From the NCBI RefSeq assembly GCF_002803515.1, contig NZ_PHQX01000001.1:2542001-2606000 (forward strand): a stretch of 64,000 nucleotides of DNA, in the 5' to 3' direction. The notes beneath the pieces were generated by a model, which saw nothing but the letters and a program-made list of their open reading frames with translations, did no database searches and had not been told where the DNA came from. The position numbers were made by a program, and so were the translations under genes. This document shows, in pieces, positions 1 to 64,000 of the stretch. Numbering within the stretch: position 1 is the stretch's first letter; every line of letters starts with the position of its first letter. The DNA comes from Stenotrophomonas lactitubi (lineage in GTDB: Bacteria; Pseudomonadota; Gammaproteobacteria; Xanthomonadales; Xanthomonadaceae).

Positions 1-577
1 CGAGCCGGTGTTCGGCCCGCTGGACTTCCACGTGGATGCCGGCGAAGCGCTGCTGGTGCAGGGCGGCAACGGTGCCGGCAAGACCACCCTGCTGCGCGTG
101 CTGTCGGGCCTGGCGCGCCCGGGCGCGGGCCAGGTGTTGATCGACGGCAAGCCGGCCAGCAACGCCGAGCGTGCGCGCTATGTCGCCTACCTCAGCCACC
201 TGCCGGCGCTGAAGCCGGACCTGGACACGCTGGAGAACCTGCATTTCCTGTGTGGCCTGCACGGTCGCCGCGCACGGCAGATGCCGGGCAATGCGCTGGC
301 CATCGTCGGCCTGGCCGGCTACGAGGACACCCTGGTGCGGCACCTGTCGGCCGGACAGAAACGGCGCCTGGCACTGGCCCGCATCTGGCTGTCGCCAGCA
401 CCGCTGTGGCTGCTCGACGAACCCTATGCCAACCTCGACCTGGAAGGCATCAACCTGGTCAACCGGATGATTTCCGCACACCTGCGCAGCGGCGGCGCCG
501 CCCTGGTCACCACCCATGGCGCCTATGCCGCACCGCCGGTACGCACCCGCCAGCTCGATCTGGGCGGTGAAGCATGA
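1..577 (+). CDS. ccmA: Heme exporter ATP-binding subunit CcmA (5' end missing)
   Basis: ATPase of the CcmABCDE complex, which drives release of heme-loaded CcmE during cytochrome c maturation at the inner membrane. The reading frame is open to the left edge, so the true start lies outside the window. Visible motifs are Walker [12 protein letters not shown] near the start, the ABC signature [13 protein letters not shown], and Walker [13 protein letters not shown]. The stop overlaps the ccmB start by ATGA, which suggests translational coupling. It is the first gene visible in a ccmABCDEFGHI operon. Identity rests on these motifs plus position directly before ccmB. Confidence 0.95.
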
Positions 578-1269
578 TCGCGCCGGGCACTGAACCGGGC
601 CTATGGCAGACCGCCCGCGCCCTGGTGGCGCGCGACCTGCGCCTGCTCTGGCGCCGTCGCGGCGATGCACTGCAGCCGCTGCTGTTCGCCCTGCTGGTGG
701 TGGTGCTGTTCGCCCTCGCCCAGGGCCGGGATCCGCAGCCGCTGGCTGCCACCGCCGGTGCGGTGCTGTGGTTGGCGGTGCTGCTGGCCGGGCAGCTGGC
801 GCTGGATTCGCTGTTCCGCTCCGATGCCGAAGACGGTTCACTCGAACAATGGCTGCTGGCGCCGGTGCCACTGGCGTGGCTGGTGCTGGTGCGCGTGCTG
901 CTGCATTGGGCGACCACCGCCCTGCCGTTGATCCTGCTGAGCCCGCTGCTGGCGGAAATGCTGCATCTGCCGCATGACCAGCTGCCGATGTTGCTGGCAT
1001 CGTTGCTGTTGGGAACACCGTTGTTGAGCCTGATCGGTGGCGTGGTCGCTGCACTGACCGTGGGCATCCGGCGCTCTGGTATTCTCGTGGCGTTGCTGTC
1101 GTTGCCGCTGTACGTACCGGTGCTTGTCTTCGGTGCCGGCAGCCTGGCGGCAGCCAGCCGCGGACAGGATCCGGTCGGTGCGCTGCTGATGCTGGGCGCT
1201 GGACTGGTGATCGCCCTGGTGCTGGCACCGCTGGCGACCGCTGCTGCGATTCGTATTTCTCTGAGTTGA
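574..1269 (+). CDS. ccmB: Heme exporter membrane subunit CcmB
   Basis: Membrane partner of CcmA. The 231-residue protein is almost wholly hydrophobic, with about six predicted transmembrane segments and the family-typical stretch [14 protein letters not shown] near residue 90. Length matches the family (about 220-230 aa). The ATG overlaps the ccmA stop. A 43-nt gap separates it from ccmC. With CcmA, CcmC and CcmD it forms the unit that loads and releases heme from CcmE. Confidence 0.95.
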
Positions 1270-1312
1270 CCGAGCTGAGAGCCAATCCACCCCTGCTGGA
1301 TAGCCGCCACGC

Positions 1313-2086
1313 ATGAATCCGATTGTCCGCTGGTTCCATCAACTCGGCTCGCCTCCCACGTTCGATCGTTTCGCTGCCCGCTGGTCGCGACTGTTCTACA
1401 TCGCCGCGGTACCGGTGCTGCTGGTCGGCATGTGGCAGGCGCTGCTGGTGGTGCCGCCGGAAGCCCGCCAGCTGGACAGCTTCCGCATCCTCTACATCCA
1501 CGTGCCCAGCGCCTGGATGAGCCTGTTCGTGTTCGCGCTGATGGCGCTGTATGCCGCCATCGCACTGATCTGGCGGATCAAGATCTGCGAGATCCTGGCC
1601 ATGGCGTGCGCGCCGATGGGCGCCGGTTTCACCCTGATCACCCTGGTGACCGGCAGCATCTGGGGCAAAGGCACCTGGGGCACGTGGTGGGACTGGGACC
1701 CGCGCATGACCAGTGAGCTGGTGCTGCTGTTCCTGTATCTGGGCGTGATCGGGCTTTACCACGCCATCGAAGACCGCCGCAGTGCCGCGCGTGCCGCCGG
1801 CCTGCTGGCCATCGTCGGCGTCAGCCTGTTGCCGGTGATCCGTTACTCGGTGGACTGGTGGGGTGGCCTGCACCAGCGCCAGTCGATCAGCGTGTTCGGT
1901 GAATCGGCCATCCGTACCGAGCTGATTGCTCCGCTGTGGTGGATGGTGATCGCCACCAAACTCTGGTTCTGTGGTTCGCTGCTGGCCAAGGCACGCGCCG
2001 ACAACCTGTACCGCGAAGCCGGCAAGGCCTGGGTTGGCGACCGCGTCGATGCCCGGGCAACCGAGGTGGAGGAATCGCGGCCATGA
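1313..2086 (+). CDS. ccmC: Heme exporter / heme handling protein CcmC
   Basis: Integral membrane protein that presents heme to the periplasmic chaperone CcmE. At residues 121-130 it carries the tryptophan-rich WWD signature ([10 protein letters not shown]) that binds heme in the HHP family. A conserved His lies in YIHVPSAW (about residue 63) and a second in the GGLHQRQS segment. Six membrane spans are expected for 257 residues. The stop overlaps the ccmD start as ATGA. Confidence 0.96.
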
Positions 2087-2274
2087 CTCACCTGCCCTTC
2101 GTGATCGGCGCCTACGCCGTGTTCGTGCTGGTGCTCGGCGCCGATGCCCTTGGGTCGTGGCTGCGCCTGCGCGCGGCACGCCGCCAGGCGCAGTCGCGCC
2201 AGCAGCGGCAGCAGGCCCGTCAGGCCGCACAGCAGGTCGCCGCGCCTGCGCTGTCGGCGGAGCTGGAGCGATGA
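2083..2274 (+). CDS. ccmD: Heme exporter small subunit CcmD
   Basis: A 63-residue protein with one N-terminal transmembrane segment (about residues 5-25) followed by a basic, glutamine- and arginine-rich tail, the usual plan of CcmD. In other bacteria CcmD stabilises CcmC-CcmE contacts and is needed for holo-CcmE release. The ATG at 2083 overlaps the ccmC stop and its own stop overlaps the ccmE start, so it sits in a tightly coupled chain. CcmD is poorly conserved; the call rests on size, topology and position. Confidence 0.9.
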
Positions 2275-2732
2275 CGCCGGTCCAACGCCGCCGTCTGGTC
2301 TGGGTGCTGCTGGCCCTGCTCGCCTCAGGGCTGGCCACCGCGCTGGTGGCGATGGCGCTGGAACGCAACATCGCCTACCTGTACACACCCTCGGAAGTAC
2401 TGCGCGGCGATGTCGATGCACAGACCCGGTTCCGCCTCGGCGGCATGGTGGTGAAGGGTTCCTTCAACCGCCCGCTCGGCTCGTTGGAAGCGCACTTCAA
2501 GGTCACCGACGGCGATGCGCAGTTGCCGGTATCCACCTCGCGGATCCTGCCGGACATGTTCGCCGAAGGCACTGCCGTGGTCGCAAGTGGTCGCCTGCAG
2601 GGCGGTACGTTCGTCGCCGACGAGGTACTGGCCAAGCACGATGAAAAGTACGTGCCCAAGGAAGTGGCCGACAAGATGGGCCAGGCCCATCGCAAGCATG
2701 ATGTGCCGGTCACGGCGCCCGAGGTGCGCTGA
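2271..2732 (+). CDS. ccmE: Periplasmic heme chaperone CcmE
   Basis: Membrane-anchored heme chaperone of cytochrome c maturation, 153 residues. An N-terminal anchor (about residues 9-29) is followed by an OB-fold periplasmic domain. The covalent heme-binding motif HxxxY is present as HDEKY, with His123 and Tyr127. The ATG at 2271 overlaps the ccmD stop. The stop ends one base before the GTG start of ccmF. Confidence 0.96.
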
Positions 2733-4652
2733 GTGCTTCCCGAATTCGGTCAGATCCTCCTGCTCTGCGCGTTGCTGGCCTCGCTGCTGCAGGCAGTGCT
2801 GCCGCTGGTCGGTGCGCAGCGCGGCAACGACGCATGGATGTCCATTGCCCGCCCGGCAGCCTTTGCCCAGCTGGTGCTGCTGGCCGGCGCATTCGCCGTA
2901 CTGACGGCGGCCTTCGTGCAGCAGGACTTCTCGGTGCGCTACGTCGCCGAAAACTCCAATTCACTGCTGCCGCTGATCTACCGCTATTCGGCGGTGTGGG
3001 GGGCGCACGAAGGCTCGCTGCTGATGTGGGCGCTGGTGCTGGCGCTGTGGACCGGCGCGCTGGCGCTGTTCTCGCGGCATCTGCCGGCACCGGTGCAGGC
3101 GCGCGTGCTGGCGGTGATGGGCGTGGTCAGTGTCGGCTTCCTCGCCTTCCTGATCTTCACCTCCAATCCATTCCTGCGCTTGAACCCGGTGCCACTGGAA
3201 GGCCGTGACCTCAACCCGCTGCTGCAGGACCCGGGGCTGATCATCCATCCGCCGATGCTGTACCTGGGCTACGTCGGCTTTGCGGTGCCCTTCGCCTTCG
3301 CCGTGGCGGCGTTGCTGGAAGGCCGCGTCGACGCACGCTGGCAACGCTGGACGCGACCCTGGACCAACGTGGCCTGGGGCTTCCTGACGCTGGGCATCGC
3401 ACTGGGCAGCTGGTGGGCGTACTACGAGCTGGGCTGGGGCGGCTGGTGGTTCTGGGATCCGGTCGAGAACGCCAGCTTCATGCCATGGCTGGTTGGCGCG
3501 GCGCTGATCCATTCGCAGGCGGTGACCGAAAAGCGCGGCACCTTCGGCAGCTGGACGCTGCTGCTGGCCATCGCGGCGTTCGCGCTGTCGCTGCTGGGCA
3601 CCTTCCTGGTCCGCTCCGGCGTGCTGACCAGCGTGCATTCGTTCGCCGCCGATCCCTCGCGTGGGCTGTTCATCCTGATCTTCCTGTCGGTGCTGGTGGG
3701 TGGCAGCCTGCTGCTGTATGCGCTGCGTGCGCCACGGCTGGCCGTGGATGCCGGCGATCCGCGCCGCGGCTTCACCGCGACCTCGCGCGAAACCCTGCTG
3801 CTGGCCAACAACCTGCTGCTGGCCAGCGCCTGCGCGATGGTCCTGCTCGGCACGCTCTACCCGCTGCTGGCCGATGCGCTGTCGCTGGGCAAGATTTCGG
3901 TGGGTCCACCGTACTTCGGCAGCCTGTTCCTGCTGTTGATGGCACCGATGGTGATGCTGCTGCCGTTCGGTCCGCTGGTGAAGTGGCAGCGCGACCAACC
4001 CTCGCGCGCACTGGCATTGCTGCTGCCATGGGCGGGCCTGGCCGTGCTGCTCGGCGCCTGGGCCTGGTGGCAGGCGCCGCAGAATGGCTGGAAAGCCGGC
4101 ATCGGCGTCGCGGCCGCAGCCTGGGTCGGCCTGGGCACCGCCCGTTTCGTCTGGCAGCGCCTGCGTGGCAATGGCCGCTTCACTGCCGAGATGCTTGGCA
4201 TGATCGTCGCCCATGCCGGTGTCGCGGTGTTCCTGGCCGGCGCGCTGCTGGTGGAAGCACTGAACGTGCAGCGCGAAGTGGCGCTGTCACCCGGCCAGCA
4301 GGTGGTGGTCGCCGGCCACGAGGTGCGCTTCGAGGGCGTGGACCACCGCGAAGGCCCCAATTTCATCGCTGATCGCGGCCATCTGCGGGTGCTGCGCGAT
4401 GGTCGCGAACTGGCCCTGCTGCATCCGGAGAAGCGCCAGTACGCCAGCGGCGGTCAGGTGATGACCGAAGCCGGCATCGATGCACGCCTCAGCGGTGATG
4501 TCTACGTGGCATTGGGCGAGCCGCTGGGCAACAATGCGTGGGCGGTACGGGTGCACATCAAGCCCTTCGTGCGCTGGATCTGGCTGGGCGCGCTGTTGAT
4601 GGCCCTGGGCGGATTCATCGCCGCCGCCGATCGCCGCTTTCGTCGTCCGTAG
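2733..4652 (+). CDS. ccmF: Cytochrome c heme lyase subunit CcmF
   Basis: Large membrane protein of 639 residues that, with CcmH/CcmI, ligates heme to apocytochrome c. The WWD-type heme motif GWGGWWFWDPVENASF lies near residues 232-247, and a large periplasmic domain sits near the C terminus before the last membrane span. The GTG start directly abuts the ccmE stop; no upstream alternative is compatible with that gene. Length agrees with the family (about 640-660 aa). Confidence 0.96.
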   Translation: MLPEFGQILLLCALLASLLQAVLPLVGAQRGNDAWMSIARPAAFAQLVLLAGAFAVLTAAFVQQDFSVRYVAENSNSLLPLIYRYSAVWGAHEGSLLMWALVLALWTGALALFSRHLPAPVQARVLAVMGVVSVGFLAFLIFTSNPFLRLNPVPLEGRDLNPLLQDPGLIIHPPMLYLGYVGFAVPFAFAVAALLEGRVDARWQRWTRPWTNVAWGFLTLGIALGSWWAYYELGWGGWWFWDPVENASFMPWLVGAALIHSQAVTEKRGTFGSWTLLLAIAAFALSLLGTFLVRSGVLTSVHSFAADPSRGLFILIFLSVLVGGSLLLYALRAPRLAVDAGDPRRGFTATSRETLLLANNLLLASACAMVLLGTLYPLLADALSLGKISVGPPYFGSLFLLLMAPMVMLLPFGPLVKWQRDQPSRALALLLPWAGLAVLLGAWAWWQAPQNGWKAGIGVAAAAWVGLGTARFVWQRLRGNGRFTAEMLGMIVAHAGVAVFLAGALLVEALNVQREVALSPGQQVVVAGHEVRFEGVDHREGPNFIADRGHLRVLRDGRELALLHPEKRQYASGGQVMTEAGIDARLSGDVYVALGEPLGNNAWAVRVHIKPFVRWIWLGALLMALGGFIAAADRRFRRP

Positions 4653-4661
4653 GAGTTCCCC

Positions 4662-5279
4662 ATGTCCGAGTCACCCGCCCCACGCCCTTCCCGCCCGCTG
4701 CCGCCGGTAGCCATCGTGATTGGCGTCCTGTTCTTCTTCGGCCTGCTTGGCCTGATGATCTACGGGGTGATGAAATCGGGCGATCCGCAGCGCGATGTGC
4801 TGCCTTCGGCACTGATCGACAAGCCGGCGCCGGCGTTCGCGCTGCCGGTGCTGCATGACCCGCAGATGATCGTGCGCAGCGAGGAACTGCGTGGCGCGCC
4901 CTACCTGCTCAACGTCTGGGGCAGCTGGTGTGCGGCCTGCCGGGAAGAACATCCGGTGCTGACCCGCTTCGCCGAGAGCAAGCGCGTACGCGTGATCGGC
5001 TACAACTGGAAGGATGAACCCACCGACGCGCTGCACTGGCTGGAACAGCTGGGCAACCCGTTCATGGTCGTGCTGAGCGACATCGAAGGCCGCACCGCCA
5101 TCGACTGGGGCGTGACGGCCGCACCCGAAACCTTCCTGGTCGATGGCAGTGGCATCGTGCGCTGGAAGTACAGCGGTGCGATGACCCAGCAGGTAGTCGA
5201 CGAAAAATTGATTCCGGCGCTGGAGAAGCTTGAAAAGGCCCAAGGCGATGCCGGCAACACCCTGCACGCCTCGCCGTAA
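4662..5279 (+). CDS. ccmG: Thiol:disulfide interchange protein CcmG (DsbE)
   Basis: Membrane-anchored periplasmic thioredoxin that keeps the CXXCH cysteines of apocytochrome c reduced. One transmembrane helix lies at about residues 17-37. The thioredoxin fold follows, with active site WCAAC (Cys90 and Cys93) in NVWGSWCAACREEHP. The cis-proline region follows in GVTAAPETFLVDG. The ATG has an AGGAG ribosome site at 4652-4656. Part of the ccm operon, 9 nt after ccmF. Confidence 0.95.
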   Translation: MSESPAPRPSRPLPPVAIVIGVLFFFGLLGLMIYGVMKSGDPQRDVLPSALIDKPAPAFALPVLHDPQMIVRSEELRGAPYLLNVWGSWCAACREEHPVLTRFAESKRVRVIGYNWKDEPTDALHWLEQLGNPFMVVLSDIEGRTAIDWGVTAAPETFLVDGSGIVRWKYSGAMTQQVVDEKLIPALEKLEKAQGDAGNTLHASP

Positions 5280-5283
5280 GCAC

Positions 5284-5742
5284 ATGCGCTGGCTGCTGCC
5301 GCTGCTGCTGGCGATGACCCTGGCGCTGCCGAACGCCGGCCTCGCCCAACAACCGGTGCATGATGCGCGGCCGCTGGTGTTCCGCGATGCGGCCGAGGAA
5401 GCGCGCTTCCACGACCTGGCCGCGCAGCTGCGCTGCGTGCAGTGCCAGAACCAGTCATTGGCCGATTCCAATGCGCAGATCGCCCAGGACCTGCGCCGTG
5501 AAGTGCTGCAGTTGATGCAGCAGGGCCTCGACGATGCGGCCATCAAGCAGTTCCTGGTCGCCCGCTACGGCGAGTTCGTGCTGTATCAACCGCCGCTGCA
5601 ACCCGGCACCTGGCTGTTGTGGGGCGGTCCGCTGCTGGTACTGGGTGGCGGCGCGCTGGTGGTGATGGGCATCGTCCGTCGTCGCAGCCGGCAGATGGAT
5701 GCATCCGCTGCGGTGAACCCAACCGAGGGAGAGGACTGGTGA
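5284..5742 (+). CDS. ccmH: Cytochrome c maturation protein CcmH (CcmL-type reductase domain)
   Basis: Periplasmic apocytochrome reductase of the heme lyase complex, 152 residues. It has a signal peptide (residues 1-21), the redox motif LRCVQCQNQSLADSNA with Cys51 and Cys54, and a C-terminal transmembrane helix (about 103-125). I chose ATG 5284 because the signal peptide begins there and it lies 4 nt after the ccmG stop; a longer frame from 5230 would overlap ccmG and place charged residues before the signal sequence. The second half of the E. coli fused CcmH is encoded separately here as ccmI. Confidence 0.94.
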   Translation: MRWLLPLLLAMTLALPNAGLAQQPVHDARPLVFRDAAEEARFHDLAAQLRCVQCQNQSLADSNAQIAQDLRREVLQLMQQGLDDAAIKQFLVARYGEFVLYQPPLQPGTWLLWGGPLLVLGGGALVVMGIVRRRSRQMDASAAVNPTEGEDW

Positions 5743-6725
5743 CGCACTGGTTGCCGATGGTCGCCGCAGTGGCCGCTGCGCTGTTGGCGGCAGTAGTGCT
5801 CTGGCCGCTGCGCCAGCAAGGCCGCCGCAGCTTCGTGCTGGGGGTGGTGGCGCTCGGTGTAGCCGGCGCCTGCCTGTATCTGCTGGTCGGCAATCCACGC
5901 GCTGCACAGGTGCAACCCGCGCCTTCGGTGGCCACCCTGCGCGACGGCGTAGAGACACTGCAGCAGGCGTTGCAGCGTGACCCGCAACGCGCCGATGGCT
6001 GGGCACTGCTGGGCCGTTCGCAGGCCGAACTCGGCAATGCCGCCGCTGCAGCCGATGCCTTCAACCGCGCCGCAGCACTGGCACCGGACGAACCGGGCGT
6101 GCTGGTCGAGGCCGCGCAGGCACGCGCGCAGGCCGATCCGGGCAAGCAGTTCGATGACACCGCGCTGGCATGGCTGCAGCGTGCGCATACCTTGTCGCCC
6201 GATGCCGAGCGCGCCAGCTGGTTGCTCGGCATCGCGCTGCGTCAGCGTGGCCGCAACGCCGAGGCTGCCGACCTCTGGAGCACGCTGCTGCCTCGCCTGG
6301 AACCGGGCGCGGCGCAGGCGCTGCAGGCGCAGATCGCCATCGCCCGAGAGGCGGCTGGCCAGCCGTCGGACACACCGGCAGCGGCACCGCCGCTGCTGCA
6401 GGTGCGGGTGCACCTGCCCGCATCGCTGAAAACGGGTGACTGGCCGGCCAGCACCCAGGTGTTCGTGCTGGCGCGTGCCGTGGGCGGCCCGCCGATGCCG
6501 GTGGCTGCACGCAAGCTGCCCCTCGCCGGCTTCCCCGCAACGGTGAGCCTCGGCGACGGCGACAGCCCGATGCCGACCGCACCCTTGTCGGCGCATCGCG
6601 AAGTGGAAGTACTGGCGCGCATTTCGCGCAGCGGCAGCGCCAACCGCAGCGAAGACGACCTGCAGACCGCGCCGGTCAAGGTCAGCCTGCCGCATGACGG
6701 CATGGTCGAGCTGCGGTTCCCGTAA
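5739..6725 (+). CDS. ccmI: Cytochrome c maturation protein CcmI (TPR apocytochrome chaperone)
   Basis: Last gene of the ccm operon, 328 residues from a GTG at 5739 that overlaps the ccmH stop. Two N-terminal transmembrane helices (about 5-22 and 31-50) are followed by TPR-like repeats, for example ADGWALLGRSQAELGNAAAA and the segments after it. The C-terminal 110 residues form a periplasmic domain as in CycH/CcmI. The family binds the C-terminal helix of apocytochromes c and hands them to CcmH/CcmF. A longer frame starting at 5619 would overlap ccmH by 120 nt and is unlikely. Confidence 0.88.
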   Translation: MTHWLPMVAAVAAALLAAVVLWPLRQQGRRSFVLGVVALGVAGACLYLLVGNPRAAQVQPAPSVATLRDGVETLQQALQRDPQRADGWALLGRSQAELGNAAAAADAFNRAAALAPDEPGVLVEAAQARAQADPGKQFDDTALAWLQRAHTLSPDAERASWLLGIALRQRGRNAEAADLWSTLLPRLEPGAAQALQAQIAIAREAAGQPSDTPAAAPPLLQVRVHLPASLKTGDWPASTQVFVLARAVGGPPMPVAARKLPLAGFPATVSLGDGDSPMPTAPLSAHREVEVLARISRSGSANRSEDDLQTAPVKVSLPHDGMVELRFP

Positions 6726-6745
6726 TGTACCCGCGCCGCTGCGCT

Positions 6746-6806
6746 CGCCGGGCATGGCCCGGCGCTACCGGTGGTGTGCGAGGGTAGCGCCGGGCCATGC
6801 CCGGCG
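6746..6806. repeat. Inverted pair of SMAG (GTAG-headed) palindromes
   Basis: Two 23-bp GTAG-headed units face each other at 6746-6768 (minus orientation) and 6784-6806 (plus orientation). Each is a short hairpin built on GCCGGGCCATGCCCGGC. They match the SMAG palindromes known from S. maltophilia, which often occur as such dimers and can act as RNA stabilisers or terminators. They sit between the end of the ccm operon and metX. Confidence 0.85.
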
Positions 6807-6878
6807 GATCCACGCTCAGCCCGCCCATGGAAACCAGCGTGTCGCCAGCTGCACATGCCGCCCCGCTAGAATGCCTAC

Positions 6879-7991
6879 ATGACCGAATTCATTCCGCCCG
6901 GCACCCGCTTCCATGCCCTGCCCTCGCCCTTTCCGTGCAAACGTGGTGGCGCCCTGCACGGTGCGCGCGTGGCCTACGAGATCTGGGGTGCGCTGGACGC
7001 AGACGCCGGCAACGCGATCCTGATCGTCACCGGCCTGTCGCCCGACGCACATGCGGCGGCCAACGAAGCCAATCCTGCGCCAGGCTGGTGGGAAGCCATG
7101 ATCGGCCCCGGCAAGCCGATCGATACAGACCGCTGGTTCGTGGTCTGCGTGAACTCGCTGGGCAGCTGCAAGGGCTCCACCGGCCCTGCATCGATCAATC
7201 CAGCCAGCGGCGAACTGTATCGCCTGGATTTCCCGGAACTGTCGATCGAGGACGGCGCACGCGCGGCGATCGACGTGGTGCGCGCATTGGGCATCGAACA
7301 GCTCGCCTGCGTGATCGGCAATTCAATGGGTGGGATGACGGCGCTGGCGGTGTTGCTGCTGCATCCGGGCATCGCCCGCAGCCATATCAACATTTCCGGC
7401 AGCGCGCAGGCATTGCCCTTCTCCATCGCGATCCGTTCGCTGCAGCGCGAAGCCATCCGCCTGGATCCGCGCTGGAACGGTGGCCACTACGACAATGAGG
7501 CATACCCGGAATCGGGCATGCGCATGGCACGCAAGCTGGGCGTGATCACCTACCGCTCGGCGCTGGAATGGGATGGCCGCTTCGGTCGCGTACGGCTGGA
7601 TTCAGACCAGGCCGACGACGACCCGTTCGGTCTGGAATTCCAGGTCGAAAGCTATCTGGAAGGACATGCGCGCCGGTTCGTGCGCTTCTTCGATCCGAAC
7701 TGCTATCTGTACTTGAGCCGCTCGATGGACTGGTTCGACCTGGCCGAATATGGCGATGGCGATGTGCTGGCCGGACTGGCCAGTATCCGCGTCGACAAGG
7801 CGCTGGCGATCGGCGCGAACACCGACATCCTGTTCCCGGTACAGCAGCAGCAACAGGTCGCCGATGGCCTGCGCGCTGGCGGCGCGGATGCGCGTTTCAT
7901 CGGCCTGGAATCACCGCAGGGCCATGACGCGTTCCTGGTCGACTTCGAACGTTTCGGCCCGGCCGTGCGCGGCTTCCTCGACGAACTGTAA
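6879..7991 (+). CDS. metX: MetX-family O-acyltransferase (probably serine O-succinyltransferase)
   Basis: Alpha/beta hydrolase of 370 residues in the homoserine O-acetyltransferase fold. The nucleophile elbow GNSMGGMTAL is near residue 149. The acid is in GANTDILFP and the catalytic His in PQGHDAFLV near the C terminus. The MetX signature NSLGSCKGSTGP is also present. From published work on the MetX/MetA superfamily I recall that the Xanthomonadaceae members are serine O-succinyltransferases feeding cysteine synthesis, not homoserine acetyltransferases. The sequence alone does not settle substrate or acyl donor. The stop overlaps the next ATG by one base. Confidence 0.85.
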   Translation: MTEFIPPGTRFHALPSPFPCKRGGALHGARVAYEIWGALDADAGNAILIVTGLSPDAHAAANEANPAPGWWEAMIGPGKPIDTDRWFVVCVNSLGSCKGSTGPASINPASGELYRLDFPELSIEDGARAAIDVVRALGIEQLACVIGNSMGGMTALAVLLLHPGIARSHINISGSAQALPFSIAIRSLQREAIRLDPRWNGGHYDNEAYPESGMRMARKLGVITYRSALEWDGRFGRVRLDSDQADDDPFGLEFQVESYLEGHARRFVRFFDPNCYLYLSRSMDWFDLAEYGDGDVLAGLASIRVDKALAIGANTDILFPVQQQQQVADGLRAGGADARFIGLESPQGHDAFLVDFERFGPAVRGFLDEL

Positions 7992-8335
7992 TGGTGTGGC
8001 GGCGCAATCTCGCACTGGCCGCGTGCGGTGCGTTGATCGGCTTGACCGCAACCGACGTGTTTCCACTGTGGCTGGGCGCGTGGTGCGCGCTGACCAGCGC
8101 GGTGTCGTTCGGCTTGTATGGACACGACAAGCGGGCAGCGCAGCGAAAACAGCAGCGGACGCCGGAACGCACGCTGCAGCTGCTGGCATTTGCTGGCGGC
8201 TGGCCTGGTGCCCTGCTCGGCCAGGCGGTGTTCCGCCACAAACATCGCAAGATGCAGTTCCAGTGGGTGTTCTGGCTGTGCGTGCTGGCCAACGTGGCCT
8301 CGATCGCGGTGATGCTGCGCGAATTTTCGCGGTAG
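7991..8335 (+). CDS. DUF1294 family small membrane protein
   Basis: A 114-residue protein with hydrophobic segments at about 6-24, 26-45 and 87-107. The DUF1294 core is clear: YGHDKRAAQR, then RTPERTLQLLAFAGGWPGALLGQ, then RHKHRKMQFQWVFW. Family members are often annotated as cold-shock-associated membrane proteins because some are fused to cold-shock domains, but no biochemical role is established. It starts on the last base of the metX stop, so the two are probably co-transcribed. Confidence 0.8.
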   Translation: MVWRRNLALAACGALIGLTATDVFPLWLGAWCALTSAVSFGLYGHDKRAAQRKQQRTPERTLQLLAFAGGWPGALLGQAVFRHKHRKMQFQWVFWLCVLANVASIAVMLREFSR

Positions 8336-8342
8336 CCGCCCT

Positions 8343-8389
8343 GTAGATCCACGCCACGCGTGGATATGCCGACCAAGGTCGGCATCTAC
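8343..8389. repeat. SMAG palindrome pair between convergent genes
   Basis: A GTAG-headed unit at 8343-8365 (GTAGATCCACGC, then ACGCGTGGAT) is followed at once by a second GTAG-type hairpin in opposite orientation at 8366-8389 (ATGCCGACCAAGGTCGGCAT). The two hairpins separate the convergent DUF1294 and cydC genes. The second overlaps the cydC stop codon (8386-8388). A bidirectional terminator role is plausible. Confidence 0.8.
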
Positions 8390-10065
8390 CGAAGCGGTTC
8401 GCGAACCAATACCCCATCGCGCAACCGGTACTGCACATCCACCACACCTGCGGGCAGGTCATCGTGGGTGATCATCAACAGGCTGCGTCCTTCCAACAGC
8501 GCCGGCAGGTCCTGCAGCAGTGCGCGCGCGGTATCCACGTCCAGGCCTTCGGTGGGCTCATCCACCAGCAGGATCGGCGCATTGCGCAGCAGCGCGCGGG
8601 CCAGCGCCAGGCGCCGCGCCTGGCCGGCCGACATCGTTGCGCCGTTCTCGCCCACCCAGGCCTGCAGGCCGCCGTTGCGCTCGGCCCATTCGCCCAGCCG
8701 TACCCGTTGCAGCACCGACCACAACGTTTCGTCGCTGGCCTCGGGATCGCCCAGTCGCAGGTTTTCGGCCACGCTGCCGGCAAATACCGGTGCGTTCTGC
8801 GGCAGCCATGCCAGATGCCGGTGCCAGTCGGCCTGGGCGACATCGCGCAGGTCCTGGCCGCCGTAGGTCAGCCGTCCGCGCTGCGGATCCCACAGACGCA
8901 GCAGCAGGCTGGACAACGTGGTCTTGCCGCTGCCGCTGTCGCCCCGGATGGCGATGCGCTCGCCCGGTGCCAGCGTCAGCTGCAGGCCACACAGGACCGG
9001 CCGTGCGGCGCCCGGCCACTGGAAGTGCACGTCGTCCCAATGCACGGTCGCGGCCGGCGCCAGTGGCTGCGGCGATGCAGGCTCTTCCACCGAAGGCGGT
9101 TGCTCGACGATGGACTGCAGACGCGCGGCCGCAATGCGGCCCGATTGCAGCGACTGCCAGGCCAGGCCCATGCCCGCCCACAGCTCGATCATCGCCACCG
9201 TCAGGAACACCAGGCCGGCGGCCATTTCCGGTGCGATCCGCTGCTGTTCGGCCGCGTGCAGCGCCAGCGCCAGCATCGCCACCAGGCCGAGCCCGGCCAG
9301 CACGCCATGCAGCGTTGATGCAGCAATCAGCCGCAGGCGTCGACGACGATCACGCGAGGCCACCTGCTTGGCCGCCACCCGCACCTTCAACTGCCAGGCG
9401 TTGCCGGCATGCAGCGCGGCCAGATCGGCCGCCCCTTCCAGCCCTTCGAATGCCGCCGTGCGCAACGCCGCTCGATGTGCAGCGCGGTCGGCCTCTTCGC
9501 TGTCATGTCCCCTCACGCCCAGCCACGGCACGCTGACACCGATCAGCAGCCCCAGTACCGCCAGCAGCAGCGCCGCCGATGGCAGGATCAACGCCGCCGA
9601 GCCCACGCCCACCAGCGTCAACGCAGCCAGCGCCAGCAACGGGCCGATGGCACGCACCAGCAGGCCGTCGATTTCGCCGATGTCGCCCAGCAACCGCGCC
9701 AGCAGATCGCCGGTGCGGGTCGCGCCCAGCCGTGCCGGAGCAAGCGGCAGCGCGCGGCGGAAGAACCACACGCGCAGGTCGCGGGCGATGCGCAGGGTGG
9801 CGTCATGCCCCACCAGTTTTTCGAAGTAGCGCGATGCGATGCGCGCCATGGTCAGCCCGCGGATGCCGGCCGATGGAGTGAAGAAATTGAAGCCCTGGCC
9901 AAGGCCCGCTGCACCGGCCAGCGCTGCAGCGGTCAGGAAGCCGCCGGACAGGCCCAGCAGCGCGGTGCCGGCCAGCATCGTGGTCCATAGCAGCAGCACC
10001 GCCAGCAGCAGGCGCGGGCGATGGCGCAGGAACACCGCGCGCAGTGAATCGGAAGAGCGGCTCAT
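8386..10065 (-). CDS. cydC: Cysteine/glutathione ABC exporter CydC
   Basis: Half-transporter of 559 residues needed for cytochrome bd assembly; CydDC exports reductant (cysteine/glutathione) to the periplasm. The N-terminal about 300 residues form a six-helix membrane domain. The ATPase domain follows with Walker A GDSGSGKTTL, signature MSAGQARRLALAR and Walker B ILLVDEPTEGLD. Its ATG overlaps the cydD stop (ATGA). It is second in a leftward cydDC unit divergent from cydABX. Confidence 0.93.
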   Translation of the reverse strand: MSRSSDSLRAVFLRHRPRLLLAVLLLWTTMLAGTALLGLSGGFLTAAALAGAAGLGQGFNFFTPSAGIRGLTMARIASRYFEKLVGHDATLRIARDLRVWFFRRALPLAPARLGATRTGDLLARLLGDIGEIDGLLVRAIGPLLALAALTLVGVGSAALILPSAALLLAVLGLLIGVSVPWLGVRGHDSEEADRAAHRAALRTAAFEGLEGAADLAALHAGNAWQLKVRVAAKQVASRDRRRRLRLIAASTLHGVLAGLGLVAMLALALHAAEQQRIAPEMAAGLVFLTVAMIELWAGMGLAWQSLQSGRIAAARLQSIVEQPPSVEEPASPQPLAPAATVHWDDVHFQWPGAARPVLCGLQLTLAPGERIAIRGDSGSGKTTLSSLLLRLWDPQRGRLTYGGQDLRDVAQADWHRHLAWLPQNAPVFAGSVAENLRLGDPEASDETLWSVLQRVRLGEWAERNGGLQAWVGENGATMSAGQARRLALARALLRNAPILLVDEPTEGLDVDTARALLQDLPALLEGRSLLMITHDDLPAGVVDVQYRLRDGVLVREPLR

Positions 10066-11807
10066 GCGCGCACCGCCTGCGCCGGTTCAACCAGGCGTCC
10101 TTCTGGCAGCAGCAGGCAGCGGTCGGCCCAGGCAATCACCGCCGGGCTGTGGGTGGCCACCACCACGCTGCGTCCGCGCGCATACGCAGCCAGGCTGCGC
10201 AGCAGCGCCGCTTCGGTTTCGGCGTCGAGAAAAGCAGTCGGCTCATCCAGCAGCAGCACCTGCGGATCGCGCAGCAGCAGGCGCGCCAGGCCGATGCGAC
10301 GTGCCTCGCCACCGGACAGGCCGAAGCCGCGCTCGCCGATCAGCGTATCCAGCCCCTCTGGCAGGCGCTGCGCGAACTGCAGCACCTGTGCGGCTTCGGC
10401 AACGGCGCGCAGGCGCGCGTCACTGGCACCGGGATCGGCCAGGCGCAGGTTCTCGGCAATAGTGCCGTGGAACAGATAGGGACGCTGGCTGGCATAGGCC
10501 ACCTGCAGTCCCGGCCGCAGCTGCACCCGGCCAGCGCGCGGCGGCAGCCACCCGGCCAGCGCTTCCAGCAACGTGCTCTTGCCGCTGCCACTGGGGCCGA
10601 CCAGGGCCAGACGCTGGCCCGGTTCCAGCTGCAGGTCGAGGTTCTGCAGCACGTCGTGGGTAGCGCCCAACGGACGCAGTACCAGACCGTGCGCTTGCAG
10701 CGGCGGCAAGGCGGCCTCGGCCGGCTCCGGTGCCAGCGGCACGCCATCCTCTGCAATCGTGGCCTCGTCTTCCGGCAGCACCTGCAGCAGGCGCTCCACC
10801 TCGGCGGCAGCGGCCAGTGCATTGGCACGGTCGTGATAGTGCGCGGCCAGGCGCCGCAACGGCGCGTAGAACTCCGGTGCCAGCAGCAAGCAGAACAGGC
10901 CAGCCCCCAGCGTCGGCACGGTCGCATGCAACGACATCAGGCCCAGATAGCTCAGGCCCAGATACAGCGCGACCATCGCCACACTGACCGACGCAAAGAA
11001 TTCCAGCACGGTGGACGACAGGAAGGCGATGCGCAGCACCTTCATCGTGCGCACGCGAACGCCCTCGGCCGCAGCCTCGATGCCGGCCAGCTCGGCCTCC
11101 CCGCGGCCATACAGGCGCAGCAGGCCCAGGCCCTTGATGCGATCGGCGAAGTGCCCGCTCATCCGCGCCAGTTCCCCCAACTGCGCGCGTCCGGCCGCTT
11201 CCGCGCCCCAGCCCACCAGCATCATGAAAAACGGCACCAGCGGTGCGGTGAACAGCAGGATCAGTGCAACCACCCAATCGACCCAGGCCACAGCGGCCAG
11301 GATCAACAAGGGCACCACCACCACTTCGGTGCGTACCGGCAGAAAACCACTGTAGTAATTCTCGATGGCATCGCCGTGATGCAGCATCAGCTCACCCAGC
11401 TCACCGGTGCGGCGCTGCCGCAGCCACAGCGGGCCATGCCCGAGCAGGCGCGCGAAGACACGCTCGCGCAGGGACAGGCGTGCGGCATCGGCAACGTCAC
11501 CGGCCGCAGCCTGGGTGACACCGCCCAGCAGGGTGCGCACGACAAGTATCACCGCCAGCGCGGCCAGCACCGGCAGGCCCTGGGCCAACGGCGCGCGCTC
11601 GACCAGCACCTGCTGCACCAGCCAGGCGATGGCGGCGGCCTGACCGATCAACAGCGCGCCGGACACGCTGATGCACAGCGACGCCAGCCGCTGCCGTCCC
11701 TTCGCGGCGCGGGCCAGATCGGCCAGCCACGCGGTGCGGACACGCCGCAAGCGGGTCGATTCGTCATCCCGATCAGGGGCGTCAGCGGTCGGTTCGGCAG
11801 CGCTCAA
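10062..11807 (-). CDS. cydD: Cysteine/glutathione ABC exporter CydD
   Basis: Partner of CydC, 581 residues. Membrane domain at about residues 30-320, then the ATPase domain with Walker A GPSGSGKSTLLEAL, signature LSGGEARRIGLARLLL and Walker B VLLLDEPTAFLD. The first in-frame initiation codon compatible with the full N terminus is TTG at 11807, preceded by GAAGAG; this start is less certain than others. Divergence from cydABX over a 228-nt region with an Anr box suggests joint oxygen control of the oxidase and its assembly exporter. Confidence 0.92.
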   Translation of the reverse strand: MSAAEPTADAPDRDDESTRLRRVRTAWLADLARAAKGRQRLASLCISVSGALLIGQAAAIAWLVQQVLVERAPLAQGLPVLAALAVILVVRTLLGGVTQAAAGDVADAARLSLRERVFARLLGHGPLWLRQRRTGELGELMLHHGDAIENYYSGFLPVRTEVVVVPLLILAAVAWVDWVVALILLFTAPLVPFFMMLVGWGAEAAGRAQLGELARMSGHFADRIKGLGLLRLYGRGEAELAGIEAAAEGVRVRTMKVLRIAFLSSTVLEFFASVSVAMVALYLGLSYLGLMSLHATVPTLGAGLFCLLLAPEFYAPLRRLAAHYHDRANALAAAAEVERLLQVLPEDEATIAEDGVPLAPEPAEAALPPLQAHGLVLRPLGATHDVLQNLDLQLEPGQRLALVGPSGSGKSTLLEALAGWLPPRAGRVQLRPGLQVAYASQRPYLFHGTIAENLRLADPGASDARLRAVAEAAQVLQFAQRLPEGLDTLIGERGFGLSGGEARRIGLARLLLRDPQVLLLDEPTAFLDAETEAALLRSLAAYARGRSVVVATHSPAVIAWADRCLLLPEGRLVEPAQAVRA

Positions 11808-11931
11808 GGCTCTTCACAGGCAGCAGGGGGATGGACGGCATTGTAGGCGCAGGCAACAGCCTTCCCCTGCGGCCGGCGGTCGCAGTCTTCATCGGGTTGG
11901 CATACGATCCTCCTGAATACCTGTTCATACA

Positions 11932-11945
11932 TTGATCTGGATCAA
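11932..11945. promoter_or_regulatory. Anr/FNR box between cydDC and cydABX
   Basis: The sequence TTGATCTGGATCAA is a perfect TTGAT-N4-ATCAA palindrome, the consensus of FNR/Anr-family regulators. It lies 91 nt upstream of the cydA start and 125 nt upstream of cydD. Low-oxygen activation of the high-affinity oxidase by Anr is well known in pseudomonads, so this site probably does the same here. Which of the two divergent promoters it controls cannot be told from sequence. Confidence 0.85.
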
Positions 11946-12035
11946 GGCTGTTTGAAGTAGTCGGTCACATCATTCACCCCGTAGACCACCCTTCCCGCCA
12001 CCTGCAACGGCACTATCCAACGAGGTAGCCAGGCC

Positions 12036-13619
12036 ATGATTGATCAGACAGTCGTAGAACTGTCGCGGCTGCAATTCGCTCTGACCGCGATGTACCACTT
12101 CCTATTCGTACCGCTCACGCTTGGCCTGTCCTTCATGGTGGCCATCATGGAAAGCGTGTACGTCATGACCCGCAAGCAGGTCTGGCGGCAGATGACCCTG
12201 TTCTGGGGCACCCTGTTCGGCATCAACTTCGCCATCGGCGTGGCCACCGGCCTGGTGATGGAGTTCCAGTTCGGCATGAACTGGTCGTACTACAGCCATT
12301 ACGTGGGTGACATCTTCGGTGCGCCGCTGGCCATCGAAGGCCTGATGGCGTTCTTCCTGGAAGCCACCTTCATCGGCCTGTTCTTCTTCGGCTGGAAGCG
12401 CCTGAGCCCGGTCAAGCACCTCACCGTGACCTGGCTGATGGCGCTGGGCACCAACCTGTCGGCGGTGTGGATCCTGATCGCCAACGGCTGGATGCAGAAC
12501 CCGACCGGTGCGGTGTTCAACCCCGAAACCATGCGCATGGAAGTGGTCGACTTCGCTGCGGTGCTGCTGAACCCGGTGGCGCAGGCCAAGTTCGTGCACA
12601 CCGTCAGCGCCGGTTACGTGACCGGTGCGATCTTCGTGATGTCGATCAGCGCCCTGTACCTGCTGCGCAACAAGCACAGGGACATGGCCCGCCGTTCGTT
12701 CGCGGTGGCCGCAGCCTTCGGCCTGCTGTCCTCGCTGTCGGTGGTGGTGCTGGGTGACGAGAGTGGTTATGCCGCCAGCGAACACCAGAAGATGAAGCTG
12801 GCCGCGATCGAAGCGATGTGGGAGACCGAGCGTGCGCCCGCCGACTTCACCGCCTTCGGCATTCCCAACCAGGACACCCACACCAACGATTACGCGATCA
12901 AGATCCCATACCTGATGGGCCTGATCGCCACCCGTTCGCTGGACCAGCCGATTCCGGGCATCCTCGAACTGGTCGACCGTGCAGAGCACCGCATCCGTGG
13001 TGGCCAGATCGCCTACGGCGCGCTGGAACGGGTGAAGAAGGACAAGAACGACCTCGAAGCCCGGGAAATGTTCGACCGCCATTGGCAGGATCTCGGCCAT
13101 GGCCTGCTGCTGAAGCGCTACCGCGAAGACATCCTCAACGCGACGCCGGAGGAAATCTCCAAGGCCGCGATGGATACCGTGCCGCGCGTGGCGCCGCTGT
13201 TCTGGACCTTCCGCATCATGGCCGGGCTGGGCTTCTACCTGATCGCCTTCTTCGCGCTGGCCTTCTACTACTCGTGCCGCAACAACTTCCAGGACAAGCG
13301 CTGGTTCCTGAAGCTGGCCGTGTGGAGCCTGCCAGCGCCGTGGATCGCGATCGAATGCGGCTGGTTCGTGGCCGAGTACGGTCGCCAGCCGTGGGCGGTG
13401 GACGGCGTGCTGCCCACCTTCTATGCGGCATCGGGCCTGGCACTGCATGAAATCCTGACCACGCTGGCGGTGTTCACCAGCCTGTACACGGTGCTGCTGA
13501 TCATCGAAATCAAGCTGATGCTGAAGGCGGTCCGCAAGGGTCCGGACGACATCCTGCCGACGCTGCAGGCCGACATCCGCCCTGTTTCCCCCAATGCCGT
13601 TGCCCCCGGCCAGGCCTGA
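12036..13619 (+). CDS. cydA: Cytochrome bd ubiquinol oxidase subunit I
   Basis: Heme-bearing subunit of the bd-type oxidase, 527 residues, which oxidises quinol and reduces O2 to water. It carries the heme b595/d ligand His21 (TAMYHFLFVPLTLG), the heme b558 His near residue 188 (KFVHTVSAGY), and the quinol-site motif YGRQPWAV near residue 449. Length and the extended Q-loop region match the long-loop E. coli type (522 aa). A GAGGTAG ribosome site precedes the ATG. It is first in cydABX. Confidence 0.97.
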   Translation: MIDQTVVELSRLQFALTAMYHFLFVPLTLGLSFMVAIMESVYVMTRKQVWRQMTLFWGTLFGINFAIGVATGLVMEFQFGMNWSYYSHYVGDIFGAPLAIEGLMAFFLEATFIGLFFFGWKRLSPVKHLTVTWLMALGTNLSAVWILIANGWMQNPTGAVFNPETMRMEVVDFAAVLLNPVAQAKFVHTVSAGYVTGAIFVMSISALYLLRNKHRDMARRSFAVAAAFGLLSSLSVVVLGDESGYAASEHQKMKLAAIEAMWETERAPADFTAFGIPNQDTHTNDYAIKIPYLMGLIATRSLDQPIPGILELVDRAEHRIRGGQIAYGALERVKKDKNDLEAREMFDRHWQDLGHGLLLKRYREDILNATPEEISKAAMDTVPRVAPLFWTFRIMAGLGFYLIAFFALAFYYSCRNNFQDKRWFLKLAVWSLPAPWIAIECGWFVAEYGRQPWAVDGVLPTFYAASGLALHEILTTLAVFTSLYTVLLIIEIKLMLKAVRKGPDDILPTLQADIRPVSPNAVAPGQA

Positions 13620-13634
13620 GGCAGGAGAATCCAG

Positions 13635-14789
13635 ATGGAATTCATTGCACTTGATTACACCACGCTCCGCGTGATCTGGTGGCTGCTGCTCGGCATCCTG
13701 CTGGTCGGCTGGGCCGTCATGGATGGTTTCGACCTGGGCGTCGGCACCCTGCTGCCATTCGTGGCAAAGACCGATGAAGAACGCCGGCTGGTGATCAACA
13801 CCGTCGGCCCGGTGTGGGAAGGCAACCAGGTCTGGTTGGTGCTGGGTGGCGGCGCGATCTTCGCCGCATGGCCGCCGCTGTATGCGGTCAGCTTCTCCGG
13901 CTTCTACCTGGCGGTGTTTGCGATGCTGTTCGGGCTGATCCTGCGCCCGGTCGGCTTCAAGTACCGCAGCAAGCTGCCGTCCAAGCGCTGGCGCGACAAC
14001 TGGGACCGCGTGCTGTTCGTTGGTGGCCTGCTGCCGGGCCTGATTGCCGGCGTCGCGGTGGGCAACGTACTGCTGGGTGTGCCGTTCCACTTCGATGACA
14101 CGCTGCGCGTGACCTACACCGGTTCGTTCTTCGGCCTGCTTACGCCGTTCGCGCTCATCGCCGGCCTGATCAGCGTGGCCATGCTGGTATCGCACGGTGC
14201 GGCCATGCTGGTGCTCAAGACCGACGGCCCGGTGGCCGAACGTGCGGCGCGCTACGGCAGCATCGCCGCCATCATCAGCTTCGTGTTGTTCGCCGCTGCC
14301 GGCGCCTGGGTGGCCTTCGGCCTGCCGGGCTACCAGATCACCTCGCAGGTGGTGACCGACGGACCGACCAATCCGCTGTTGAAGACCGCCGAACTGGGCA
14401 CCGCCGCCGGTGGCTGGCTGCGCAACTACAGCAGCATGCCGGCAACGCTGGTGTTCCCGGTGCTGGGCCTGCTGGGTGCGCTTGCCAGTGCGGTGCTGCT
14501 GCGCGCGCGTCGTGGCGGCCTGGCCTTCATCGCCTCGGGCGCGTCCATTGCCGGCATCATCCTCACCGTCGGTTTTGCGATCTTCCCGTTCCTGCTGCCG
14601 TCCTCCAGCCAGCCCACCTCCAGCCTGACCGTCTGGGACAGTTCGTCCAGCCACCTCACGCTGTGGGTCATGCTGCTGGCCACGGCCATCTTCCTGCCGA
14701 TCATCCTCGCCTACACCACCTGGGTGTACCGCGTGCTGAAGGGCAAGACGACGGTCGAGGACATGGACGACAACCCCAACGCGTACTGA
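13635..14789 (+). CDS. cydB: Cytochrome bd ubiquinol oxidase subunit II
   Basis: Second core subunit of the bd oxidase, 384 residues with about eight to nine transmembrane helices. Family sequence features include the N-terminal WWLLLGILLVGWAVMDGFDLG and GPVWEGNQVWLVLGGGAIFAAWP. It starts 15 nt after cydA with a GGCAGGAG ribosome site. Together with CydA and CydX it forms the bd-I type complex. Confidence 0.97.
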   Translation: MEFIALDYTTLRVIWWLLLGILLVGWAVMDGFDLGVGTLLPFVAKTDEERRLVINTVGPVWEGNQVWLVLGGGAIFAAWPPLYAVSFSGFYLAVFAMLFGLILRPVGFKYRSKLPSKRWRDNWDRVLFVGGLLPGLIAGVAVGNVLLGVPFHFDDTLRVTYTGSFFGLLTPFALIAGLISVAMLVSHGAAMLVLKTDGPVAERAARYGSIAAIISFVLFAAAGAWVAFGLPGYQITSQVVTDGPTNPLLKTAELGTAAGGWLRNYSSMPATLVFPVLGLLGALASAVLLRARRGGLAFIASGASIAGIILTVGFAIFPFLLPSSSQPTSSLTVWDSSSSHLTLWVMLLATAIFLPIILAYTTWVYRVLKGKTTVEDMDDNPNAY

Positions 14790-14843
14790 TTGCCCGTGTG
14801 CCGGCCCAGGGTCGGCACACCCCTCGCACACAGGAGATTGACC

Positions 14844-14957
14844 ATGTGGTATTTCGCTTGGATTCTCGGCGCTGGCCTGGCTTCGGTCGTGGCCATCCTC
14901 AACGGGATGTGGTTCGAAGCGCGCGAAAGCGCCCGCGCCGACAAGGAAGTGCGTTGA
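14844..14957 (+). CDS. cydX: Cytochrome bd accessory subunit CydX
   Basis: A 37-residue single-pass protein starting MWYFAWILG, the diagnostic CydX/YbgT signature, followed by a transmembrane helix and a short charged tail ending DKEVR. CydX stabilises the heme groups of the CydAB oxidase. A clear AGGAGA ribosome site precedes the ATG and the gene lies 54 nt after cydB. Confidence 0.95.
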   Translation: MWYFAWILGAGLASVVAILNGMWFEARESARADKEVR

Positions 14958-14972
14958 AACTGTAAAAAAGGG

Positions 14973-15001
14973 TTGCCGATACGGCCTTCACACCGTATTC
15001 T
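14973..15001 (+). promoter_or_regulatory. Promoter of the first tRNA-Pro gene
   Basis: A -35 TTGCCG at 14973-14978, a 17-nt spacer and a -10 TATTCT at 14996-15001 lie 12 nt before the mature tRNA start. The segment after the -10 (TGGCGGCTCC) is GC-rich, as in stable-RNA promoters subject to stringent control. Confidence 0.7.
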
Positions 15002-15013
15002 TGGCGGCTCCTT

Positions 15014-15090
<77 letters not shown>

Positions 15091-15107
15091 CTTCGGTGGT
15101 CGCATTG

Positions 15108-15136
15108 AAGCCTGGTGAAGTCTTCCAGGCTTTTTT
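15108..15136 (+). terminator. Intrinsic terminator after tRNA-Pro copy 1
   Basis: Stem AAGCCTGG/CCAGGCTT followed by a run of six T residues, 18 nt after the tRNA CCA end. A smaller hairpin GACCACTTCGGTGGTC overlaps the tRNA 3' end and may serve 3' processing. Confidence 0.8.
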
Positions 15137-15186
15137 GTTCCCGCAGGAGTCGCTGTCACGGCAGCGAAGCAGAACGGTCTTCCCCC

Positions 15187-15215
15187 TTGCCGCCATCGGG
15201 GGAAATGGCTAGAAT
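15187..15215 (+). promoter_or_regulatory. Promoter of the second tRNA-Pro gene
   Basis: A -35 TTGCCG at 15187-15192, 17-nt spacer, and -10 TAGAAT at 15210-15215, followed by the same GC-rich discriminator (AGGCGGCTCCC) as the first copy. The tRNA starts 13 nt later. The second copy is thus an independent transcription unit. Confidence 0.72.
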
Positions 15216-15228
15216 AGGCGGCTCCCTT

Positions 15229-15305
<77 letters not shown>

Positions 15306-15325
15306 CTTCGGTGGTCACCAAGAAG

Positions 15326-15358
15326 CCTGGAAGACATCCGTGTCCTCCGGGTTTTTTT
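15326..15358 (+). terminator. Intrinsic terminator after tRNA-Pro copy 2
   Basis: An 11-bp stem with one mismatch, CCTGGAAGACA/TGTCCTCCGGG, and loop TCCG, followed by seven T residues. It ends the second tRNA unit before the MFS transporter gene. Confidence 0.78.
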
Positions 15359-15544
15359 GTGCCTGCACTCCGGGACACCCGGCTACGCCGTCGTCAGCAA
15401 CGTGCCGCCCCGCACCGGGGTCGAGGACCTGACGCGGCCGGCCACGTACAATGGCCGCCACTCCCCCACCTGCCACACCGGCTCCGTCCGGTGCGGGCGC
15501 TGCACGCCATCTGCGCGGCGTGCGCCACCTGCAAGGAACACCGC

Positions 15545-16750
15545 ATGACGTCCCCCACCTCTCCTTCGCCATCGTTGCTGCACGGTCGCCTGCTGGCGTT
15601 CGCCGCGATCCTGCTGGCAGCGGTCAACCTGCGTACCGCGGTCACCTCGATCACTCCGCTGCTGGACGTGCTGGGCCAGCAGTTCGGCTTCGGCACCACC
15701 ATGACCGGCGTGCTGGGCATGCTGCCGACCGCCTCGTTCGCACTGTTCGGCGTCGCCACCCCTGCACTGGCACGACGCCTGGGCCTTGAGCGCACCACCC
15801 TGCTGGCCATGCTGATGGCCGCCACCGGCCTGCTGCTGCGCTCCAGCGCCGGCAATGTCGGCACCCTGCTGCTGGGCTCGGTGATCGCACTGGCCGGCAT
15901 GGGCATCGGCAACGTGGTGGTGCCGCCGCTGGTGAAGCGCTACTTCGCCAACAAGGTCGGCACCATGAGCACGCTGTACATCAGCGTGCTGCAGCTGGGC
16001 ACGATGATGCCGGCACTGCTGGCGGTGCCGGTGGCCAACGCCGCAGGCTGGCGGGTGTCGCTGGGCATGTGGGCCCTGCTGGCGCTGGCGGCGACCCTGC
16101 CGTGGCTGTTGCTGGCGCGCCGTGCACCGAAACCGGTGCTGGACAGCAACGACCCCACCGTGCAGCCGCACGGCAGGGTCTGGCGCACGTCACTGGGCTG
16201 GAGCATGACGCTGATGTTCGGCATGACTTCGCTGATGACCTACTCGATGTTCACCTGGCTGCCGCGCATCGTGGTCGAAGCCGGTGCCACGCCCGCCTTC
16301 GGTGGGGTGATGGTGGCGGTGTTTTCGGCATTGGGCCTGCTGCCTTCGCTGGTGATCCCATCGCTGGCGGTCCGCCTGCAGAACCCGTTCCCGCTGGTGC
16401 TGATCGGCTTTTCCGCTTTCGTCATCGCCTTCGCTGGCCTGCTGTTCGCGCCGATGAAGGCGCCGTTGCTGTGGGCCTGCCTGCTGGGCGTCGGGCCGTC
16501 CACGTTCCCGCTGGCGCTGACCCTGATCAATCTACGTACGCGCACCCCCACCGGCTCGGCCGCCTTGTCCGGCTTCATGCAGGGCGTGGGCTACAGCTTC
16601 AGCTGCCTGGGCCCGTTCCTGGTCGGCTGGCTGCATACCGTCAGCGAGGGCTGGACCCTGCCCTTCGCATTCCTGTTCGGCTGCGCGGTGCTGATGCTGT
16701 GCGCCTCGTGGGTCGCCTGCAAGCCGCGCAAGCTGGAAGACCTGTGGTGA
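15545..16750 (+). CDS. MFS transporter, CynX/NimT (cyanate permease) family
   Basis: Inner-membrane transporter of 401 residues with about twelve transmembrane helices. The opening NLRTAVTSITPLLDVLG and the mid-protein LGWSMTLMFGMTSLMTYSMFTWLP are typical of the CynX/NimT branch of the major facilitator superfamily. Start ATG 15545 has an AAGGAA ribosome site; a longer frame from 15311 overlaps the tRNA terminator and is rejected. Family members move cyanate, 2-nitroimidazole or unknown substrates, so the substrate is undetermined. It stands alone. Confidence 0.82.
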   Translation: MTSPTSPSPSLLHGRLLAFAAILLAAVNLRTAVTSITPLLDVLGQQFGFGTTMTGVLGMLPTASFALFGVATPALARRLGLERTTLLAMLMAATGLLLRSSAGNVGTLLLGSVIALAGMGIGNVVVPPLVKRYFANKVGTMSTLYISVLQLGTMMPALLAVPVANAAGWRVSLGMWALLALAATLPWLLLARRAPKPVLDSNDPTVQPHGRVWRTSLGWSMTLMFGMTSLMTYSMFTWLPRIVVEAGATPAFGGVMVAVFSALGLLPSLVIPSLAVRLQNPFPLVLIGFSAFVIAFAGLLFAPMKAPLLWACLLGVGPSTFPLALTLINLRTRTPTGSAALSGFMQGVGYSFSCLGPFLVGWLHTVSEGWTLPFAFLFGCAVLMLCASWVACKPRKLEDLW

Positions 16751-17061
16751 CCGCCCCGGCTGCCTGACGCCCGCCGCCGTGAAGCTGGACCCACACACCC
16801 CACTACCGCGACCTACACACCGCCACCGCAGCGGGTGACGTAGCGTGTCCAAAGCTGACCCGGTTCGCGTCCAGAGCCGGGCGCGGCTTGGGGTGCCGGA
16901 CAGCCCGGGGACGTGCCGTGCTGCCGCCCCCTTGCCGCCGGAGCAATCAAAAAATACCTTTTTCAACAATGCGTTGCAGAAGGGTTGGCCGATCCTTCAC
17001 GGACTTTCCGTCAATCTGGTAAGGACCGCAACTGCCTGCACCGGCAAAGCGTCAGCTACAG
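16751..17061. other. Intergenic stretch before the pga promoter
   Basis: About 310 nt between the MFS gene and the pgaA promoter. I see no coding frame of merit and no tRNA or repeat. The first 190 nt are GC-rich; at 16945-16970 there is an AT-rich patch (AATCAAAAAATACCTTTTTC) unlike its surroundings, which could bind a nucleoid protein or be a promoter element, but no clear -35/-10 pair is seen there. Confidence 0.5.
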
Positions 17062-17090
17062 TTGGCATGTGATGTGCGTCACACTTTAAG
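17062..17090 (+). promoter_or_regulatory. pgaA promoter with embedded Clp/CRP palindrome
   Basis: A -35 TTGGCA at 17062-17067 and a weaker -10 TTTAAG at 17085-17090 are separated by exactly 17 nt. The spacer holds a perfect CRP-type palindrome TGTGATGTGCGTCACA at 17068-17083 (TGTGA-N6-TCACA). A regulator bound there would block RNA polymerase. In xanthomonads the CRP-like protein Clp recognises this consensus and loses DNA binding when it takes up c-di-GMP, so repression relieved by c-di-GMP is the likely logic. The predicted transcript would have a leader of about 28 nt. Confidence 0.65.
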
Positions 17091-17124
17091 CACATCGTTC
17101 AGGTATGGATGCTTAGGGGGTCTC

Positions 17125-19164
17125 ATGGTTGTCTACCGTCCGCTGGCGTTCTGCGTCGGCCTGGCCTGCGCCACTCTGGCGTCCTGGGCTGATGCAGCGC
17201 CGCCGCCCACCGCGACCACGCGCGCCGAACGGCTCGCCGAAATCGGCCACTACCGTGACCAGGCGCGCTGGGTCGATGCCCTGGCGGCAATCGAGCGGGC
17301 GCAGCTGCGCGAGCCCAACGACGACCTGCTGTACAAGCTGCAGGTATTGACCCTGGGCGACATCGGCAATGCCCATCGCGCCTGGCGGCTTTACCAGGCC
17401 CGGCCCAACCTGTTCGACCAGGACCAGAAGGCGCGGCTGGAAGCCAACTACGTGGCCAAGCTGGTCAACTGGAGCCTGGCCTACGGGGAAACCGAAGACA
17501 CCCGGCTGGACGAGGCCGAGGCGTCGCTGGCGGAAATGGAGCAGTACGTCGAGCGCGATGGCACCGCGCAGGCGCAGGCGCCGCTGCGGATCCGCATGGA
17601 CCGGCTGATCCTGCTCAACCGCCTGGCCCGTCACGCGCAGGTGCGCGACGAAGCCCGGGCGCTGCAGCGCGAGGGCCATGCCCTGCCCGACTACGTGCTG
17701 CCAGCGGTGGGCGACTCGCTGATGTCCACCCAGAATCCGGAAGAAGCCATCCCGTTGCTGGAGGCCGCCGCGAAGAACGATCCCTCGCGCTTCCAGTCGC
17801 GCTCGGAGCTGGCCTATGCCTACCTGGAAACCGAGCAGGCGGAGAAGGCGGTGGGCTACCTTCAGGCGTGGCAGAAGGATGAACCGGCATGGCGCTGGGG
17901 CGGTGGCAAGACACCCTTCCAGAACTGGGCACGCTACGAAGCCGACCTGAACCTGGCGATGGTGCGGGCCTACAGCGGCGATCTGCCCACGGCCCAGCGC
18001 GAGCTGGAAGCGCTGGTCGACGTCGGCCCGGGCAATGGCAGCCTGCAGACCTCGCTGGGCAGCGTCTACCAGATGCGCGGCTGGCCACGGCGCGCACTGG
18101 AACGTCACCAGATGGCCTACACCCTGGACCCGCGTGACATCGCGCCGCGGCTGGGCATGTACGAATCCTACGTGCAGCTGCAACGCGACGACCTGGCGCG
18201 ACCGCTGCATGACGATCTTCTGGCCCGCTATCCAAGCCAGCCGTCGGTGCAGCGCATGGACCGCGACTGGCGCGCCCATCGCGGCTGGCAGCTGTTGGCC
18301 AAGGTCGAGGGCGGCCGCAGTTCCGGCGGTGGCGGCACCTCGCCGCTGGGCAACGACGACCTGCACTACGGCATGGAAGTCGCCTCGCCGGTGCTCAACG
18401 ACCGCTGGCGCCTGTTCGCCTTCGCCGACCGCCGTTCGGTCACCTTCCAGGATCAGGATATCGATCCGCTGTGGATCGGTGCCGGCGTGCGCTACCGCTT
18501 CGACCGCGTCGATGCCGAGGCGGCGGTGCTGCGCCCCAACGACAGCATCGGCGACACCGGTTTGCGGGGCGGCTTCGGCTGGCAGTTCAACGACCGCTGG
18601 CACGCTGGCGTAACGGCCGCCCGCAATGACCCGGAAGCCTCGATGCAGGCACGCGTGGCCGGCATCACCGCCGACAGCGTCGCCGTTGCCGTGGATTACA
18701 CGCGCAACGAACGCACGCACTGGAGCATCGGTGGCAGCCAGTTCCGTTACGACGATGGCAACCGCCGCGACACGCTGAACAGCGCGATCGAACAACGGCT
18801 GTTGACCCGCCCCCGCCTGTTGATCGATGGCCTGGGCAGTGTCTACACCAGCCGTGGCAGCCGCGACGATGCGCCCTACTTCAATCCCTCGCGGGACCGC
18901 TCGGTGGAAGTGGGCCTGCGCATCGACCAGCAGTTGTGGCGCCATTACGAGCGCCACTTCCGCCATCGCCTGACGGTGTCCGTTGGCAACTACTGGCAGG
19001 AAGGATTTGGCAGTTCAATCATTCCGACCGTGGCCTATCGCCACGAATGGCAGTTCGATCAGGGGCGGATCCTCGAGTACGGCGTGAGTTGGTCGCGGCC
19101 GGTTTATGACGGCCAACGTGAACGACATATCGGCTTCGATGCCGCGCTGCGCTGGGGAGAATGA
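17125..19164 (+). CDS. pgaA: Poly-beta-1,6-GlcNAc outer-membrane export porin PgaA
   Basis: First gene of pgaABCD, 679 residues. A signal peptide ends near residue 26 (ASWADA). TPR repeats fill roughly residues 30-390 (for example AYLETEQAEKAVGYLQAW and LGSVYQMRGWPRRALERHQM). The C-terminal 290 residues are rich in alternating aromatic strands as in a beta barrel that lets the polymer out. Start ATG 17125 has a strong AGGGGG ribosome site at 17114-17119; a longer frame from 17062 would run through the promoter. E. coli PgaA is larger (807 aa), so the TPR part is shorter here. Confidence 0.9.
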   Translation: MVVYRPLAFCVGLACATLASWADAAPPPTATTRAERLAEIGHYRDQARWVDALAAIERAQLREPNDDLLYKLQVLTLGDIGNAHRAWRLYQARPNLFDQDQKARLEANYVAKLVNWSLAYGETEDTRLDEAEASLAEMEQYVERDGTAQAQAPLRIRMDRLILLNRLARHAQVRDEARALQREGHALPDYVLPAVGDSLMSTQNPEEAIPLLEAAAKNDPSRFQSRSELAYAYLETEQAEKAVGYLQAWQKDEPAWRWGGGKTPFQNWARYEADLNLAMVRAYSGDLPTAQRELEALVDVGPGNGSLQTSLGSVYQMRGWPRRALERHQMAYTLDPRDIAPRLGMYESYVQLQRDDLARPLHDDLLARYPSQPSVQRMDRDWRAHRGWQLLAKVEGGRSSGGGGTSPLGNDDLHYGMEVASPVLNDRWRLFAFADRRSVTFQDQDIDPLWIGAGVRYRFDRVDAEAAVLRPNDSIGDTGLRGGFGWQFNDRWHAGVTAARNDPEASMQARVAGITADSVAVAVDYTRNERTHWSIGGSQFRYDDGNRRDTLNSAIEQRLLTRPRLLIDGLGSVYTSRGSRDDAPYFNPSRDRSVEVGLRIDQQLWRHYERHFRHRLTVSVGNYWQEGFGSSIIPTVAYRHEWQFDQGRILEYGVSWSRPVYDGQRERHIGFDAALRWGE

Positions 19165-19165
19165 G

Positions 19166-21073
19166 ATGGAACGGATGCTTCGCAACCTGACGACCGTACT
19201 GCTGCTGGCGCTGCTGTTCCTGGCCCTGCCCGCCGCAGCCCAGCGCGCCCGCTCGGCCGCGGAACTGGACGCGGCCGACAACGGCCTGCTGGTCCTCAGC
19301 TATCACGACGTACGCGATGATGTGCTGGAGAAGTCCGATGCCGACGCCTACGCGGTCAGCACGCAGAACTTCGCCGCACACCTGGACTGGCTGTCCGCCC
19401 ATGGCTATCACCCGGTCTCGCTGTCGCAGCTGATCAAGGCCTCGCGGGGGGAAGCAAAGCTGCCGCCGCGGCCGGTGCTGCTGACCTTCGACGACGGCCT
19501 GCGCAGCGTGTACAGCCGTGTCTATCCGCTGCTGCGTGCGTACAACTATCCGGCGCTGGTGGCGGTGATCACCGACTACGTGGACATGGCACCGGGCCGC
19601 ACCATCGACTACGGCTACCGTCCGTTCGGCCATGACGATTTCCTGACCTGGGACCAGCTGCGCGAGATGCAGGCCAGCGGCCTGATCGAACTGGCCAGCC
19701 ATACCGACAACCTGCACCACGGCGTGCAGTCCAACCCGCAGGGCAACCAGACCCCGGCGGTGATCACCCGCATCTACGACCCGAAGGCGCAGCGCTATGA
19801 AAGCGCGCAGGAGTACGAGAAGCGCCTGCGCGACGATCTCGGCCGCAGCGTGCAGCGCATCGAAAAGGAACTGGGCGTACGCCCGAAAGCGATCGTCTGG
19901 CCGTATGCCGCCTACAACCAGTTGAGCAACGACATCGCCGAGCAGCTGGGCATGCCGGTGTCCTTCGACCTGGAAGGACGCAGCACGCCGGTGACCGCCG
20001 ACCTGCATGGCCTTGCACGCCTGCTGGTGACCAGCAATCCAAACGTCACCTCGCTGGCCTTCGAGCTGCGTCGCAACGTCAACCTGGACGGTACCCGTGC
20101 ACTGCAGATCGACCTGGATTCGGTCTACGACAGCGACCCTGCCCAGCAGGCGCGCAACCTGGACGCCCTGATCGAGCGCGTGAAGCGGATCGGCCCGACC
20201 CATGTCTACCTGCAGGCCTTCGCCGACCCGGACGGCAACAACACCGCCGATGCCCTGTACTTCCCGAACCGGCACCTGCCGATGCGCGCGGACCTGTTCA
20301 ACCGTGTCGCCTGGCAGCTGAAAACCCGTGCCGGGGTGAAGGTCTACGCGTGGCTGCCGGTGCTGGGCTATGAACTGCCCGATGCCGCGCAGCGTGCGGC
20401 GCTGGGCATCCAGAGCCCGGAACGCGATGGCATGTACCGCCTGGATTTCACCGAGCCGCAGGCACGGCAGATCATCAAGGACATCTACGAAGACCTGGCG
20501 ATCAATTCGTACTTCGAAGGCCTGCTGTTCCATGATGACGGCTACGTACGCGATACCGAGCTGGCGCAGCTGCCACAGGAAGGCAGCGACGGTGGCCGCA
20601 CCCAGGCGCTGATCGATTTCACCCTGGAACTGCGTGACAGCGCGCAACGCTGGCGCCCCAAGCTGGGCACCGTGCGCAACCTGTACGCGCAGCCGGTGCT
20701 GGAACCGCAGAGCGCGGCGTGGTTCGCCCAGCGCCTGGATCTGTTCAACCAGGCCTACGACCGCACCGCGCTGATGGCGATGCCGTGGATGGAAGGCAGC
20801 CGCCGTCCCCAGCGCTGGATGGACCGCCTGGTCGTGGCAGTGCGCGAGCACGACCCGGACCTGAAGCACACGATGTTCGAGCTGCAGACCGTGGACTGGC
20901 GCACGCAGACGCCGATCAGCGGCGAACAGCTGCGCGCGCAGATCCGCCGCCTGCAGGCGCAGGGCGTGCGTCATTTCGCGTGGTACCCGGACGATTTCAT
21001 CGCCGACAAGCCGTCGACCCAGGATGCACGCGCGGCGATGTCCGCGCGCAACTTCCCGTATCCGGAGAAGTGA
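19166..21073 (+). CDS. pgaB: Poly-beta-1,6-GlcNAc N-deacetylase PgaB
   Basis: Two-domain periplasmic enzyme of 635 residues. The N-terminal polysaccharide deacetylase domain (about 40-290) has YHDV, the metal Asp-Asp in LTFDDGLRSVY, the His pair in ELASHTDNLHHG and VWPYAAYN. The C-terminal glycoside-hydrolase-like domain (about 300-620) has LDLDSVYDSD and VYAWLPVLGYELPD. Partial deacetylation is needed for export through PgaA. The signal peptide ends ALPAAAQ with no lipobox cysteine, unlike the E. coli lipoprotein. ATG 19166 lies 1 nt after the pgaA stop. Confidence 0.93.
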   Translation: MERMLRNLTTVLLLALLFLALPAAAQRARSAAELDAADNGLLVLSYHDVRDDVLEKSDADAYAVSTQNFAAHLDWLSAHGYHPVSLSQLIKASRGEAKLPPRPVLLTFDDGLRSVYSRVYPLLRAYNYPALVAVITDYVDMAPGRTIDYGYRPFGHDDFLTWDQLREMQASGLIELASHTDNLHHGVQSNPQGNQTPAVITRIYDPKAQRYESAQEYEKRLRDDLGRSVQRIEKELGVRPKAIVWPYAAYNQLSNDIAEQLGMPVSFDLEGRSTPVTADLHGLARLLVTSNPNVTSLAFELRRNVNLDGTRALQIDLDSVYDSDPAQQARNLDALIERVKRIGPTHVYLQAFADPDGNNTADALYFPNRHLPMRADLFNRVAWQLKTRAGVKVYAWLPVLGYELPDAAQRAALGIQSPERDGMYRLDFTEPQARQIIKDIYEDLAINSYFEGLLFHDDGYVRDTELAQLPQEGSDGGRTQALIDFTLELRDSAQRWRPKLGTVRNLYAQPVLEPQSAAWFAQRLDLFNQAYDRTALMAMPWMEGSRRPQRWMDRLVVAVREHDPDLKHTMFELQTVDWRTQTPISGEQLRAQIRRLQAQGVRHFAWYPDDFIADKPSTQDARAAMSARNFPYPEK

Positions 21074-21074
21074 C

Positions 21075-22328
21075 GTGGACATGAACCCGTGGCTCAACGC
21101 CATGTTCCAGTTCGCCTTCTTCTACCCCATGGTGATGGCGTTCTTCTGGATGTCCGGTGGCCTGTACTACTTCTTCCGCCGTGAGCGGAAGTCGCGGCCG
21201 CGCAACGACCCACCCCCGATGGCGGAGTATCCGTTCGCCAGCCTGTTGATTCCGTGCCACAACGAATCGGCGAACCTGGACGACACCCTCGGTGCGGCAT
21301 TGGCCCAGCGCTATCCGGACTTCGAAGTGATCGCCATCAACGATGGCAGCAGCGACGACACCGGCGCCCGCCTGGACGCGCTTGCGGCCCTGCACCCACG
21401 CCTGCGGGTGGTCCATCTGGACCGCAACCTGGGCAAGGCGAATGCGCTGCGCATGGGTGCCCTGGCTGCGCGTTCGGAGTATCTGGTGTGCATCGATGGC
21501 GATGCCATGCTGGAAGAGTTCGCCATGCACTGGATGGTCTGGCACCTGACCAGCGGTCCGCGCGTGGGCGCGGTGACCGGCAACCCGCGCATCCGCAACC
21601 GCTCCACCCTGCTCGGCCGCCTGCAGGTGGCGGAGTTCTCCTCGATCATCGGCATGATCAAGCGCGCCCAGCGTGTCTACGGCCGCATCTTCACGGTGTC
21701 CGGGGTCATCGCCGCATTCCGTCGCACGGCCCTGCACCGCATCGGCTACTGGGCCGATGACATGGTCACCGAGGACATCGACATCAGCTGGCGGCTGCAG
21801 CTGGATCATTGGGACATCCGTTACGAGCCCAACGCGTTGTGCTTCATCCTGATGCCGGAAACACTGAAGGGACTGTGGCGGCAGCGCCTGCGCTGGGCAC
21901 AGGGTGGCGTGGAAGTGTTGCTGCGCCATGGCTCCTCGTTGTTCAGCTGGCGCAAGCGGCGCATGTGGGGCGTGCTGCTGGAATACATCCTCAGCGTGCT
22001 GTGGGCCTACACCATGCTCGCGATCATCCTGCTGTGGGCACTGGGCAAGTTCATCCCGGTGCCGCCGCAGTTGTACATCGACACGTTGCTGCCGCAATGG
22101 CATGGCGTGATCCTGGCGCTGGTCTGCCTGCTGCAGTTCGCCAGCAGCCTGATCATCGACAGGCGTTACGAAACGCATATCGGCCGCAACTATTTCTGGG
22201 TCATCTGGTACCCGATGGCGTACTGGTTGATCAGCCTGTTCACCACGCTGGTGGCGCTGCCCAAGACCCTGCTCAGGCGGCGTGGCAAGCGTGCAACCTG
22301 GGTCAGCCCAGACAGGGGTATCCGATGA
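21075..22328 (+). CDS. pgaC: Poly-beta-1,6-GlcNAc synthase PgaC
   Basis: Processive family-2 glycosyltransferase of the inner membrane, 417 residues, using UDP-GlcNAc. Motifs in order: SLLIPCHNESANLDDTL, DDTGARLDAL, the DxD-type DGDAML, VTEDIDISWRLQ and QRLRWAQGG (QxxRW). Transmembrane helices flank the catalytic domain (about 8-28, then several from 310 on). GTG 21075 is preferred because the GGAG at 21064-21067 sits 7 nt upstream; ATG 21081, two codons later, is the alternative. The stop overlaps pgaD as ATGA. Confidence 0.94.
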   Translation: MDMNPWLNAMFQFAFFYPMVMAFFWMSGGLYYFFRRERKSRPRNDPPPMAEYPFASLLIPCHNESANLDDTLGAALAQRYPDFEVIAINDGSSDDTGARLDALAALHPRLRVVHLDRNLGKANALRMGALAARSEYLVCIDGDAMLEEFAMHWMVWHLTSGPRVGAVTGNPRIRNRSTLLGRLQVAEFSSIIGMIKRAQRVYGRIFTVSGVIAAFRRTALHRIGYWADDMVTEDIDISWRLQLDHWDIRYEPNALCFILMPETLKGLWRQRLRWAQGGVEVLLRHGSSLFSWRKRRMWGVLLEYILSVLWAYTMLAIILLWALGKFIPVPPQLYIDTLLPQWHGVILALVCLLQFASSLIIDRRYETHIGRNYFWVIWYPMAYWLISLFTTLVALPKTLLRRRGKRATWVSPDRGIR

Positions 22329-22816
22329 ACGCACATCGCCAGACCGCCACGAGGAAGCCGTCCAACCGCTTCGACTCGCGCCTGATCCAGAAGCCGCGCC
22401 AGCAGCCCCGCCTGCAGCGCACCGCCTGGGGGTTTGTGACCCTGGCGTTCTGGGGGTTCTACTTCTATCTATGGGCGCCGCTGGTCACCCTGGTGTCCTG
22501 GTTGCTGGGCGGGCAGCAGGCGTGGCTGCAGCTGTACGAGCGCAAGCAGCACCTGGATCCGTTCGTGATCATCGCCCTGCCGGTGATCCTGGCCGGCTGC
22601 GCGCTGCTGCTGATCGCCTGGGCCGAATACAACCGCTACCGTTTCGCCGGCAGGGAACGGCGCAACCCACGCGAGGACGCCAGCCGTTCGGAGATCGCCC
22701 GTTCGCTTGGTGCCAGTGATCAGCTCGCCGAACAGATGTTCAATGCGAAGGCCATCACCCTGCACATGGATGAGCATGCGCGGCCGCTGGGCATGACTGC
22801 GCAGCTGTTGCGGTAA
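22325..22816 (+). CDS. pgaD: Poly-beta-1,6-GlcNAc biosynthesis protein PgaD
   Basis: Small inner-membrane partner of PgaC, 163 residues with two transmembrane helices (about 36-60 and 81-103). In E. coli, PgaC and PgaD together form the c-di-GMP receptor that switches polymer synthesis on. The sequence is weakly conserved; position after pgaC with an ATGA overlap, size and topology support the call. It is longer at the C terminus than E. coli PgaD (137 aa). Confidence 0.85.
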   Translation: MNAHRQTATRKPSNRFDSRLIQKPRQQPRLQRTAWGFVTLAFWGFYFYLWAPLVTLVSWLLGGQQAWLQLYERKQHLDPFVIIALPVILAGCALLLIAWAEYNRYRFAGRERRNPREDASRSEIARSLGASDQLAEQMFNAKAITLHMDEHARPLGMTAQLLR

Positions 22817-22903
22817 GGGGGGTTCGGCCGGGCTGCGCCCGGTACCCGCAGAGGCAACAGCAACGGCCGAAGCAACGGCAACAGCTGGGTTCCGTGGGAT
22901 GGC

Positions 22904-22999
22904 GGGGCGGTGTCGGATTGCGGGGACGCCGCAAGTACGTCCCTGTAGGCTTGTCAGCCGCATCCATGCGGCTGACACCCCGCAATCCGACACCGCCCC
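22904..22999 (-). repeat. Structured repeat with 52-nt loop, copy 1
   Basis: A perfect 22-bp stem (22904-22925 with 22978-22999) encloses a loop of 52 nt. On the minus strand the loop begins TGTCAGCCGCATGGATGCGG and ends ACAGGGACGTACTTGCGGCGT (last 20 shared with copy 2). It contains its own small hairpin centred on CATGGATG. The same architecture recurs at 23188-23289 and 38312-38417 with different stem sequences. Confidence 0.8.
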
Positions 23000-23024
23000 A
23001 CCTCTGACAGATATCCGCAATCTG

Positions 23025-23138
23025 GTAGATCCACGCCATGCGTGGATGAATCTCCATCGGAATCGAATATTTCGAATTCGGAATGAAAAACATCCACGCA
23101 TGGCGTGGATCTACGTGTCGACCAAGGTCGACACCTAC
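23025..23138. repeat. SMAG palindromes inside the island
   Basis: GTAG-headed units at 23025-23047 (plus) and 23092-23114 (minus) form an inverted dimer based on ATCCACGC/GCGTGGAT. A third hairpin of the GTAG type at 23115-23138 is built on GTCGACCAAGGTCGAC. The 44 nt between the dimer arms contain the AT-rich palindrome AATATTTCGAATTC, which may be a relic of an insertion between the arms. Confidence 0.8.
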
Positions 23139-23187
23139 CAACAGCAGCACGGTACGTCGTTCCGACAGCTCGCGGAAATCTGTCGAA

Positions 23188-23289
23188 GGCGGGGTGGGTC
23201 CGGTTGCGGGGGTGTAAGCGCCATGGATGGCGCGCCCAAGCCTACAGGGACGTACTTGCGGCGTCCCCCGCAACCGGACCCACCCCGCC
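23188..23289 (+). repeat. Structured repeat with 52-nt loop, copy 2
   Basis: A perfect 25-bp stem (23188-23212 with 23265-23289) around a loop of exactly 52 nt. The stem differs from copy 1 at several positions on both arms yet stays fully complementary. The loop holds GCGCCATGGATGGCGC and then the conserved AAGCCTACAGGGACG and GCGGCGT. Confidence 0.8.
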
Positions 23290-23371
23290 ATCCCACAGGA
23301 ACCCAGCTGTTGCCGTTGCTTCGGCCGTTGCTGTTGCCTCTGCGGGTACCGGGCGCAGCCCGGCCGTGAAC

Positions 23372-24619
23372 CTACCTTCTGACCTGGCCTTCGCCGCGCA
23401 CCACGAAACGTTCGACCGTGAGCGCTTCCAGTCCCATCGGGCCATAGGCATGCAGGCGCGTGGTGGAGATCCCGATCTCGCTGCCGAGGCCGAGCTGGCC
23501 GCCATCGGAAAAACGTGAAGACGCGTTGACCATCACCACCGCCGAGCGCAACGCGTTGACGAAACGCTCGGCACTGGCCGCGTCTTCGGTGGCGATCACT
23601 TCGGTGTGATCGGAGGTATAGGTGCGGATGTGCGCGATCGCTGCGTCAAGATCGTCGACCACGCAGACCGCCAGTACCAGATCAAGGAACTCGGCGGCAT
23701 AGTCATCCTCGCTGGCCGCAGTGCTTCCCGGCAGCAACGGCTGCGCGCGCGCGTCGGCACGCAACTGCACACCACGTTCGGCCAGCGCCTGCGCAGCGCG
23801 CGGCAGGAAGTCTGCGGCAATGTCCTGGTGCACCAGCAGGGTTTCCAGTGAATTGCACGCGGACGGGCGACTGCACTTGCCATCCACCAGCAGATCGAGC
23901 GCTTTTGCAGGGTCGGCACTGGCATCCACGAACAGGTGGCAGACACCCTTGTAGTGCTTGATCACCGGTACCCGTGCGTGTTCTGCAACGAAGCGGATCA
24001 GGCCCTCACCACCGCGCGGGATGGCCAGGTCGATCAGTTCATGCAGCTGCAGAAGTTCCAGCATGGCTTCGCGGCGCAGGTCGGTCAGCACCGTCACGGC
24101 GGCAGGGGGAACGCCGTTGGCCTTCAATGCCCCGGCCAACGCCTGCGCGATGGCAGTGTTGGAATGGATGGCCTCCGAACCTCCACGCAGAATCACGCCG
24201 TTGCCCGCCTTCAGGCACAGCGCGGCGGCTTCGGCGGTTACGTTCGGGCGTGCTTCGTAGATCATCGCGATCACCCCCAGCGGCACGCGCACCTTCTGTA
24301 CGCGGATGCCGTTCGGACGCACGTCGTCGCGGGTCACCTGCCCGACCGGGTCCGGCAGGCCCGCCACCTCACGCACCGCATCGGCCATTGCCAGCAGGCG
24401 TGCCGGGTCCAGCGCCAGGCGGTCGAGCATCGCGCTGCCCACGCCCTTGTCGCGGGCGGCGGCCAGATCGCGCGCATTACCCGCAAGAATCTGCCCGGCA
24501 TTGACCTCCAGCGCCTGCGCCATCGCCAGCAGCAGCGCCCTGCGGGCATCGCTGTCGAGGCCAGCGACCACCTGGGCTGCGTCACGGCAGGCGCGGGCCT
24601 GCGATTCGATCTCACTCAT
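23372..24619 (-). CDS. proA: Gamma-glutamyl phosphate reductase (proline synthesis)
   Basis: NADPH-dependent reductase making glutamate-5-semialdehyde, second step of proline synthesis; 415 residues (E. coli 417). The catalytic Cys is in [14 protein letters not shown], and [12 protein letters not shown] and [22 protein letters not shown] are typical. I chose ATG 24619 because it starts MSEI as relatives do and has AGGA nine nt upstream; an in-frame ATG at 24643 overlaps the proB stop and is the alternative. It is the last gene of the arg-pro run. Confidence 0.95.
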
Positions 24620-24639
24620 CGGGACATCCTGCAATGGGT

Positions 24640-25797
24640 TCATGGCAGCACCAGATCGTCGCGATGGACGACGGTTCCGCCGTAGTTGTAGCCGAGCACG
24701 GTCTGGATGTCGCGCGTGTGGCGGCCGGCAATGCGGCGCACATCATCGGCGGCGTACTGGCTGACACCACGGGCCACGCAGACCCGGCCAGCTTCGGTGT
24801 TCCAGCACACCTGCACCATGTCACCACGGCGGAACGCGCCATCGGCACCGGTGATGCCACCGGGCAGCAGTGAGGCGCCCTTCTCGCGCATCGCCTGCGC
24901 TGCACCGGCGTCGATCAGGATCGCGCCTTCGGCCAGCGGCGCGTGCCGCAGCCAGTGCTTGCGGGCGGCCTCGCGGCTGCGCGCCGCGTGGATGCGGGTA
25001 CCGAACAGGCGATCCTGCGCCAGCGCGCGCACCACCTCGCCGCTGCGACCGTTGAACAGATAGGTTTCGATGCCGACACGGCCGGCCTTGGCCGCGGCCT
25101 CCAGCTTGGTGCGCATGCCGCCGGTACCGGCGACTGAACCGGCACCACCGGCCATCGCCAGCACGGCATCATTCAACTCGGGCACGTCGTGCAGCGGCCG
25201 TGCATCGGCATGCGTGCGCGGGTCGGCACTGTAGAGGCCATCGATGTCGGTGGCGATGAACAGTGCATCAGCATCGACCAGCGCCGCCACGGTCGCGGCC
25301 AGGTTGTCGTTGTCGCCGAGCTTGAGCTCGTCCACCGATACGGTGTCGTTCTCGTTGACCACCGGCAACGCACCCAGCCGCAACAGCTCGTTGAGGGTGG
25401 CCCGCGCATTGAGGTAGCGACGGCGGTTGCGCAGATCGTCATGGGTCAGCAGCACCTGCGCCACCGGGCGCTCGAAGAAGCGCTGCCACAGACCGATCAG
25501 CTGCGCCTGGCCAAGTGCCGCCAATGCCTGTCGCGCAGCCATCGCCGCACCGGGCTCATCGGCCCTGGGCAGGATCGCGCGGCCGGCAGCCACCGCGCCG
25601 GAGGAGACGATGACCACTTCGCGCCCGGCCAGCACATTGGCCGAGACGAACTGGGCCAGGCCCAGCGCGTGACGCGGTGACAGGCCACCGCCATCGGCCG
25701 CGAGCAGGCTGCTGCCGACCTTGAGTACAGCACGCCGCCACGACGGCAGCGCTTGTTCGGGGAACGGCGATGCAACGTTGGCGGCGTGGACAGTCAT
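24640..25797 (-). CDS. proB: Glutamate 5-kinase
   Basis: First enzyme of proline synthesis. With ATG 25797 it has 385 residues: an amino acid kinase domain (about 15-270; [49 protein letters not shown]) and a C-terminal PUA domain (about 290-380). An upstream in-frame ATG at 25827 overlaps the preceding small gene and lacks family support. The stop overlaps ATG 24643 by ATGA, so proB and proA are coupled. Feedback inhibition by proline is usual in this family. Confidence 0.95.
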
Positions 25798-25807
25798 CGG
25801 GGGCGCC

Positions 25808-26071
25808 TCAGCGGGTATTCCATTCATGGACGCTCAGCGCGGATGCCTGCATCGTCACCAGCGGATCGGTGGCGACGATGGCCTGTGCCTGCGCAAGGCT
25901 GTCGACGTTGCACAGCACATAGGCGCCGCCACTGCCATCGGCAAAGCCGCCGGTCAGCTGCAGCTTGCCCTCGGCCTGCAACGCATCAAGAAAGTCGCGG
26001 TGCGGTTGCACCACAGCGTCGGTGAAGCCGGGCTGGCGCATCGCCAGCACCAGGTAGACGGTGCCGGCCAT
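25808..26071 (-). CDS. YciI family protein
   Basis: An 87-residue protein of the YCII/dimeric ferredoxin-like fold: [15 protein letters not shown], then HRDFLDALQAEGKLQLTGGF and the later DPLVTMQASALSVHEW. The conserved His in the PHRDFL helix and the Asp in the last third agree with the YciI pattern. Function in this family is mostly unknown (possible hydrolase or dehalogenase-like activity). Its ATG shares one base with the argH stop (TGATG), so it is co-translated with argH. Confidence 0.8.
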   Translation of the reverse strand: MAGTVYLVLAMRQPGFTDAVVQPHRDFLDALQAEGKLQLTGGFADGSGGAYVLCNVDSLAQAQAIVATDPLVTMQASALSVHEWNTR

Positions 26072-27366
26072 CAGGACAGCGCCTGCCAGCGCGCGCGCAG
26101 TTCATCCAGGCGCAGGTCCGACGCCGAACCCGGCGATACACGCGCCGCCAGGCTGCCTTCCGGCGTACGCCCCTGCCCTGCGCTGTCGGCGCCGGCAGCA
26201 GCGGCCTTGTAGGCCTCGCGGAAGGGTACGCCCGCGACCGCAGCTTCCACCGCTACGTCGGTGGCGTACATGCCTGAATCGATCGCCGCACGCAGCTTGT
26301 CATCGCGCCATTCCAGGTTGGCCAGCAGCGCCGGCAGCAGCTCCAGCGCGGCCAGGCCACGGCCGAAGCCGTGGAAGATCGCGCCCTTGGACGACTGCAG
26401 GTCACGGTGGTAACCCGACGGCAGCGACAGCAACTGCTCGATCTCGGTACGTGCAGCGGCGACGCTGGCATGGGTCGCCCGCATCAGCTCGATCACGTCC
26501 GGATTGCGCTTGTTGGGCATGATCGAACTGCCGGTGGTGTACTGCGCCGGCAGCGCCACGAAACCGAATTCGGCGCTGGTGAACAGCGACAGGTCCCAGG
26601 CGATGCGGCGCAGGTCCAGGGTCGCGCCACCCAGCGCTTCCAGTGCGGCCAGTTCGAACTTGCCACGCGACAGCTGCGCGTAGATCGGCGAGATCTGCAT
26701 GCGCGCAAAGCCGAGCGCGCGGGTGGTGTGCTCGCGGTCCAGCGGCAGGTTCACGCCGTAACCGGCGGCGGTGCCGAGCGGATTGGCATCGATCAGCGCA
26801 TGGGTATCACGCGCACGCACAGCGTTGTCGATGAAGGCTTCGGCCCAACCGGCCCACCACATGCCGGCCGAGGACACCACCGCACGCTGGATGTGGGTGT
26901 AACCGGGAATCGGCAGGTGCTGTTCGGCCTGCGCACGGTCAAGGGCGACCTTGGCCACTTCGGCACTGACCTGCGCCACGCGCTGCAACTTCTCCTTCAA
27001 CCACAACCGGGTGGCGACCAGGATCTGGTCGTTGCGGCTGCGGCCGGTGTGGATCTTGCGGCCGGCATCACCAAGGCGTTCGGTCAACCGTGCCTCGATG
27101 GCCGAATGGCCATCTTCATACTGCGTATCCAGCACGAAGCGGCCTTCCCGGAAGTCCTGCGCCAGCACCTCCAGCTCGCGCAACAACCCTGCCAGCTCGT
27201 CGGCGCTGAGGATGCCGATGTGCTGCAGGCCCTGCGCGTGCGCGGCGCTGGCGGCGATGTCATGCAGGAAGAATTCGCGATCGAGGATCACGTCGTCGCC
27301 GGCGAGGAAGGTCTGGATCTGGGCATCGACAGCGACGCCTGGCTTCTGCCAAAGAAGGTCTGCCAT
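26071..27366 (-). CDS. argH: Argininosuccinate lyase
   Basis: Last step of arginine synthesis: cleaves argininosuccinate to arginine and fumarate. 431 residues, slightly shorter than E. coli ArgH (457). The fumarase/aspartase superfamily signature [16 protein letters not shown] is near residue 275, the catalytic loop serines lie in it, and the N-terminal HTGRSRNDQ motif is intact. Located 19 nt after argC in the leftward cluster. Confidence 0.96.
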
Positions 27367-27385
27367 GGGGGGCTCCTGTACGGTT

Positions 27386-28342
27386 TCAGTGCGGGATCGA
27401 CGTCAGTTCGTCGATGCCCAGCGCGAGATTGAGGTTCTGCATGGCCTGGGTGGCCGCGCCCTTGAGCAGGTTGTCCAGGGTCGCCACCACCACCACCCGC
27501 TTGCCACCCGGCGCCAGCGTGAAGCCGCCGACCTGGGCGCCATGGCGGCCGGCGATGCGGCTCACCCACGGCGCCTCGTCCACGACCTCGATGAGCGCTT
27601 CACCGGCATAGGCCTGCTGGAAGCGCTCGACGATCTGCTCGCGGGTCTGCACACGGTTCAACCAGAGGTTGGCGGTGAGGGTGATGCCACGGAAATGCGG
27701 CGCGACGTGCGGCATGAATTCGACCGCCACGCCCAGCTGCACGGACACCTCACGCTCGTGCACGTGGTTGGTCAGCGCGTACGGCATCAGGTTGTCGGCC
27801 AGCAGCTCGACGTTGTTCTTGTCCGACGGCGAGGTGCCGGCACCGGAGTAGCCGGACACGCCGAAGCACTGCGGCGGGCCAGCCAGCAGCTCCCGCAGCG
27901 GATGGATCGCCAGCTGCATCGCAGTGGCATAGCAGCCGGGATTGCTGATGTGCTTCTGCCCGTTGTAACGGTCGCGGGTAAGCTCGGGCAGGCCGTAGTA
28001 CCAGGCAGTGTCGAAACGGTAGTCGGCCGACAGATCGACGATCACCGTGTCCGGCTTCGCCGTTTCCAGCGCCGCCACGAACGGAGCAGCCAGTCCGTTG
28101 GGCAGCGCCAGGATCACCGCATCCACGCCCTTGGCGGCAACGGCATCGGCGTTGAGATTCTCGAACTGCAGTTCACCCTGCCACTGCGGGTAGTGGTCGG
28201 ACACGCGCTGCCCGGCCAGTTCGCGCGAAGAGACGAAGCCCAGCTGCAGGTTCGGATGCGCGGCCACCAGCCGGATCAGCTCGGCGCCGGTATGGCCGCG
28301 GGCGCCGACGATGCCGACGGTGAACGAGGAGGAAGTGCTCAT
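27386..28342 (-). CDS. argC: N-acetyl-gamma-glutamyl-phosphate reductase
   Basis: Third step of the acetylated arginine route; 318 residues. The N-terminal NADP-binding motif [16 protein letters not shown] and the catalytic Cys in [13 protein letters not shown] (about residue 136) are clear. No Shine-Dalgarno is visible before ATG 28342; the start lies just behind a 14-bp tandem duplication (28335-28362) that also carries the stop of the preceding GNAT gene, suggesting an ancestral ATGA overlap. Confidence 0.95.
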
Positions 28343-28352
28343 GCGTGCGTGC

Positions 28353-28952
28353 TCATGCGTGCGAGTCGAGGCGGTGCTGCAGGTGGCGTTTCACGCCCTG
28401 CCATTCCGCGTCGATGATGGAGAAGATGACGGTGTCGCGCGGCGTGCCGTCGGGATGGCGACGGTGATTGCGCAGCACGCCATCCTGCTTGGCGCCCAGG
28501 CGCGCGATCGCGGTGCGCGAGGTGAAGTTGAACCAGCTGGTTTCAAACACCACGCTCAGGCACTCCAGCCGCTCGAAGGCGTGGCTGAGCAGCATCAGCT
28601 TGGTTTCGGAGTTGACCCCGGTGCGCTGCACCGACTCGCCATACCAGGTGTAGCCGATGCTGAGCCGCGGTACGTCAGGCTGCAGATCGTAGTAGCGGGT
28701 GGTGCCGACAATCTGGTCGTTGGCATCGAACACCACGAACGGCAGCACCTTGCCCTCGGCCTGCACCTGCAGCGCGGCCTGCACATAGCCGGTCATGGTC
28801 TTCGCATCGGGCACCTGCGTGTACCAGAGCTTCGACAACGCACCGTCACCCAACGCACCGCGCAGGCCATCGATATGGCTCATCTGCAGCGGTTCCAGCC
28901 GCGCATGCGTGCCGGTCAGCGTGGGTACCTTGGTCCAGTCTGCGTGATTCAT
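28353..28952 (-). CDS. GNAT family N-acetyltransferase
   Basis: A 199-residue protein of the RimJ/RimL-like branch: [19 protein letters not shown] at the start, [12 protein letters not shown], then the acetyl-CoA region [20 protein letters not shown] and the C-terminal [24 protein letters not shown]. It sits between argB and argC, 5 nt after argB, and therefore is probably co-expressed with arginine synthesis. The substrate (protein N terminus or small amine) is unknown. Start ATG 28952 has a GGAGGG ribosome site. Confidence 0.88.
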
Positions 28953-28957
28953 CGTGC

Positions 28958-30286
28958 TCAGCCCTCCAGGCTCGGTGCACGCACGGCGCAATGGTCGACA
29001 TAGGTCCTGATCCGGTCGATGCCATCGGCACCGTACCAGAACACCTTCCAATTGCCCTGCTTGTAGCAGCCATCGGATTCGGCGTAGTAGAAATGGTTGA
29101 TCGGGTTGCCGTTGCGTGAGCGCCAGAACAGCTGAGGAGTTTCTTCCAGCATCACGTTCCAGACGGCGCGGCCCAGGCCTTCACCCTGCGCATCGTCGAG
29201 CACGGCGAACTTGTCCAGGTACACGCCCTCGGCCTCATCGGTGAGGATCACCGCCGTGCGGTAGTTCTCGCTGACATAGGCGCGCAGCAGCGTGGTCTTC
29301 TCGAAATAGTCCGGCACCAGGGTGCGGCCGAAACTGGATTCGATCAGGCCCTTCAGGCGCGGCAGGTCCAGCTCGCTCCAAGCGGTTGCACGCAGCACCT
29401 TCTCGCCCTTGCGTACCAGCGTACCCGAGCCCTTGTGGGTAAACAGTTCCTTGGCCAGGTCGGCGGGCCGGGTGATCGACACCGACGATTCCAGCGGCAG
29501 CCGGTCCAGCAGCGACTTGATCTGTTCGATCTTCACCTTCATGCCACCGTGGATCCACGGTTGCGCGATCAGGTGGTCGTACTCGGTGGACAGGTTGATC
29601 GAATCGATCACGCTGCCCTCTTCGTCCAGCAGGCCGCCGGTACCGGTCAGGAAGATGATCTTGTACGGCTGCAGTTCCTGCACCAGTTCGTTGGCGGCGA
29701 AGTCGGCATTGACGTTGAGGATCTGTCCACCGGCGGTCTCACCGAGGCTGGTGATGACCGGGATCGAGCCGGCACGCAGGCTGGCTTCGATCGGTGCCAG
29801 GTTGACCTTCTTCACCTCGCCGACCAGACCGTAGGTATCCAGGCCCAGGTACTCCGCCTCGAACACGCCACCCGTGATGGACGTGGCGCGCGCGCCGTTC
29901 TGCTGCAGGGCTTCGACCAGGCGCAGGTTGGATTGCTGGAACACCCGGCGCACGATCGCCAGCGCTTCCGGCGAGGTCACCCGCAGGCCGTTGACCGTCT
30001 GCTTTTCAATGCCGGCGGCCGCCAGTTCCGCATCCAGCTGCGGGCCGGCGCCATGCAGCACGATCGGGGTCAGGCCGACCTCCTGCAGGAACGACAGCGA
30101 GGAGGTCAGCGCGTCGAGATCGTCGCGCAGCACTGCGCCGCCGACCTTGACCACGGCGAAGCGCTTGGCGTCCAGCTGCGAGAAGCGCTTGAGGTACTGG
30201 CTGATCTCCTTCGCGCTGGCCATGCTCGAGAGCAGGCGCACGATGGTCTGGCGGGTCTGGCGGTGGGGCTGGAGGGCAGGAGACAT
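28958..30286 (-). CDS. argB: Bifunctional N-acetylglutamate synthase/kinase
   Basis: A 442-residue fusion. Residues about 20-280 are an amino acid kinase domain ([43 protein letters not shown], and the later [13 protein letters not shown]). The last about 150 residues are a GNAT-type acetyltransferase domain ([20 protein letters not shown], then [16 protein letters not shown]). Such NAGS-K enzymes are known from Xanthomonas and Maricaulis and perform the first two steps of arginine synthesis; arginine normally inhibits them. Start ATG 30286 is inferred from the onset of homology; upstream codons are low-complexity. Confidence 0.92.
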
Positions 30287-30360
30287 TTCGGTTTCGTCAC
30301 AGGCGGCGGTCGCCGCGTTGCAGTTCCGCCGCGCAGAAGCGCAGCGGCGTTGTAGGTCGA

Positions 30361-31449
30361 TCAGGCGCCGGCGGCGATGATCCGGCATACGGCGTCGGTG
30401 TAGCGCTGCAGCTGCTCCAGCGTCACGAACTCGTCGGCGGTGTGGGCCTGGGCGATGTCGCCCGGGCCGAACACCAGCGTGGTATAGCCAGCGGCCGAGA
30501 ACAGCGACGCCTCGGTCCAGAAGTCCACCGCGTTGCCGATCGGAATATCCAACGCATCGGCCACGTCGCGCGCCAGCAGGCGGCGGTTCTCGGCTTCGGC
30601 GATGTCGCCCGCCGGCAGGCTGGGGCCACGGAAGGTTTCGGTGAACACCGCCGCTTCCGGTTCGGCGAAACCGGCAAAGGTCGCCAGCAGCGCATCGATA
30701 TCCATCGACGGCAGCGGCCGGAAGCCGAAGCGCACTTCCGCCGCCGGCGCGATCATGTTGGCCTTGATGCCACCTTCAACCCGCCCGATGTTGAAGCGCA
30801 GGCCGGTCAATCCACCGAAGCGTGCCGAGGCCAGCGATTCGACGTGGTCCAGCGCACGGTTGCCCCAGCGCATCGCCTGGTGCAGCGCACTGGCGGCTGC
30901 ATCCTGCTTGCCCGACGCGTGGCCGGCACGGCCGGCGAACTGCATCAGCACCGAGCTGATGCCACGATGCGCGAGCACCGCTTCGCTCATGGTCGGTTCG
31001 GCCACCAACACCGCTTCGTACTTGATGCCCCGGGCCAGGAACGCGGCAATACAGCGCGGATCGTTGGCTTCTTCATCGCTGGAGAACAGGAACGCCGCGT
31101 CGCCATCACTGGCATTGGCTGCAGCCACCAGCGCAGCAGCCGCCCCCTTGATGTCACACACACCGAGGCCGACCACACGGTCGTCCAGGCGGCGCATCAC
31201 GTGCGGGTCGGCACTCCAGTGCGGCGAGTCCGGCACGGTGTCCAGATGCACGTTGAACAGGTACTTCGGCGTACCGCGCACGGCATACAGGCTGACCGCG
31301 CCAGCGCCATGGTCGATCACCTCGACATTGAACCCGGGCAGGTTGTCGCGCAGGTAATCGAAGATGCCGCCGGTGGTGATCGCACGCGGCGGGTTGCGGG
31401 TGTCGAAGGACACCAGCGCCTGCAGGTGATCGAGCGTCTGTTCAAGCAT
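30361..31449 (-). CDS. argE': N-acetyl-L-citrulline deacetylase (ArgE-like M20 peptidase)
   Basis: Zinc hydrolase of the M20/ArgE family, 362 residues. Metal and catalytic motifs: [32 protein letters not shown] and the dimerisation lid starting [14 protein letters not shown]. Its neighbour carbamoylates acetylornithine, so the substrate here is expected to be acetylcitrulline, as shown for the Xanthomonas enzyme. By sequence alone ArgE activity on acetylornithine cannot be excluded. It lies 74 nt before argB. Confidence 0.88.
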
Positions 31450-31472
31450 GAATCAACAATCCTGTGGATTTC

Positions 31473-31495
31473 CGCCGGGCATGGCCCGGCGCTAC
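31473..31495 (-). repeat. SMAG palindrome between argG and argE'
   Basis: One GTAG-headed unit (GTAGCGCCGGG then CCATGCCCGGCG, read on the minus strand) in the 140-nt gap. With the unit at 32801-32823 it brackets argG in opposite orientation. A hairpin here could tune the relative mRNA level of genes in the run. Confidence 0.8.
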
Positions 31496-31589
31496 CGGAA
31501 CGCGTCTGGAGGAGAGCCCCCTTCTTGTTGAAGGGGGCGCGCCAACGGCGCGGGGTTAAGGAGGAATGCGCGGGCAGGTCGATCGCGGC

Positions 31590-32786
31590 TCAGCCGCGGT
31601 TGACCTGCGCATACAACGTCGAGCTCATGCCGAACAGCTTGATGAAGCCTTCGGCTTCTTCCACGCCCCAGTCGGCCGACTGCGCATAGGTGGCGCCCTT
31701 GGTGTTGAGCAGGTGCGGCGACTTCACCGCAACGGCGTCGACACGACCACCACGGGTTTCCAGCACCACTTCGCCGTTGACCTTGGCCTGCGAGGACTTC
31801 AGGAAGGCTTCGATGTCGGTCTTCAGCGGGTCGTGGTAGAAGCCTTCGTACACCAGCTCCACCCACTTGCGCGCCACGTCCGGCTTGAAGCGGTTCTGCT
31901 GCTTGGTCAGCACCGCATCTTCCAGCGCGCGGTGCGCGGCCAGCAGCGAGACCAGGCCCGGTGCCTCGAACACGATGCGGCCCTTCAGGCCGATCACGGT
32001 GTCGCCGGTGTACACGCCACGGCCGACGCCGTAGGGGGCAAACAGCTTGTTGAGCTGGGCCAGGATCTGCTCACCCGGCAGGGCCTTGCCGTTGAGCTCC
32101 ACGGCTTCGCCTTCGACAAACTTCAGGGTGACGGTCAGCGGTGCTTCCGGCCATTCGCTGCGCGGTGCGCACCAGCCACGGGCGCCCTCGCCCGGTGCTT
32201 CCCAACGATCGATCTCGCCACCGGACATGGTCAGGCCCAGCAGGTTCTCGTTGATGGTGTAGGCCTGCTGCTTGGCGCGCACGCCGAAGCCACGCTCTTC
32301 CAGGTACTTCTGCTCGTAGGCGCGGGTCTGGGTGTGTTCCTTCTGGATCTCGCGGATCGGCGCGATGATCTGGTAGTCACCCAGGGCCTTCACTGCCAGG
32401 TCGAAACGCACCTGGTCGTTGCCCATGCCGGTGCAGCCGTGAGCGATGATGTTGGTGCCCAGTTCGGCGGCGCGCTTGAGCGCGGCATCGACGATCAGGT
32501 AACGGTCCGACACCAGCAACGGGTACTGGCCCTGGTAGCCCTCACCGGCCCACACGAACGGCTTGACGAAGCCGGACCAGATGGCCGGACCGCCATCGAC
32601 GGTCTGGTGGCTGGTGACACCCAGTTCGGCGGCACGCTTCTCGATGAAATCGCGCTCTTCGTCATCCACGCCGCCGGTATCGGCGAACACGGTATGCACG
32701 TTGTAGCCGCGCTCCTGCAGGTACGGCACGCAGAAGCTGGTATCAAGGCCGCCGGAGAAGGCGAGAACGACGTCTTTGTTGCTCAT
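31590..32786 (-). CDS. argG: Argininosuccinate synthase
   Basis: ATP-dependent ligase joining citrulline and aspartate, 398 residues. The N-type ATP pyrophosphatase P loop is [13 protein letters not shown] at residues 6-18. Also visible are [15 protein letters not shown] and the C-terminal [18 protein letters not shown]. It is second in the leftward arginine run after argF'. Confidence 0.96.
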
Positions 32787-32800
32787 GGGGGTATGTCCTG

Positions 32801-32823
32801 GTAGCGCCGGGCCATGCCCGGCG
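32801..32823 (+). repeat. SMAG palindrome between argF' and argG
   Basis: GTAG-headed hairpin (GTAGCGCCGGG then CCATGCCCGGCG) in the 57-nt gap between argF' and argG, in the opposite orientation to the unit after argG. Confidence 0.8.
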
Positions 32824-32843
32824 GAAATGTTCGAATGGAGAAA

Positions 32844-33854
32844 TCAGCGCCCGGCAACAGCGGCCATGATCGCCTTCTGCACATGCAGGCGATTCTCGGC
32901 CTCGTTGATGGCGATGCACTGCGGCGAATCCATCACGCCGTCAGTCGCCTTCACGTTGCGGCGCAGTGGCAGGCAGTGGCTGAACACGCCGTTGTTGGTC
33001 AGCGCCATCTTCCGCTCGTCGACGATGAAGTGCTTGAACTGGTCGCGGATCGGCTTCTCCGGTTCCCAGTTGCCGAAGAACGGCAGTGCGCCCCAGCTCT
33101 TGGCATAGACCACGTCGGCACCGGCATAGGCGCTGTCGATGTCATGGCTGATCTTCAGCGAACCGCCGCTCTCGGCCACGTTCTGCTCGGCCCAGCCCAT
33201 GTAGCGCTCGTCGAGGATGTAGTCGGCGGTCGGGCACAGCAGCGTCACGTCCATGCCCATGCGGGTGGCGATGGTCAGCGCCGAGTTGGCCACGGCGGTG
33301 TTCAGCGGCTTGGGGTGGTAGGTCCAGGTCAGCACGTACTTCTTGCCGCGCAGGTCCTGGGTGCCGAAATGCTCCTGCAGGGCCATCACGTGCGCCAGCT
33401 CTTGGCACGGGTGGGTGATGGTCTCCATGTTGATCACCGGCACCGGCGAGTACCTGGCGAAACTCTCGAGCACGACGTCCTGGCGGTCGTAGGCCCAGTC
33501 GACGAACTTCGGGAACGCGCGCACGGCGATGATGTCGCAGTAACGGCCGAGCACCTTGGCCACTTCAGCGATGTGCTCTTCGGTATCGCCATCCATCACC
33601 GTGCCGAGGTTGAACTCGATCGGCCATGCATCCTTGCCCGGCTGCAGCACCACTGCGTGGGCACCGAGCTGGAACGCGCCCAGCTCGAAACTGGTGCGGG
33701 TACGCATGGACGGATTGAAGAACACCAGCGCGATCGACTTGCCCTTGAGCTGGTCGCCGAGCTTGTTGCGCTTGAACAGCGCAGCCTGGGTCAGCAGCGC
33801 GTCAAGTTCGCTGCGGCTCCAGTCCTGGGTGTTCAGGAAGTGCTTGGGGGACAT
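32844..33854 (-). CDS. argF': N-acetyl-L-ornithine carbamoyltransferase (AOTC)
   Basis: Carbamoylates acetylornithine to acetylcitrulline, a variant of the arginine route found in xanthomonads. 336 residues. Carbamoyl phosphate loop FFNPSMRTRTSFE, then NMETITHPCQELAHV and the AOTC-type HCLPLRRNVKATD. The VMDGDTEEHIAEVAKVLGRY stretch also follows the Xanthomonas enzyme. Three ATGs in a row occur at 33860-33854; the third has AAGGA 6 nt upstream and is chosen. An attenuator-like structure lies about 115 nt upstream. Confidence 0.93.
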   Translation of the reverse strand: MSPKHFLNTQDWSRSELDALLTQAALFKRNKLGDQLKGKSIALVFFNPSMRTRTSFELGAFQLGAHAVVLQPGKDAWPIEFNLGTVMDGDTEEHIAEVAKVLGRYCDIIAVRAFPKFVDWAYDRQDVVLESFARYSPVPVINMETITHPCQELAHVMALQEHFGTQDLRGKKYVLTWTYHPKPLNTAVANSALTIATRMGMDVTLLCPTADYILDERYMGWAEQNVAESGGSLKISHDIDSAYAGADVVYAKSWGALPFFGNWEPEKPIRDQFKHFIVDERKMALTNNGVFSHCLPLRRNVKATDGVMDSPQCIAINEAENRLHVQKAIMAAVAGR

Positions 33855-33969
33855 CATCATTCCTTGCATGAGCGGCGCCGGTGGCCGACGCGGTGGAAGG
33901 TGGAAGGGAAAACCGGGAACCAAGGTGATACGAAAAGGTTGCAGATGAAGCTTTCAGAACGCGGAAACG

Positions 33970-34034
33970 AAAAAACCCAGCCGGCGGGCTGGGTTTTTTT
34001 CGGACGAACAGCAGAAAGCTCCGGATTACCCAGC
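33970..34034 (-). promoter_or_regulatory. Candidate attenuator upstream of argF'
   Basis: Read on the minus strand, an 8-bp stem ACCCAGCC/GGCTGGGT with loop CGCC followed by six T residues forms an intrinsic terminator (33994-33970). The segment GCTGGGT at 34034-34028, which overlaps the stop codon of a small ORF, is perfectly complementary to ACCCAGC, the first arm of that terminator. The two pairings exclude each other, the hallmark of attenuation. The same hairpin could instead just terminate the upstream secreted-protein gene. Confidence 0.55.
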
Positions 34035-34127
34035 GAGAATGTGGGGTTCCGGTCGACGGGCACGCGACGTCATGCCAGTGGCCTGGCGGGCGGCGCTGCT
34101 GTCGTGCTGGAAGTCGGTGAGCTTCAT
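34026..34127 (-). CDS. Putative arginine-containing leader peptide
   Basis: A 33-codon frame whose last codons are ...TSRARRPEPHILAG and stop TAA at 34028-34026, inside the candidate antiterminator. It contains Arg codons CGT, CGT and CGA clustered at 34064-34053, seven to ten codons before the stop. A shorter start at ATG 34073 would give a 15-residue peptide, more typical of leaders. No strong ribosome site is seen before either ATG, so translation is unproven. Confidence 0.35.
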   Translation of the reverse strand: MKLTDFQHDSSAARQATGMTSRARRPEPHILAG

Positions 34128-34183
34128 TGGTCGGCAATCTTTACATGCGGCCGGGGCCGGCGCAAGAGGCCGGCGTCGCAGAA

Positions 34184-34747
34184 TCAGGGGGTACCAGCGG
34201 CAGCCTGCTCGGGGCCTACCCACGGGGTGATCGAAACCCGGATCTTCAGCCGGTTGCCAGGGTCTTCCGGCAGCCGTGAACGGTACTTGGTGCCCTTGTA
34301 GACGTAATCCACGTCGTAGGCGATGGGGCGGCGGAACTCACGCCCGACAGGCACGATGCGACAGTCCCGGGTCAGCATCGGACCGGTATTGGCCGGCGCC
34401 GGGGCGGGGGTTTCCGCCGGAAGCTCCTCCAGCGTCTCCTCGTCGCTGCGCTTGAACATCGAGCGCACCGAATCCCACAGGCGGCCGATGCGGCCCTTGT
34501 CCTCGACCGGCTCCTCGCCGGTGACATTGACCGGGGCCAGGGTGCGGGTCGAGACCGGCTCGCAGTGCTCCTCGGTACGGGTTGCGCGCAGGGTCTGGAA
34601 CACCGGCTCCACGTTGAGCACCTGGGCGTAGTCGAACTTCACGTTCTCCACGATCACCACCCGGTTGCGGGGCTCGGCCTCCTGGGCCAGGACCACGGCG
34701 GGCAGCGCCGACAGGCAGGCCAGGGTCAGCAACGCGGTGGTTTTCAT
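34184..34747 (-). CDS. Secreted protein related to glycine-zipper 2TM surface proteins
   Basis: A 187-residue protein with a signal peptide (residues 1-23, ending VVLAQ). The motif FDYAQVLNVEPVFQTLRATR followed by a Cys, and the C-terminal IAYDVDYVYKGTKYRSRLP and DPGNRLKIRVSITP, resemble the strands that flank the glycine zipper in periplasmic 2TM surface antigens. The glycine zipper itself is absent, replaced by an acidic and Pro/Ala-rich linker (about 75-130). Two cysteines may form a disulfide. Function unknown. It precedes the argF' leader on the same strand. Confidence 0.6.
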   Translation of the reverse strand: MKTTALLTLACLSALPAVVLAQEAEPRNRVVIVENVKFDYAQVLNVEPVFQTLRATRTEEHCEPVSTRTLAPVNVTGEEPVEDKGRIGRLWDSVRSMFKRSDEETLEELPAETPAPAPANTGPMLTRDCRIVPVGREFRRPIAYDVDYVYKGTKYRSRLPEDPGNRLKIRVSITPWVGPEQAAAGTP

Positions 34748-34934
34748 TGGCGATGGGAGCAGGGACACGGCAATAGTGTAGGCAGTGGTGACCGCAAGGG
34801 GCTGAACATTACCCGTCCGCGCCGTTCCTGCCCACCCCACCCCACCCGCCGGTGACGTCCACCGGTGGCAATGGTCCCCCCAAAGGGGCCCGACACGTTC
34901 TAAAATCACAGGCTTGTCCCCCAGTCACAGACCC

Positions 34935-36311
34935 ATGACCCTGCGCCTGCACAACAACCTGACTCGCCAGCTCGAACCGTTCACCCCGCTCGACCCGGCC
35001 TGTCCGACCCTGTATGTGTGCGGCCCGACGGTCTACAACTACGTGCACATCGGCAACGCCCGTGGGCCGGTGGTGTTCGGGGTGCTGGCCGACCTGCTGC
35101 GGCGGCGCTTCGGTGCCCTGCGCTACGCCCGCAACATCACCGACGTGGACGACAAGATCAACACCGCCGCGCGCGAGCAGGGGGTGCCGATCAGCACCAT
35201 CACCGACCGTTTCGCCGCGGCCTACCGTGAAGACATGGCCGCGCTGGGCGTGGTGCCGCCGGACATCGAGCCGGAAGTGACCGCGCACATGGCGCAGATC
35301 ATCACCATGATCGAGCAGCTGGTCAGCAGCGGGCATGCCTACGCCGCCGAGGGCCATGTACTGTTCGCCGTCGGCAGTTTCGAGGGCTACGGCAAGCTGT
35401 CGCGCCGCGATCCGGACGAAATGCTGGCCGGCGCCCGTGTCGAGGTTGCTCCCTACAAGCGCGCGCCCGGCGACTTCGTACTGTGGAAGCCGTCCGGCGA
35501 CGACCTGCCCGGCTGGGAATCGCCGTGGGGCCGCGGCCGTCCAGGCTGGCATATCGAATGCTCGGCGATGGCCGCCGCACACCTGGGCGAGACCATCGAC
35601 ATCCATGCCGGTGGCGTCGACCTGCAGTTCCCGCACCACGAAAACGAGATCGCGCAGAGCGAGTGCGCGCACGGCGGCAAGGTGTTCGCACGCTTCTGGC
35701 TGCACAACGGCATGCTCAACTTCGGCGGCGCCAAGATGAGCAAGTCGATCGGCAACATCGAGCGCGTCCACGACCTGGTGCGTAAACACGCCCCCGAGGC
35801 ACTGCGCCTGGCCTTGCTGTCGGCCCACTACCGGCAGCCGCTGGACTGGTCCGACGCGCTGATCGAACAGTCCGGCCGCACCCTCGACCGCCTGTACGGC
35901 ACCCTGCGCGAGCTGGCCGAGGTGGCCGCCACGGCAGTGATCCCGGCAGACATCGAAGCGGCATTGGATGATGATCTCAATACGCCGCAGGCGCTGGCCG
36001 AAGTGGCCCGTATCGCCGGCGAAGCGCGCCGCGCCACCGATCCCAGCGAACGCGCACGCCTGAAGAGCGAACTGCTCGGCGCGGGTCTCGCCCTGGGCCT
36101 GCTGCAGGCCGATCCGGCGCAGTGGTTCGGCAACGCCGCTGGCGACAGCGACGACGACGCGCGCATCCAGGGCTTGATCGACGAACGTGCGGCAGCCAAG
36201 CAGGCGCGCGACTTCGCCCGTTCCGACGCCATCCGCGACCAGCTGGCCGCCGAAGGCATCGTGCTGGAAGACACCCCGCAGGGCGTGCGCTGGTCGCGCA
36301 AGCGCGGCTGA
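34935..36311 (+). CDS. cysS: Cysteinyl-tRNA synthetase
   Basis: Class I synthetase charging tRNA-Cys, 458 residues (E. coli 461). The HIGH motif appears as VHIGNARG (about residue 38), the KMSKS motif as KMSKSIGN. Zinc ligands are Cys in YVCGPTVYN, the Cys in HIECSAM, and His/Glu/Cys in [14 protein letters not shown] 34935 is chosen over the upstream TTG 34914 because homology starts at TLRLHNN. Confidence 0.97.
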
Positions 36312-36366
36312 CCTGCCCTGCCCCGTGGCCGGCCCCACCGGCCACGCCCCCACTGTAGAGACTGTT

Positions 36367-36819
36367 GTGATCGACTCCCCGTTCCCGCTTGAATCCACCG
36401 CCGCCGAGGCACAGACGGCCATCGCCGAGGAATTCGGTTTCTTCGGCGACTGGTCCGAGCGCTACCAGTACCTGATCGACCTCGGCCGCAAGCTGCCCGC
36501 CTTTCCGGAAGAATGGAAGACCGAAGAGCACCGCCTGCTCGGTTGCCAGTCGATGGTCTGGATCGTGCCGGAAGGCAATACGCAGTCGCTGCGCTTCCAC
36601 GCCATCAGCGATTCGGCCATCGTCTCCGGCCTGATCTTCCTGGCGCTGCGGGTGTACTCCGGGCGCACCGCGCAGGAGATCCTGGCCACCGAACCCAGCT
36701 ATATCCAGGATATCGGCCTGTCCCGCCACCTGTCGCCGACCCGCAGCAACGGCGTGGCGGCGATGCTGGCCTTCATCCGTGAGACCGCGCAGGCCCAGCT
36801 GCAGCGCGATCCGTCGTGA
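36367..36819 (+). CDS. sufE: SufE family sulfur acceptor
   Basis: Accepts persulfide sulfur from the cysteine desulfurase SufS for Fe-S cluster assembly. 150 residues. The acceptor Cys is in EHRLLGCQSMVW (about residue 58), within the SufE core GDWSERYQYLIDLGRKLP and later LSPTRSNGVAAML. No ATG fits; GTG 36367 starts just before the conserved region. The stop overlaps the next GTG. It follows cysS by 55 nt, a sensible pairing of cysteine users. Confidence 0.9.
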   Translation: MIDSPFPLESTAAEAQTAIAEEFGFFGDWSERYQYLIDLGRKLPAFPEEWKTEEHRLLGCQSMVWIVPEGNTQSLRFHAISDSAIVSGLIFLALRVYSGRTAQEILATEPSYIQDIGLSRHLSPTRSNGVAAMLAFIRETAQAQLQRDPS

Positions 36820-38063
36820 GCGAACCTGCCACAGCCGAAGACACCGCGCTGGGCCTGCTGTCCCGGCCCGGTTTCGCCCGGCTGCTGGCGTACCGCATCT
36901 TCGCGATGCTGTCCTACCAGGTGGTCGCGGTCACCGTCGGTTGGCACATCTACGAAGTCACCCGCAATCCGTTCTCGCTGGGCCTGATCGGCCTGGCCGA
37001 GGTGCTGCCGTTCTTCTGTGTGGCCCCGTTTGCCGGTTATCTGGTGGATCATCTGCCGCGCCGCAAGCTGGGCATGGTCGCCTGTTCCGGACTGATCGCC
37101 ACCGCGCTGGTGCTGACCAGCGTAGCCAAGGGCTGGCTGCCGGTTGACGGTGTGTGGCCGATCTATGCAGCCATCGCCCTGACCGGCATGGTCCGCGCCT
37201 TCCTGTCGCCGATCTACAACGCGCTGTTCGCCCGCGTGCTGCCACGTGAACATTTCGCCCGTGGCGCCGGCCTCGGCGCCGTGGTGTTCCAGACCGGCAT
37301 GATCGCCGGCCCGGCACTGGGTGGCGTGCTGGTCGGCTTCGGTGGCAAGGGTCTGTCCTATGCGGTGGCCACGGCCTTCGCGCTGGTGGCGATGGGCTGC
37401 CTGGCCACGCTGAAAGTGGAAGAACCGGTGCATGCCGGCCCCGCCGCCCCGATCTTCAAGAGCATCGCCGAAGGCGCGCGCTTCGTGGTTGGCAACCGGA
37501 TCATGGTCGGCGCCATGGCGCTGGACATGTTCTCGGTGCTGCTGGGCGGCGTGGTGGCGATGCTGCCGGCGTTCCTGCACGAGATCCTGCACCACGGCCC
37601 GGAGGGCCTGGGCATCCTGCGCGCAGCCCCGGCGCTGGGTTCGGTGTGCGTCGGCCTGTGGCTGGCGCGCCACCCCCTGCACCGCAACGCCGGTCGCGTG
37701 CTGCTGTTCGCCGTGGCCGGCTTCGGCCTGTGCGTGATCGGCTTCGGCCTGTCCCAGCACTTCTGGCTGTCGGCGTTGATCCTGCTGTTCTACGGCGCCT
37801 TCGACGGCGTGTCGGTGGTGATCCGCTCCACCATCCTGCAGCTGGCCACGCCGGAAGAGATGCGTGGCCGGGTATCGTCGATCAACGGCATCTTCATCAG
37901 CTCGTCCAACGAACTGGGCGCGTTCTATGCCGGCACGATGGCCAAGGTTCTGGGGCTGGTACCGGCGGTGGTGCTGGGCGGGTTCGCGGTGCTCAGCGTG
38001 GCCGGGATCACCGCGTGGAAGAACCCGACGCTGCGGAGATTGAATCTGCGCGACCTGCAGTGA
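36816..38063 (+). CDS. MFS transporter, enterobactin-exporter (EntS)-like
   Basis: A 415-residue major facilitator protein with twelve predicted helices of the MFS_3 type: FARLLAYRIFAMLSYQVVAVTVGWHIYE at the start, PFAGYLVDHLPRRK loop, and IRSTILQLATPEEMRGRVSS before helix 9. Relatives export siderophores or drugs; the substrate is unknown. GTG 36816 overlaps the sufE stop, so the two are coupled. Confidence 0.85.
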   Translation: MSEPATAEDTALGLLSRPGFARLLAYRIFAMLSYQVVAVTVGWHIYEVTRNPFSLGLIGLAEVLPFFCVAPFAGYLVDHLPRRKLGMVACSGLIATALVLTSVAKGWLPVDGVWPIYAAIALTGMVRAFLSPIYNALFARVLPREHFARGAGLGAVVFQTGMIAGPALGGVLVGFGGKGLSYAVATAFALVAMGCLATLKVEEPVHAGPAAPIFKSIAEGARFVVGNRIMVGAMALDMFSVLLGGVVAMLPAFLHEILHHGPEGLGILRAAPALGSVCVGLWLARHPLHRNAGRVLLFAVAGFGLCVIGFGLSQHFWLSALILLFYGAFDGVSVVIRSTILQLATPEEMRGRVSSINGIFISSSNELGAFYAGTMAKVLGLVPAVVLGGFAVLSVAGITAWKNPTLRRLNLRDLQ

Positions 38064-38187
38064 TCCCGCGGAGAGCGGGTTCGGCGGCGCCGGGCATTTG
38101 ACTGGGCCCGTCACTCTCCCTCGATGCGGTGCTCGGCTCGCTACAAGGCGGACCCAACAGCCGCGAGCGCACGCATGACCGCTCCTG

Positions 38188-38286
38188 GTAGAGCCAAGCC
38201 ATGCTTGGCTGTTTTTGTTTTTGTTTTTGTTTTGCTCTTCCCTGCCCTACGGCTTCGGCCTGAGCCGAGCATGGGCTCGGCTCTAC
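38188..38286. repeat. SMAG-type inverted dimer around a TTTTTG run
   Basis: GTAG-headed units at 38188-38210 (GTAGAGCCAAGCC then ATGCTTGGCT) and 38263-38286 (AGCCGAGCATGGGCTCGGCT then CTAC) in opposite orientations. Between them TTTTTG is repeated about four times, a slippage-prone tract. Confidence 0.75.
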
Positions 38287-38311
38287 AGCGGCCGCACTCG
38301 GGAACCGTCTG

Positions 38312-38417
38312 GAGCGGGCGGGTCACCCGGGCCAGGACCGTTCGCGCCATGGATGGCGCGACCGAGCCCCCAGGGATGGGTTTACGGCGTGTCCTGGCCC
38401 GGGTGACCCGCCCGCTC
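38312..38417 (+). repeat. Structured repeat with 52-nt loop, copy 3
   Basis: A perfect 27-bp stem (38312-38338 with 38391-38417) around a loop of 52 nt. The loop shares GCGCCATGGATGGCGCG, CAGGGA and CGGCGT with copies at 22904-22999 and 23188-23289, whereas the stem is unrelated in sequence. Confidence 0.8.
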
Positions 38418-38467
38418 GCTCGCGGAACAACCAAGGCGCCGCTCTACGCAGTCAACTCGAACCCAAC

Positions 38468-38490
38468 AAAAAACCCGGCCGAAGCCGGGC
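38468..38490 (-). terminator. Terminator of the dksA-like gene
   Basis: On the minus strand: stem CCCGGC/GCCGGG with loop TTCG (a stable tetraloop) followed by TTTTTT, about 30 nt after the stop codon. Confidence 0.85.
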
Positions 38491-38519
38491 TTTTCGCATG
38501 ACATCACAACGAACCGGAA

Positions 38520-39740
38520 TCAGTCGCCCTGCTGCTTCTGCAGGTGCTCCCAACGTTCCTGGGCGTCGATGGTGCGCTCGGCGGTCAGGCGCGCTTCGAG
38601 GCGCTCCAGGCCGATTTCTTCACCGGTATCCACGCAGTACCCGTAATCGCCCGCTTCCAGGCGCTTGAGGGTGCTGTCGATCTTGCCGATCAGCTTGCGG
38701 TAACGGTCACGGGTGCGCAGTTCCAGCGAGTTCTCGGTCTCGCGGGTCGCGCGCTCGGCTTCATCGCCGATGTCACGCACTTCCTCACGCAGGTTCTCGA
38801 TGGTCTGCTTGGACTCTTCCACCAGGTCGGCGCGCCAGTTCTGCAGGCGCTGGCGGAAGTACTCCTGCTGCAGCGAGCTCATGTACTCCTCGTCCGAGGC
38901 CGGCTTGTAGCCTGCGGGCAGGATCGGGCGGCCAGTGGCCTCATCAGTCTTGTATTCGACGACCTTGTACTTGCTGCGCGGCGCAGGCGCTGCCGAACGG
39001 GCAGCGACGGCCACGGCAACCTTGCCCACGGGGCGGGTCACGGTCTTCGGAGCGGAATCGGATTTCACGGCGGTTTTAGCAGGCGATTTCGAAACGGGCA
39101 CGGGATTCTTGGATTGCGGGGCGGTCGATGCTGCAGAAGCGGCGGCGGTGGCCGGCTTGGGGGCCGGTTTGGCTGCTGCCACTGCCGCGGTCTTGGCCGG
39201 GACAGACTTGGCCGGGGCCGGCTTCGCAGCTGGCTTCGGTGCGGACTTCACTACAGGGGCCGGCGTCGGCTTGGCAGCCGGCGGGGCGACATTCTTGGCA
39301 GTCTTGGCGGCAGGTGCCGGCTTGGCAGGCGCCACCTTCTTTGCTGCCGGCTTCGCAGCAGGCGCGGCGGCAACCTTCTTCACCACCGCCTTCGGCGCCG
39401 GCTTGGCTGCTGCCTTCTTCGGTGCCGGCTTGGCAGCGGCCTTCTTCACCGGTGCAGCCTTGCTGGCAACCTTCTTCACCGCCGGTGCCTTCTTGCTGGC
39501 AGCGACAGGTTTGGCCTTGACCGGCGCAGCGGGTTTCTTCGCCACTGCCGGCTTGCCGGACTTGGCCGGCGCTTTCTTTGCGGTGGCCTTCCTGGCCGCC
39601 GGTTGTGAGGATGCCGCCTTGGTCACCGGCTTGCTGGCCGGCTTCTTGGCAACGGGCTTGGCCGCCAACTTCTTCACAACAGGCTTGGCGGTTTTCTTGG
39701 CGGCCTTGACGGCCTTCTTTGCAGTTTTTTTAGCAGCCAC
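38520..39740 (-). CDS. DksA-like protein with long Lys/Ala/Pro-rich N-terminal tail
   Basis: A 406-residue protein in two parts. Residues 1 to about 255 are low complexity, rich in Lys, Ala and Pro (AKKPAAKP-type repeats), like histone H1 tails or AlgP. The last about 140 residues are a DksA/TraR domain: coiled coil with tip GDEAERATRE (DxxE where E. coli DksA has DxxD), then YGYCVDTGEEIGLERLEARL. Of the four zinc cysteines only the first remains (CVDT, then RTIDA). It may bind RNA polymerase, DNA, or both. The start is GTG 39740 with AAGGAAGAG six nt upstream. Whether this is the main DksA of the cell cannot be decided here. Confidence 0.85.
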   Translation of the reverse strand: MAAKKTAKKAVKAAKKTAKPVVKKLAAKPVAKKPASKPVTKAASSQPAARKATAKKAPAKSGKPAVAKKPAAPVKAKPVAASKKAPAVKKVASKAAPVKKAAAKPAPKKAAAKPAPKAVVKKVAAAPAAKPAAKKVAPAKPAPAAKTAKNVAPPAAKPTPAPVVKSAPKPAAKPAPAKSVPAKTAAVAAAKPAPKPATAAASAASTAPQSKNPVPVSKSPAKTAVKSDSAPKTVTRPVGKVAVAVAARSAAPAPRSKYKVVEYKTDEATGRPILPAGYKPASDEEYMSSLQQEYFRQRLQNWRADLVEESKQTIENLREEVRDIGDEAERATRETENSLELRTRDRYRKLIGKIDSTLKRLEAGDYGYCVDTGEEIGLERLEARLTAERTIDAQERWEHLQKQQGD

Positions 39741-39784
39741 GAAACGCTCTTCCTTGGATTCCCCGGGGCCCGGGAAAGCGGGCC

Positions 39785-39813
39785 TTTATAGCCTACCCGA
39801 CCCGCAGCAGCAA
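39785..39813 (-). promoter_or_regulatory. Promoter of the dksA-like gene
   Basis: On the minus strand: -35 TTGCTG (39813-39808), 17-nt spacer, -10 TATAAA (39790-39785). It predicts a leader of about 38 nt ending in the AAGGAAGAG ribosome site before GTG 39740. Confidence 0.7.
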
Positions 39814-40013
39814 CCTCGGGGGCCCGCTCCATTCAGTCCAGGAGTCAACGGGTCCAAGGCGCGGTCCGACGAACACGGACCGCCTTGCGCGGTACGGAAC
39901 CTGTCCGGCACCTGGAGGGGTGCCGATAGCGGTCGCAGGCCATCTACGACATGCGACCAACGGCCCATCCTGCACAAATGCGGCCTTCATGCCAACTGGC
40001 TTAAGATGACTGA

Positions 40014-40268
40014 GTGATCTCGCGCCTGCTCATCGCCCTGCTGCGCTTCTACAAGCGCTTCATCAGCCCGCTGCTGGGGCCTCGCTGCCGTTTCGTGCCG
40101 AGCTGCTCTGAATACGCCATGGACGCCATCTCCCGGCACGGCCCGCTGCGCGGCAGCTGGCTGGCCGCGCGACGGCTGGGCCGCTGCCATCCGTTCCATC
40201 CCGGCGGCTTCGATCCAGTGCCCGAATCTCCCGACGCCCCTTCTTGCCGTTGCACAGGAAAACACTGA
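40014..40268 (+). CDS. yidD: Membrane protein insertion efficiency factor YidD
   Basis: An 84-residue YidD protein: [38 protein letters not shown], then [17 protein letters not shown]. All three signature cysteines of the family are present. It helps YidC-dependent membrane insertion. The usual home of yidD is between rnpA and yidC; here it stands alone before dihydroorotase, 1 nt apart. GTG 40014 is the start. Confidence 0.95.
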
Positions 40269-40269
40269 C

Positions 40270-41616
40270 ATGTCCTCCACGCTCATCACCAACGCCCGCC
40301 TGGTCAACGAAGGCCGCACCTTCAAAGGCGACCTGCGCATCGAGAACGACCGCATCGCGCAGATCGGCAAAGGGTTGACCCCGCGTGATGGCGAACAGGT
40401 GGTGGATGCGGCCGGGCGCTGGCTGCTGCCCGGGATGATCGACGACCAGGTGCACTTCCGCGAACCAGGCCTGACCCACAAGGGCGACATCGCCAGTGAG
40501 TCGGCTGCGGCCGTGGCCGGTGGCCTGACCAGCTTCATGGACATGCCCAACACCAACCCGCCGACGCTCGACTCGACCATCCTCGAAGCCAAGTACGAGC
40601 TGGCACGCGGCCGTGCCTGGGCCAACTACGGCTTCTACCACGGCGCCAGCAACGACAACCTGGACGCCATCCGCGCGCTCGACCCGAAGAAGGCGCCGGG
40701 CGTGAAGGTGTTCATGGGGGCGTCCACCGGCAACATGCTGGTCGACAACCCGGAAACCCTGGACGCGATCTTCCGCGAGTGCCCGACCCCGATCATCACG
40801 CACTGCGAAGACACGCCGATGATCGATGCCAACCTGAAGGCCTTCCAGGAAAAGTACGGCGACGCGCTGACCCCGGAGATGCACCCGGACATCCGATCGC
40901 GCGAAGCCTGCATCAAGTCGACGCGGCTGGCGATGTCGCTGGCGCGCAAGCACGGCACCCGCCTGCATGTGCTGCACATTTCCACCGCCGACGAACTGGC
41001 GCTGTTCGAGAAGGGGCCGCTGATCCGCGCCGACGGCAGCCGCAAGCAGATCACCGCCGAGACCTGCGTGCACTTCCTGCACTTCGCCCGCCCGGACTAC
41101 GCCACCAAGGGCAACCTGATCAAGTGCAATCCGGCGATCAAGGACGTGGCCGATCGCGAGGCGATCACCGCCGCATTGGCTGACGACGTGCTGGATGTCC
41201 TGGCCACCGACCACGCCCCGCACACCTGGGAAGAGAAGCAGAAGCCCTATGCGCAGGCGCCGTCCGGCCTGCCGCTGGTGCAGTACGCGCTGGTCGCCGC
41301 GCTGGAACGCGTGCACGAAGGCAAGCTGACCCGCGAGCAGGTGGTGCAGAAATTCGCCCACGCTCCCGCCCAGCTGTTCGACGTGGAAGAGCGTGGTTTC
41401 CTGCGCGAAGGCTACTTCGCCGACCTGGTGCTGGTCGAAGACGTGCCGTTCACGGTCAAGCGCGAGGACGTGCTGTCCAAGTGCGGCTGGTCGCCGTTCG
41501 AGGGCACCACGTTCCAATCGCGCATCGCCTCCACCTGGGTCAACGGCCAGCTGGTGTGGGACGGCAGTTCGCTGGTGGGCGAACCCGCTGGCCAGCGCAT
41601 GACCTACGACCGCTGA
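40270..41616 (+). CDS. pyrC: Dihydroorotase
   Basis: Amidohydrolase closing carbamoyl aspartate to dihydroorotate in pyrimidine synthesis, 448 residues. Motifs: LPGMIDDQVHFREPGLTHKG (about 54-73), SFMDMPNTNPP, GVKVFMGASTGNM with the carboxylated-Lys region, HCEDTPMI, HVLHIST and VLATDHAPHTWEEK. The usual DxHxH metal motif reads DDQVH, i.e. the first His is Gln, as in a distinct branch also found in Bacteroidetes. The stop overlaps the peptidase ATG as TGATG. Confidence 0.92.
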   Translation: MSSTLITNARLVNEGRTFKGDLRIENDRIAQIGKGLTPRDGEQVVDAAGRWLLPGMIDDQVHFREPGLTHKGDIASESAAAVAGGLTSFMDMPNTNPPTLDSTILEAKYELARGRAWANYGFYHGASNDNLDAIRALDPKKAPGVKVFMGASTGNMLVDNPETLDAIFRECPTPIITHCEDTPMIDANLKAFQEKYGDALTPEMHPDIRSREACIKSTRLAMSLARKHGTRLHVLHISTADELALFEKGPLIRADGSRKQITAETCVHFLHFARPDYATKGNLIKCNPAIKDVADREAITAALADDVLDVLATDHAPHTWEEKQKPYAQAPSGLPLVQYALVAALERVHEGKLTREQVVQKFAHAPAQLFDVEERGFLREGYFADLVLVEDVPFTVKREDVLSKCGWSPFEGTTFQSRIASTWVNGQLVWDGSSLVGEPAGQRMTYDR

Positions 41617-42464
41617 TGCGTTCGGCACTCATGTGCGGGGCGCTGCTGCTGGCAGCCCCCCTGTTCTCCGCACCGGCGGCACAGGCGCAGGACGGCATCG
41701 GCGACCTGATCGACAGCCGCGTGGTGTTCCCGGCCAGCGCTTCGCAGGGCGCGCTGGTGATCGGCAAGGTTCCCGCCGGCAGCAGCGTGCGCTTTGCAGG
41801 CCGCGAGCTGCGCGTGAGCAGCTACGGCAGCGTGGTGTTCGGCATCGGTCGCGATGAGAAGGGACCGCTGCAGGTACAGATCCGCCGACCGGATGGCGGC
41901 AGCGAGACAGCCACCGTCACCGTGACGCCGCGCGACTGGCCGACCGAGCGGGTGAACGGCGTGCCGCCGAAGACGGTCAATCCGCCACCGGCCATCGCCG
42001 AGCGGATCAAGCGCGAGCAGGCGCAGGTCACCGCGGCGCGCGCACGCGACGACAACCGCACCGATTTCACCCAGACCTTCATCTGGCCGGTGCAGGGTCG
42101 CATCAGCGGCCGCTTCGGCAATGCGCGCGTGTACAACGGCCAGCCGGGTGCCGGTCACTCCGGCATGGACATCGCGGTGCCGACCGGCACCCCGGTGAAA
42201 GCACCGGCCGCTGGTGTAGTGACGTTCGCAGGCCCGGATCTGTACCTGACCGGCGGCACCTTGCTGCTCGATCACGGCTTCGGGGTCAGTTCGAACTTCC
42301 TGCACCTGTCGCGCATCGACGTGAAGGTCGGTGATCGCGTCGAACAGGGCCAGGTGATCGCCGCCGTCGGCGCGACCGGCCGTGCCACCGGCCCGCATCT
42401 GCACTGGGGCATGAACTGGTTCGACACCCGCATCGATCCGCTGCTGGTGCTGGAACGCAGATAA
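41616..42464 (+). CDS. M23 family murein peptidase (LytM domain), secreted
   Basis: A 282-residue periplasmic protein. Signal peptide 1-24 (ends AAQAQ), a beta-rich N-terminal domain (about 28-120), a charged linker (PAIAERIKREQAQ), and a LytM domain at about 160-275. Zinc and catalytic residues are intact: HSGMDIAVPTGTPV (His, Asp), HLSRIDV and the HLHW of GPHLHWGMNW. An active D,D-endopeptidase or lytic activator is expected. Its ATG overlaps the dihydroorotase stop. Confidence 0.9.
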   Translation: MRSALMCGALLLAAPLFSAPAAQAQDGIGDLIDSRVVFPASASQGALVIGKVPAGSSVRFAGRELRVSSYGSVVFGIGRDEKGPLQVQIRRPDGGSETATVTVTPRDWPTERVNGVPPKTVNPPPAIAERIKREQAQVTAARARDDNRTDFTQTFIWPVQGRISGRFGNARVYNGQPGAGHSGMDIAVPTGTPVKAPAAGVVTFAGPDLYLTGGTLLLDHGFGVSSNFLHLSRIDVKVGDRVEQGQVIAAVGATGRATGPHLHWGMNWFDTRIDPLLVLERR

Positions 42465-42479
42465 CGCGCGCAGCTTCCC

Positions 42480-42569
42480 CGCCGGGCATGGCCCGGCGCT
42501 ACCGCGGGACGGATCGTTTATCGCACATGGGCCGTGCGCTGAATTGGTAGCGCCGGGCCATGCCCGGCG
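42480..42569. repeat. SMAG inverted dimer
   Basis: GTAG-headed units at 42480-42502 (minus) and 42547-42569 (plus), both built on GCCGGGCCATGCCCGGC, lie between the convergent M23 peptidase and squalene-synthase-like genes and can pair into a long stem. Confidence 0.85.
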
Positions 42570-42587
42570 AGCGCAGCGGCCAATCGT

Positions 42588-43292
42588 TCAGCCGCGCGCG
42601 GCCCACCACACGCGCAGCAACGTGCGCACCGGCGTCGCTTCAATCGGCTTGCCGGCGGCCTGCGCCGCCAGGCGGGCACGCGCCAGGCTCGACCACACGC
42701 GGCGCGCGCGCGGACCGGGCACACGGGCGCCCCACCCTTTCAGCAGCTGCTGCGCCCAACGCTGCGCAGCATTGCCGGCATCTTCGTCCAGCAGGCTGCG
42801 CGGCACGCCGGCCACGCCAGCGTCTTGCAGGCGCTGGGCCAGTGTCTGCTGCAGCACCGCACGACCCGCGCCCTTGCGCGGCGTGTCGGCAAACACCACC
42901 GCCTCGACCGCCGCCACCGCTTCGGCATAGTTGCCCAGCGCGCGCTCGGCACCGGCAGCGTCCAGCGCCACGGTGCGCGCCTCGACCAGATCCGGCAGCG
43001 CCTCGGCCAGCTGCGCCCACGGTGCGCGCACCGGCTCCAGCACACGGCCCAGCGGATGCCGCGAACGCTGCGCGGCCCAGCTGCGCAGTTCCTCGCCCCA
43101 CCAGGCCAGCTTGGCGTCGGCCGGCAGCGGGTCGCCACTGGTGTTGAGCATATCGTCGAATTCCTGCAGCAGCGCGAACCACGCCAGCGCGACAGGGCGC
43201 TGTGGTTCGGCCACGAACGGCTCGGCCACCGACCATTCCGGCCAGCGGCTGCGCCACTTGTCGAGGAAACTATCCAGCGCGGTACTGCTCAC
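42588..43292 (-). CDS. Squalene/phytoene synthase-like protein without catalytic aspartates
   Basis: A 234-residue, mainly helical protein. The stretch FDDMLNTSGDPLPADAKLAWWGEELRSW, then HPLGRVLEPV, resembles the squalene/phytoene synthase fold (as in the NDUFAF6 group). The paired DxxxD motifs that bind diphosphate are not visible, so prenyl synthase activity is doubtful. It is last in a leftward group with ubiG and gph, 11 nt after gph. Role unknown; a link to respiratory complex or quinone biology is only a guess from context. Confidence 0.55.
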   Translation of the reverse strand: MSSTALDSFLDKWRSRWPEWSVAEPFVAEPQRPVALAWFALLQEFDDMLNTSGDPLPADAKLAWWGEELRSWAAQRSRHPLGRVLEPVRAPWAQLAEALPDLVEARTVALDAAGAERALGNYAEAVAAVEAVVFADTPRKGAGRAVLQQTLAQRLQDAGVAGVPRSLLDEDAGNAAQRWAQQLLKGWGARVPGPRARRVWSSLARARLAAQAAGKPIEATPVRTLLRVWWAARG

Positions 43293-43303
43293 TACGTTGT
43301 TCC

Positions 43304-43999
43304 TTACGGCTGGGCCGGGGTCGCCGGCCGGGTCGGCCAGAGACTGGCCAGTTGCAGAAGTCCAGCGCGCTCGACCAGCACATCGGCGTGCCAGGCCAAC
43401 GGGTCATCGCTGTGCAGGCGGTAGCCCCACAGCGCCGCCACCGACGGCATGCCGGCGGCACGCGCGGCGATGATGTCGCGCTCATCGTCGCCGACATACA
43501 CGCAGTCTTCCGGCGCAATACCGATGGCCTGCGCGGCGTGCAGCAGCGGCAACGGATGCGGCTTGCGCTCGGCCAGGGTGTCACCGCCGACCAGCACGGC
43601 GCAGCGTTGCTGCCACTGCTGCTGCGGCACGATCAGCTGTGCCAGGTATTCCGGCTTGTTGGTGACGATGCCCCACACCGTACCGGCCGCGTCCAGCGCA
43701 TCGAGCATGCCGACAACCCCGTCGAACAACACGGCGTGCTGGCCGATCGAAGCTTCGTAGCGCTGCAGGAACTCGGGAATCAGTGCATCGCGCTCGGCCG
43801 CTTCCAGTTCTGGAAACGCGGCCGACACCATCGCCCGCGAGCCCTTGGACACCACCGGCCGCAACTGCGCCGGATCGATCGGTGCGCGACCGCGCTCGGC
43901 CAGCATCGCATCGAGGGTGGCGACGAAGTCCGGTGCGCTGTCGAGCAGCGTGCCGTCCAGGTCGAACAGCACTGCACGCGGGAACGCTGCGGCGGTCAC
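43304..43999 (-). CDS. gph: Phosphoglycolate phosphatase-type HAD hydrolase
   Basis: HAD phosphatase of 231 residues. Motif [12 protein letters not shown] (Asp nucleophile), motif [11 protein letters not shown], motif III Lys in ERKPHPLPL, motif [16 protein letters not shown]. Helical cap domain between motifs I and II. The GTG start overlaps the ubiG stop (GTGA). In several gammaproteobacteria ubiG and gph are neighbours; the substrate is probably 2-phosphoglycolate, though HAD enzymes can be broad, and a MupP-like role in muropeptide recycling is an alternative seen in pseudomonads with this gene order. Confidence 0.85.
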
Positions 44000-44712
44000 G
44001 GCGCCTTGACCGCGTGGGCCAGGTAGTTGATGTCGGTGCGGCTGCTCAGGCGGGCGCGGTTGCGCCACGGCTCGTAGGCCATGCCGCTGACATCGGCCAG
44101 CTGCAGGTCGGCCTCGCGCAGCCAGCGCGCCAGCTCGGCCGGCTTGATGAATTCCTGGTAGTGGTGGGTGCCCTTGGGCAGCAGCCGCGCCACGTACTCG
44201 GCACCGACAATGGCCACTGCAAAGGCTGCAGCCGTGCGGTTGATGGTGGACAGGAACAGATGGCCGCCCGGCTTCAGCAGGCGCTTGCAGGCCTCGATGA
44301 TCGCGCCCGGATCTGGCACGTGCTCGAGCATTTCCATGCAGGTCACCACGTCGAAGCTGCCCGGCTGTTCGGCGGCCAGGTCCTCGGCGGCCTGTACCCG
44401 GTAGTCGACGCTGACACCACTTTCCAGTGCATGCAGGCGCGCGACCTTGACCAGCTCCGGCGCCAGGTCGATGGCGGTCACCTCGGCACCGGCCTGGGCC
44501 AGCGCTTCACTCAGCAGGCCGCCACCGCAACCGATGTCGAGCACGCGCGCACCACGCAGCGGCGCGCGGTCGGCAACGTACTGCAGGCGCACCGGATTCA
44601 GCGCGTGCAGCGGCTTCTGCGGGCCATCGGCGTCCCACCAGCGGTTGGCCAGCGCAGCGAACTTGTCCAGCTCGGCCTGATCGAAATTGGAAGAAGCGTG
44701 GGGGGCAGTCAT
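43996..44712 (-). CDS. ubiG: Ubiquinone biosynthesis O-methyltransferase UbiG
   Basis: SAM-dependent methyltransferase for both O-methylations of ubiquinone synthesis, 238 residues. N-terminal [21 protein letters not shown] motif [16 protein letters not shown], then [13 protein letters not shown] and FLSTINRT are family hallmarks. Start ATG 44712 is chosen where homology begins. It lies 26 nt after the mtaD-like gene. Confidence 0.96.
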
Positions 44713-44738
44713 GACGGTTGTCCTTGCGGCGCCTGTGC

Positions 44739-46082
44739 TCAGGCGCGGATATGACGGATGCGCTCGCGCCACTGGCGCGCGTTGGCGATGATGCCCGGCA
44801 GGTCCATGCCGACCAGCTCACGCTGCACCAGCTTGGGCTTGCCGGCGATCCAGACGTCGCTGACCTGTTGGCGCCCGGTGGCATACACCAGCTGCGACAG
44901 CACGTTGTGCAGCGGCTGGGTTTCCAGCGCGGACAGGTCGACGCAGACCAGATCGGCCTGTTTGCCGACCTCGATCGAGCCGATGCGCTCGCCGAAGCCC
45001 AGCGCGCGGGCGCCACCCAGCGTGGACGCGCGCAACGTGGTCGCCGCGTCCAGCGCGGTGGCATCGTCGGCCACGGCCTTGGCCAGGATCGCCGCGGTGC
45101 GGTTCTCGCTGAACATGTCCAGGTCGTTGTTGCTGGCGCAGCCGTCGGTACCGATGGCCAGGTTCACGCCGGCGCGCTGCAGGGCGCAGGCCGGGCAGAA
45201 ACCGGAGGCCAGTTTCAGGTTCGATTCCGGGCAATGCACCACGCTGACGCCACGCTCGGCGCACAGGTGGATCTCGGCTTCGGTCAGCTGGGTCATGTGC
45301 ACCGCGATCAGGCGGTCGTTGACCAGGCCGAGACGATCCAGCCGCGCCAGCGGACGCTGGCCGTGCAGCTTGATCGAATCGGTGATTTCCTGCGCGGTTT
45401 CATGGGTATGCAGATGCACCTGCATGTCCAGCTGGTCGGACAGCATCCGCACCCGCTCGAAATTGGCATCGTTCACCGTGTACGGCGCATGCGGCGCGAA
45501 CGCGGTGCCGATCAGCGGATCGGTGCGCCACTGGTCGTGCAGTTCACCGGCCTTGGCGAAGTACTCGTCGTCGGTCTTGGCCCAGGCGGTAGGGAAATCG
45601 ATGATCACCGCGCCGACCAGCGCGCGGAAGCCGTGCTTCTTGTAGACAGCGGCCTGCACGTCACCGAAGAAATAGTTTTCGTTGGCGCAGGTGGTGCCGC
45701 CACGCAGCATCTCGGCAATGGCAAGGGTGGTGCCGTCGGCCACGAATTCGGGGCCGATCACCGCCGCTTCCACCGGCCAGATGTGCTGCTGCAGCCAAGT
45801 CATCAGCGGCAGGTCGTCGGCGACGCCGCGCAGCAGGGTCATCGGGTTGTGCGTATGTGCGTTGACCAGGCCCGGCATCAGCGCGGCCTCGGGGCGGCTG
45901 ACCACCTGGGTGGCGCGGAAACGCGCACGCGCTTCGGCACGCGGCAGGATGGCCACGATCTCACTGCCACGCACGGCGACGGCATGGTCTTCCAGCACCA
46001 CCGCATGCGGCTCGATCGGGACCACGTAACCGGCTTCGATCAGCAGATCGCAGGCTTCGGGGAGGTGCGGGCTATCGCTCAT
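44739..46082 (-). CDS. TRZ/ATZ family amidohydrolase (5'-methylthioadenosine/SAH deaminase-like)
   Basis: A 447-residue zinc amidohydrolase. Metal ligands: HTHNPM near residue 77, [16 protein letters not shown] and [14 protein letters not shown]. Closest in pattern to MtaD, which deaminates methylthioadenosine and S-adenosylhomocysteine. The order mtaD-like/ubiG/gph is conserved in pseudomonads; removing SAH, the by-product of UbiG, would make sense. Substrate is inferred. Confidence 0.85.
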
Positions 46083-46240
46083 GCGGGCTCACTGGCTATG
46101 GGGGAAGGACCGTACGTAGCCTTGGCTCCGACCTGGCGACTGATCACCGGTCAAACGGCTACCGCTGAGCTTCTTGAAGGCAAGCCCCTGAGTCAGGGGC
46201 GGCCGCGAAGCGGCGGGGTGTGGGTGCTGGTGAGCGGGGG

Positions 46241-46267
46241 CCCACGATCCGCATGGCGGATCGTGGG
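46241..46267. repeat. Perfect 12-bp hairpin near the efp 3' end
   Basis: CCCACGATCCGC, then ATG, then GCGGATCGTGGG: perfect 12-bp arms with a 3-nt loop, 35 nt after the efp stop (efp runs leftward). No T run follows in either direction. It may be a Rho-independent-like stabiliser or another palindromic repeat family. Confidence 0.65.
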
Positions 46268-46301
46268 AGCGCCAGCGCGAATGCGCCGGCGCGTACCCGG
46301 A

Positions 46302-46868
46302 TTACTTTACGCGCGAGGAGTACTCGCCCGAACGGGTGTCGACCTTGATGATTTCATCCTGGTTGACGAACAGCGGCACGCGCACCACGGCACCGGTTTC
46401 CAGGGTGGCCGGCTTGCCGCCACCGCCCGAGGTATCGCCACGGACGCCCGGGTCGGTCTCGGTGATCTTCAGTTCGACGAAGTTCGGCGGCTGCACGAAG
46501 ATCGGCGAACCGTTGAACAGGGTCACGATGCAGGACTCCTCGCCCTTCAGCCACTTCTCGGCGCCGCCCATGCCGGCCTTGTCGGCCTGCACCTGCTCGA
46601 AGGTTTCCGGGTCCATGAAGTGCCAGTACTCGCCGTCGCTGTACATGTAGTCCATATTGGTATCGACCACATCGGCCACTTCCACGTCGTCGGTCGCCTT
46701 CATGGTCATTTCGACCGTGCGGCCCGACTTGATGAAGCGATAGCGCACGCGGGTGAAGGCCTGGCCCTTGCCCGGCTTGATGAACTCGGTCTCGGAGATG
46801 ACGGCCGGTTCATTGTTGACCAGGATCTTCATCCCGTTCTTGACATCGTTCATGCCCGCAGTGGCCAT
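46302..46868 (-). CDS. efp: Elongation factor P
   Basis: Ribosomal factor that relieves stalling at polyproline, 188 residues as in E. coli. The lysine to be modified is Lys34 in [12 protein letters not shown]. Three OB-like domains follow. Start ATG 46868 gives the usual [12 protein letters not shown]. Divergently placed next to epmB, whose product acts on this lysine. The proteome here is rich in Pro/Ala linkers (for example the amidase and the dksA-like tail), natural clients of EF-P. Confidence 0.97.
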
Positions 46869-46965
46869 GCTCAAGCTCCTCAAATGGCGAAACCGCCGCG
46901 CGTGCGGCGAGCCGGATAGAATGGAAAGCCCACCGGAACCCCGGCGGGCAACTGTTTATGTGTCC

Positions 46966-48006
46966 ATGATAACCGCAGGCCCCCTCTCCATGCAGCTTTC
47001 CGCCTTCCCCCGGACCCAGTCGCCAGGCGCGCCCGCGCGCTGGCAGCAGCTGTGGCGGCAGGCCCTGCGCGACCCGCAGACGCTGCTGGCCCGGCTGGAT
47101 CTGGATGCCGCGGCGCTGGGTGTATCAGAGGCCGCCATCGCCCAGTTCGCGCTGCGCGTGCCGGAGGGTTTCGTCGCGCGCATGCGCCGTGGTGATGCCC
47201 ACGATCCGCTGCTGCGGCAGGTGCTGCCGATCGACGCGGAGATGCGCCCGGCCCCCGGGTTCAGCTTCGACGCGGTGGGCGACGGCGCAGCAAAGAAGGC
47301 CACCGGGGTCATCCAGAAGTACCGTGGCCGCGCCCTGCTGGTGGCCACCGGCAGCTGCGCGATCAACTGCCGCTACTGTTTCCGCCGGCATTTCGACTAT
47401 GGCGCCGAAAACGCCGCCAAGGGGGGATGGCAGGAGGCGGTGGACGCCATCGCCGCAGACCCGGACATCGATGAGGTGATCCTGTCCGGCGGCGACCCGC
47501 TGTCGCTGGCCACCCACAAGCTGGCCGAGCTGACCGATGCACTGCGCGGCATCGCGCATATCCGCCGGCTGCGCATCCATACCCGCCTGCCGATCGTGCT
47601 GCCCGAGCGGGTGGATGATGAGCTGCTGGCCTGGCTGGGCGACCTGCCATGGCCGCTGGCGATCGTGGTCCACGCCAACCACGCCAATGAATTCGACGCC
47701 AGCGTCGATACCGCGATGGCCCGCCTGCGCGGCGTCGGCGCCCAGCTGCTGAACCAGGCGGTGCTGCTGCGTGGGGTCAACGACAGCGTGCAGGCGCTGC
47801 AGGACCTGAGCGAGCGCAGCTTCGCCGCCGGCGTGCTGCCCTATTACCTGCACCAGTTGGATCGGGTCGAGGGCGTGGCCCACTTCGAAGTGGACGACGT
47901 CCAGGCCAAGGCCCTGATTGCCGGCCTCACTGCCCGGCTGTCCGGCTATCTGGTACCCAAGCTGGTCCGCGAACTGCCCGGCGACCCGAGCAAGCGCCCG
48001 GTGTAA
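46966..48006 (+). CDS. epmB: EF-P lysine 2,3-aminomutase EpmB
   Basis: Radical SAM enzyme that converts alpha-lysine to beta-lysine for attachment to EF-P Lys34. 346 residues. The cluster motif CxxxCxxC is CAINCRYC within TGSCAINCRYCFRRHF (about residue 130). DEVILSGGDPLSL and LPYYLHQLDRVEGVAHF (substrate lysine and PLP region) follow the family. ATG 46966 is preferred; ATG 46990 is an alternative. Divergent from efp across about 97 nt. Confidence 0.93.
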   Translation: MITAGPLSMQLSAFPRTQSPGAPARWQQLWRQALRDPQTLLARLDLDAAALGVSEAAIAQFALRVPEGFVARMRRGDAHDPLLRQVLPIDAEMRPAPGFSFDAVGDGAAKKATGVIQKYRGRALLVATGSCAINCRYCFRRHFDYGAENAAKGGWQEAVDAIAADPDIDEVILSGGDPLSLATHKLAELTDALRGIAHIRRLRIHTRLPIVLPERVDDELLAWLGDLPWPLAIVVHANHANEFDASVDTAMARLRGVGAQLLNQAVLLRGVNDSVQALQDLSERSFAAGVLPYYLHQLDRVEGVAHFEVDDVQAKALIAGLTARLSGYLVPKLVRELPGDPSKRPV

Positions 48007-48008
48007 CA

Positions 48009-48073
48009 GTAGATCCACGCCATGCGTGGATGGGCTTTTCTGGCAGAAACATCCACGCATGGCGTGGATCTAC
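48009..48073. repeat. SMAG inverted dimer between epmB and GGDEF-EAL gene
   Basis: GTAG-headed units at 48009-48031 (plus) and 48051-48073 (minus), both on ATCCACGCCATGCGTGGAT, form a 23-bp stem with a 19-nt loop between convergent genes. Confidence 0.85.
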
Positions 48074-48075
48074 TG

Positions 48076-50232
48076 TCACACGCCCGCCTCGATCATCCGC
48101 ACCACCTCGGTGGCAGTGACCGGGTGGCTCAATCGATAGCCCTGGCCCAGATCGCAGCCACGCTGGGCCAGCAGCTCGAACTGCGCCTCCTGCTCGATAC
48201 CTTCGGCCACCACCGTGATGCCCAGTGCGTGGGCCATGGCGATGATCGCCGTGGTCAGGGCCAGATCGTCCGGATCGCGCTGCATGTCGGCGACGAAGCT
48301 CTTGTCGATCTTGACCCCGTCCACCGGCACCTGCCGCAGGTGGCTGAGACCGGAGAAGCCGGTACCGAAGTCGTCCAGCCACACCTTCACCCCTGCCCGG
48401 TGCAGGCGGTCCAGCAGCTGCGCGGCCAGCATCTCATCGCCGATCACCGCCGTCTCGGTCAGCTCCAGGTGCAGGCGCGAGGCCGGCAGGCCCGACTCCT
48501 GCAGGCACTGCGCGACCAACGCCGGCAGCTCGCCACCGCGCAACTGCCGTGGCGACACATTGACCGAGATGAACAGCTCGTCGCCGGCCACGCCGCTGGG
48601 CCACTGCACGGCTTCCATGCAGGCGGCACGCAGCACCTTCGGGCCGATGATCTCGATCAAGCCGCTCTGCTCGGCCACCTCGATGAACACTGATGGCGGG
48701 ATCGTGCCCAGCGTCGGGTGCTGCCAGCGCAGCAGCACCTCCACACCGACCATGCGGCGGTCGCGCATGCGGAAGATCGGCTGGTAGGCCAGCCGCAGCT
48801 CGCCGCGCTCCCAGGCGCCGCGCAGCTCCTGCTCCATGTGCACGCGGCGTTCGACAGCGTGATCCATGTGCACGCGGCGTTCGACAGCGTGATCCATGGC
48901 CCGGCTGTAGTAGCGGTAGCAGTTCTTTCCCGCCATCTTTGCCTGGTACATCGCGATGTCGCCGTTCTTCAGCAGCGTTGTCGCATCCGCAGCGTCGTCG
49001 GGGAACAGGGTCACGCCGATCGAGGTGCCCAGGAACAGTTCCCTGCCCTGCACCACCAGCGGCTTGCCCAGCTCGCGTACCAGCACTTCGGCCAGCAACC
49101 GCGCATTGGCCGCGACATCGCCATCGCCGACCAGGATCACGAATTCGTCGCCGCCGAACCGCGCCAGCAATGCGTCATCGCCGCCGGCCTCGGTCACTGC
49201 ACGACCGATGCGCTGGGCGAACTGCAGCAGCGCCTCGTCACCAGCCTCATGGCCCAGCGTGTCGTTGACCCGCTTGAAATCATCGATATCGGCGAACAGC
49301 AGGCCCAACCGGTGATTGGATGCACGAGCGGCCATCAACCGGTGGTCCAGCGCCTCGCGGAACGCCAACCGGTTGGTGAGGCCGGTCAACGCGTCGGTGT
49401 AGGCCATGCGCCGCACTTCGCGGTCGTGGCGGGCAATCGCATCACGCATGCGGGCAAAGCCGCGCACCAGTTCACCCACCTCGTCATCGCGGGTGTTTTC
49501 CCGCAGCGGCGCCTGGTAGTCGCCGGCTTCGATGCGCCGGGCAGCCGCGGCCAGATCGCGGATCGGCGCCACCAGCGTGCGCTGCACGTAAAGGATCACC
49601 ACCACGCCGATCACCACCAGCAGGCCCAGCATCAGCAGCAGCCAGCCCAGATGCCGGCTTCCCATCTGCTGCAGCCGCTCGCCGAGGGTCGCATTGGCCG
49701 CCTGCTCTCGCTGCAGCACTTCATCCAGCGCCATGCCGACGCGGACACCACCGATGCGCTGATTGCCCATCCTGATCGGCATCGCGTTGTCGAGCACCGT
49801 GGGCGATTGCTGCACCACCAGCGACTGGGCGGCAACCGCCCCGGCAGCCAGCGGATCGGTCATCGGCTGTCCGGATCCGGGCACCCCGGCCGAGCCGTCG
49901 TGGACCAGCCGCCCGCGGTCGTCGAACACCAGTACGTAGCGCACCACCGGCTGCCGCGAAATGCTGCGCACCAGCGCCCCGACCTGGTCCAGGTCGTTGT
50001 TGCGGAGCGGACTGGCAAGTGCATCGGACAGCTCGCGCACCATGGCCTCGCCACGGCTGCGCACGCTGCGGTCGAACAGTTCGTGGATGACACCGTTGCT
50101 GAGCGACCTCACCTCGCCCTGCATCGCCGCCTGCCGCCCCAGCAGCACGGCCAGGATCGCCACCACCACCAGCATCGCCCCGCCCATCGCAAGCAGGAAC
50201 CGGGCCTGCATCCCCGAGCCGAGCAACTTCAT
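48076..50232 (-). CDS. GGDEF-EAL c-di-GMP turnover protein with periplasmic sensor and HAMP
   Basis: A 718-residue inner-membrane protein. Transmembrane helix at about 9-31, periplasmic domain to about 185, second helix, HAMP domain (about 208-262, VAPIRDLAAAARRIEAGDYQ). GGDEF domain about 280-440 with intact FGGDEF near 358. EAL domain about 470-710: VEVLLRW (EVL for EAL), ISVNVSPRQL, LELTETAV, LDDFGTGFSGL, VKIDKSF, VAEGIE, so phosphodiesterase residues look complete. A 10-residue unit MDHAVERRVH is duplicated in the linker. ATG 50232 overlaps the upstream stop (ATGA). Confidence 0.92.
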   Translation of the reverse strand: MKLLGSGMQARFLLAMGGAMLVVVAILAVLLGRQAAMQGEVRSLSNGVIHELFDRSVRSRGEAMVRELSDALASPLRNNDLDQVGALVRSISRQPVVRYVLVFDDRGRLVHDGSAGVPGSGQPMTDPLAAGAVAAQSLVVQQSPTVLDNAMPIRMGNQRIGGVRVGMALDEVLQREQAANATLGERLQQMGSRHLGWLLLMLGLLVVIGVVVILYVQRTLVAPIRDLAAAARRIEAGDYQAPLRENTRDDEVGELVRGFARMRDAIARHDREVRRMAYTDALTGLTNRLAFREALDHRLMAARASNHRLGLLFADIDDFKRVNDTLGHEAGDEALLQFAQRIGRAVTEAGGDDALLARFGGDEFVILVGDGDVAANARLLAEVLVRELGKPLVVQGRELFLGTSIGVTLFPDDAADATTLLKNGDIAMYQAKMAGKNCYRYYSRAMDHAVERRVHMDHAVERRVHMEQELRGAWERGELRLAYQPIFRMRDRRMVGVEVLLRWQHPTLGTIPPSVFIEVAEQSGLIEIIGPKVLRAACMEAVQWPSGVAGDELFISVNVSPRQLRGGELPALVAQCLQESGLPASRLHLELTETAVIGDEMLAAQLLDRLHRAGVKVWLDDFGTGFSGLSHLRQVPVDGVKIDKSFVADMQRDPDDLALTTAIIAMAHALGITVVAEGIEQEAQFELLAQRGCDLGQGYRLSHPVTATEVVRMIEAGV
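48834..48893. repeat. Exact 30-bp in-frame tandem duplication
   Basis: Two perfect 30-bp units (48834-48863 and 48864-48893, each starting CCATGTGCACGCGGCG) inside the GGDEF-EAL linker. The lack of any mismatch indicates a recent event or a length-variable tract. Confidence 0.95.
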
Positions 50233-50579
50233 TCCACTTCCATCCGCACGCGCGTCAACCCTTGTTTCAATCCATCCAGCCACGGCTGCGCATGCGCATC
50301 GACGCGGCGGAAACCGGAAGCCCCCAACACCTTCTCAAACGCACTCTGCACCCGCCGATAACAGACGACACGCGGCAGCGCGCCGGACGCGCGGCCGAAC
50401 GCCGGCGGCGCCGGTCCGGCAACCGCACGGTCCACACTGCCGAGCGCATGATCCTGCGTCATCGCGAGTCGCCCCTCTCCGCTGCCCAACGCCCCCATCG
50501 CCGTCCCGGCCAGCAGGGCCAAGGCCAGGCTCAGCAGTTCCCCCTGCATTGCCCTACGCAGACCCGACACAAGCTTCAT
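50229..50579 (-). CDS. Small secreted protein upstream of the GGDEF-EAL gene
   Basis: A 116-residue protein with a hydrophobic N-terminal segment ([22 protein letters not shown]), then [38 protein letters not shown] do not recognise a family. The end overlaps the GGDEF-EAL start by ATGA, so it probably works with the sensor domain, perhaps in the periplasm. ATG 50579 directly follows GGGGG, too close for an ideal ribosome site, so the start may be a few codons downstream. Confidence 0.55.
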
Positions 50580-50625
50580 CCCCCAAGGGTATCCAGACAG
50601 ACTACCCGAAAAAATGGGGCCGTCG

Positions 50626-51396
50626 TCAGCTGTCCTTGTCGTTCTTCTGGGCCAGGCGCGCCATGCGCTGGGTATCGGCCAGGATCCCGCGCAGCAGGCG
50701 CACTTCCTGCTCGCTTGGCTCGCTGCGCAGGAACAGACGGCGCAGCTTGCGCATCGCCGACTCGGGCGCGCGCCCCTTGTGGAAATCGATCTCGTCCAGC
50801 GTCTCGCCGAGCTGGGCGAAGAAGCTCTCCATCTGATCGTGGCTGGCAGCCTGCTCGCGGCTGTCCGGCCCGGTCGCGGCCACGGGCTGTGCGCCCAGCA
50901 GCTGCATGCGCACTTCATAGGCCAGCACCTGCACCGCGGCGGCCAGGTTGAGCGAGCTGAACTCAGGGTCGGACGGAATGTGTACTGCTGCATGGCACAG
51001 CTGCAGCTCCTCGTTGGTCAGGCCGGTACGCTCACGGCCGAACACCAGCGCCACCTCGGCGCCTTCGCCGGCCTTGGCCACTGCGCGGACGGCGGCATCG
51101 GCCGGCAGGAACTCCTCCAGCTGGACCCGGCGCGCACGTGCGGTGCACCCCAGCACGAACCGGCAGTCGGCCACGGCTTCGGCCAGGGTGGCCACCACAG
51201 GTGCGTCGCCGAGCACGTCCTCGGCACCGGCCGAGCGCCGGAAGGCCTCTTCATCAAGCGGTTTCTCCGGTGCTACCAGCACCAGGCGGGCCAGGCCCAT
51301 GGTCTTCAGGGCACGGGCGGCGGCGCCCATGTTGCCGGGGTGTTGGGTCCCGACCAGGACGAATCGGAGGCGGGTAGCGACAGGAAACTGGGACAT
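50626..51396 (-). CDS. trmJ: tRNA (cytidine/uridine-32-2'-O)-methyltransferase TrmJ
   Basis: SPOUT methyltransferase of 256 residues modifying position 32 of tRNAs. Trefoil-knot motifs: [23 protein letters not shown] (start), [17 protein letters not shown], and [22 protein letters not shown]. The C-terminal extension (about 170-256) is charged, as in TrmJ. Divergent from suhB with about 120 nt between starts, as in E. coli. Confidence 0.94.
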
Positions 51397-51516
51397 GAAC
51401 AGGGAAAATGTCGAGCTGGACGAAGACCAATGGTAAACTGTGCGGCCGGCCACTGCGCCGGACCCGCTCTTTTCCCCCGCCAGCCCTTCTCTTCTGCCCT
51501 TCCGGGAGCCCATGCC

Positions 51517-52344
51517 ATGCAGAAACCCGCCGTAACCGTCATGGTCAAGGCCGCCCGCCTCGCCGGCAACGTCCTCTTGCGCAACATCAACAAGCTCGAG
51601 GCACTGAATGTAGTCCAGAAGGGCCGCATGGACTACGCCAGCGAAGTCGATGCGGACGCGGAAAAGGTGATCGTCAAGGAACTCAAGCGCGCTTACCCCG
51701 AGTACGGCATCTTCGGTGAAGAAGGTGGCGTGCAGAGCGAGCGTCGCCACATGTGGGTCATCGACCCGCTGGACGGCACCAGCAACTACCTGCGCGGCGT
51801 ACCGCACTACTGCGTGTCGATCGCCCTGGTCGAGAACGGCGAGCCGACCGACGCGGTGATCTTCGACCCGCTGCGCAACGAACTGTTCACTGCCAGCCGC
51901 GGCGCCGGCGCCGTGCTCAACGACCGCCGCATCCGCGTGGCCGACCGCAAGGATCTGGAAGGCACCATGATCCACACCGGTTTCGCCCCGCGCGAGCGCG
52001 CACGCGCCAGTGCGCAGCTGAAGTCGGTGGACGCCCTGCTGGTGCACGCCGAGGACATCCGCCGCTCGGGTTCGGCCGCGCTGGACCTGGCCTACGTGGC
52101 CTGTGGCCGCGCCGATGCCTACTTCGAGGCTGGCGTGAAGGCCTGGGACATCGCCGCCGGCGTGCTGCTGGTGCGCGAAGCCGGTGGGAAGGTCTGCGAC
52201 TTCAAGGGCGCGACCCCGGCACGCATGGACAACCGCGGCCCGGACACCCAGCAGATCGTGGCCGGCAACCTGAAGGTGGCCGAGTCGCTGCAGAAGGTGC
52301 TGGTCAATACCGGCTACGCTGCCGAGTTCGACGCGAAGTTCTGA
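51517..52344 (+). CDS. suhB: Inositol-1-monophosphatase SuhB (rRNA antitermination cofactor)
   Basis: Mg-dependent phosphatase family, 275 residues. Metal site motifs [17 protein letters not shown] (the family more often has GTTNF) and the second site [17 protein letters not shown]. In E. coli SuhB also joins the Nus complex on ribosomal RNA operons; with trmJ next door the setting is RNA maturation. ATG 51517 is in frame with homology; an ATG at 51512 is out of frame. Confidence 0.93.
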
Positions 52345-52370
52345 GTTTCCGCGTAAAGCGGTTCATGGAG

Positions 52371-52395
52371 ACGGCACCTGCGAAGGTGCCGTTTT
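52371..52395 (+). terminator. Terminator of suhB
   Basis: Perfect 9-bp stem ACGGCACCT/AGGTGCCGT with GCGA tetraloop followed by TTTTC, 27 nt after the suhB stop. Confidence 0.85.
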
Positions 52396-52487
52396 CGTTT
52401 GCGCGGTGATCGTGCTTGTTACTTTCTTTGCTCGTGCAAAGAAAGTAACCAAAGAAACACGCCGCCATCCGCGAGCCGGTGCTTCTC

Positions 52488-52555
52488 GGGGAATCAGGGG
52501 ACGGCGCCGAACTCGCTGCGCTCAGACATCGGCGCCTCTGCGCCCCTGATTCCCC
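52488..52555. repeat. Nested hairpin repeat
   Basis: Outer perfect 13-bp stem GGGGAATCAGGGG/CCCCTGATTCCCC (52488-52500, 52543-52555) and inner stem GGCGCCGA/TCGGCGCC (52503-52510, 52529-52536). The same plan of nested stems as in the 52-nt-loop family but unrelated sequence, loop 42 nt. Confidence 0.75.
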
Positions 52556-52954
52556 TGCGATGCTCGGCTCGCTACAAGGCGGACCCAACGTCAAAGGCTA
52601 CAGCTGCACCCAGTAGATCCACGCCATGCGTGGATGCTCTTGCCGTTGATCTTGATCTTCCAGTCCGCCTTATAGCGAGCCGAGCACCGCAGGTCCGGCG
52701 AGGGCGAAGAGGTGCCGCTGTCCTGTAGAGCCGACTGCTAGTCGGCTGGCTTCCCGCATCGCCCCTCGACGGACCGAGGAGCGCAAGGAACCGACATCCG
52801 AAGCACGACGGCTCGCGACTGGCGGCGCGTTTCTTTTGGTTACTTTTCTTTTCGCGCGAAAAGAAAAGTGACGCCCATGAACTTATCGGATCGCAACAAC
52901 AAAAACGCCCGGCGCGAGGCCAGGCGTTCCTGCATCTCCATCGGGGGCCGAAGC

Positions 52955-53821
52955 TTACGCCGCAGTCGACGCCCGCAGCGCGGCAATGCGCTCTTCCAGC
53001 GGCGGATGGCTCATGAACAGCTTCTTCGCCGTCGAACCGGCAATACCGAACGCGGCGATCTGCGTCGGCAAGGTGCTCTGGCCGTGGTTGAGCTGCAGTC
53101 GCTCCAGCGCCGAGATCATCTTCTGACGGCCCGCCAGCGAAGCACCGCCCGCGTCGGCACGGAACTCGCGGTGGCGCGAGAACCACATCGAGATCATCGT
53201 GGCGAACAGGCCGAACACCATCTCCAGCACGAATACGATGATGTAGTAGGCAAAGCCACGGCCGCCGCCTTCGCGGTTGCCGGACAACGCGCTGTCGATC
53301 ACGCCGCCGACCACGCGGGCCAGCACGATCACGAAGGTGTTCAGCACGCCCTGCAGCAGTGCCATGGTGATCATGTCACCGTTGGCGACGTGGGCGATCT
53401 CGTGGCCGAGCACGGCTTCGGCTTCGTCCTCGCTCATGTTCTGCAGCAGGCCGGTGGACACCGCCACCAGCGCGTTGTTGCGGTTCGCACCGGTGGCGAA
53501 CGCGTTGATCTCCGGGCCGTCATACACCGCGACTTCCGGCATGCCGATACCGGCCGCCTTGGCTTGGCGCTCGACGGTGGCCAGCAGCCAGCGCTCGGTC
53601 TGGTTGCGCGGTTCGGTGATCACCACCGCGCCGGTGGAGCGCTTGGCCATCCACTTGGACAGCAGCAGCGAGATGAGGGAGCCACCGAAACCGAAGATCG
53701 CGGCCATGACCAGCAGGCCGCTCATCTGGTTCGAATTGACCCCCAGCAACGACATCACGATGCTGGCGAGGATCAGGACCGCGAGATTGGTCGCCAGGAA
53801 CAGGGCAATGCGGGTAAACAT
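52955..53821 (-). CDS. htpX: Membrane zinc protease HtpX
   Basis: M48 family metalloprotease for membrane-protein quality control, 288 residues. Two N-terminal helices (about 5-25, 33-55), zinc motif [12 protein letters not shown] (HExxH) near residue 143, two further helices, then the third ligand Glu in [12 protein letters not shown]. The C-terminal [16 protein letters not shown] is the family ending. It faces away from gluQRS. Confidence 0.96.
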
Positions 53822-53914
53822 GGGAAATTCCGGCTTGGAAGGGGTCGATATCCGTCAATTTGCGGTGCGGTCAGCTTGAATTCAAGCGCCAACCTGACCG
53901 ACGATTCAGCCTGC

Positions 53915-54835
53915 ATGACTTTCTCCCTTCCCTGCGGCCGTTTCGCGCCCTCGCCCACCGGCCTGCTGCATCCCGGCTCCCTGCTCGCCGCCTTCGGCAG
54001 CTGGCTGCTCGCGCGACACCATGGCGGCCTGTGGCGGTTGCGCATCGAGGACGTCGATCCACCCCGCACGGTTGCCGGTGCGGCACAGGCGCAACTGCAG
54101 ACCCTGGCCGCGTTCGGTCTGGTCCATGACGGGCCGGTGATCTGGCAAAGCGCGCGCGGCGATGCCTATCAGACTGCGCTGGACCGCCTGCTGGCCGATG
54201 GCCACGCGTTTGTCTGCCACTGCAGCCGCAGCGATCTGGCCGCCAACGGTGGCCTGCACCACCACTGCGTCGCGCGGCAGACAAGACCGGACCCCGCCGT
54301 CCGCTTCCGGGTACCTGCGGGCAGGGTGGTGCATTTCGAGGATGGCCTGCGCGGCCGGCAACACCAGGATGTCCATGCCGAGGTGGGCGACTTCGTACTG
54401 CGCCGCGCCGATGGCTGCTGGGCCTACCAGTTGGCGGTGGTCGTCGACGATGCCGCGCAGGGCGTGAACGAGGTCGTGCGCGGCGCCGACCTGCTCGATT
54501 CCACCGCCCGGCAGATCCTGCTGCAGCAGGCGCTGGACCTGCCGACGCCGCGCTACTGGCACCTGCCGCTGCTGCTGGATGCACCGGGCCACAAACTGTC
54601 CAAGTCACTGGCCGCGCTGCCGGTGGAAGCCCGCGAGCCGGTACCGGTGCTGCGCCGGTTGTGGGAACTGCTGGGCCAGCCGAACACCGCACTGGAAGGC
54701 ATCGACGACCGCGATGCGCTGTTGGCCGCCGCGCAGCGCAGCTTCGACCCCGACCTGCTGCGGCGCGCGGACATCCTGCTGCCGGCGGGCGCACTTTCCG
54801 CGCCGATGTTGCAGAATCCCCCTTCCCCCACCTGA
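53915..54835 (+). CDS. gluQ: Glutamyl-Q tRNA(Asp) synthetase
   Basis: A truncated glutamyl-tRNA synthetase lacking the anticodon domain; it puts glutamate on the queuosine of tRNA-Asp. 306 residues. Motifs FAPSPTGLLHPGSLLAAFGSW (HIGH region), zinc-site cysteines in FVCHCSRSDL with HHHC downstream, and HKLSKS as the KMSKS equivalent. A queuosine gene (probable queG) lies at the right window edge, consistent with Q in this organism. ATG 53915 is chosen at onset of homology. Confidence 0.93.
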   Translation: MTFSLPCGRFAPSPTGLLHPGSLLAAFGSWLLARHHGGLWRLRIEDVDPPRTVAGAAQAQLQTLAAFGLVHDGPVIWQSARGDAYQTALDRLLADGHAFVCHCSRSDLAANGGLHHHCVARQTRPDPAVRFRVPAGRVVHFEDGLRGRQHQDVHAEVGDFVLRRADGCWAYQLAVVVDDAAQGVNEVVRGADLLDSTARQILLQQALDLPTPRYWHLPLLLDAPGHKLSKSLAALPVEAREPVPVLRRLWELLGQPNTALEGIDDRDALLAAAQRSFDPDLLRRADILLPAGALSAPMLQNPPSPT

Positions 54836-54852
54836 TATCCGGACAGCTTTCC

Positions 54853-55593
54853 ATGACATCTCGCGTCGCACTGGTCACCGGCGGAACCGGCGGCATCGGT
54901 ACCGCCATCTGCCAACGCCTGGCCGACCAGGGCCACCGCGTCGCCACCAACTACCGCGACGAGGCCAAGGCCCGCGCCTGGCAGCAGTCGATGACCGAAC
55001 GTGGCTACCAGGTGTCGATCTTCCCGGGCGATGTCTCCGACTCGGCCAGCGCCGAAGCCCTGATCCGTGCGGTCGAAGCCGAACTGGGCCCGGTCGAGAT
55101 CCTGGTCAACAACGCCGGCATCACCCGCGACACCACCTTCCACCGCATGCGCGCGGAGCAGTGGCACGATGTGATCAACACCAACCTCAATTCGGTGTTC
55201 AACGTCACCCGCCCGGTCATCGAAGGCATGCGTCGACGCGGCTGGGGCCGGGTCATCCAGATCAGCTCGATCAACGGCCTGAAGGGCCAGTACGGCCAGG
55301 CCAACTACGCCGCCGCCAAGGCCGGAATGCACGGCTTCACCATCTCGCTGGCGCGCGAGAATGCAGGCTTCGGCATCACCGTGAACACCATCTCGCCCGG
55401 CTATGTGGCCACCGATATGGTGATGGCGGTGCCCGAGGAAGTGCGCGCCAAGATCATCGCCGACATCCCGACGGGGCGCCTGGGCAAACCGGAAGAAATC
55501 GCCTATGGCGTGTCCTTCCTGGTAGCCGAAGAGGCCTCGTGGATCACCGGCAGCAACCTGGACATCAACGGCGGCCACCACATGGGCTGGTAA
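54853..55593 (+). CDS. phbB: Acetoacetyl-CoA reductase PhbB
   Basis: Short-chain dehydrogenase of 246 residues reducing acetoacetyl-CoA to 3-hydroxybutyryl-CoA for polyhydroxybutyrate. NADP motif VTGGTGGIGTAIC, NNAGITRDTTFHRM, catalytic Ser in QISSINGLKGQYGQANY with YAAAK (Tyr, Lys), and the ending LDINGGHHMGW, all typical of PhbB rather than FabG. phaR follows. Confidence 0.93.
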   Translation: MTSRVALVTGGTGGIGTAICQRLADQGHRVATNYRDEAKARAWQQSMTERGYQVSIFPGDVSDSASAEALIRAVEAELGPVEILVNNAGITRDTTFHRMRAEQWHDVINTNLNSVFNVTRPVIEGMRRRGWGRVIQISSINGLKGQYGQANYAAAKAGMHGFTISLARENAGFGITVNTISPGYVATDMVMAVPEEVRAKIIADIPTGRLGKPEEIAYGVSFLVAEEASWITGSNLDINGGHHMGW

Positions 55594-55772
55594 ACGGCGC
55601 CAAGATCGAAGGATCCTGTGCTGCACCCTGCCGTTGGTCATGCTGCGCAGCACGCAAAGCCTTGTTGCGCAACATTCCGGCGACGGAAAACCAAGCCTGG
55701 CGGGGGCTGGGGCGGTTGCAACCGCTGCTGCACTGCGCCATGCTGCGCGTCTACTGTGACGAGTACCGCTTC

Positions 55773-56324
55773 ATGGCTGCGACCCGCATCATCAAGAAGT
55801 ATCCGAACCGCCGTCTGTACGACACCGAGATCTCCAGCTACATCACCATCGAAGACGTGCGCCAGCTGATCCTCGACGGCGAAGACTTCGAAGTCCGCGA
55901 CGCCAAGAGCGGCGACGACCTGACCCGCTCGGTCCTGCTGCAGATCATCGCCGACCAGGAGCAGGACGGTGAACCGATGCTCTCCACCCAGCTGCTGAGC
56001 CAGCTGATCCGCTTCTACGGCGATTCCCTGCAGGGCTTCATGGGCAACTACCTGGAGCGCAGCATGCAGGTCTTCCTCGACCAGCAGCAGCAGTTCCGCC
56101 AGCAGATGGGCAACCTGCTGGGGCAGACGCCGTGGGCGATGATGAACCAGCTGACCGAGCGCAACCTGGAGCTGTGGCAGGAATTCCAGCGCAACATGGG
56201 CAGCGGTTTCGGTGGTCCGCGTCCCGGTGGCACGGGAACGGGAACGGGCACCGGCACCGGCACGGCCGGCAAGCCGAGCGAGCCGACCGGCGGCACCGGT
56301 ACCGGCGGCAAGACCCGCCGCTGA
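55773..56324 (+). CDS. phaR: Polyhydroxyalkanoate synthesis repressor PhaR
   Basis: DNA- and PHB-binding regulator of phasin genes, 183 residues. The N-terminal PHB/PHA accumulation regulator domain reads RIIKKYPNRRLYDTEISSYI and then TRSVLLQIIADQEQDGEPML. A Gln-rich middle (FLDQQQQFRQQMGNLLGQTP) is followed by a Gly-Thr tail of alternating GT residues encoded by a hexamer-like repeat at about 56228-56265. ATG 55773 is chosen at the conserved start; ATG 55740 is an in-frame alternative. 179 nt after phbB. Confidence 0.93.
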   Translation: MAATRIIKKYPNRRLYDTEISSYITIEDVRQLILDGEDFEVRDAKSGDDLTRSVLLQIIADQEQDGEPMLSTQLLSQLIRFYGDSLQGFMGNYLERSMQVFLDQQQQFRQQMGNLLGQTPWAMMNQLTERNLELWQEFQRNMGSGFGGPRPGGTGTGTGTGTGTAGKPSEPTGGTGTGGKTRR

Positions 56325-56349
56325 GGCAACCGCCCCGGCTGATACGAAA

Positions 56350-56374
56350 ACGGCGCGCCATGGGCGCGCCGTTC
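56350..56374. terminator. Bidirectional hairpin after phaR
   Basis: Perfect 11-bp stem AACGGCGCGCC/GGCGCGCCGTT with ATG loop, 25 nt after the phaR stop, followed by CTGTTTTC. It is directly followed by a degenerate SMAG unit (about 56388-56410) that overlaps the stop of the leftward TraB/GumN gene. Confidence 0.75.
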
Positions 56375-56405
56375 TGTTTTCAACGCCACCACGCGTGGCG
56401 TGGAT

Positions 56406-57353
56406 CTACGGACGTTTGGCCTTGCATGCCGAGCACACCCGCTCGACCTTGTAGCCCTTCGCGCGCAGCTTCTCCACCACGCCATCGTTGCCCAGCAGGT
56501 GCAGGCCGCCCACCACCACCAGCGTACCGCTCTGCCCGGCCTGCAGGTACGGCAGCAGCTTCGGCACCCATGCATCGTTGCGGTCGGTATTGATGCGCTG
56601 ATAGAGCTGCGGATACTTCTGGCGCATCTCCACGCCCATCCGGTTCCACAACAGGCGATCATCGCCGCGACGCCAGGCCTCATGCAGCATCTGCGCCTGG
56701 GCATCGCCCTTGCCTGCTTCGTCCAGCGCCTCGGACAGCATCTGCCGCTGCTCCTGCACGCTCATGCCATCGAGCAGGTTGATCTGGCTGGACATGTCTT
56801 CCAGGCCTGCGGTCTTCTTGCCCGCCTTCTGTGCCCGCTGCATGAAGTGGCGGTCCAGCCCCAGCTCCGGGTCCAGGCCCAGCTTCTGCATCTGCGCCAC
56901 GGTGATGGTCAGGCCGACGAACCACGCTTTCATGCCCTGCAGCTGCGCCAACGGCAGTTTGTTCTGCGTCGCATAGGCCTGCAGCTTCTGCCAGGTCGGC
57001 GCATCCAGGTCGCGCTTGAGCTCGCTGCCATCCTTGCGGGTAGCGACCTGCACCATCTGGCTGGCCATCTGCGGCGACTGCAGTTCCTCTGGCGTCACTT
57101 CGAACAGCACGCGCTGCGAGGCTTCAAATGCCTGCTCGACATCGGTCGACAGCGGATAGTCCTGTGGCTTCAACAGATGGAAGGAGCCCAGCAGGTACAG
57201 GCGTGCATCTCCCTGCCCGGTGACCTTCCACAGCAGCGGCACCGGCGGCTTGCCAGCCGATGTGTCGGCTGGCGCATCGCGCGCGATGGCCAACGGGCCG
57301 GCGGCGCAGGCAACGAGAAAAACGGCACTGCGCAACAACAGTTTCATCAACAT
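56406..57353 (-). CDS. TraB/GumN family protein, secreted
   Basis: A 315-residue protein with a signal peptide (1-24). The paired GxxH motifs of the TraB/GumN (Tiki-like) fold are present: YLLGSFHLLKP near residue 55 and VVVGGLHLLGNDGV near 285, plus the Glu-rich FEVTPEEL. Animal relatives are metalloproteases; bacterial function is unknown. Two cysteines (CSAC) lie at the C terminus. Its stop TAG falls inside a SMAG-like repeat. It starts 3 nt after the DUF1684 stop. Confidence 0.85.
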   Translation of the reverse strand: MLMKLLLRSAVFLVACAAGPLAIARDAPADTSAGKPPVPLLWKVTGQGDARLYLLGSFHLLKPQDYPLSTDVEQAFEASQRVLFEVTPEELQSPQMASQMVQVATRKDGSELKRDLDAPTWQKLQAYATQNKLPLAQLQGMKAWFVGLTITVAQMQKLGLDPELGLDRHFMQRAQKAGKKTAGLEDMSSQINLLDGMSVQEQRQMLSEALDEAGKGDAQAQMLHEAWRRGDDRLLWNRMGVEMRQKYPQLYQRINTDRNDAWVPKLLPYLQAGQSGTLVVVGGLHLLGNDGVVEKLRAKGYKVERVCSACKAKRP

Positions 57354-57355
57354 GT

Positions 57356-58285
57356 TCAGCCCTCTCCTTCAGGCAGGTGATACGCCTTCTCACCCGCTTC
57401 CACGCGCAGATCCAAGCGGTTTTCCGGCGGCGCCAACGGGCAGGTCGCATAAGCGGTGAACGCGCACGGTGGGTTGTGGGCGTGGTTGAAGTCGATCGTC
57501 ACGTGACCGTCGGCGGTGGGCGCATCGGTATCCAGATAGCGGCCAGCAGGATAGCTGCCGTGGCCACTGGTACGGTCGGCGAAGATCAGGAACAGCGGCT
57601 GCCCCGGCTCGCCGATCGCTTCCAGCCGCCAGCTGCGGCCGTCACGATCGAATTCCACCGCACCGGCGTTGGGCATCTCGGTGGTCAGTCCGGTGATGTC
57701 CACGATCGGCAGGGTCTTGCCTGGTGGATGCGCGATGAAACGCGCCTGCACCTGCCATTGCGGTCCACCGGGCCAGTACTGCAGGCCGGCGAAATCGCGG
57801 CGCGCGGGTGCATCGGCATGCTTGACCCGCAGCGCATCGCGCGCGCCGCGACGGATCAGGCTGAGCTGGCCCTTGCCACCATCGAAGGCCAGCAGGGTCG
57901 GCTGCGGATCCTTGTCGGTATCCATGCGCACACGCCCGCGCACAGGCTGTCCGTCGAGGGTGACATCCGTGCCGGACTCCGGCGTGAACCACCACTGGTC
58001 GCCTTCACGGCGCAACAGCCCCAGCTTGGCCGGCCCCACCGCCAGGCGGATGCCGCTGGTGGCACCACTGCCGACGAAGTGCGACCGGTTCTGCAACCAG
58101 TGCAGGCCGACCAGCGCGGTCCACCCATCGGGCCGGGTCAGGTCCTGGTAACGCAGCACCCGCCATTGCTGTTGCTGCGCGGCGAATGCCGGATCCTCAA
58201 CGACGGCTGGCGCCGGCGTCGATGCCGGGCTGCAGGCCGCCAGCAACAGGGCCGCCAGCAGGCCGCCCATTCCCCAAAGTCGCAT
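57356..58285 (-). CDS. DUF1684 family lipoprotein
   Basis: A 309-residue protein with lipobox LLLAAC (Cys about residue 18). DUF1684 features: WRVLRYQDLTRPDGWTALVGLHWL at the start and the conserved DFNHAHNPPCAFTAYATCPL followed by PPENRLDL near the end. No function is established for the family. ATG 58285 is chosen because the signal peptide starts there; it lies 11 nt after mutL and is co-directional. Confidence 0.85.
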   Translation of the reverse strand: MRLWGMGGLLAALLLAACSPASTPAPAVVEDPAFAAQQQQWRVLRYQDLTRPDGWTALVGLHWLQNRSHFVGSGATSGIRLAVGPAKLGLLRREGDQWWFTPESGTDVTLDGQPVRGRVRMDTDKDPQPTLLAFDGGKGQLSLIRRGARDALRVKHADAPARRDFAGLQYWPGGPQWQVQARFIAHPPGKTLPIVDITGLTTEMPNAGAVEFDRDGRSWRLEAIGEPGQPLFLIFADRTSGHGSYPAGRYLDTDAPTADGHVTIDFNHAHNPPCAFTAYATCPLAPPENRLDLRVEAGEKAYHLPEGEG

Positions 58286-58296
58286 CGGTGCTCCCC

Positions 58297-60198
58297 TCAA
58301 CGTCCGCGCAGGAACCAGCGGTCGATCTCCGCCAGCGAAAAACGGGCCCAGGTCGGCCGGCCGTGGTTGCACTGGCCGGATCGTTCGGTGATTTCCATGT
58401 CGCGCAGCAGCGCGTTCATTTCCGGCACGGTCAGGCGCCGGTTGGCACGCACGGCGCCATGGCAGGCCATGGTCGACAGCAGCTCGTCGCGGGCAGTGGC
58501 GATGCGACGGCTCTGGCCATGCTCGCGCAGGTCGGTCAGTACATCGCGCAGCAGGCCTTCGGGCTCGGCATGGGCCAGCAGCGCCGGGATGCTGCGCACG
58601 TGCAGTGCGCCCGGTCCGGCGCGGGTGATCTCGAACCCGAGGGCGGCCAGCGTATCGGCCTCCGCTTCAGCGGTGTCGGCTTCGCGCTCGCCCACCGCCA
58701 GGGTGATCGGCACCAGCAACGGCTGCGACTGCAGGCCGATGCCGTCATGCGCATTCTTCAACCGCTCGTAGCCGATGCGTTCGTGCGCCGCATGCATGTC
58801 GACCACGATCAGGCCTTCGGCGTTCTCGGCCAGGATGTAGATGCCATGCAGCTGGGCAACGGCGTAACCCAGCGGCGGCACTCCGGCGTCGGCACTGGTG
58901 ACCGGCAGTCCGTTCTCCATCGGCATCGGCGGCAGTGCCGCACCGCGCTCGGCACCGGCGGGCGATGCATACAGCGCAGCATAGGCCGCGGGTGCATCGG
59001 CAACCTGCAGACCCAGCGGCTGCTGGGGTCGCCATCCGGAAAAGCCACCACTTCCGCCCTGTCCCGCACCGGGTGCCGGACCGCGCACGTAGCCGAAGCT
59101 GGAGGCCGTGGCCCCCGGCATCGCAGACGCGCTGCCGCCCTCGACCGGATGCACGGCGCCCGCACCGATCTCCTGCGCGCTCATGCCGGCGCGGGTGTCG
59201 GCCAGCGCATCCTTCAAGGTGCGGTAGACGAAGTCATGCACCAGCCGCGAGTCACGGAAGCGCACCTCATGCTTGGCCGGGTGCACGTTCACATCGACGC
59301 GCGTCGGGTCCAGTTCCAGGAACAGCACATAGGCTGGCTGCCGACCGTGATACAGCACGTCGCCGTAGGCCATCTTCACCGCGTGGGCAACACTGCGGTC
59401 ACGTACCGAACGACCGTTGACATACAGGTACTGCTGATCGGTGCTGGCGCGCGAATAATGCGGCTGCGCGATCCAGCCATGCAAGCGCAGGCCGGCACTG
59501 CTGTGGTCCACGCGCACGGCCTGGCTGGCGAAGTCTTCGCCCAGGGTCTCGGCCAGGCGCACGTCCGAATACAGGTCGCCCGGCTTGTAGCGACGCGAGG
59601 CCTTGCCGTTGTGCGAGACACGCAGCTCGACATCGGGACGGGCCAGCGCCAGCGAGCGCAGCCACTCTTCGATATGCCCAAGTTCGGTACGCTCGGCACG
59701 CAGGAACTTGCGCCGCGCCGGCACGTTGTAGAACAACTCGCGCACTTCCACCGTGGTGCCCGGCGCATGCGCGCGCGGGGTCACCTCGCCGATCTTTCCA
59801 CCTTCGATCTGCAGTGCCGAACCGTGCTCATCATGGGCACGGCGCGAGGACAGGGTGAAACGGCTGACCGAGGCGATCGACGGCAGCGCTTCGCCACGGA
59901 AACCCAGTGTGGCCACGGCTTCCAGCTCGTCCAGGTTGGCGATCTTGCTGGTGGCGTGCCGCGAGACCGCCAGCGGCAACTGTTCTGCGGCAATGCCGCT
60001 GCCGTTGTCGCGGATGCGGATCAGGCGCACACCGCCTTCTTCCAGTTCGATATCGACGCGGCTGGCGCCGGCATCGATCGCGTTCTCAACCAGTTCCTTG
60101 ACCACCGATGCGGGCCGTTCGACCACCTCACCGGCGGCAATCTGGTTGATCAGGATTTCCGGCAACGGCCGGATCGGACGCGGATCGGGCGCGTTCAT
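58297..60198 (-). CDS. mutL: DNA mismatch repair protein MutL
   Basis: GHKL ATPase of mismatch repair, 633 residues. N-terminal [28 protein letters not shown] and [15 protein letters not shown]. The C-terminal domain carries nuclease-type motifs: [12 protein letters not shown] (the usual DQHAxxExxxxE with Met for Gln), [10 protein letters not shown] and CNHGRPTW. This implies MutL-borne strand nicking instead of a MutH system. Follows amiC by 128 nt as in the enterobacterial amiB-mutL order. Confidence 0.95.
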
Positions 60199-60326
60199 GG
60201 GCAGATGGGGCAGGCAGACGTCATGCCACGATGATAGCGGAGCGGCGACAGGTAGAGTCGAGATCCACCGTGTGCAGCGCCAGCCAGGCAGGGCCCGGGT
60301 CTAGCAGAAGCGGGCGATCCAGCGGG

Positions 60327-61904
60327 TTACTTGCTGCCGCCAGCCACGGTGCTTGCGGCGTCGATCTCGGCCTGCGCGCGTGCGGCGTACAAGGTCCCCG
60401 GCGGCGGTTGGCGGCTGAAGAACGTGTGCACGCCGTCCAGCACTGCACCGGCGACCTTGCGCTGGTAGGCGGGGTCGATCAGGCGGCGCTCTTCATCCGG
60501 GTTGGAGATGAACGCGGTTTCCACCAGCATCGCCGGCATGTCCGAGGTGCGCAGCACGGCGAAGTTGGCGCGCTCGATATTCGGCTTGTGGTTGTTGCCG
60601 ATCCGCTTCAGCCCGCCCAGCACGTGCCCGGCAGCATCCTCGGAGGATTTCATGTACCCGCTCTGGGCCAGATCCAGCAGGACGTTGGCCAACGTGCCTT
60701 CGGTCTGCTGCAGGCGCACGCCACCGACCAGATCGGCCGCGTTTTCCTTGTCCGCCAACCAGCGCGCACGCTGCGAAGAGGCGCCCTTGGTCGACAGCAC
60801 GTACACCGACGAACCGGTGGCCGAGCGGTTCTCGGCGGCATCGGCGTGGATCGAAATGAAGATGTCGGCCTTGTTCGCGCGTGCCTTCTGCGCACGCATC
60901 GGCAGCGGGATGAACACATCGCTGTCACGGGTCAGGAACGCTTTCAGGCCAGGCGTGGCATTGACCTGTCGGGCCAATTCACGCGCCACCGCCAGGGTGA
61001 CGTCCTTCTCACGCTTGCCGGTCGGGCCGATGGCACCGGGGTCCTGGCCGCCATGGCCGGGGTCGATCGCAACCACCAGATGACGCATGCCCGGCTGCAT
61101 GCGGATGCGCGAGGCATCGCTGGGCATGGTCGGACGCGGCGACTCGGTCGGCGCAACGGGCGTCGGCACCGGCTTCGGCTGGGTGGCCACCACCGCAGCG
61201 GTGGCCTGACCGGCCAGGATCGCGGCCGGCGATGACGTCGGCGTGCTGCTGGCGGTGGTGCCCGCTGCCGCCATCTGCACCGGCGCGGTGCTCGGCGCAG
61301 GCGTCGGCGCGGCGGGTGCCGCAGCGCTGGCACTGGCCTGCTGCTGGACCTGCGCGGTCAACAGCGCGGTGGCGCGCGCGGCATCACCACGGGACTGTGC
61401 GGTCTGTGCTGGGGTCGGGTTCGGGGTCGAAGCCGTGCTCACCGAAGATGCTGCGGGCGGCTGCGTCGGCACAGGGGTCACCGCGGGTCGGCTGGCGGCC
61501 ACGGCCGGACCATCGCCCGGCCACTCGATCACCAGCTTGGATTCATTGCCTTCGCGCTGCATCTGCGGGCGGAAGGGCGCGACCGTCTCGGCCAGGTCGA
61601 ATACGACACGGAAGGTGCCCGGTACCGGCTGCCCGGTGCGCACCGCCGTGACCACGCCCTGCGGCGAAGGCATCTTCAGGTTGCGCACCGCGCTGGAATC
61701 GGGGAAATCGACCACCAGCCGGTTCGGACCGGCCAACGACAGGGTCTTGTAGCCGCCACTGCCGACCAGCGCGATTTCCGCACGGGTTCCGGTAGAACCG
61801 GTATTCAGCAGGACCTGACGGACCTCACCGGCCCACGCACTGACGCTCGCCAGACCAAGTCCGACGGCGGCACAGATGGCAATGAGTCGATTCCCCGGGC
61901 GCAT
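60327..61904 (-). CDS. amiC: N-acetylmuramoyl-L-alanine amidase (AmiC type)
   Basis: Cell-separation amidase of 525 residues. Signal peptide (1-25), AMIN targeting domain (about 28-130), a Pro/Ala/Thr-rich linker (about 130-265), and an Amidase_3 zinc domain (about 278-495). Ligands and catalytic residues: IDPGHGGQDPGA (His), REKDVTLA (Glu), SIHADAAE (His) and LVETAFISN (Glu). The long linker contains many Pro motifs and is a candidate EF-P client. Between tsaE and mutL. Confidence 0.93.
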   Translation of the reverse strand: MRPGNRLIAICAAVGLGLASVSAWAGEVRQVLLNTGSTGTRAEIALVGSGGYKTLSLAGPNRLVVDFPDSSAVRNLKMPSPQGVVTAVRTGQPVPGTFRVVFDLAETVAPFRPQMQREGNESKLVIEWPGDGPAVAASRPAVTPVPTQPPAASSVSTASTPNPTPAQTAQSRGDAARATALLTAQVQQQASASAAAPAAPTPAPSTAPVQMAAAGTTASSTPTSSPAAILAGQATAAVVATQPKPVPTPVAPTESPRPTMPSDASRIRMQPGMRHLVVAIDPGHGGQDPGAIGPTGKREKDVTLAVARELARQVNATPGLKAFLTRDSDVFIPLPMRAQKARANKADIFISIHADAAENRSATGSSVYVLSTKGASSQRARWLADKENAADLVGGVRLQQTEGTLANVLLDLAQSGYMKSSEDAAGHVLGGLKRIGNNHKPNIERANFAVLRTSDMPAMLVETAFISNPDEERRLIDPAYQRKVAGAVLDGVHTFFSRQPPPGTLYAARAQAEIDAASTVAGGSK

Positions 61905-61986
61905 GACTCAGGATTCAATCACCGCACTGAACGGAATGCAACACCTTTTTCCTTAATAATCCGTAACCTGCCGGTGTTTGTTCTCG

Positions 61987-62469
61987 TCAGCCGACAGAAA
62001 GGGCCTGCAAGTCGCCACCTTCGGGAAGCCGCAACAGCCATTCACGTCCCGCGTCGCTGACGCCAGTGAGACGCACGCGACGCCCCTGCCCTTCAATTTC
62101 CAGTGCCACGACCAGATCGGTGGGCGGAAGTGCGCCGGCACCGCGCTCGGGCCATTCGACCAGCCACAGCACGGCACTGCCCTCGTCCAGCCCAAGGAAA
62201 TCCAGCTCGCCGGCCTGGCCGATGCGATACAGGTCCAGGTGCCAGGCTTCGCCGCCGCTGGACAACGGATAGCGCTCGACCAGGGTATAGGTGGGGCTGC
62301 GGATCGCACCCTGCACGCCCAGCGCACGCAGCAGCGCGCGCGCCGTGGTCGATTTGCCGGCGCCAAGATCGCCGCGCAGTTCGACCAGCGCCTGTGGCGG
62401 ACGTGTGGCTGCCAGCCACTGCCCCAGCAATTCGGTGGCATCGCTGTCGGCAAGGAAGAATTCGGTCAT
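61987..62469 (-). CDS. tsaE: tRNA threonylcarbamoyladenosine ATPase TsaE
   Basis: ATPase of the TsaBDE complex making t6A37 in tRNAs. 160 residues. Walker A GDLGAGKSTTARALL, then RSPTYTLVERYP, HLDLYRIG and LWLVEWPERG. ATG 62469 overlaps the nnr stop (ATGA); a start three codons upstream (62478) is less likely. Confidence 0.95.
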   Translation of the reverse strand: MTEFFLADSDATELLGQWLAATRPPQALVELRGDLGAGKSTTARALLRALGVQGAIRSPTYTLVERYPLSSGGEAWHLDLYRIGQAGELDFLGLDEGSAVLWLVEWPERGAGALPPTDLVVALEIEGQGRRVRLTGVSDAGREWLLRLPEGGDLQALSVG

Positions 62470-63950
62470 CGGGAACATTCCGGGTTGGCCAGCCGCCGCA
62501 GGGGCGCCAGCAGATCAGTGGGAAGCAGCCCGCGCGCACCGTCGGCAGCGGCGACGTCACCGGCCAGGGCATGCAGCAGCGCACCGCCTGCCGCCGCATC
62601 GAATGCAGACAGGCCCTGCGCGCGCAGGCTGGCGATGATGCCGGTCAACAGGTCACCCATGCCACCTACCGCCATTCCCGGGTTGCCGGCAGCAATCAGT
62701 CGAAGTGTGCGGCCGGGCGCGGCGACGATGCTGCCAGCGCCCTTCAGCACCACCACCGCGTGATAGCGCTCGGCCAGCGCCTGCGCGCTGCCGTAGCGAT
62801 CGGCCTGGATTGCCGCCGTGGTGGTTTCCAGCAAGCGCGCGGCTTCGCCGGGGTGCGGGGTCAGGATCGCATCGGTCATCGCATGCGCGTCCTGCGCCAG
62901 CAGGTTCAGCGCATCGGCGTCGATCACCAGCGGCAGGCCCGACTGCAGCACACGCGCATACAGCGCGCGCGCCCATTCGTCCTGGCCCAGACCCGGGCCG
63001 ATCGCTACGACCTTGGCTTTTGCCAGCAACGCGGGCAGCGCAGCGCCATCTTCCAGCGCATGCGTCATCGCCTCAGGCAACCTCGCCAGCAGCGGGCCGA
63101 CATGATCCTGACGCGTACCGATGCTCAGCAGACCTGCACCAGCGCGCAGCGCGGCTTCGGCGGCCATCGCGATGGCACCGCCGCTGCCATGGTTGCCGCC
63201 CACGCACAGCACATGGCCGGATTCACCCTTGTGGCTGTTGGCGCGGCGCGGCGGCAGCAGATCCGGCAGGCGCGACTGCGTCCAGCACTCTGCAGCGGCA
63301 ACGACTCCCTGCCAGGCCTCGTCGGCCAGCGTCAGCGCGGCCAGTTGTCTGCGCCCGGTGTATTCCAGCGCGTCGCCGGTGTACAGGCCACGATGGGCGA
63401 CGATGAACTGCAAGGTCAGGGCTGCGCGCACGGCTACGCCCGGCACGCAGCCACGGTCGGCATCGACGCCGCTGGGCACATCCAGCGCCAACACCGGCGC
63501 CGGCTGCGCGTTCAACGCCTCGATCAAGGCCTGTGCTGCACCGCCCGGTGCGCGGGCGAAGCCGAGACCGAACAGGGCATCGACCCATACATCGGCCTGG
63601 ACCAGTTCGCCGTTGAACTCGGCAACGGCTCCCCCGGCGGACCTGAAATCCGTCGCGGCGCGCTGTGCCAATGGCGTGGAAGACGGCGCGCCCGGCAGCG
63701 CGACCACCTGAACCTGCAGCCCCGCCTGCAGCGCATGGCGGGCGAGCACGTAACCATCACCGCCATTGTTGCCGCTGCCAACGACCACGCCGAGCCGGCA
63801 CGCCTGTGGCCAGTGTTGCAGCAGGCATTGCCAGGCTGCCTGCCCCGCTTGGGCCATCAGGCCCCAGCCACCCTCGCCCGCCAGCGCGGAGGCCTGGGCA
63901 TCGAGTGTGCGTGCGGCACGGGAATCGAACAGATCGGCGAGGTTGGCCAT
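62466..63950 (-). CDS. nnr: Bifunctional NAD(P)H-hydrate epimerase / ADP-dependent dehydratase
   Basis: Repairs hydrated NAD(P)H. 494 residues: N-terminal YjeF epimerase domain (about 10-210; VVGSGNNGGDGYVLAR, LALDVPSGVDAD) and C-terminal ribokinase-like dehydratase domain (about 225-490; GGNHGSGGAIAMAAEAALRAG, LTPHPGEAARLL, NPGMAVGGMGDLLTGI). First of a leftward nnr-tsaE-amiC-mutL run. Divergent from the gene at the right edge. Confidence 0.95.
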   Translation of the reverse strand: MANLADLFDSRAARTLDAQASALAGEGGWGLMAQAGQAAWQCLLQHWPQACRLGVVVGSGNNGGDGYVLARHALQAGLQVQVVALPGAPSSTPLAQRAATDFRSAGGAVAEFNGELVQADVWVDALFGLGFARAPGGAAQALIEALNAQPAPVLALDVPSGVDADRGCVPGVAVRAALTLQFIVAHRGLYTGDALEYTGRRQLAALTLADEAWQGVVAAAECWTQSRLPDLLPPRRANSHKGESGHVLCVGGNHGSGGAIAMAAEAALRAGAGLLSIGTRQDHVGPLLARLPEAMTHALEDGAALPALLAKAKVVAIGPGLGQDEWARALYARVLQSGLPLVIDADALNLLAQDAHAMTDAILTPHPGEAARLLETTTAAIQADRYGSAQALAERYHAVVVLKGAGSIVAAPGRTLRLIAAGNPGMAVGGMGDLLTGIIASLRAQGLSAFDAAAGGALLHALAGDVAAADGARGLLPTDLLAPLRRLANPECSR

Positions 63951-63973
63951 GCGGGGATTTTATACTGGTGCAC

Positions 63974-64000
63974 ATGTCCCCCGTTCCTGCCCCCCTCGAT
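63974..64000 (+). CDS. queG: 5' end of a rightward gene, probably epoxyqueuosine reductase QueG
   Basis: Only nine codons are inside the window (MSPVPAPLD). ATG 63974 lies 23 nt from the divergent nnr start. In E. coli and xanthomonads queG is divergent from nnr, so queG is the best guess from synteny; the residues themselves prove nothing. Confidence 0.45.

Follow-up and report, generated by a model that had tools for sequence, protein, structure and literature searches.

We report a family of intergenic repeats, represented by three copies in the window (the whole 64,000-nucleotide stretch of Stenotrophomonas lactitubi DNA analysed here), in which a long stem of variable sequence encloses a fixed 52-nt core holding two small covarying hairpins. 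The repeat is, in our view, probably a dispersed RNA module that offers a dual candidate site for CsrA/RsmA and acts as a titrating decoy, where transcription in the sense orientation, binding of CsrA/RsmA and its titration are steps that we infer. The preliminary description of this DNA had proposed a mobile hairpin, a protein-binding site or an RNA; a protein-binding RNA appears to be the best reading, so that this interpretation is supported in part. Ysr224, a widely annotated small RNA, and the YPAL repeats can then be reinterpreted as carriers of a candidate dual CsrA site, and the family becomes an example of how a repeat that spreads through genomes could alter the wiring of a global regulator. 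In a group where the usual CsrA decoy RNAs have not been found, the repeat may serve as a scattered decoy.

The repeat unit and its outer stem

Copy 1 (22904..22999, minus strand) has a perfect stem of 22 bp, with its 5' arm at 22978-22999 and its 3' arm at 22904-22925, around a 52-nt loop (22926-22977) that displays hexaloop 1, AUGGAU, at 22962-22967 and hexaloop 2, AGGGAC, at 22939-22944. In copy 2 (23188..23289, plus strand) arms of 25 bp (23188-23212 and 23265-23289) enclose a loop of 52 nt at 23213-23264, with AUGGAU at 23223-23228 and AGGGAC at 23246-23251, and in copy 3 (38312..38417, plus strand) arms of 27 bp (38312-38338 and 38391-38417) enclose 52 nt at 38339-38390, with AUGGAU at 38349-38354 and AGGGAU at 38372-38377. 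The stem and loop lengths first described for the three copies are thereby confirmed, and their folding z-scores are -10.8, -8.4 and -10.5, respectively. Copies 1 and 2 form an outward-facing pair whose interior (23000..23187) contains other short palindromes, and a conserved motif, GGAAATCTGTC (23174..23184, plus strand), adjoins the 5' end of copy 2. The family consensus of this motif is GGAAACTGTC. Of 112 copies, 13 lacked a good anchor and were left out; the other 99 all have the GTC of the motif unchanged. Two genes have their 3' ends toward the pair, one at 22325..22816 (plus strand), which we take by eye to be pgaD-like, and one at 23372..24643 (minus strand), presumably proA-like, also by eye.

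Three matches to the pattern CATGGATG-N6-30-CAGGGA lie in the window, where shuffles would lead one to expect 0.03; the whole genome has 80 and the controls have none. Each of the 80 has a spacer of 15 nt, though the pattern permitted 6-30, and a GGA-to-GGA distance of 23 nt. In 79 of them the outer stem keeps the 52-nt register and has no more than three imperfect pairs (mismatch or G-U) within the first 22; the sole exception, L021, has lost its 5' arm. Counted by the core pattern alone, with stems unchecked, the genome holds 170 matches, and a separate scored listing gives at least 150 copies (150 of 150 candidates matched). Among 85 copies with enough flank, from 80 loci of distant genera, the stretch enclosed by the best perfect stem (in some cases just 3-6 bp) measures 52 nt in 45, 53 nt in 16 and another length in 24, so that 52 and 53 nt prevail there. 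Neither the scarcity of copies nor the freely varying loop length that had been named as grounds for doubt is thus seen in this genome, and the claim of a conserved loop of constant length is upheld.

The outer stem, of about 25 bp, is far less conserved than the loop, and is paired in 98.4% of cells when one truncated copy is excluded. Among 60 distinct copies, 99.4% of 1080 stem cells are paired; shuffling lowers this share to 79.1% and sliding the register to 38-55%. Changes on both sides occur in 14 of 18 stem pairs (9.8 in shuffles), and the proposed covariation of the stem is supported; the number of further pair types in this set, 20, shows no excess over shuffles (341 of 500 as high). 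Stems are unrelated between subfamilies. Copies 1 and 2, described earlier as differing by compensatory change, do have fully paired arms, but they fall in two distinct stem subfamilies and MAFFT places a gap in each arm, so that simple point compensation does not turn one into the other.

Within subtypes (six families, 84 of 111 units) there are 44 two-sided paired changes, where independence would predict about 3.7. Such an excess also fits one-step arm correction, and the perfection of the stems might conceivably, though in our judgement rather improbably, come from DNA processes (template-switch correction of arms, conversion between copies) and not from selection on RNA pairing, an explanation with which the replacement of units or loops at conserved loci described below also agrees. 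Against it, 26 one-sided mismatches and 27 G-U pairs persist in the stems of the same comparison, and the internal hairpins, which at 3-5 bp we judge too short for arm correction, covary as well, both at one orthologous locus and across numerous genera.

The core hairpins as a candidate CsrA/RsmA site

The covariation claimed for one internal hairpin is found in both. Hairpin 1, of five or more G-C rich pairs, occurs as GCGC/GCGC, GCCG/CGGC, GCGG/CCGC and GCAG/CUGC, among others, and hairpin 2 as UAC/GUA, CCC/GGG, UCC/GGA, CUC/GAG, UGC/GCA and UAU/AUA; the UACAGGGAUGU form is present in this genome (L008). A finder that put no constraint on the hexaloops, but required four paired bases in hairpin 1 and a stem of 14 or more, yielded 218 units, and each of their 436 hexaloops reads A-N-G-G-A-N. 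A C-G pair closes hairpin 1 in 210 of 210 units and hairpin 2 in 216 of 218, the other two having U-A and still the hexaloop AGGGAU. An exception beyond these sets is L291, a decayed orthologue with AUGAAU in loop 1, and, since most loci were fetched with patterns or a model containing GGA, copies with altered loops are possibly under-sampled. In single-sequence folding of 111 copies the GGA of hairpin 1 is open (median 0.999) and that of hairpin 2 is open at a probability above 0.5 in just 41%; covariation supports the open form.

According to passages of a published account (PMC7652899), ANGGAN is the recognition loop of CsrA/RsmA and RsmE has been bound to hairpins with ANGGAN hexaloops; the SELEX ligand of CsrA, RUACARGGAUGU, lies mostly in hexaloops closed by AC/GU, and dual sites are bridged at 10-63 nt. 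The degenerate positions of both loops of the repeat coincide with those of this ligand, and the 23-nt spacing of the GGAs, as a spacing alone, falls inside the bridging range. Hairpin 1 is longer than most SELEX ligand hairpins, which in the same passages had four pairs or fewer.

On the decoy reading, each copy would encode an RNA module in which the long stem, held to pairing yet free in sequence, isolates and protects the core and displays its two C-G-closed ANGGAN hairpins, with their GGAs 23 nt apart, to a single CsrA/RsmA dimer that would bridge both loops as in decoys of the RsmZ type. The copies would be transcribed within the 3' regions of adjoining genes or by read-through from them and would jointly titrate CsrA/RsmA, coupling titration to the transcription of many genes. 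The family spreads, and its copies are overwritten, in the manner of small repeats of the YPAL type that move or convert. CsrB/CsrC RNAs carry several GGA hairpin loops that bind CsrA dimers (PMC7652899). The RsmX/Y/Z RNAs likewise carry such loops. These decoys are one to a few dedicated small RNA genes, in contrast to a two-site module in well over 100 intergenic copies.

A csrA gene lies at C1:1215600 in this genome. The presence of csrA does not discriminate between genomes with the core (25 of 27) and without it (21 of 27; p=0.25), and two core-bearing genomes have no CsrA match, namely G563, which is 98% complete and has three cores, and G377, which is 75% complete and has one. No member of the CsrB family (RF00018) scored over the cut-off in 31 genomes, this one included; two weak matches in the set reached about 22 bits, and the portions of the Xanthomonas literature consulted report no rsmB/csrB homologue. 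In the literature searched we found no link between the repeat family and CsrA. A bolder proposal, which we hold to be doubtful, is that in the Xanthomonadaceae, for which no csrB/rsmB decoy has been recognised, a mobile hairpin has turned into a distributed CsrA/RsmA decoy binding one dimer per copy, such that total transcription past gene ends sets the level of free CsrA, and that this module, called YPAL in Yersinia, is a class-wide mobile CsrA-binding RNA.

Genomic setting and turnover

With genes called by a purpose-made caller unbenchmarked against annotation, overlap between a copy and a gene never exceeds 20 nt. One or both neighbouring genes have their 3' ends toward the site in 63 of 68 cases, so that transcription of the copies would be expected within 3' regions or by read-through. 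Divergent genes flank a smaller share of the sites (5 of 68) than of the wide gaps in the window (7 of 18; p=0.002), this one 64-kb stretch being the control and some of its wide gaps themselves holding copies. A scan of the region around the window pair gave no sigma-70 promoter-like site. The same setting would suit a REP-like stabiliser of 3' ends or barrier to transcription, with the long stem as the active part and the likeness of the loops to CsrA sites a coincidence, and the window units do fold at -78 to -92 kcal/mol; we regard this as quite improbable, however, given a loop conserved far beyond the stem and, by eye in 112 copies, no T-tract directly after the stems.

The core pattern is present in 77 of 297 genomes of the bacterial family and 29 of 369 of the class, with none in controls, and relatives of the core are present in many Gammaproteobacteria. 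Genomes of the genus hold anywhere between no copy and at least 85, from which we take the element to be dispensable. At the copy-3 locus orthologous units were found in 8 of 29 other loci fetched from the genus, with a clean double change in hairpin 1, and in a close relative 8 of 12 co-linear orthologous loci have at least one unit with a different stem and/or loop subtype. Replacement of units or loops accounts for part of the variation. The recombination between repeats that had been held out as a cause of the stem differences is borne out in part by these loci, but the excess of two-sided changes and the double change at the copy-3 locus speak against it as a full account.

This turnover, the patchy copy number and the single orientation of paired units (44 of 44 outward-facing) would also be expected of a selfish DNA hairpin, non-autonomous and of MITE or YPAL type, whose transposase recognises the folded strand and whose loops contact protein without any function in RNA; PMC2229807 describes a mobile YPAL whose target duplications measure 3-26 bp. 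We consider this explanation unlikely, as the degenerate loop positions are those of the CsrA ligand and neither a clean empty site nor a target duplication was seen at two loci in 30 genomes each, units being absent in many. In blastn searches neither copy 2 nor an Erwinia copy matched any plasmid, copy 3 matched no phage, and the Erwinia copy had no match in E. coli.

Relatives and rejected identities

No name had been known for the repeat, which is not borne out: YPAL/RU-2 of Yersinia and Rfam RF02770 are relatives, and we read the family as already known in part, the CsrA-site reading being proposed here. The YPAL/RU-2 core is identical to one copy of this genome at 45 of 53 aligned positions, and the 168-nt RU-2 printed in table 1b of PMC2759123 has both ANGGAN loops and a surrounding stem. 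YPAL is multicopy, with 2-144 copies in eleven Yersinia species and 37 or more in ten (PMC2847712); the table there gives 2 in Y. ruckeri and 3 matches in E. coli. YPAL/RU-2 has 168 bp, an imperfect stem and a 53-nt core, whereas the repeat described here has 96-106 bp in the window, mostly perfect, hypervariable stems and outward-facing pairs, and its units, with stems unrelated between subfamilies, lack the conserved outer parts of a YPAL element of about 168 bp. CsrA is unnamed in the passages of the YPAL literature consulted.

The reverse-complemented consensus of RF02770, Ysr224 (Yersinia sRNA 224), contains the same two hairpins; the best score is 29.1 bits, against a gathering score of 70, and lies on the opposite strand. 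On the annotated strand of Ysr224 the loops carry no GGA. Passages on Ysr224 describe it as temperature-responsive (PMC9029176) and, in Y. ruckeri, as multicopy with expression differing between copies (PMC12112432).

At gathering thresholds Rfam assigns no family to the units, and low-threshold miRNA matches look to us like chance matches to GC-rich hairpins. An intrinsic terminator was rejected for want of the T-tract. The repeat families of Pseudomonas fluorescens were considered as candidates by description only, from part of PMC2718517. Between the window units lie palindromes that we take to be SMAG-like, following the preliminary description and general knowledge. The repeat shares with SMAG/GTAG REPs its likeness to a short intergenic palindrome; REPs have 20-40 bp and a GTAG or CGTC tag in the relevant part of PMC3733652. 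Membership was rejected, and the claimed difference from SMAG is supported by units of 96-106 bp with a structured 52-nt core in a long stem.

Family structure and paired changes in the stem

Re-reading of the window bore out the preliminary description of three structured repeats (22904-22999 on the minus strand; 23188-23289 and 38312-38417 on the plus strand) with variable, fully paired stems around a 52-nt loop. The core pattern finds these three where 0.03 would be expected in the window, and 80 copies in the genome with no control matches; the spacer is 15 nt in all 80, in a search that permitted 6-30 nt. Under a looser pattern the genome has 170 matches; at least 150 full-length matches came from a covariance model trained on 60 distinct copies.

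All 80 pattern copies were read, and 79 follow a common plan. An outer stem of some 25 bp is followed by a few nucleotides and then by hairpin 1, whose 5 bp close AUGGAU. A linker with RAG at its end leads to hairpin 2, which consists of 3 bp that close ANGGAN, a 5-nt bulge and 3 further bp, and the right arm comes last. The eightieth copy, which has lost the 5' arm, was excluded from the test of the 25-pair stem. In that test 98.4% of cells among 77 distinct sequences form Watson-Crick or G-U pairs, compared with 65.7% for shuffles and no more than 51.6% for slid registers; double changes occur at 25 of 25 pairs, against 14-16 in slid registers. A gapless 66-column alignment has both-side changes at 14 of 18 pairs with 99.4% of cells paired; additional pair types are no more numerous there than in shuffles. 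Six stem subfamilies have four or more copies and together take in 84 of 111 units. Inside these subfamilies we counted 44 two-sided paired changes against about 3.7 expected by independence; changes on one side only left a mismatch in 26 cases and a G-U pair in 27.

The units occupy intergenic positions, with no overlap above 20 nt between any of 112 copies and a called gene. These copies form 68 sites, 24 singles and 44 pairs, every pair facing outward (minus then plus). Neighbouring genes, taken from a custom ORF caller, are convergent at 25 sites, in tandem at 38 and divergently oriented at 5, compared with 5, 6 and 7 window gaps of at least 100 bp, divergent neighbours being rarer at element sites (Fisher p=0.002). 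The motif GGAAACTGTC lies at the units' 5' end (99 of 112 copies anchored). Runs made up of 6-nt units resembling GTTGC/GCAAC are seen just outside the pair formed by copies 1 and 2 (22801-22890 and 23290-23370) and outside many other copies.

Replacement at orthologous loci

Comparisons at the site of copies 1 and 2 (between pgaD-like and proA-like genes), at the copy-3 locus and at loci co-linear with those of G021, a close relative, show that replacement between copies is frequent and that the paired changes are real. The pgaD-proA locus, compared in 30 genomes, holds both units in this genome; locus L233 carries a single intact unit, at the copy-2 place, with a paired stem change, L243 an intact unit of a different subtype at the copy-1 place and a split unit at the copy-2 place, and L220 and L222 (the latter running to the contig end) split units, while the finder and blastn detected no unit in the other 25 genomes. 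The copy-3 locus carries an intact unit in 9 of 30 genomes, this genome counted, two with the copy-3 stem and seven with a different one, some of the remaining genomes having contig-end cuts or unit remnants there. Between this genome and G021 the stem at this locus is identical and hairpin 1 is changed on both sides. Twenty G021 loci were fetched and 12 are co-linear with loci of this genome; eight of the 12 have at least one unit of another stem and/or loop subtype within conserved flanks, the loop alone differing in two. The orthologous loci examined gave no clean empty site with a target duplication.

The insertions that split units in L220 (~2028-3280), L222 (~1990-2132) and L243 (~1287-1372) lie at or near hairpin 2. 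That of L220 contains a transposase reading frame with matches to IS110 families in Pfam, and L222 and L243 share a similar insert of about 85 nt, judged by eye; the core may be a target of IS110-type elements.

Range across genomes

The pattern is present in 77 of 297 genomes and 16 of 54 genera of the family (maximum 239 copies) and in 29 of 369 genomes and 25 of 271 genera of the class (maximum outside the family 91), with zero control matches in both. Within the genus, genomes carry between 0 and at least 85 copies. Among the matches listed in a search of named records, which excluded CATGGATG as loop 1, the core occurs in Marinobacter, Shewanella, Zobellella, Oceanisphaera, Alteromonas, Halopseudomonas, Methylomonas, Sedimenticola, Thioalkalivibrio, Erwinia and Xanthomonas dyei, and it is found in at least two named Stenotrophomonas records. 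Among 85 distant copies, the stretch inside the best perfect stem measures 52 nt in 45 and 53 nt in 16.

Erwinia sp. ErVv1 (locus L164, 7440-7784) packs three cores of alternating strand into about 350 bp; in two of the units the stem enclosing the 52-nt core is 6 bp long. In a relative, G042, contigs C2, C5, C7, C8, C10, C11, C13 and C14 each have a unit at most 113 bases from the first base; draft assemblies therefore appear to be interrupted at the repeats, and their copy numbers may be floors.

Hexaloops, the CsrA/RsmA likeness and known relatives

The hexaloop survey left both loops and their closing pairs free; only the stem, the pairing of hairpin 1, the linker and the right-hand motif were fixed. 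It covered 218 non-redundant units: 105 of this genome, 43 of G021 and orthologous loci in the genus, 21 of relatives in the order and 49 on Gammaproteobacteria GTDB contigs. All 436 hexaloops read ANGGAN, the majority of loci having been retrieved with patterns or a model containing GGA: AUGGAU (180), AGGGAU (118), AGGGAC (79), AAGGAU (21), AUGGAC (18), AAGGAC (10), ACGGAC (6), ACGGAU (2) and AGGGAA (2). A decayed orthologue outside this set, L291, has AUGAAU.

PMC7652899 describes the CsrA/RsmA ligand as an ANGGAN hexaloop with SELEX consensus RUACARGGAUGU, and dual sites bridged at 10-63 nt. At the level of sequence, the units' hexaloops are of this ligand form; their GGA-to-GGA distance is 23 nt, and this genome encodes one CsrA match. 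Several observations count against reading the core as a CsrA site: the second GGA is often paired in single-sequence folding, hairpin 1 exceeds in length most of the SELEX ligands described in PMC7652899, copy number varies strongly, and the presence of csrA fails to separate genomes with the core (25 of 27) from those without it (21 of 27). Possibly the units are a selfish DNA element, which is compatible with an RNA function.

The YPAL/RU-2 sequence printed in PMC2759123 contains the core, with identity at 45 of 53 positions. Rfam RF02770 (Ysr224) matches on the opposite strand at 29.1 bits, below its threshold of 70, and this antisense annotation also counts against the CsrA reading. Ysr224 is described as temperature-responsive (PMC9029176) and multicopy in Yersinia ruckeri (PMC12112432); the former, a survey listing sRNA families, mentions both CsrA and Ysr224. 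Our literature term search found CsrA and YPAL together in no paper and, at listing level, no published tie of these repeats to CsrA, the founding YPAL paper lying outside that search.

Two other kinds of RNA feature were seen in the window: a match to the Rfam Xoo5 sRNA at 34005-34129 (minus strand, 99.7 bits), and two tRNA matches with identical scores at 15014-15087 and 15229-15302 (plus strand).
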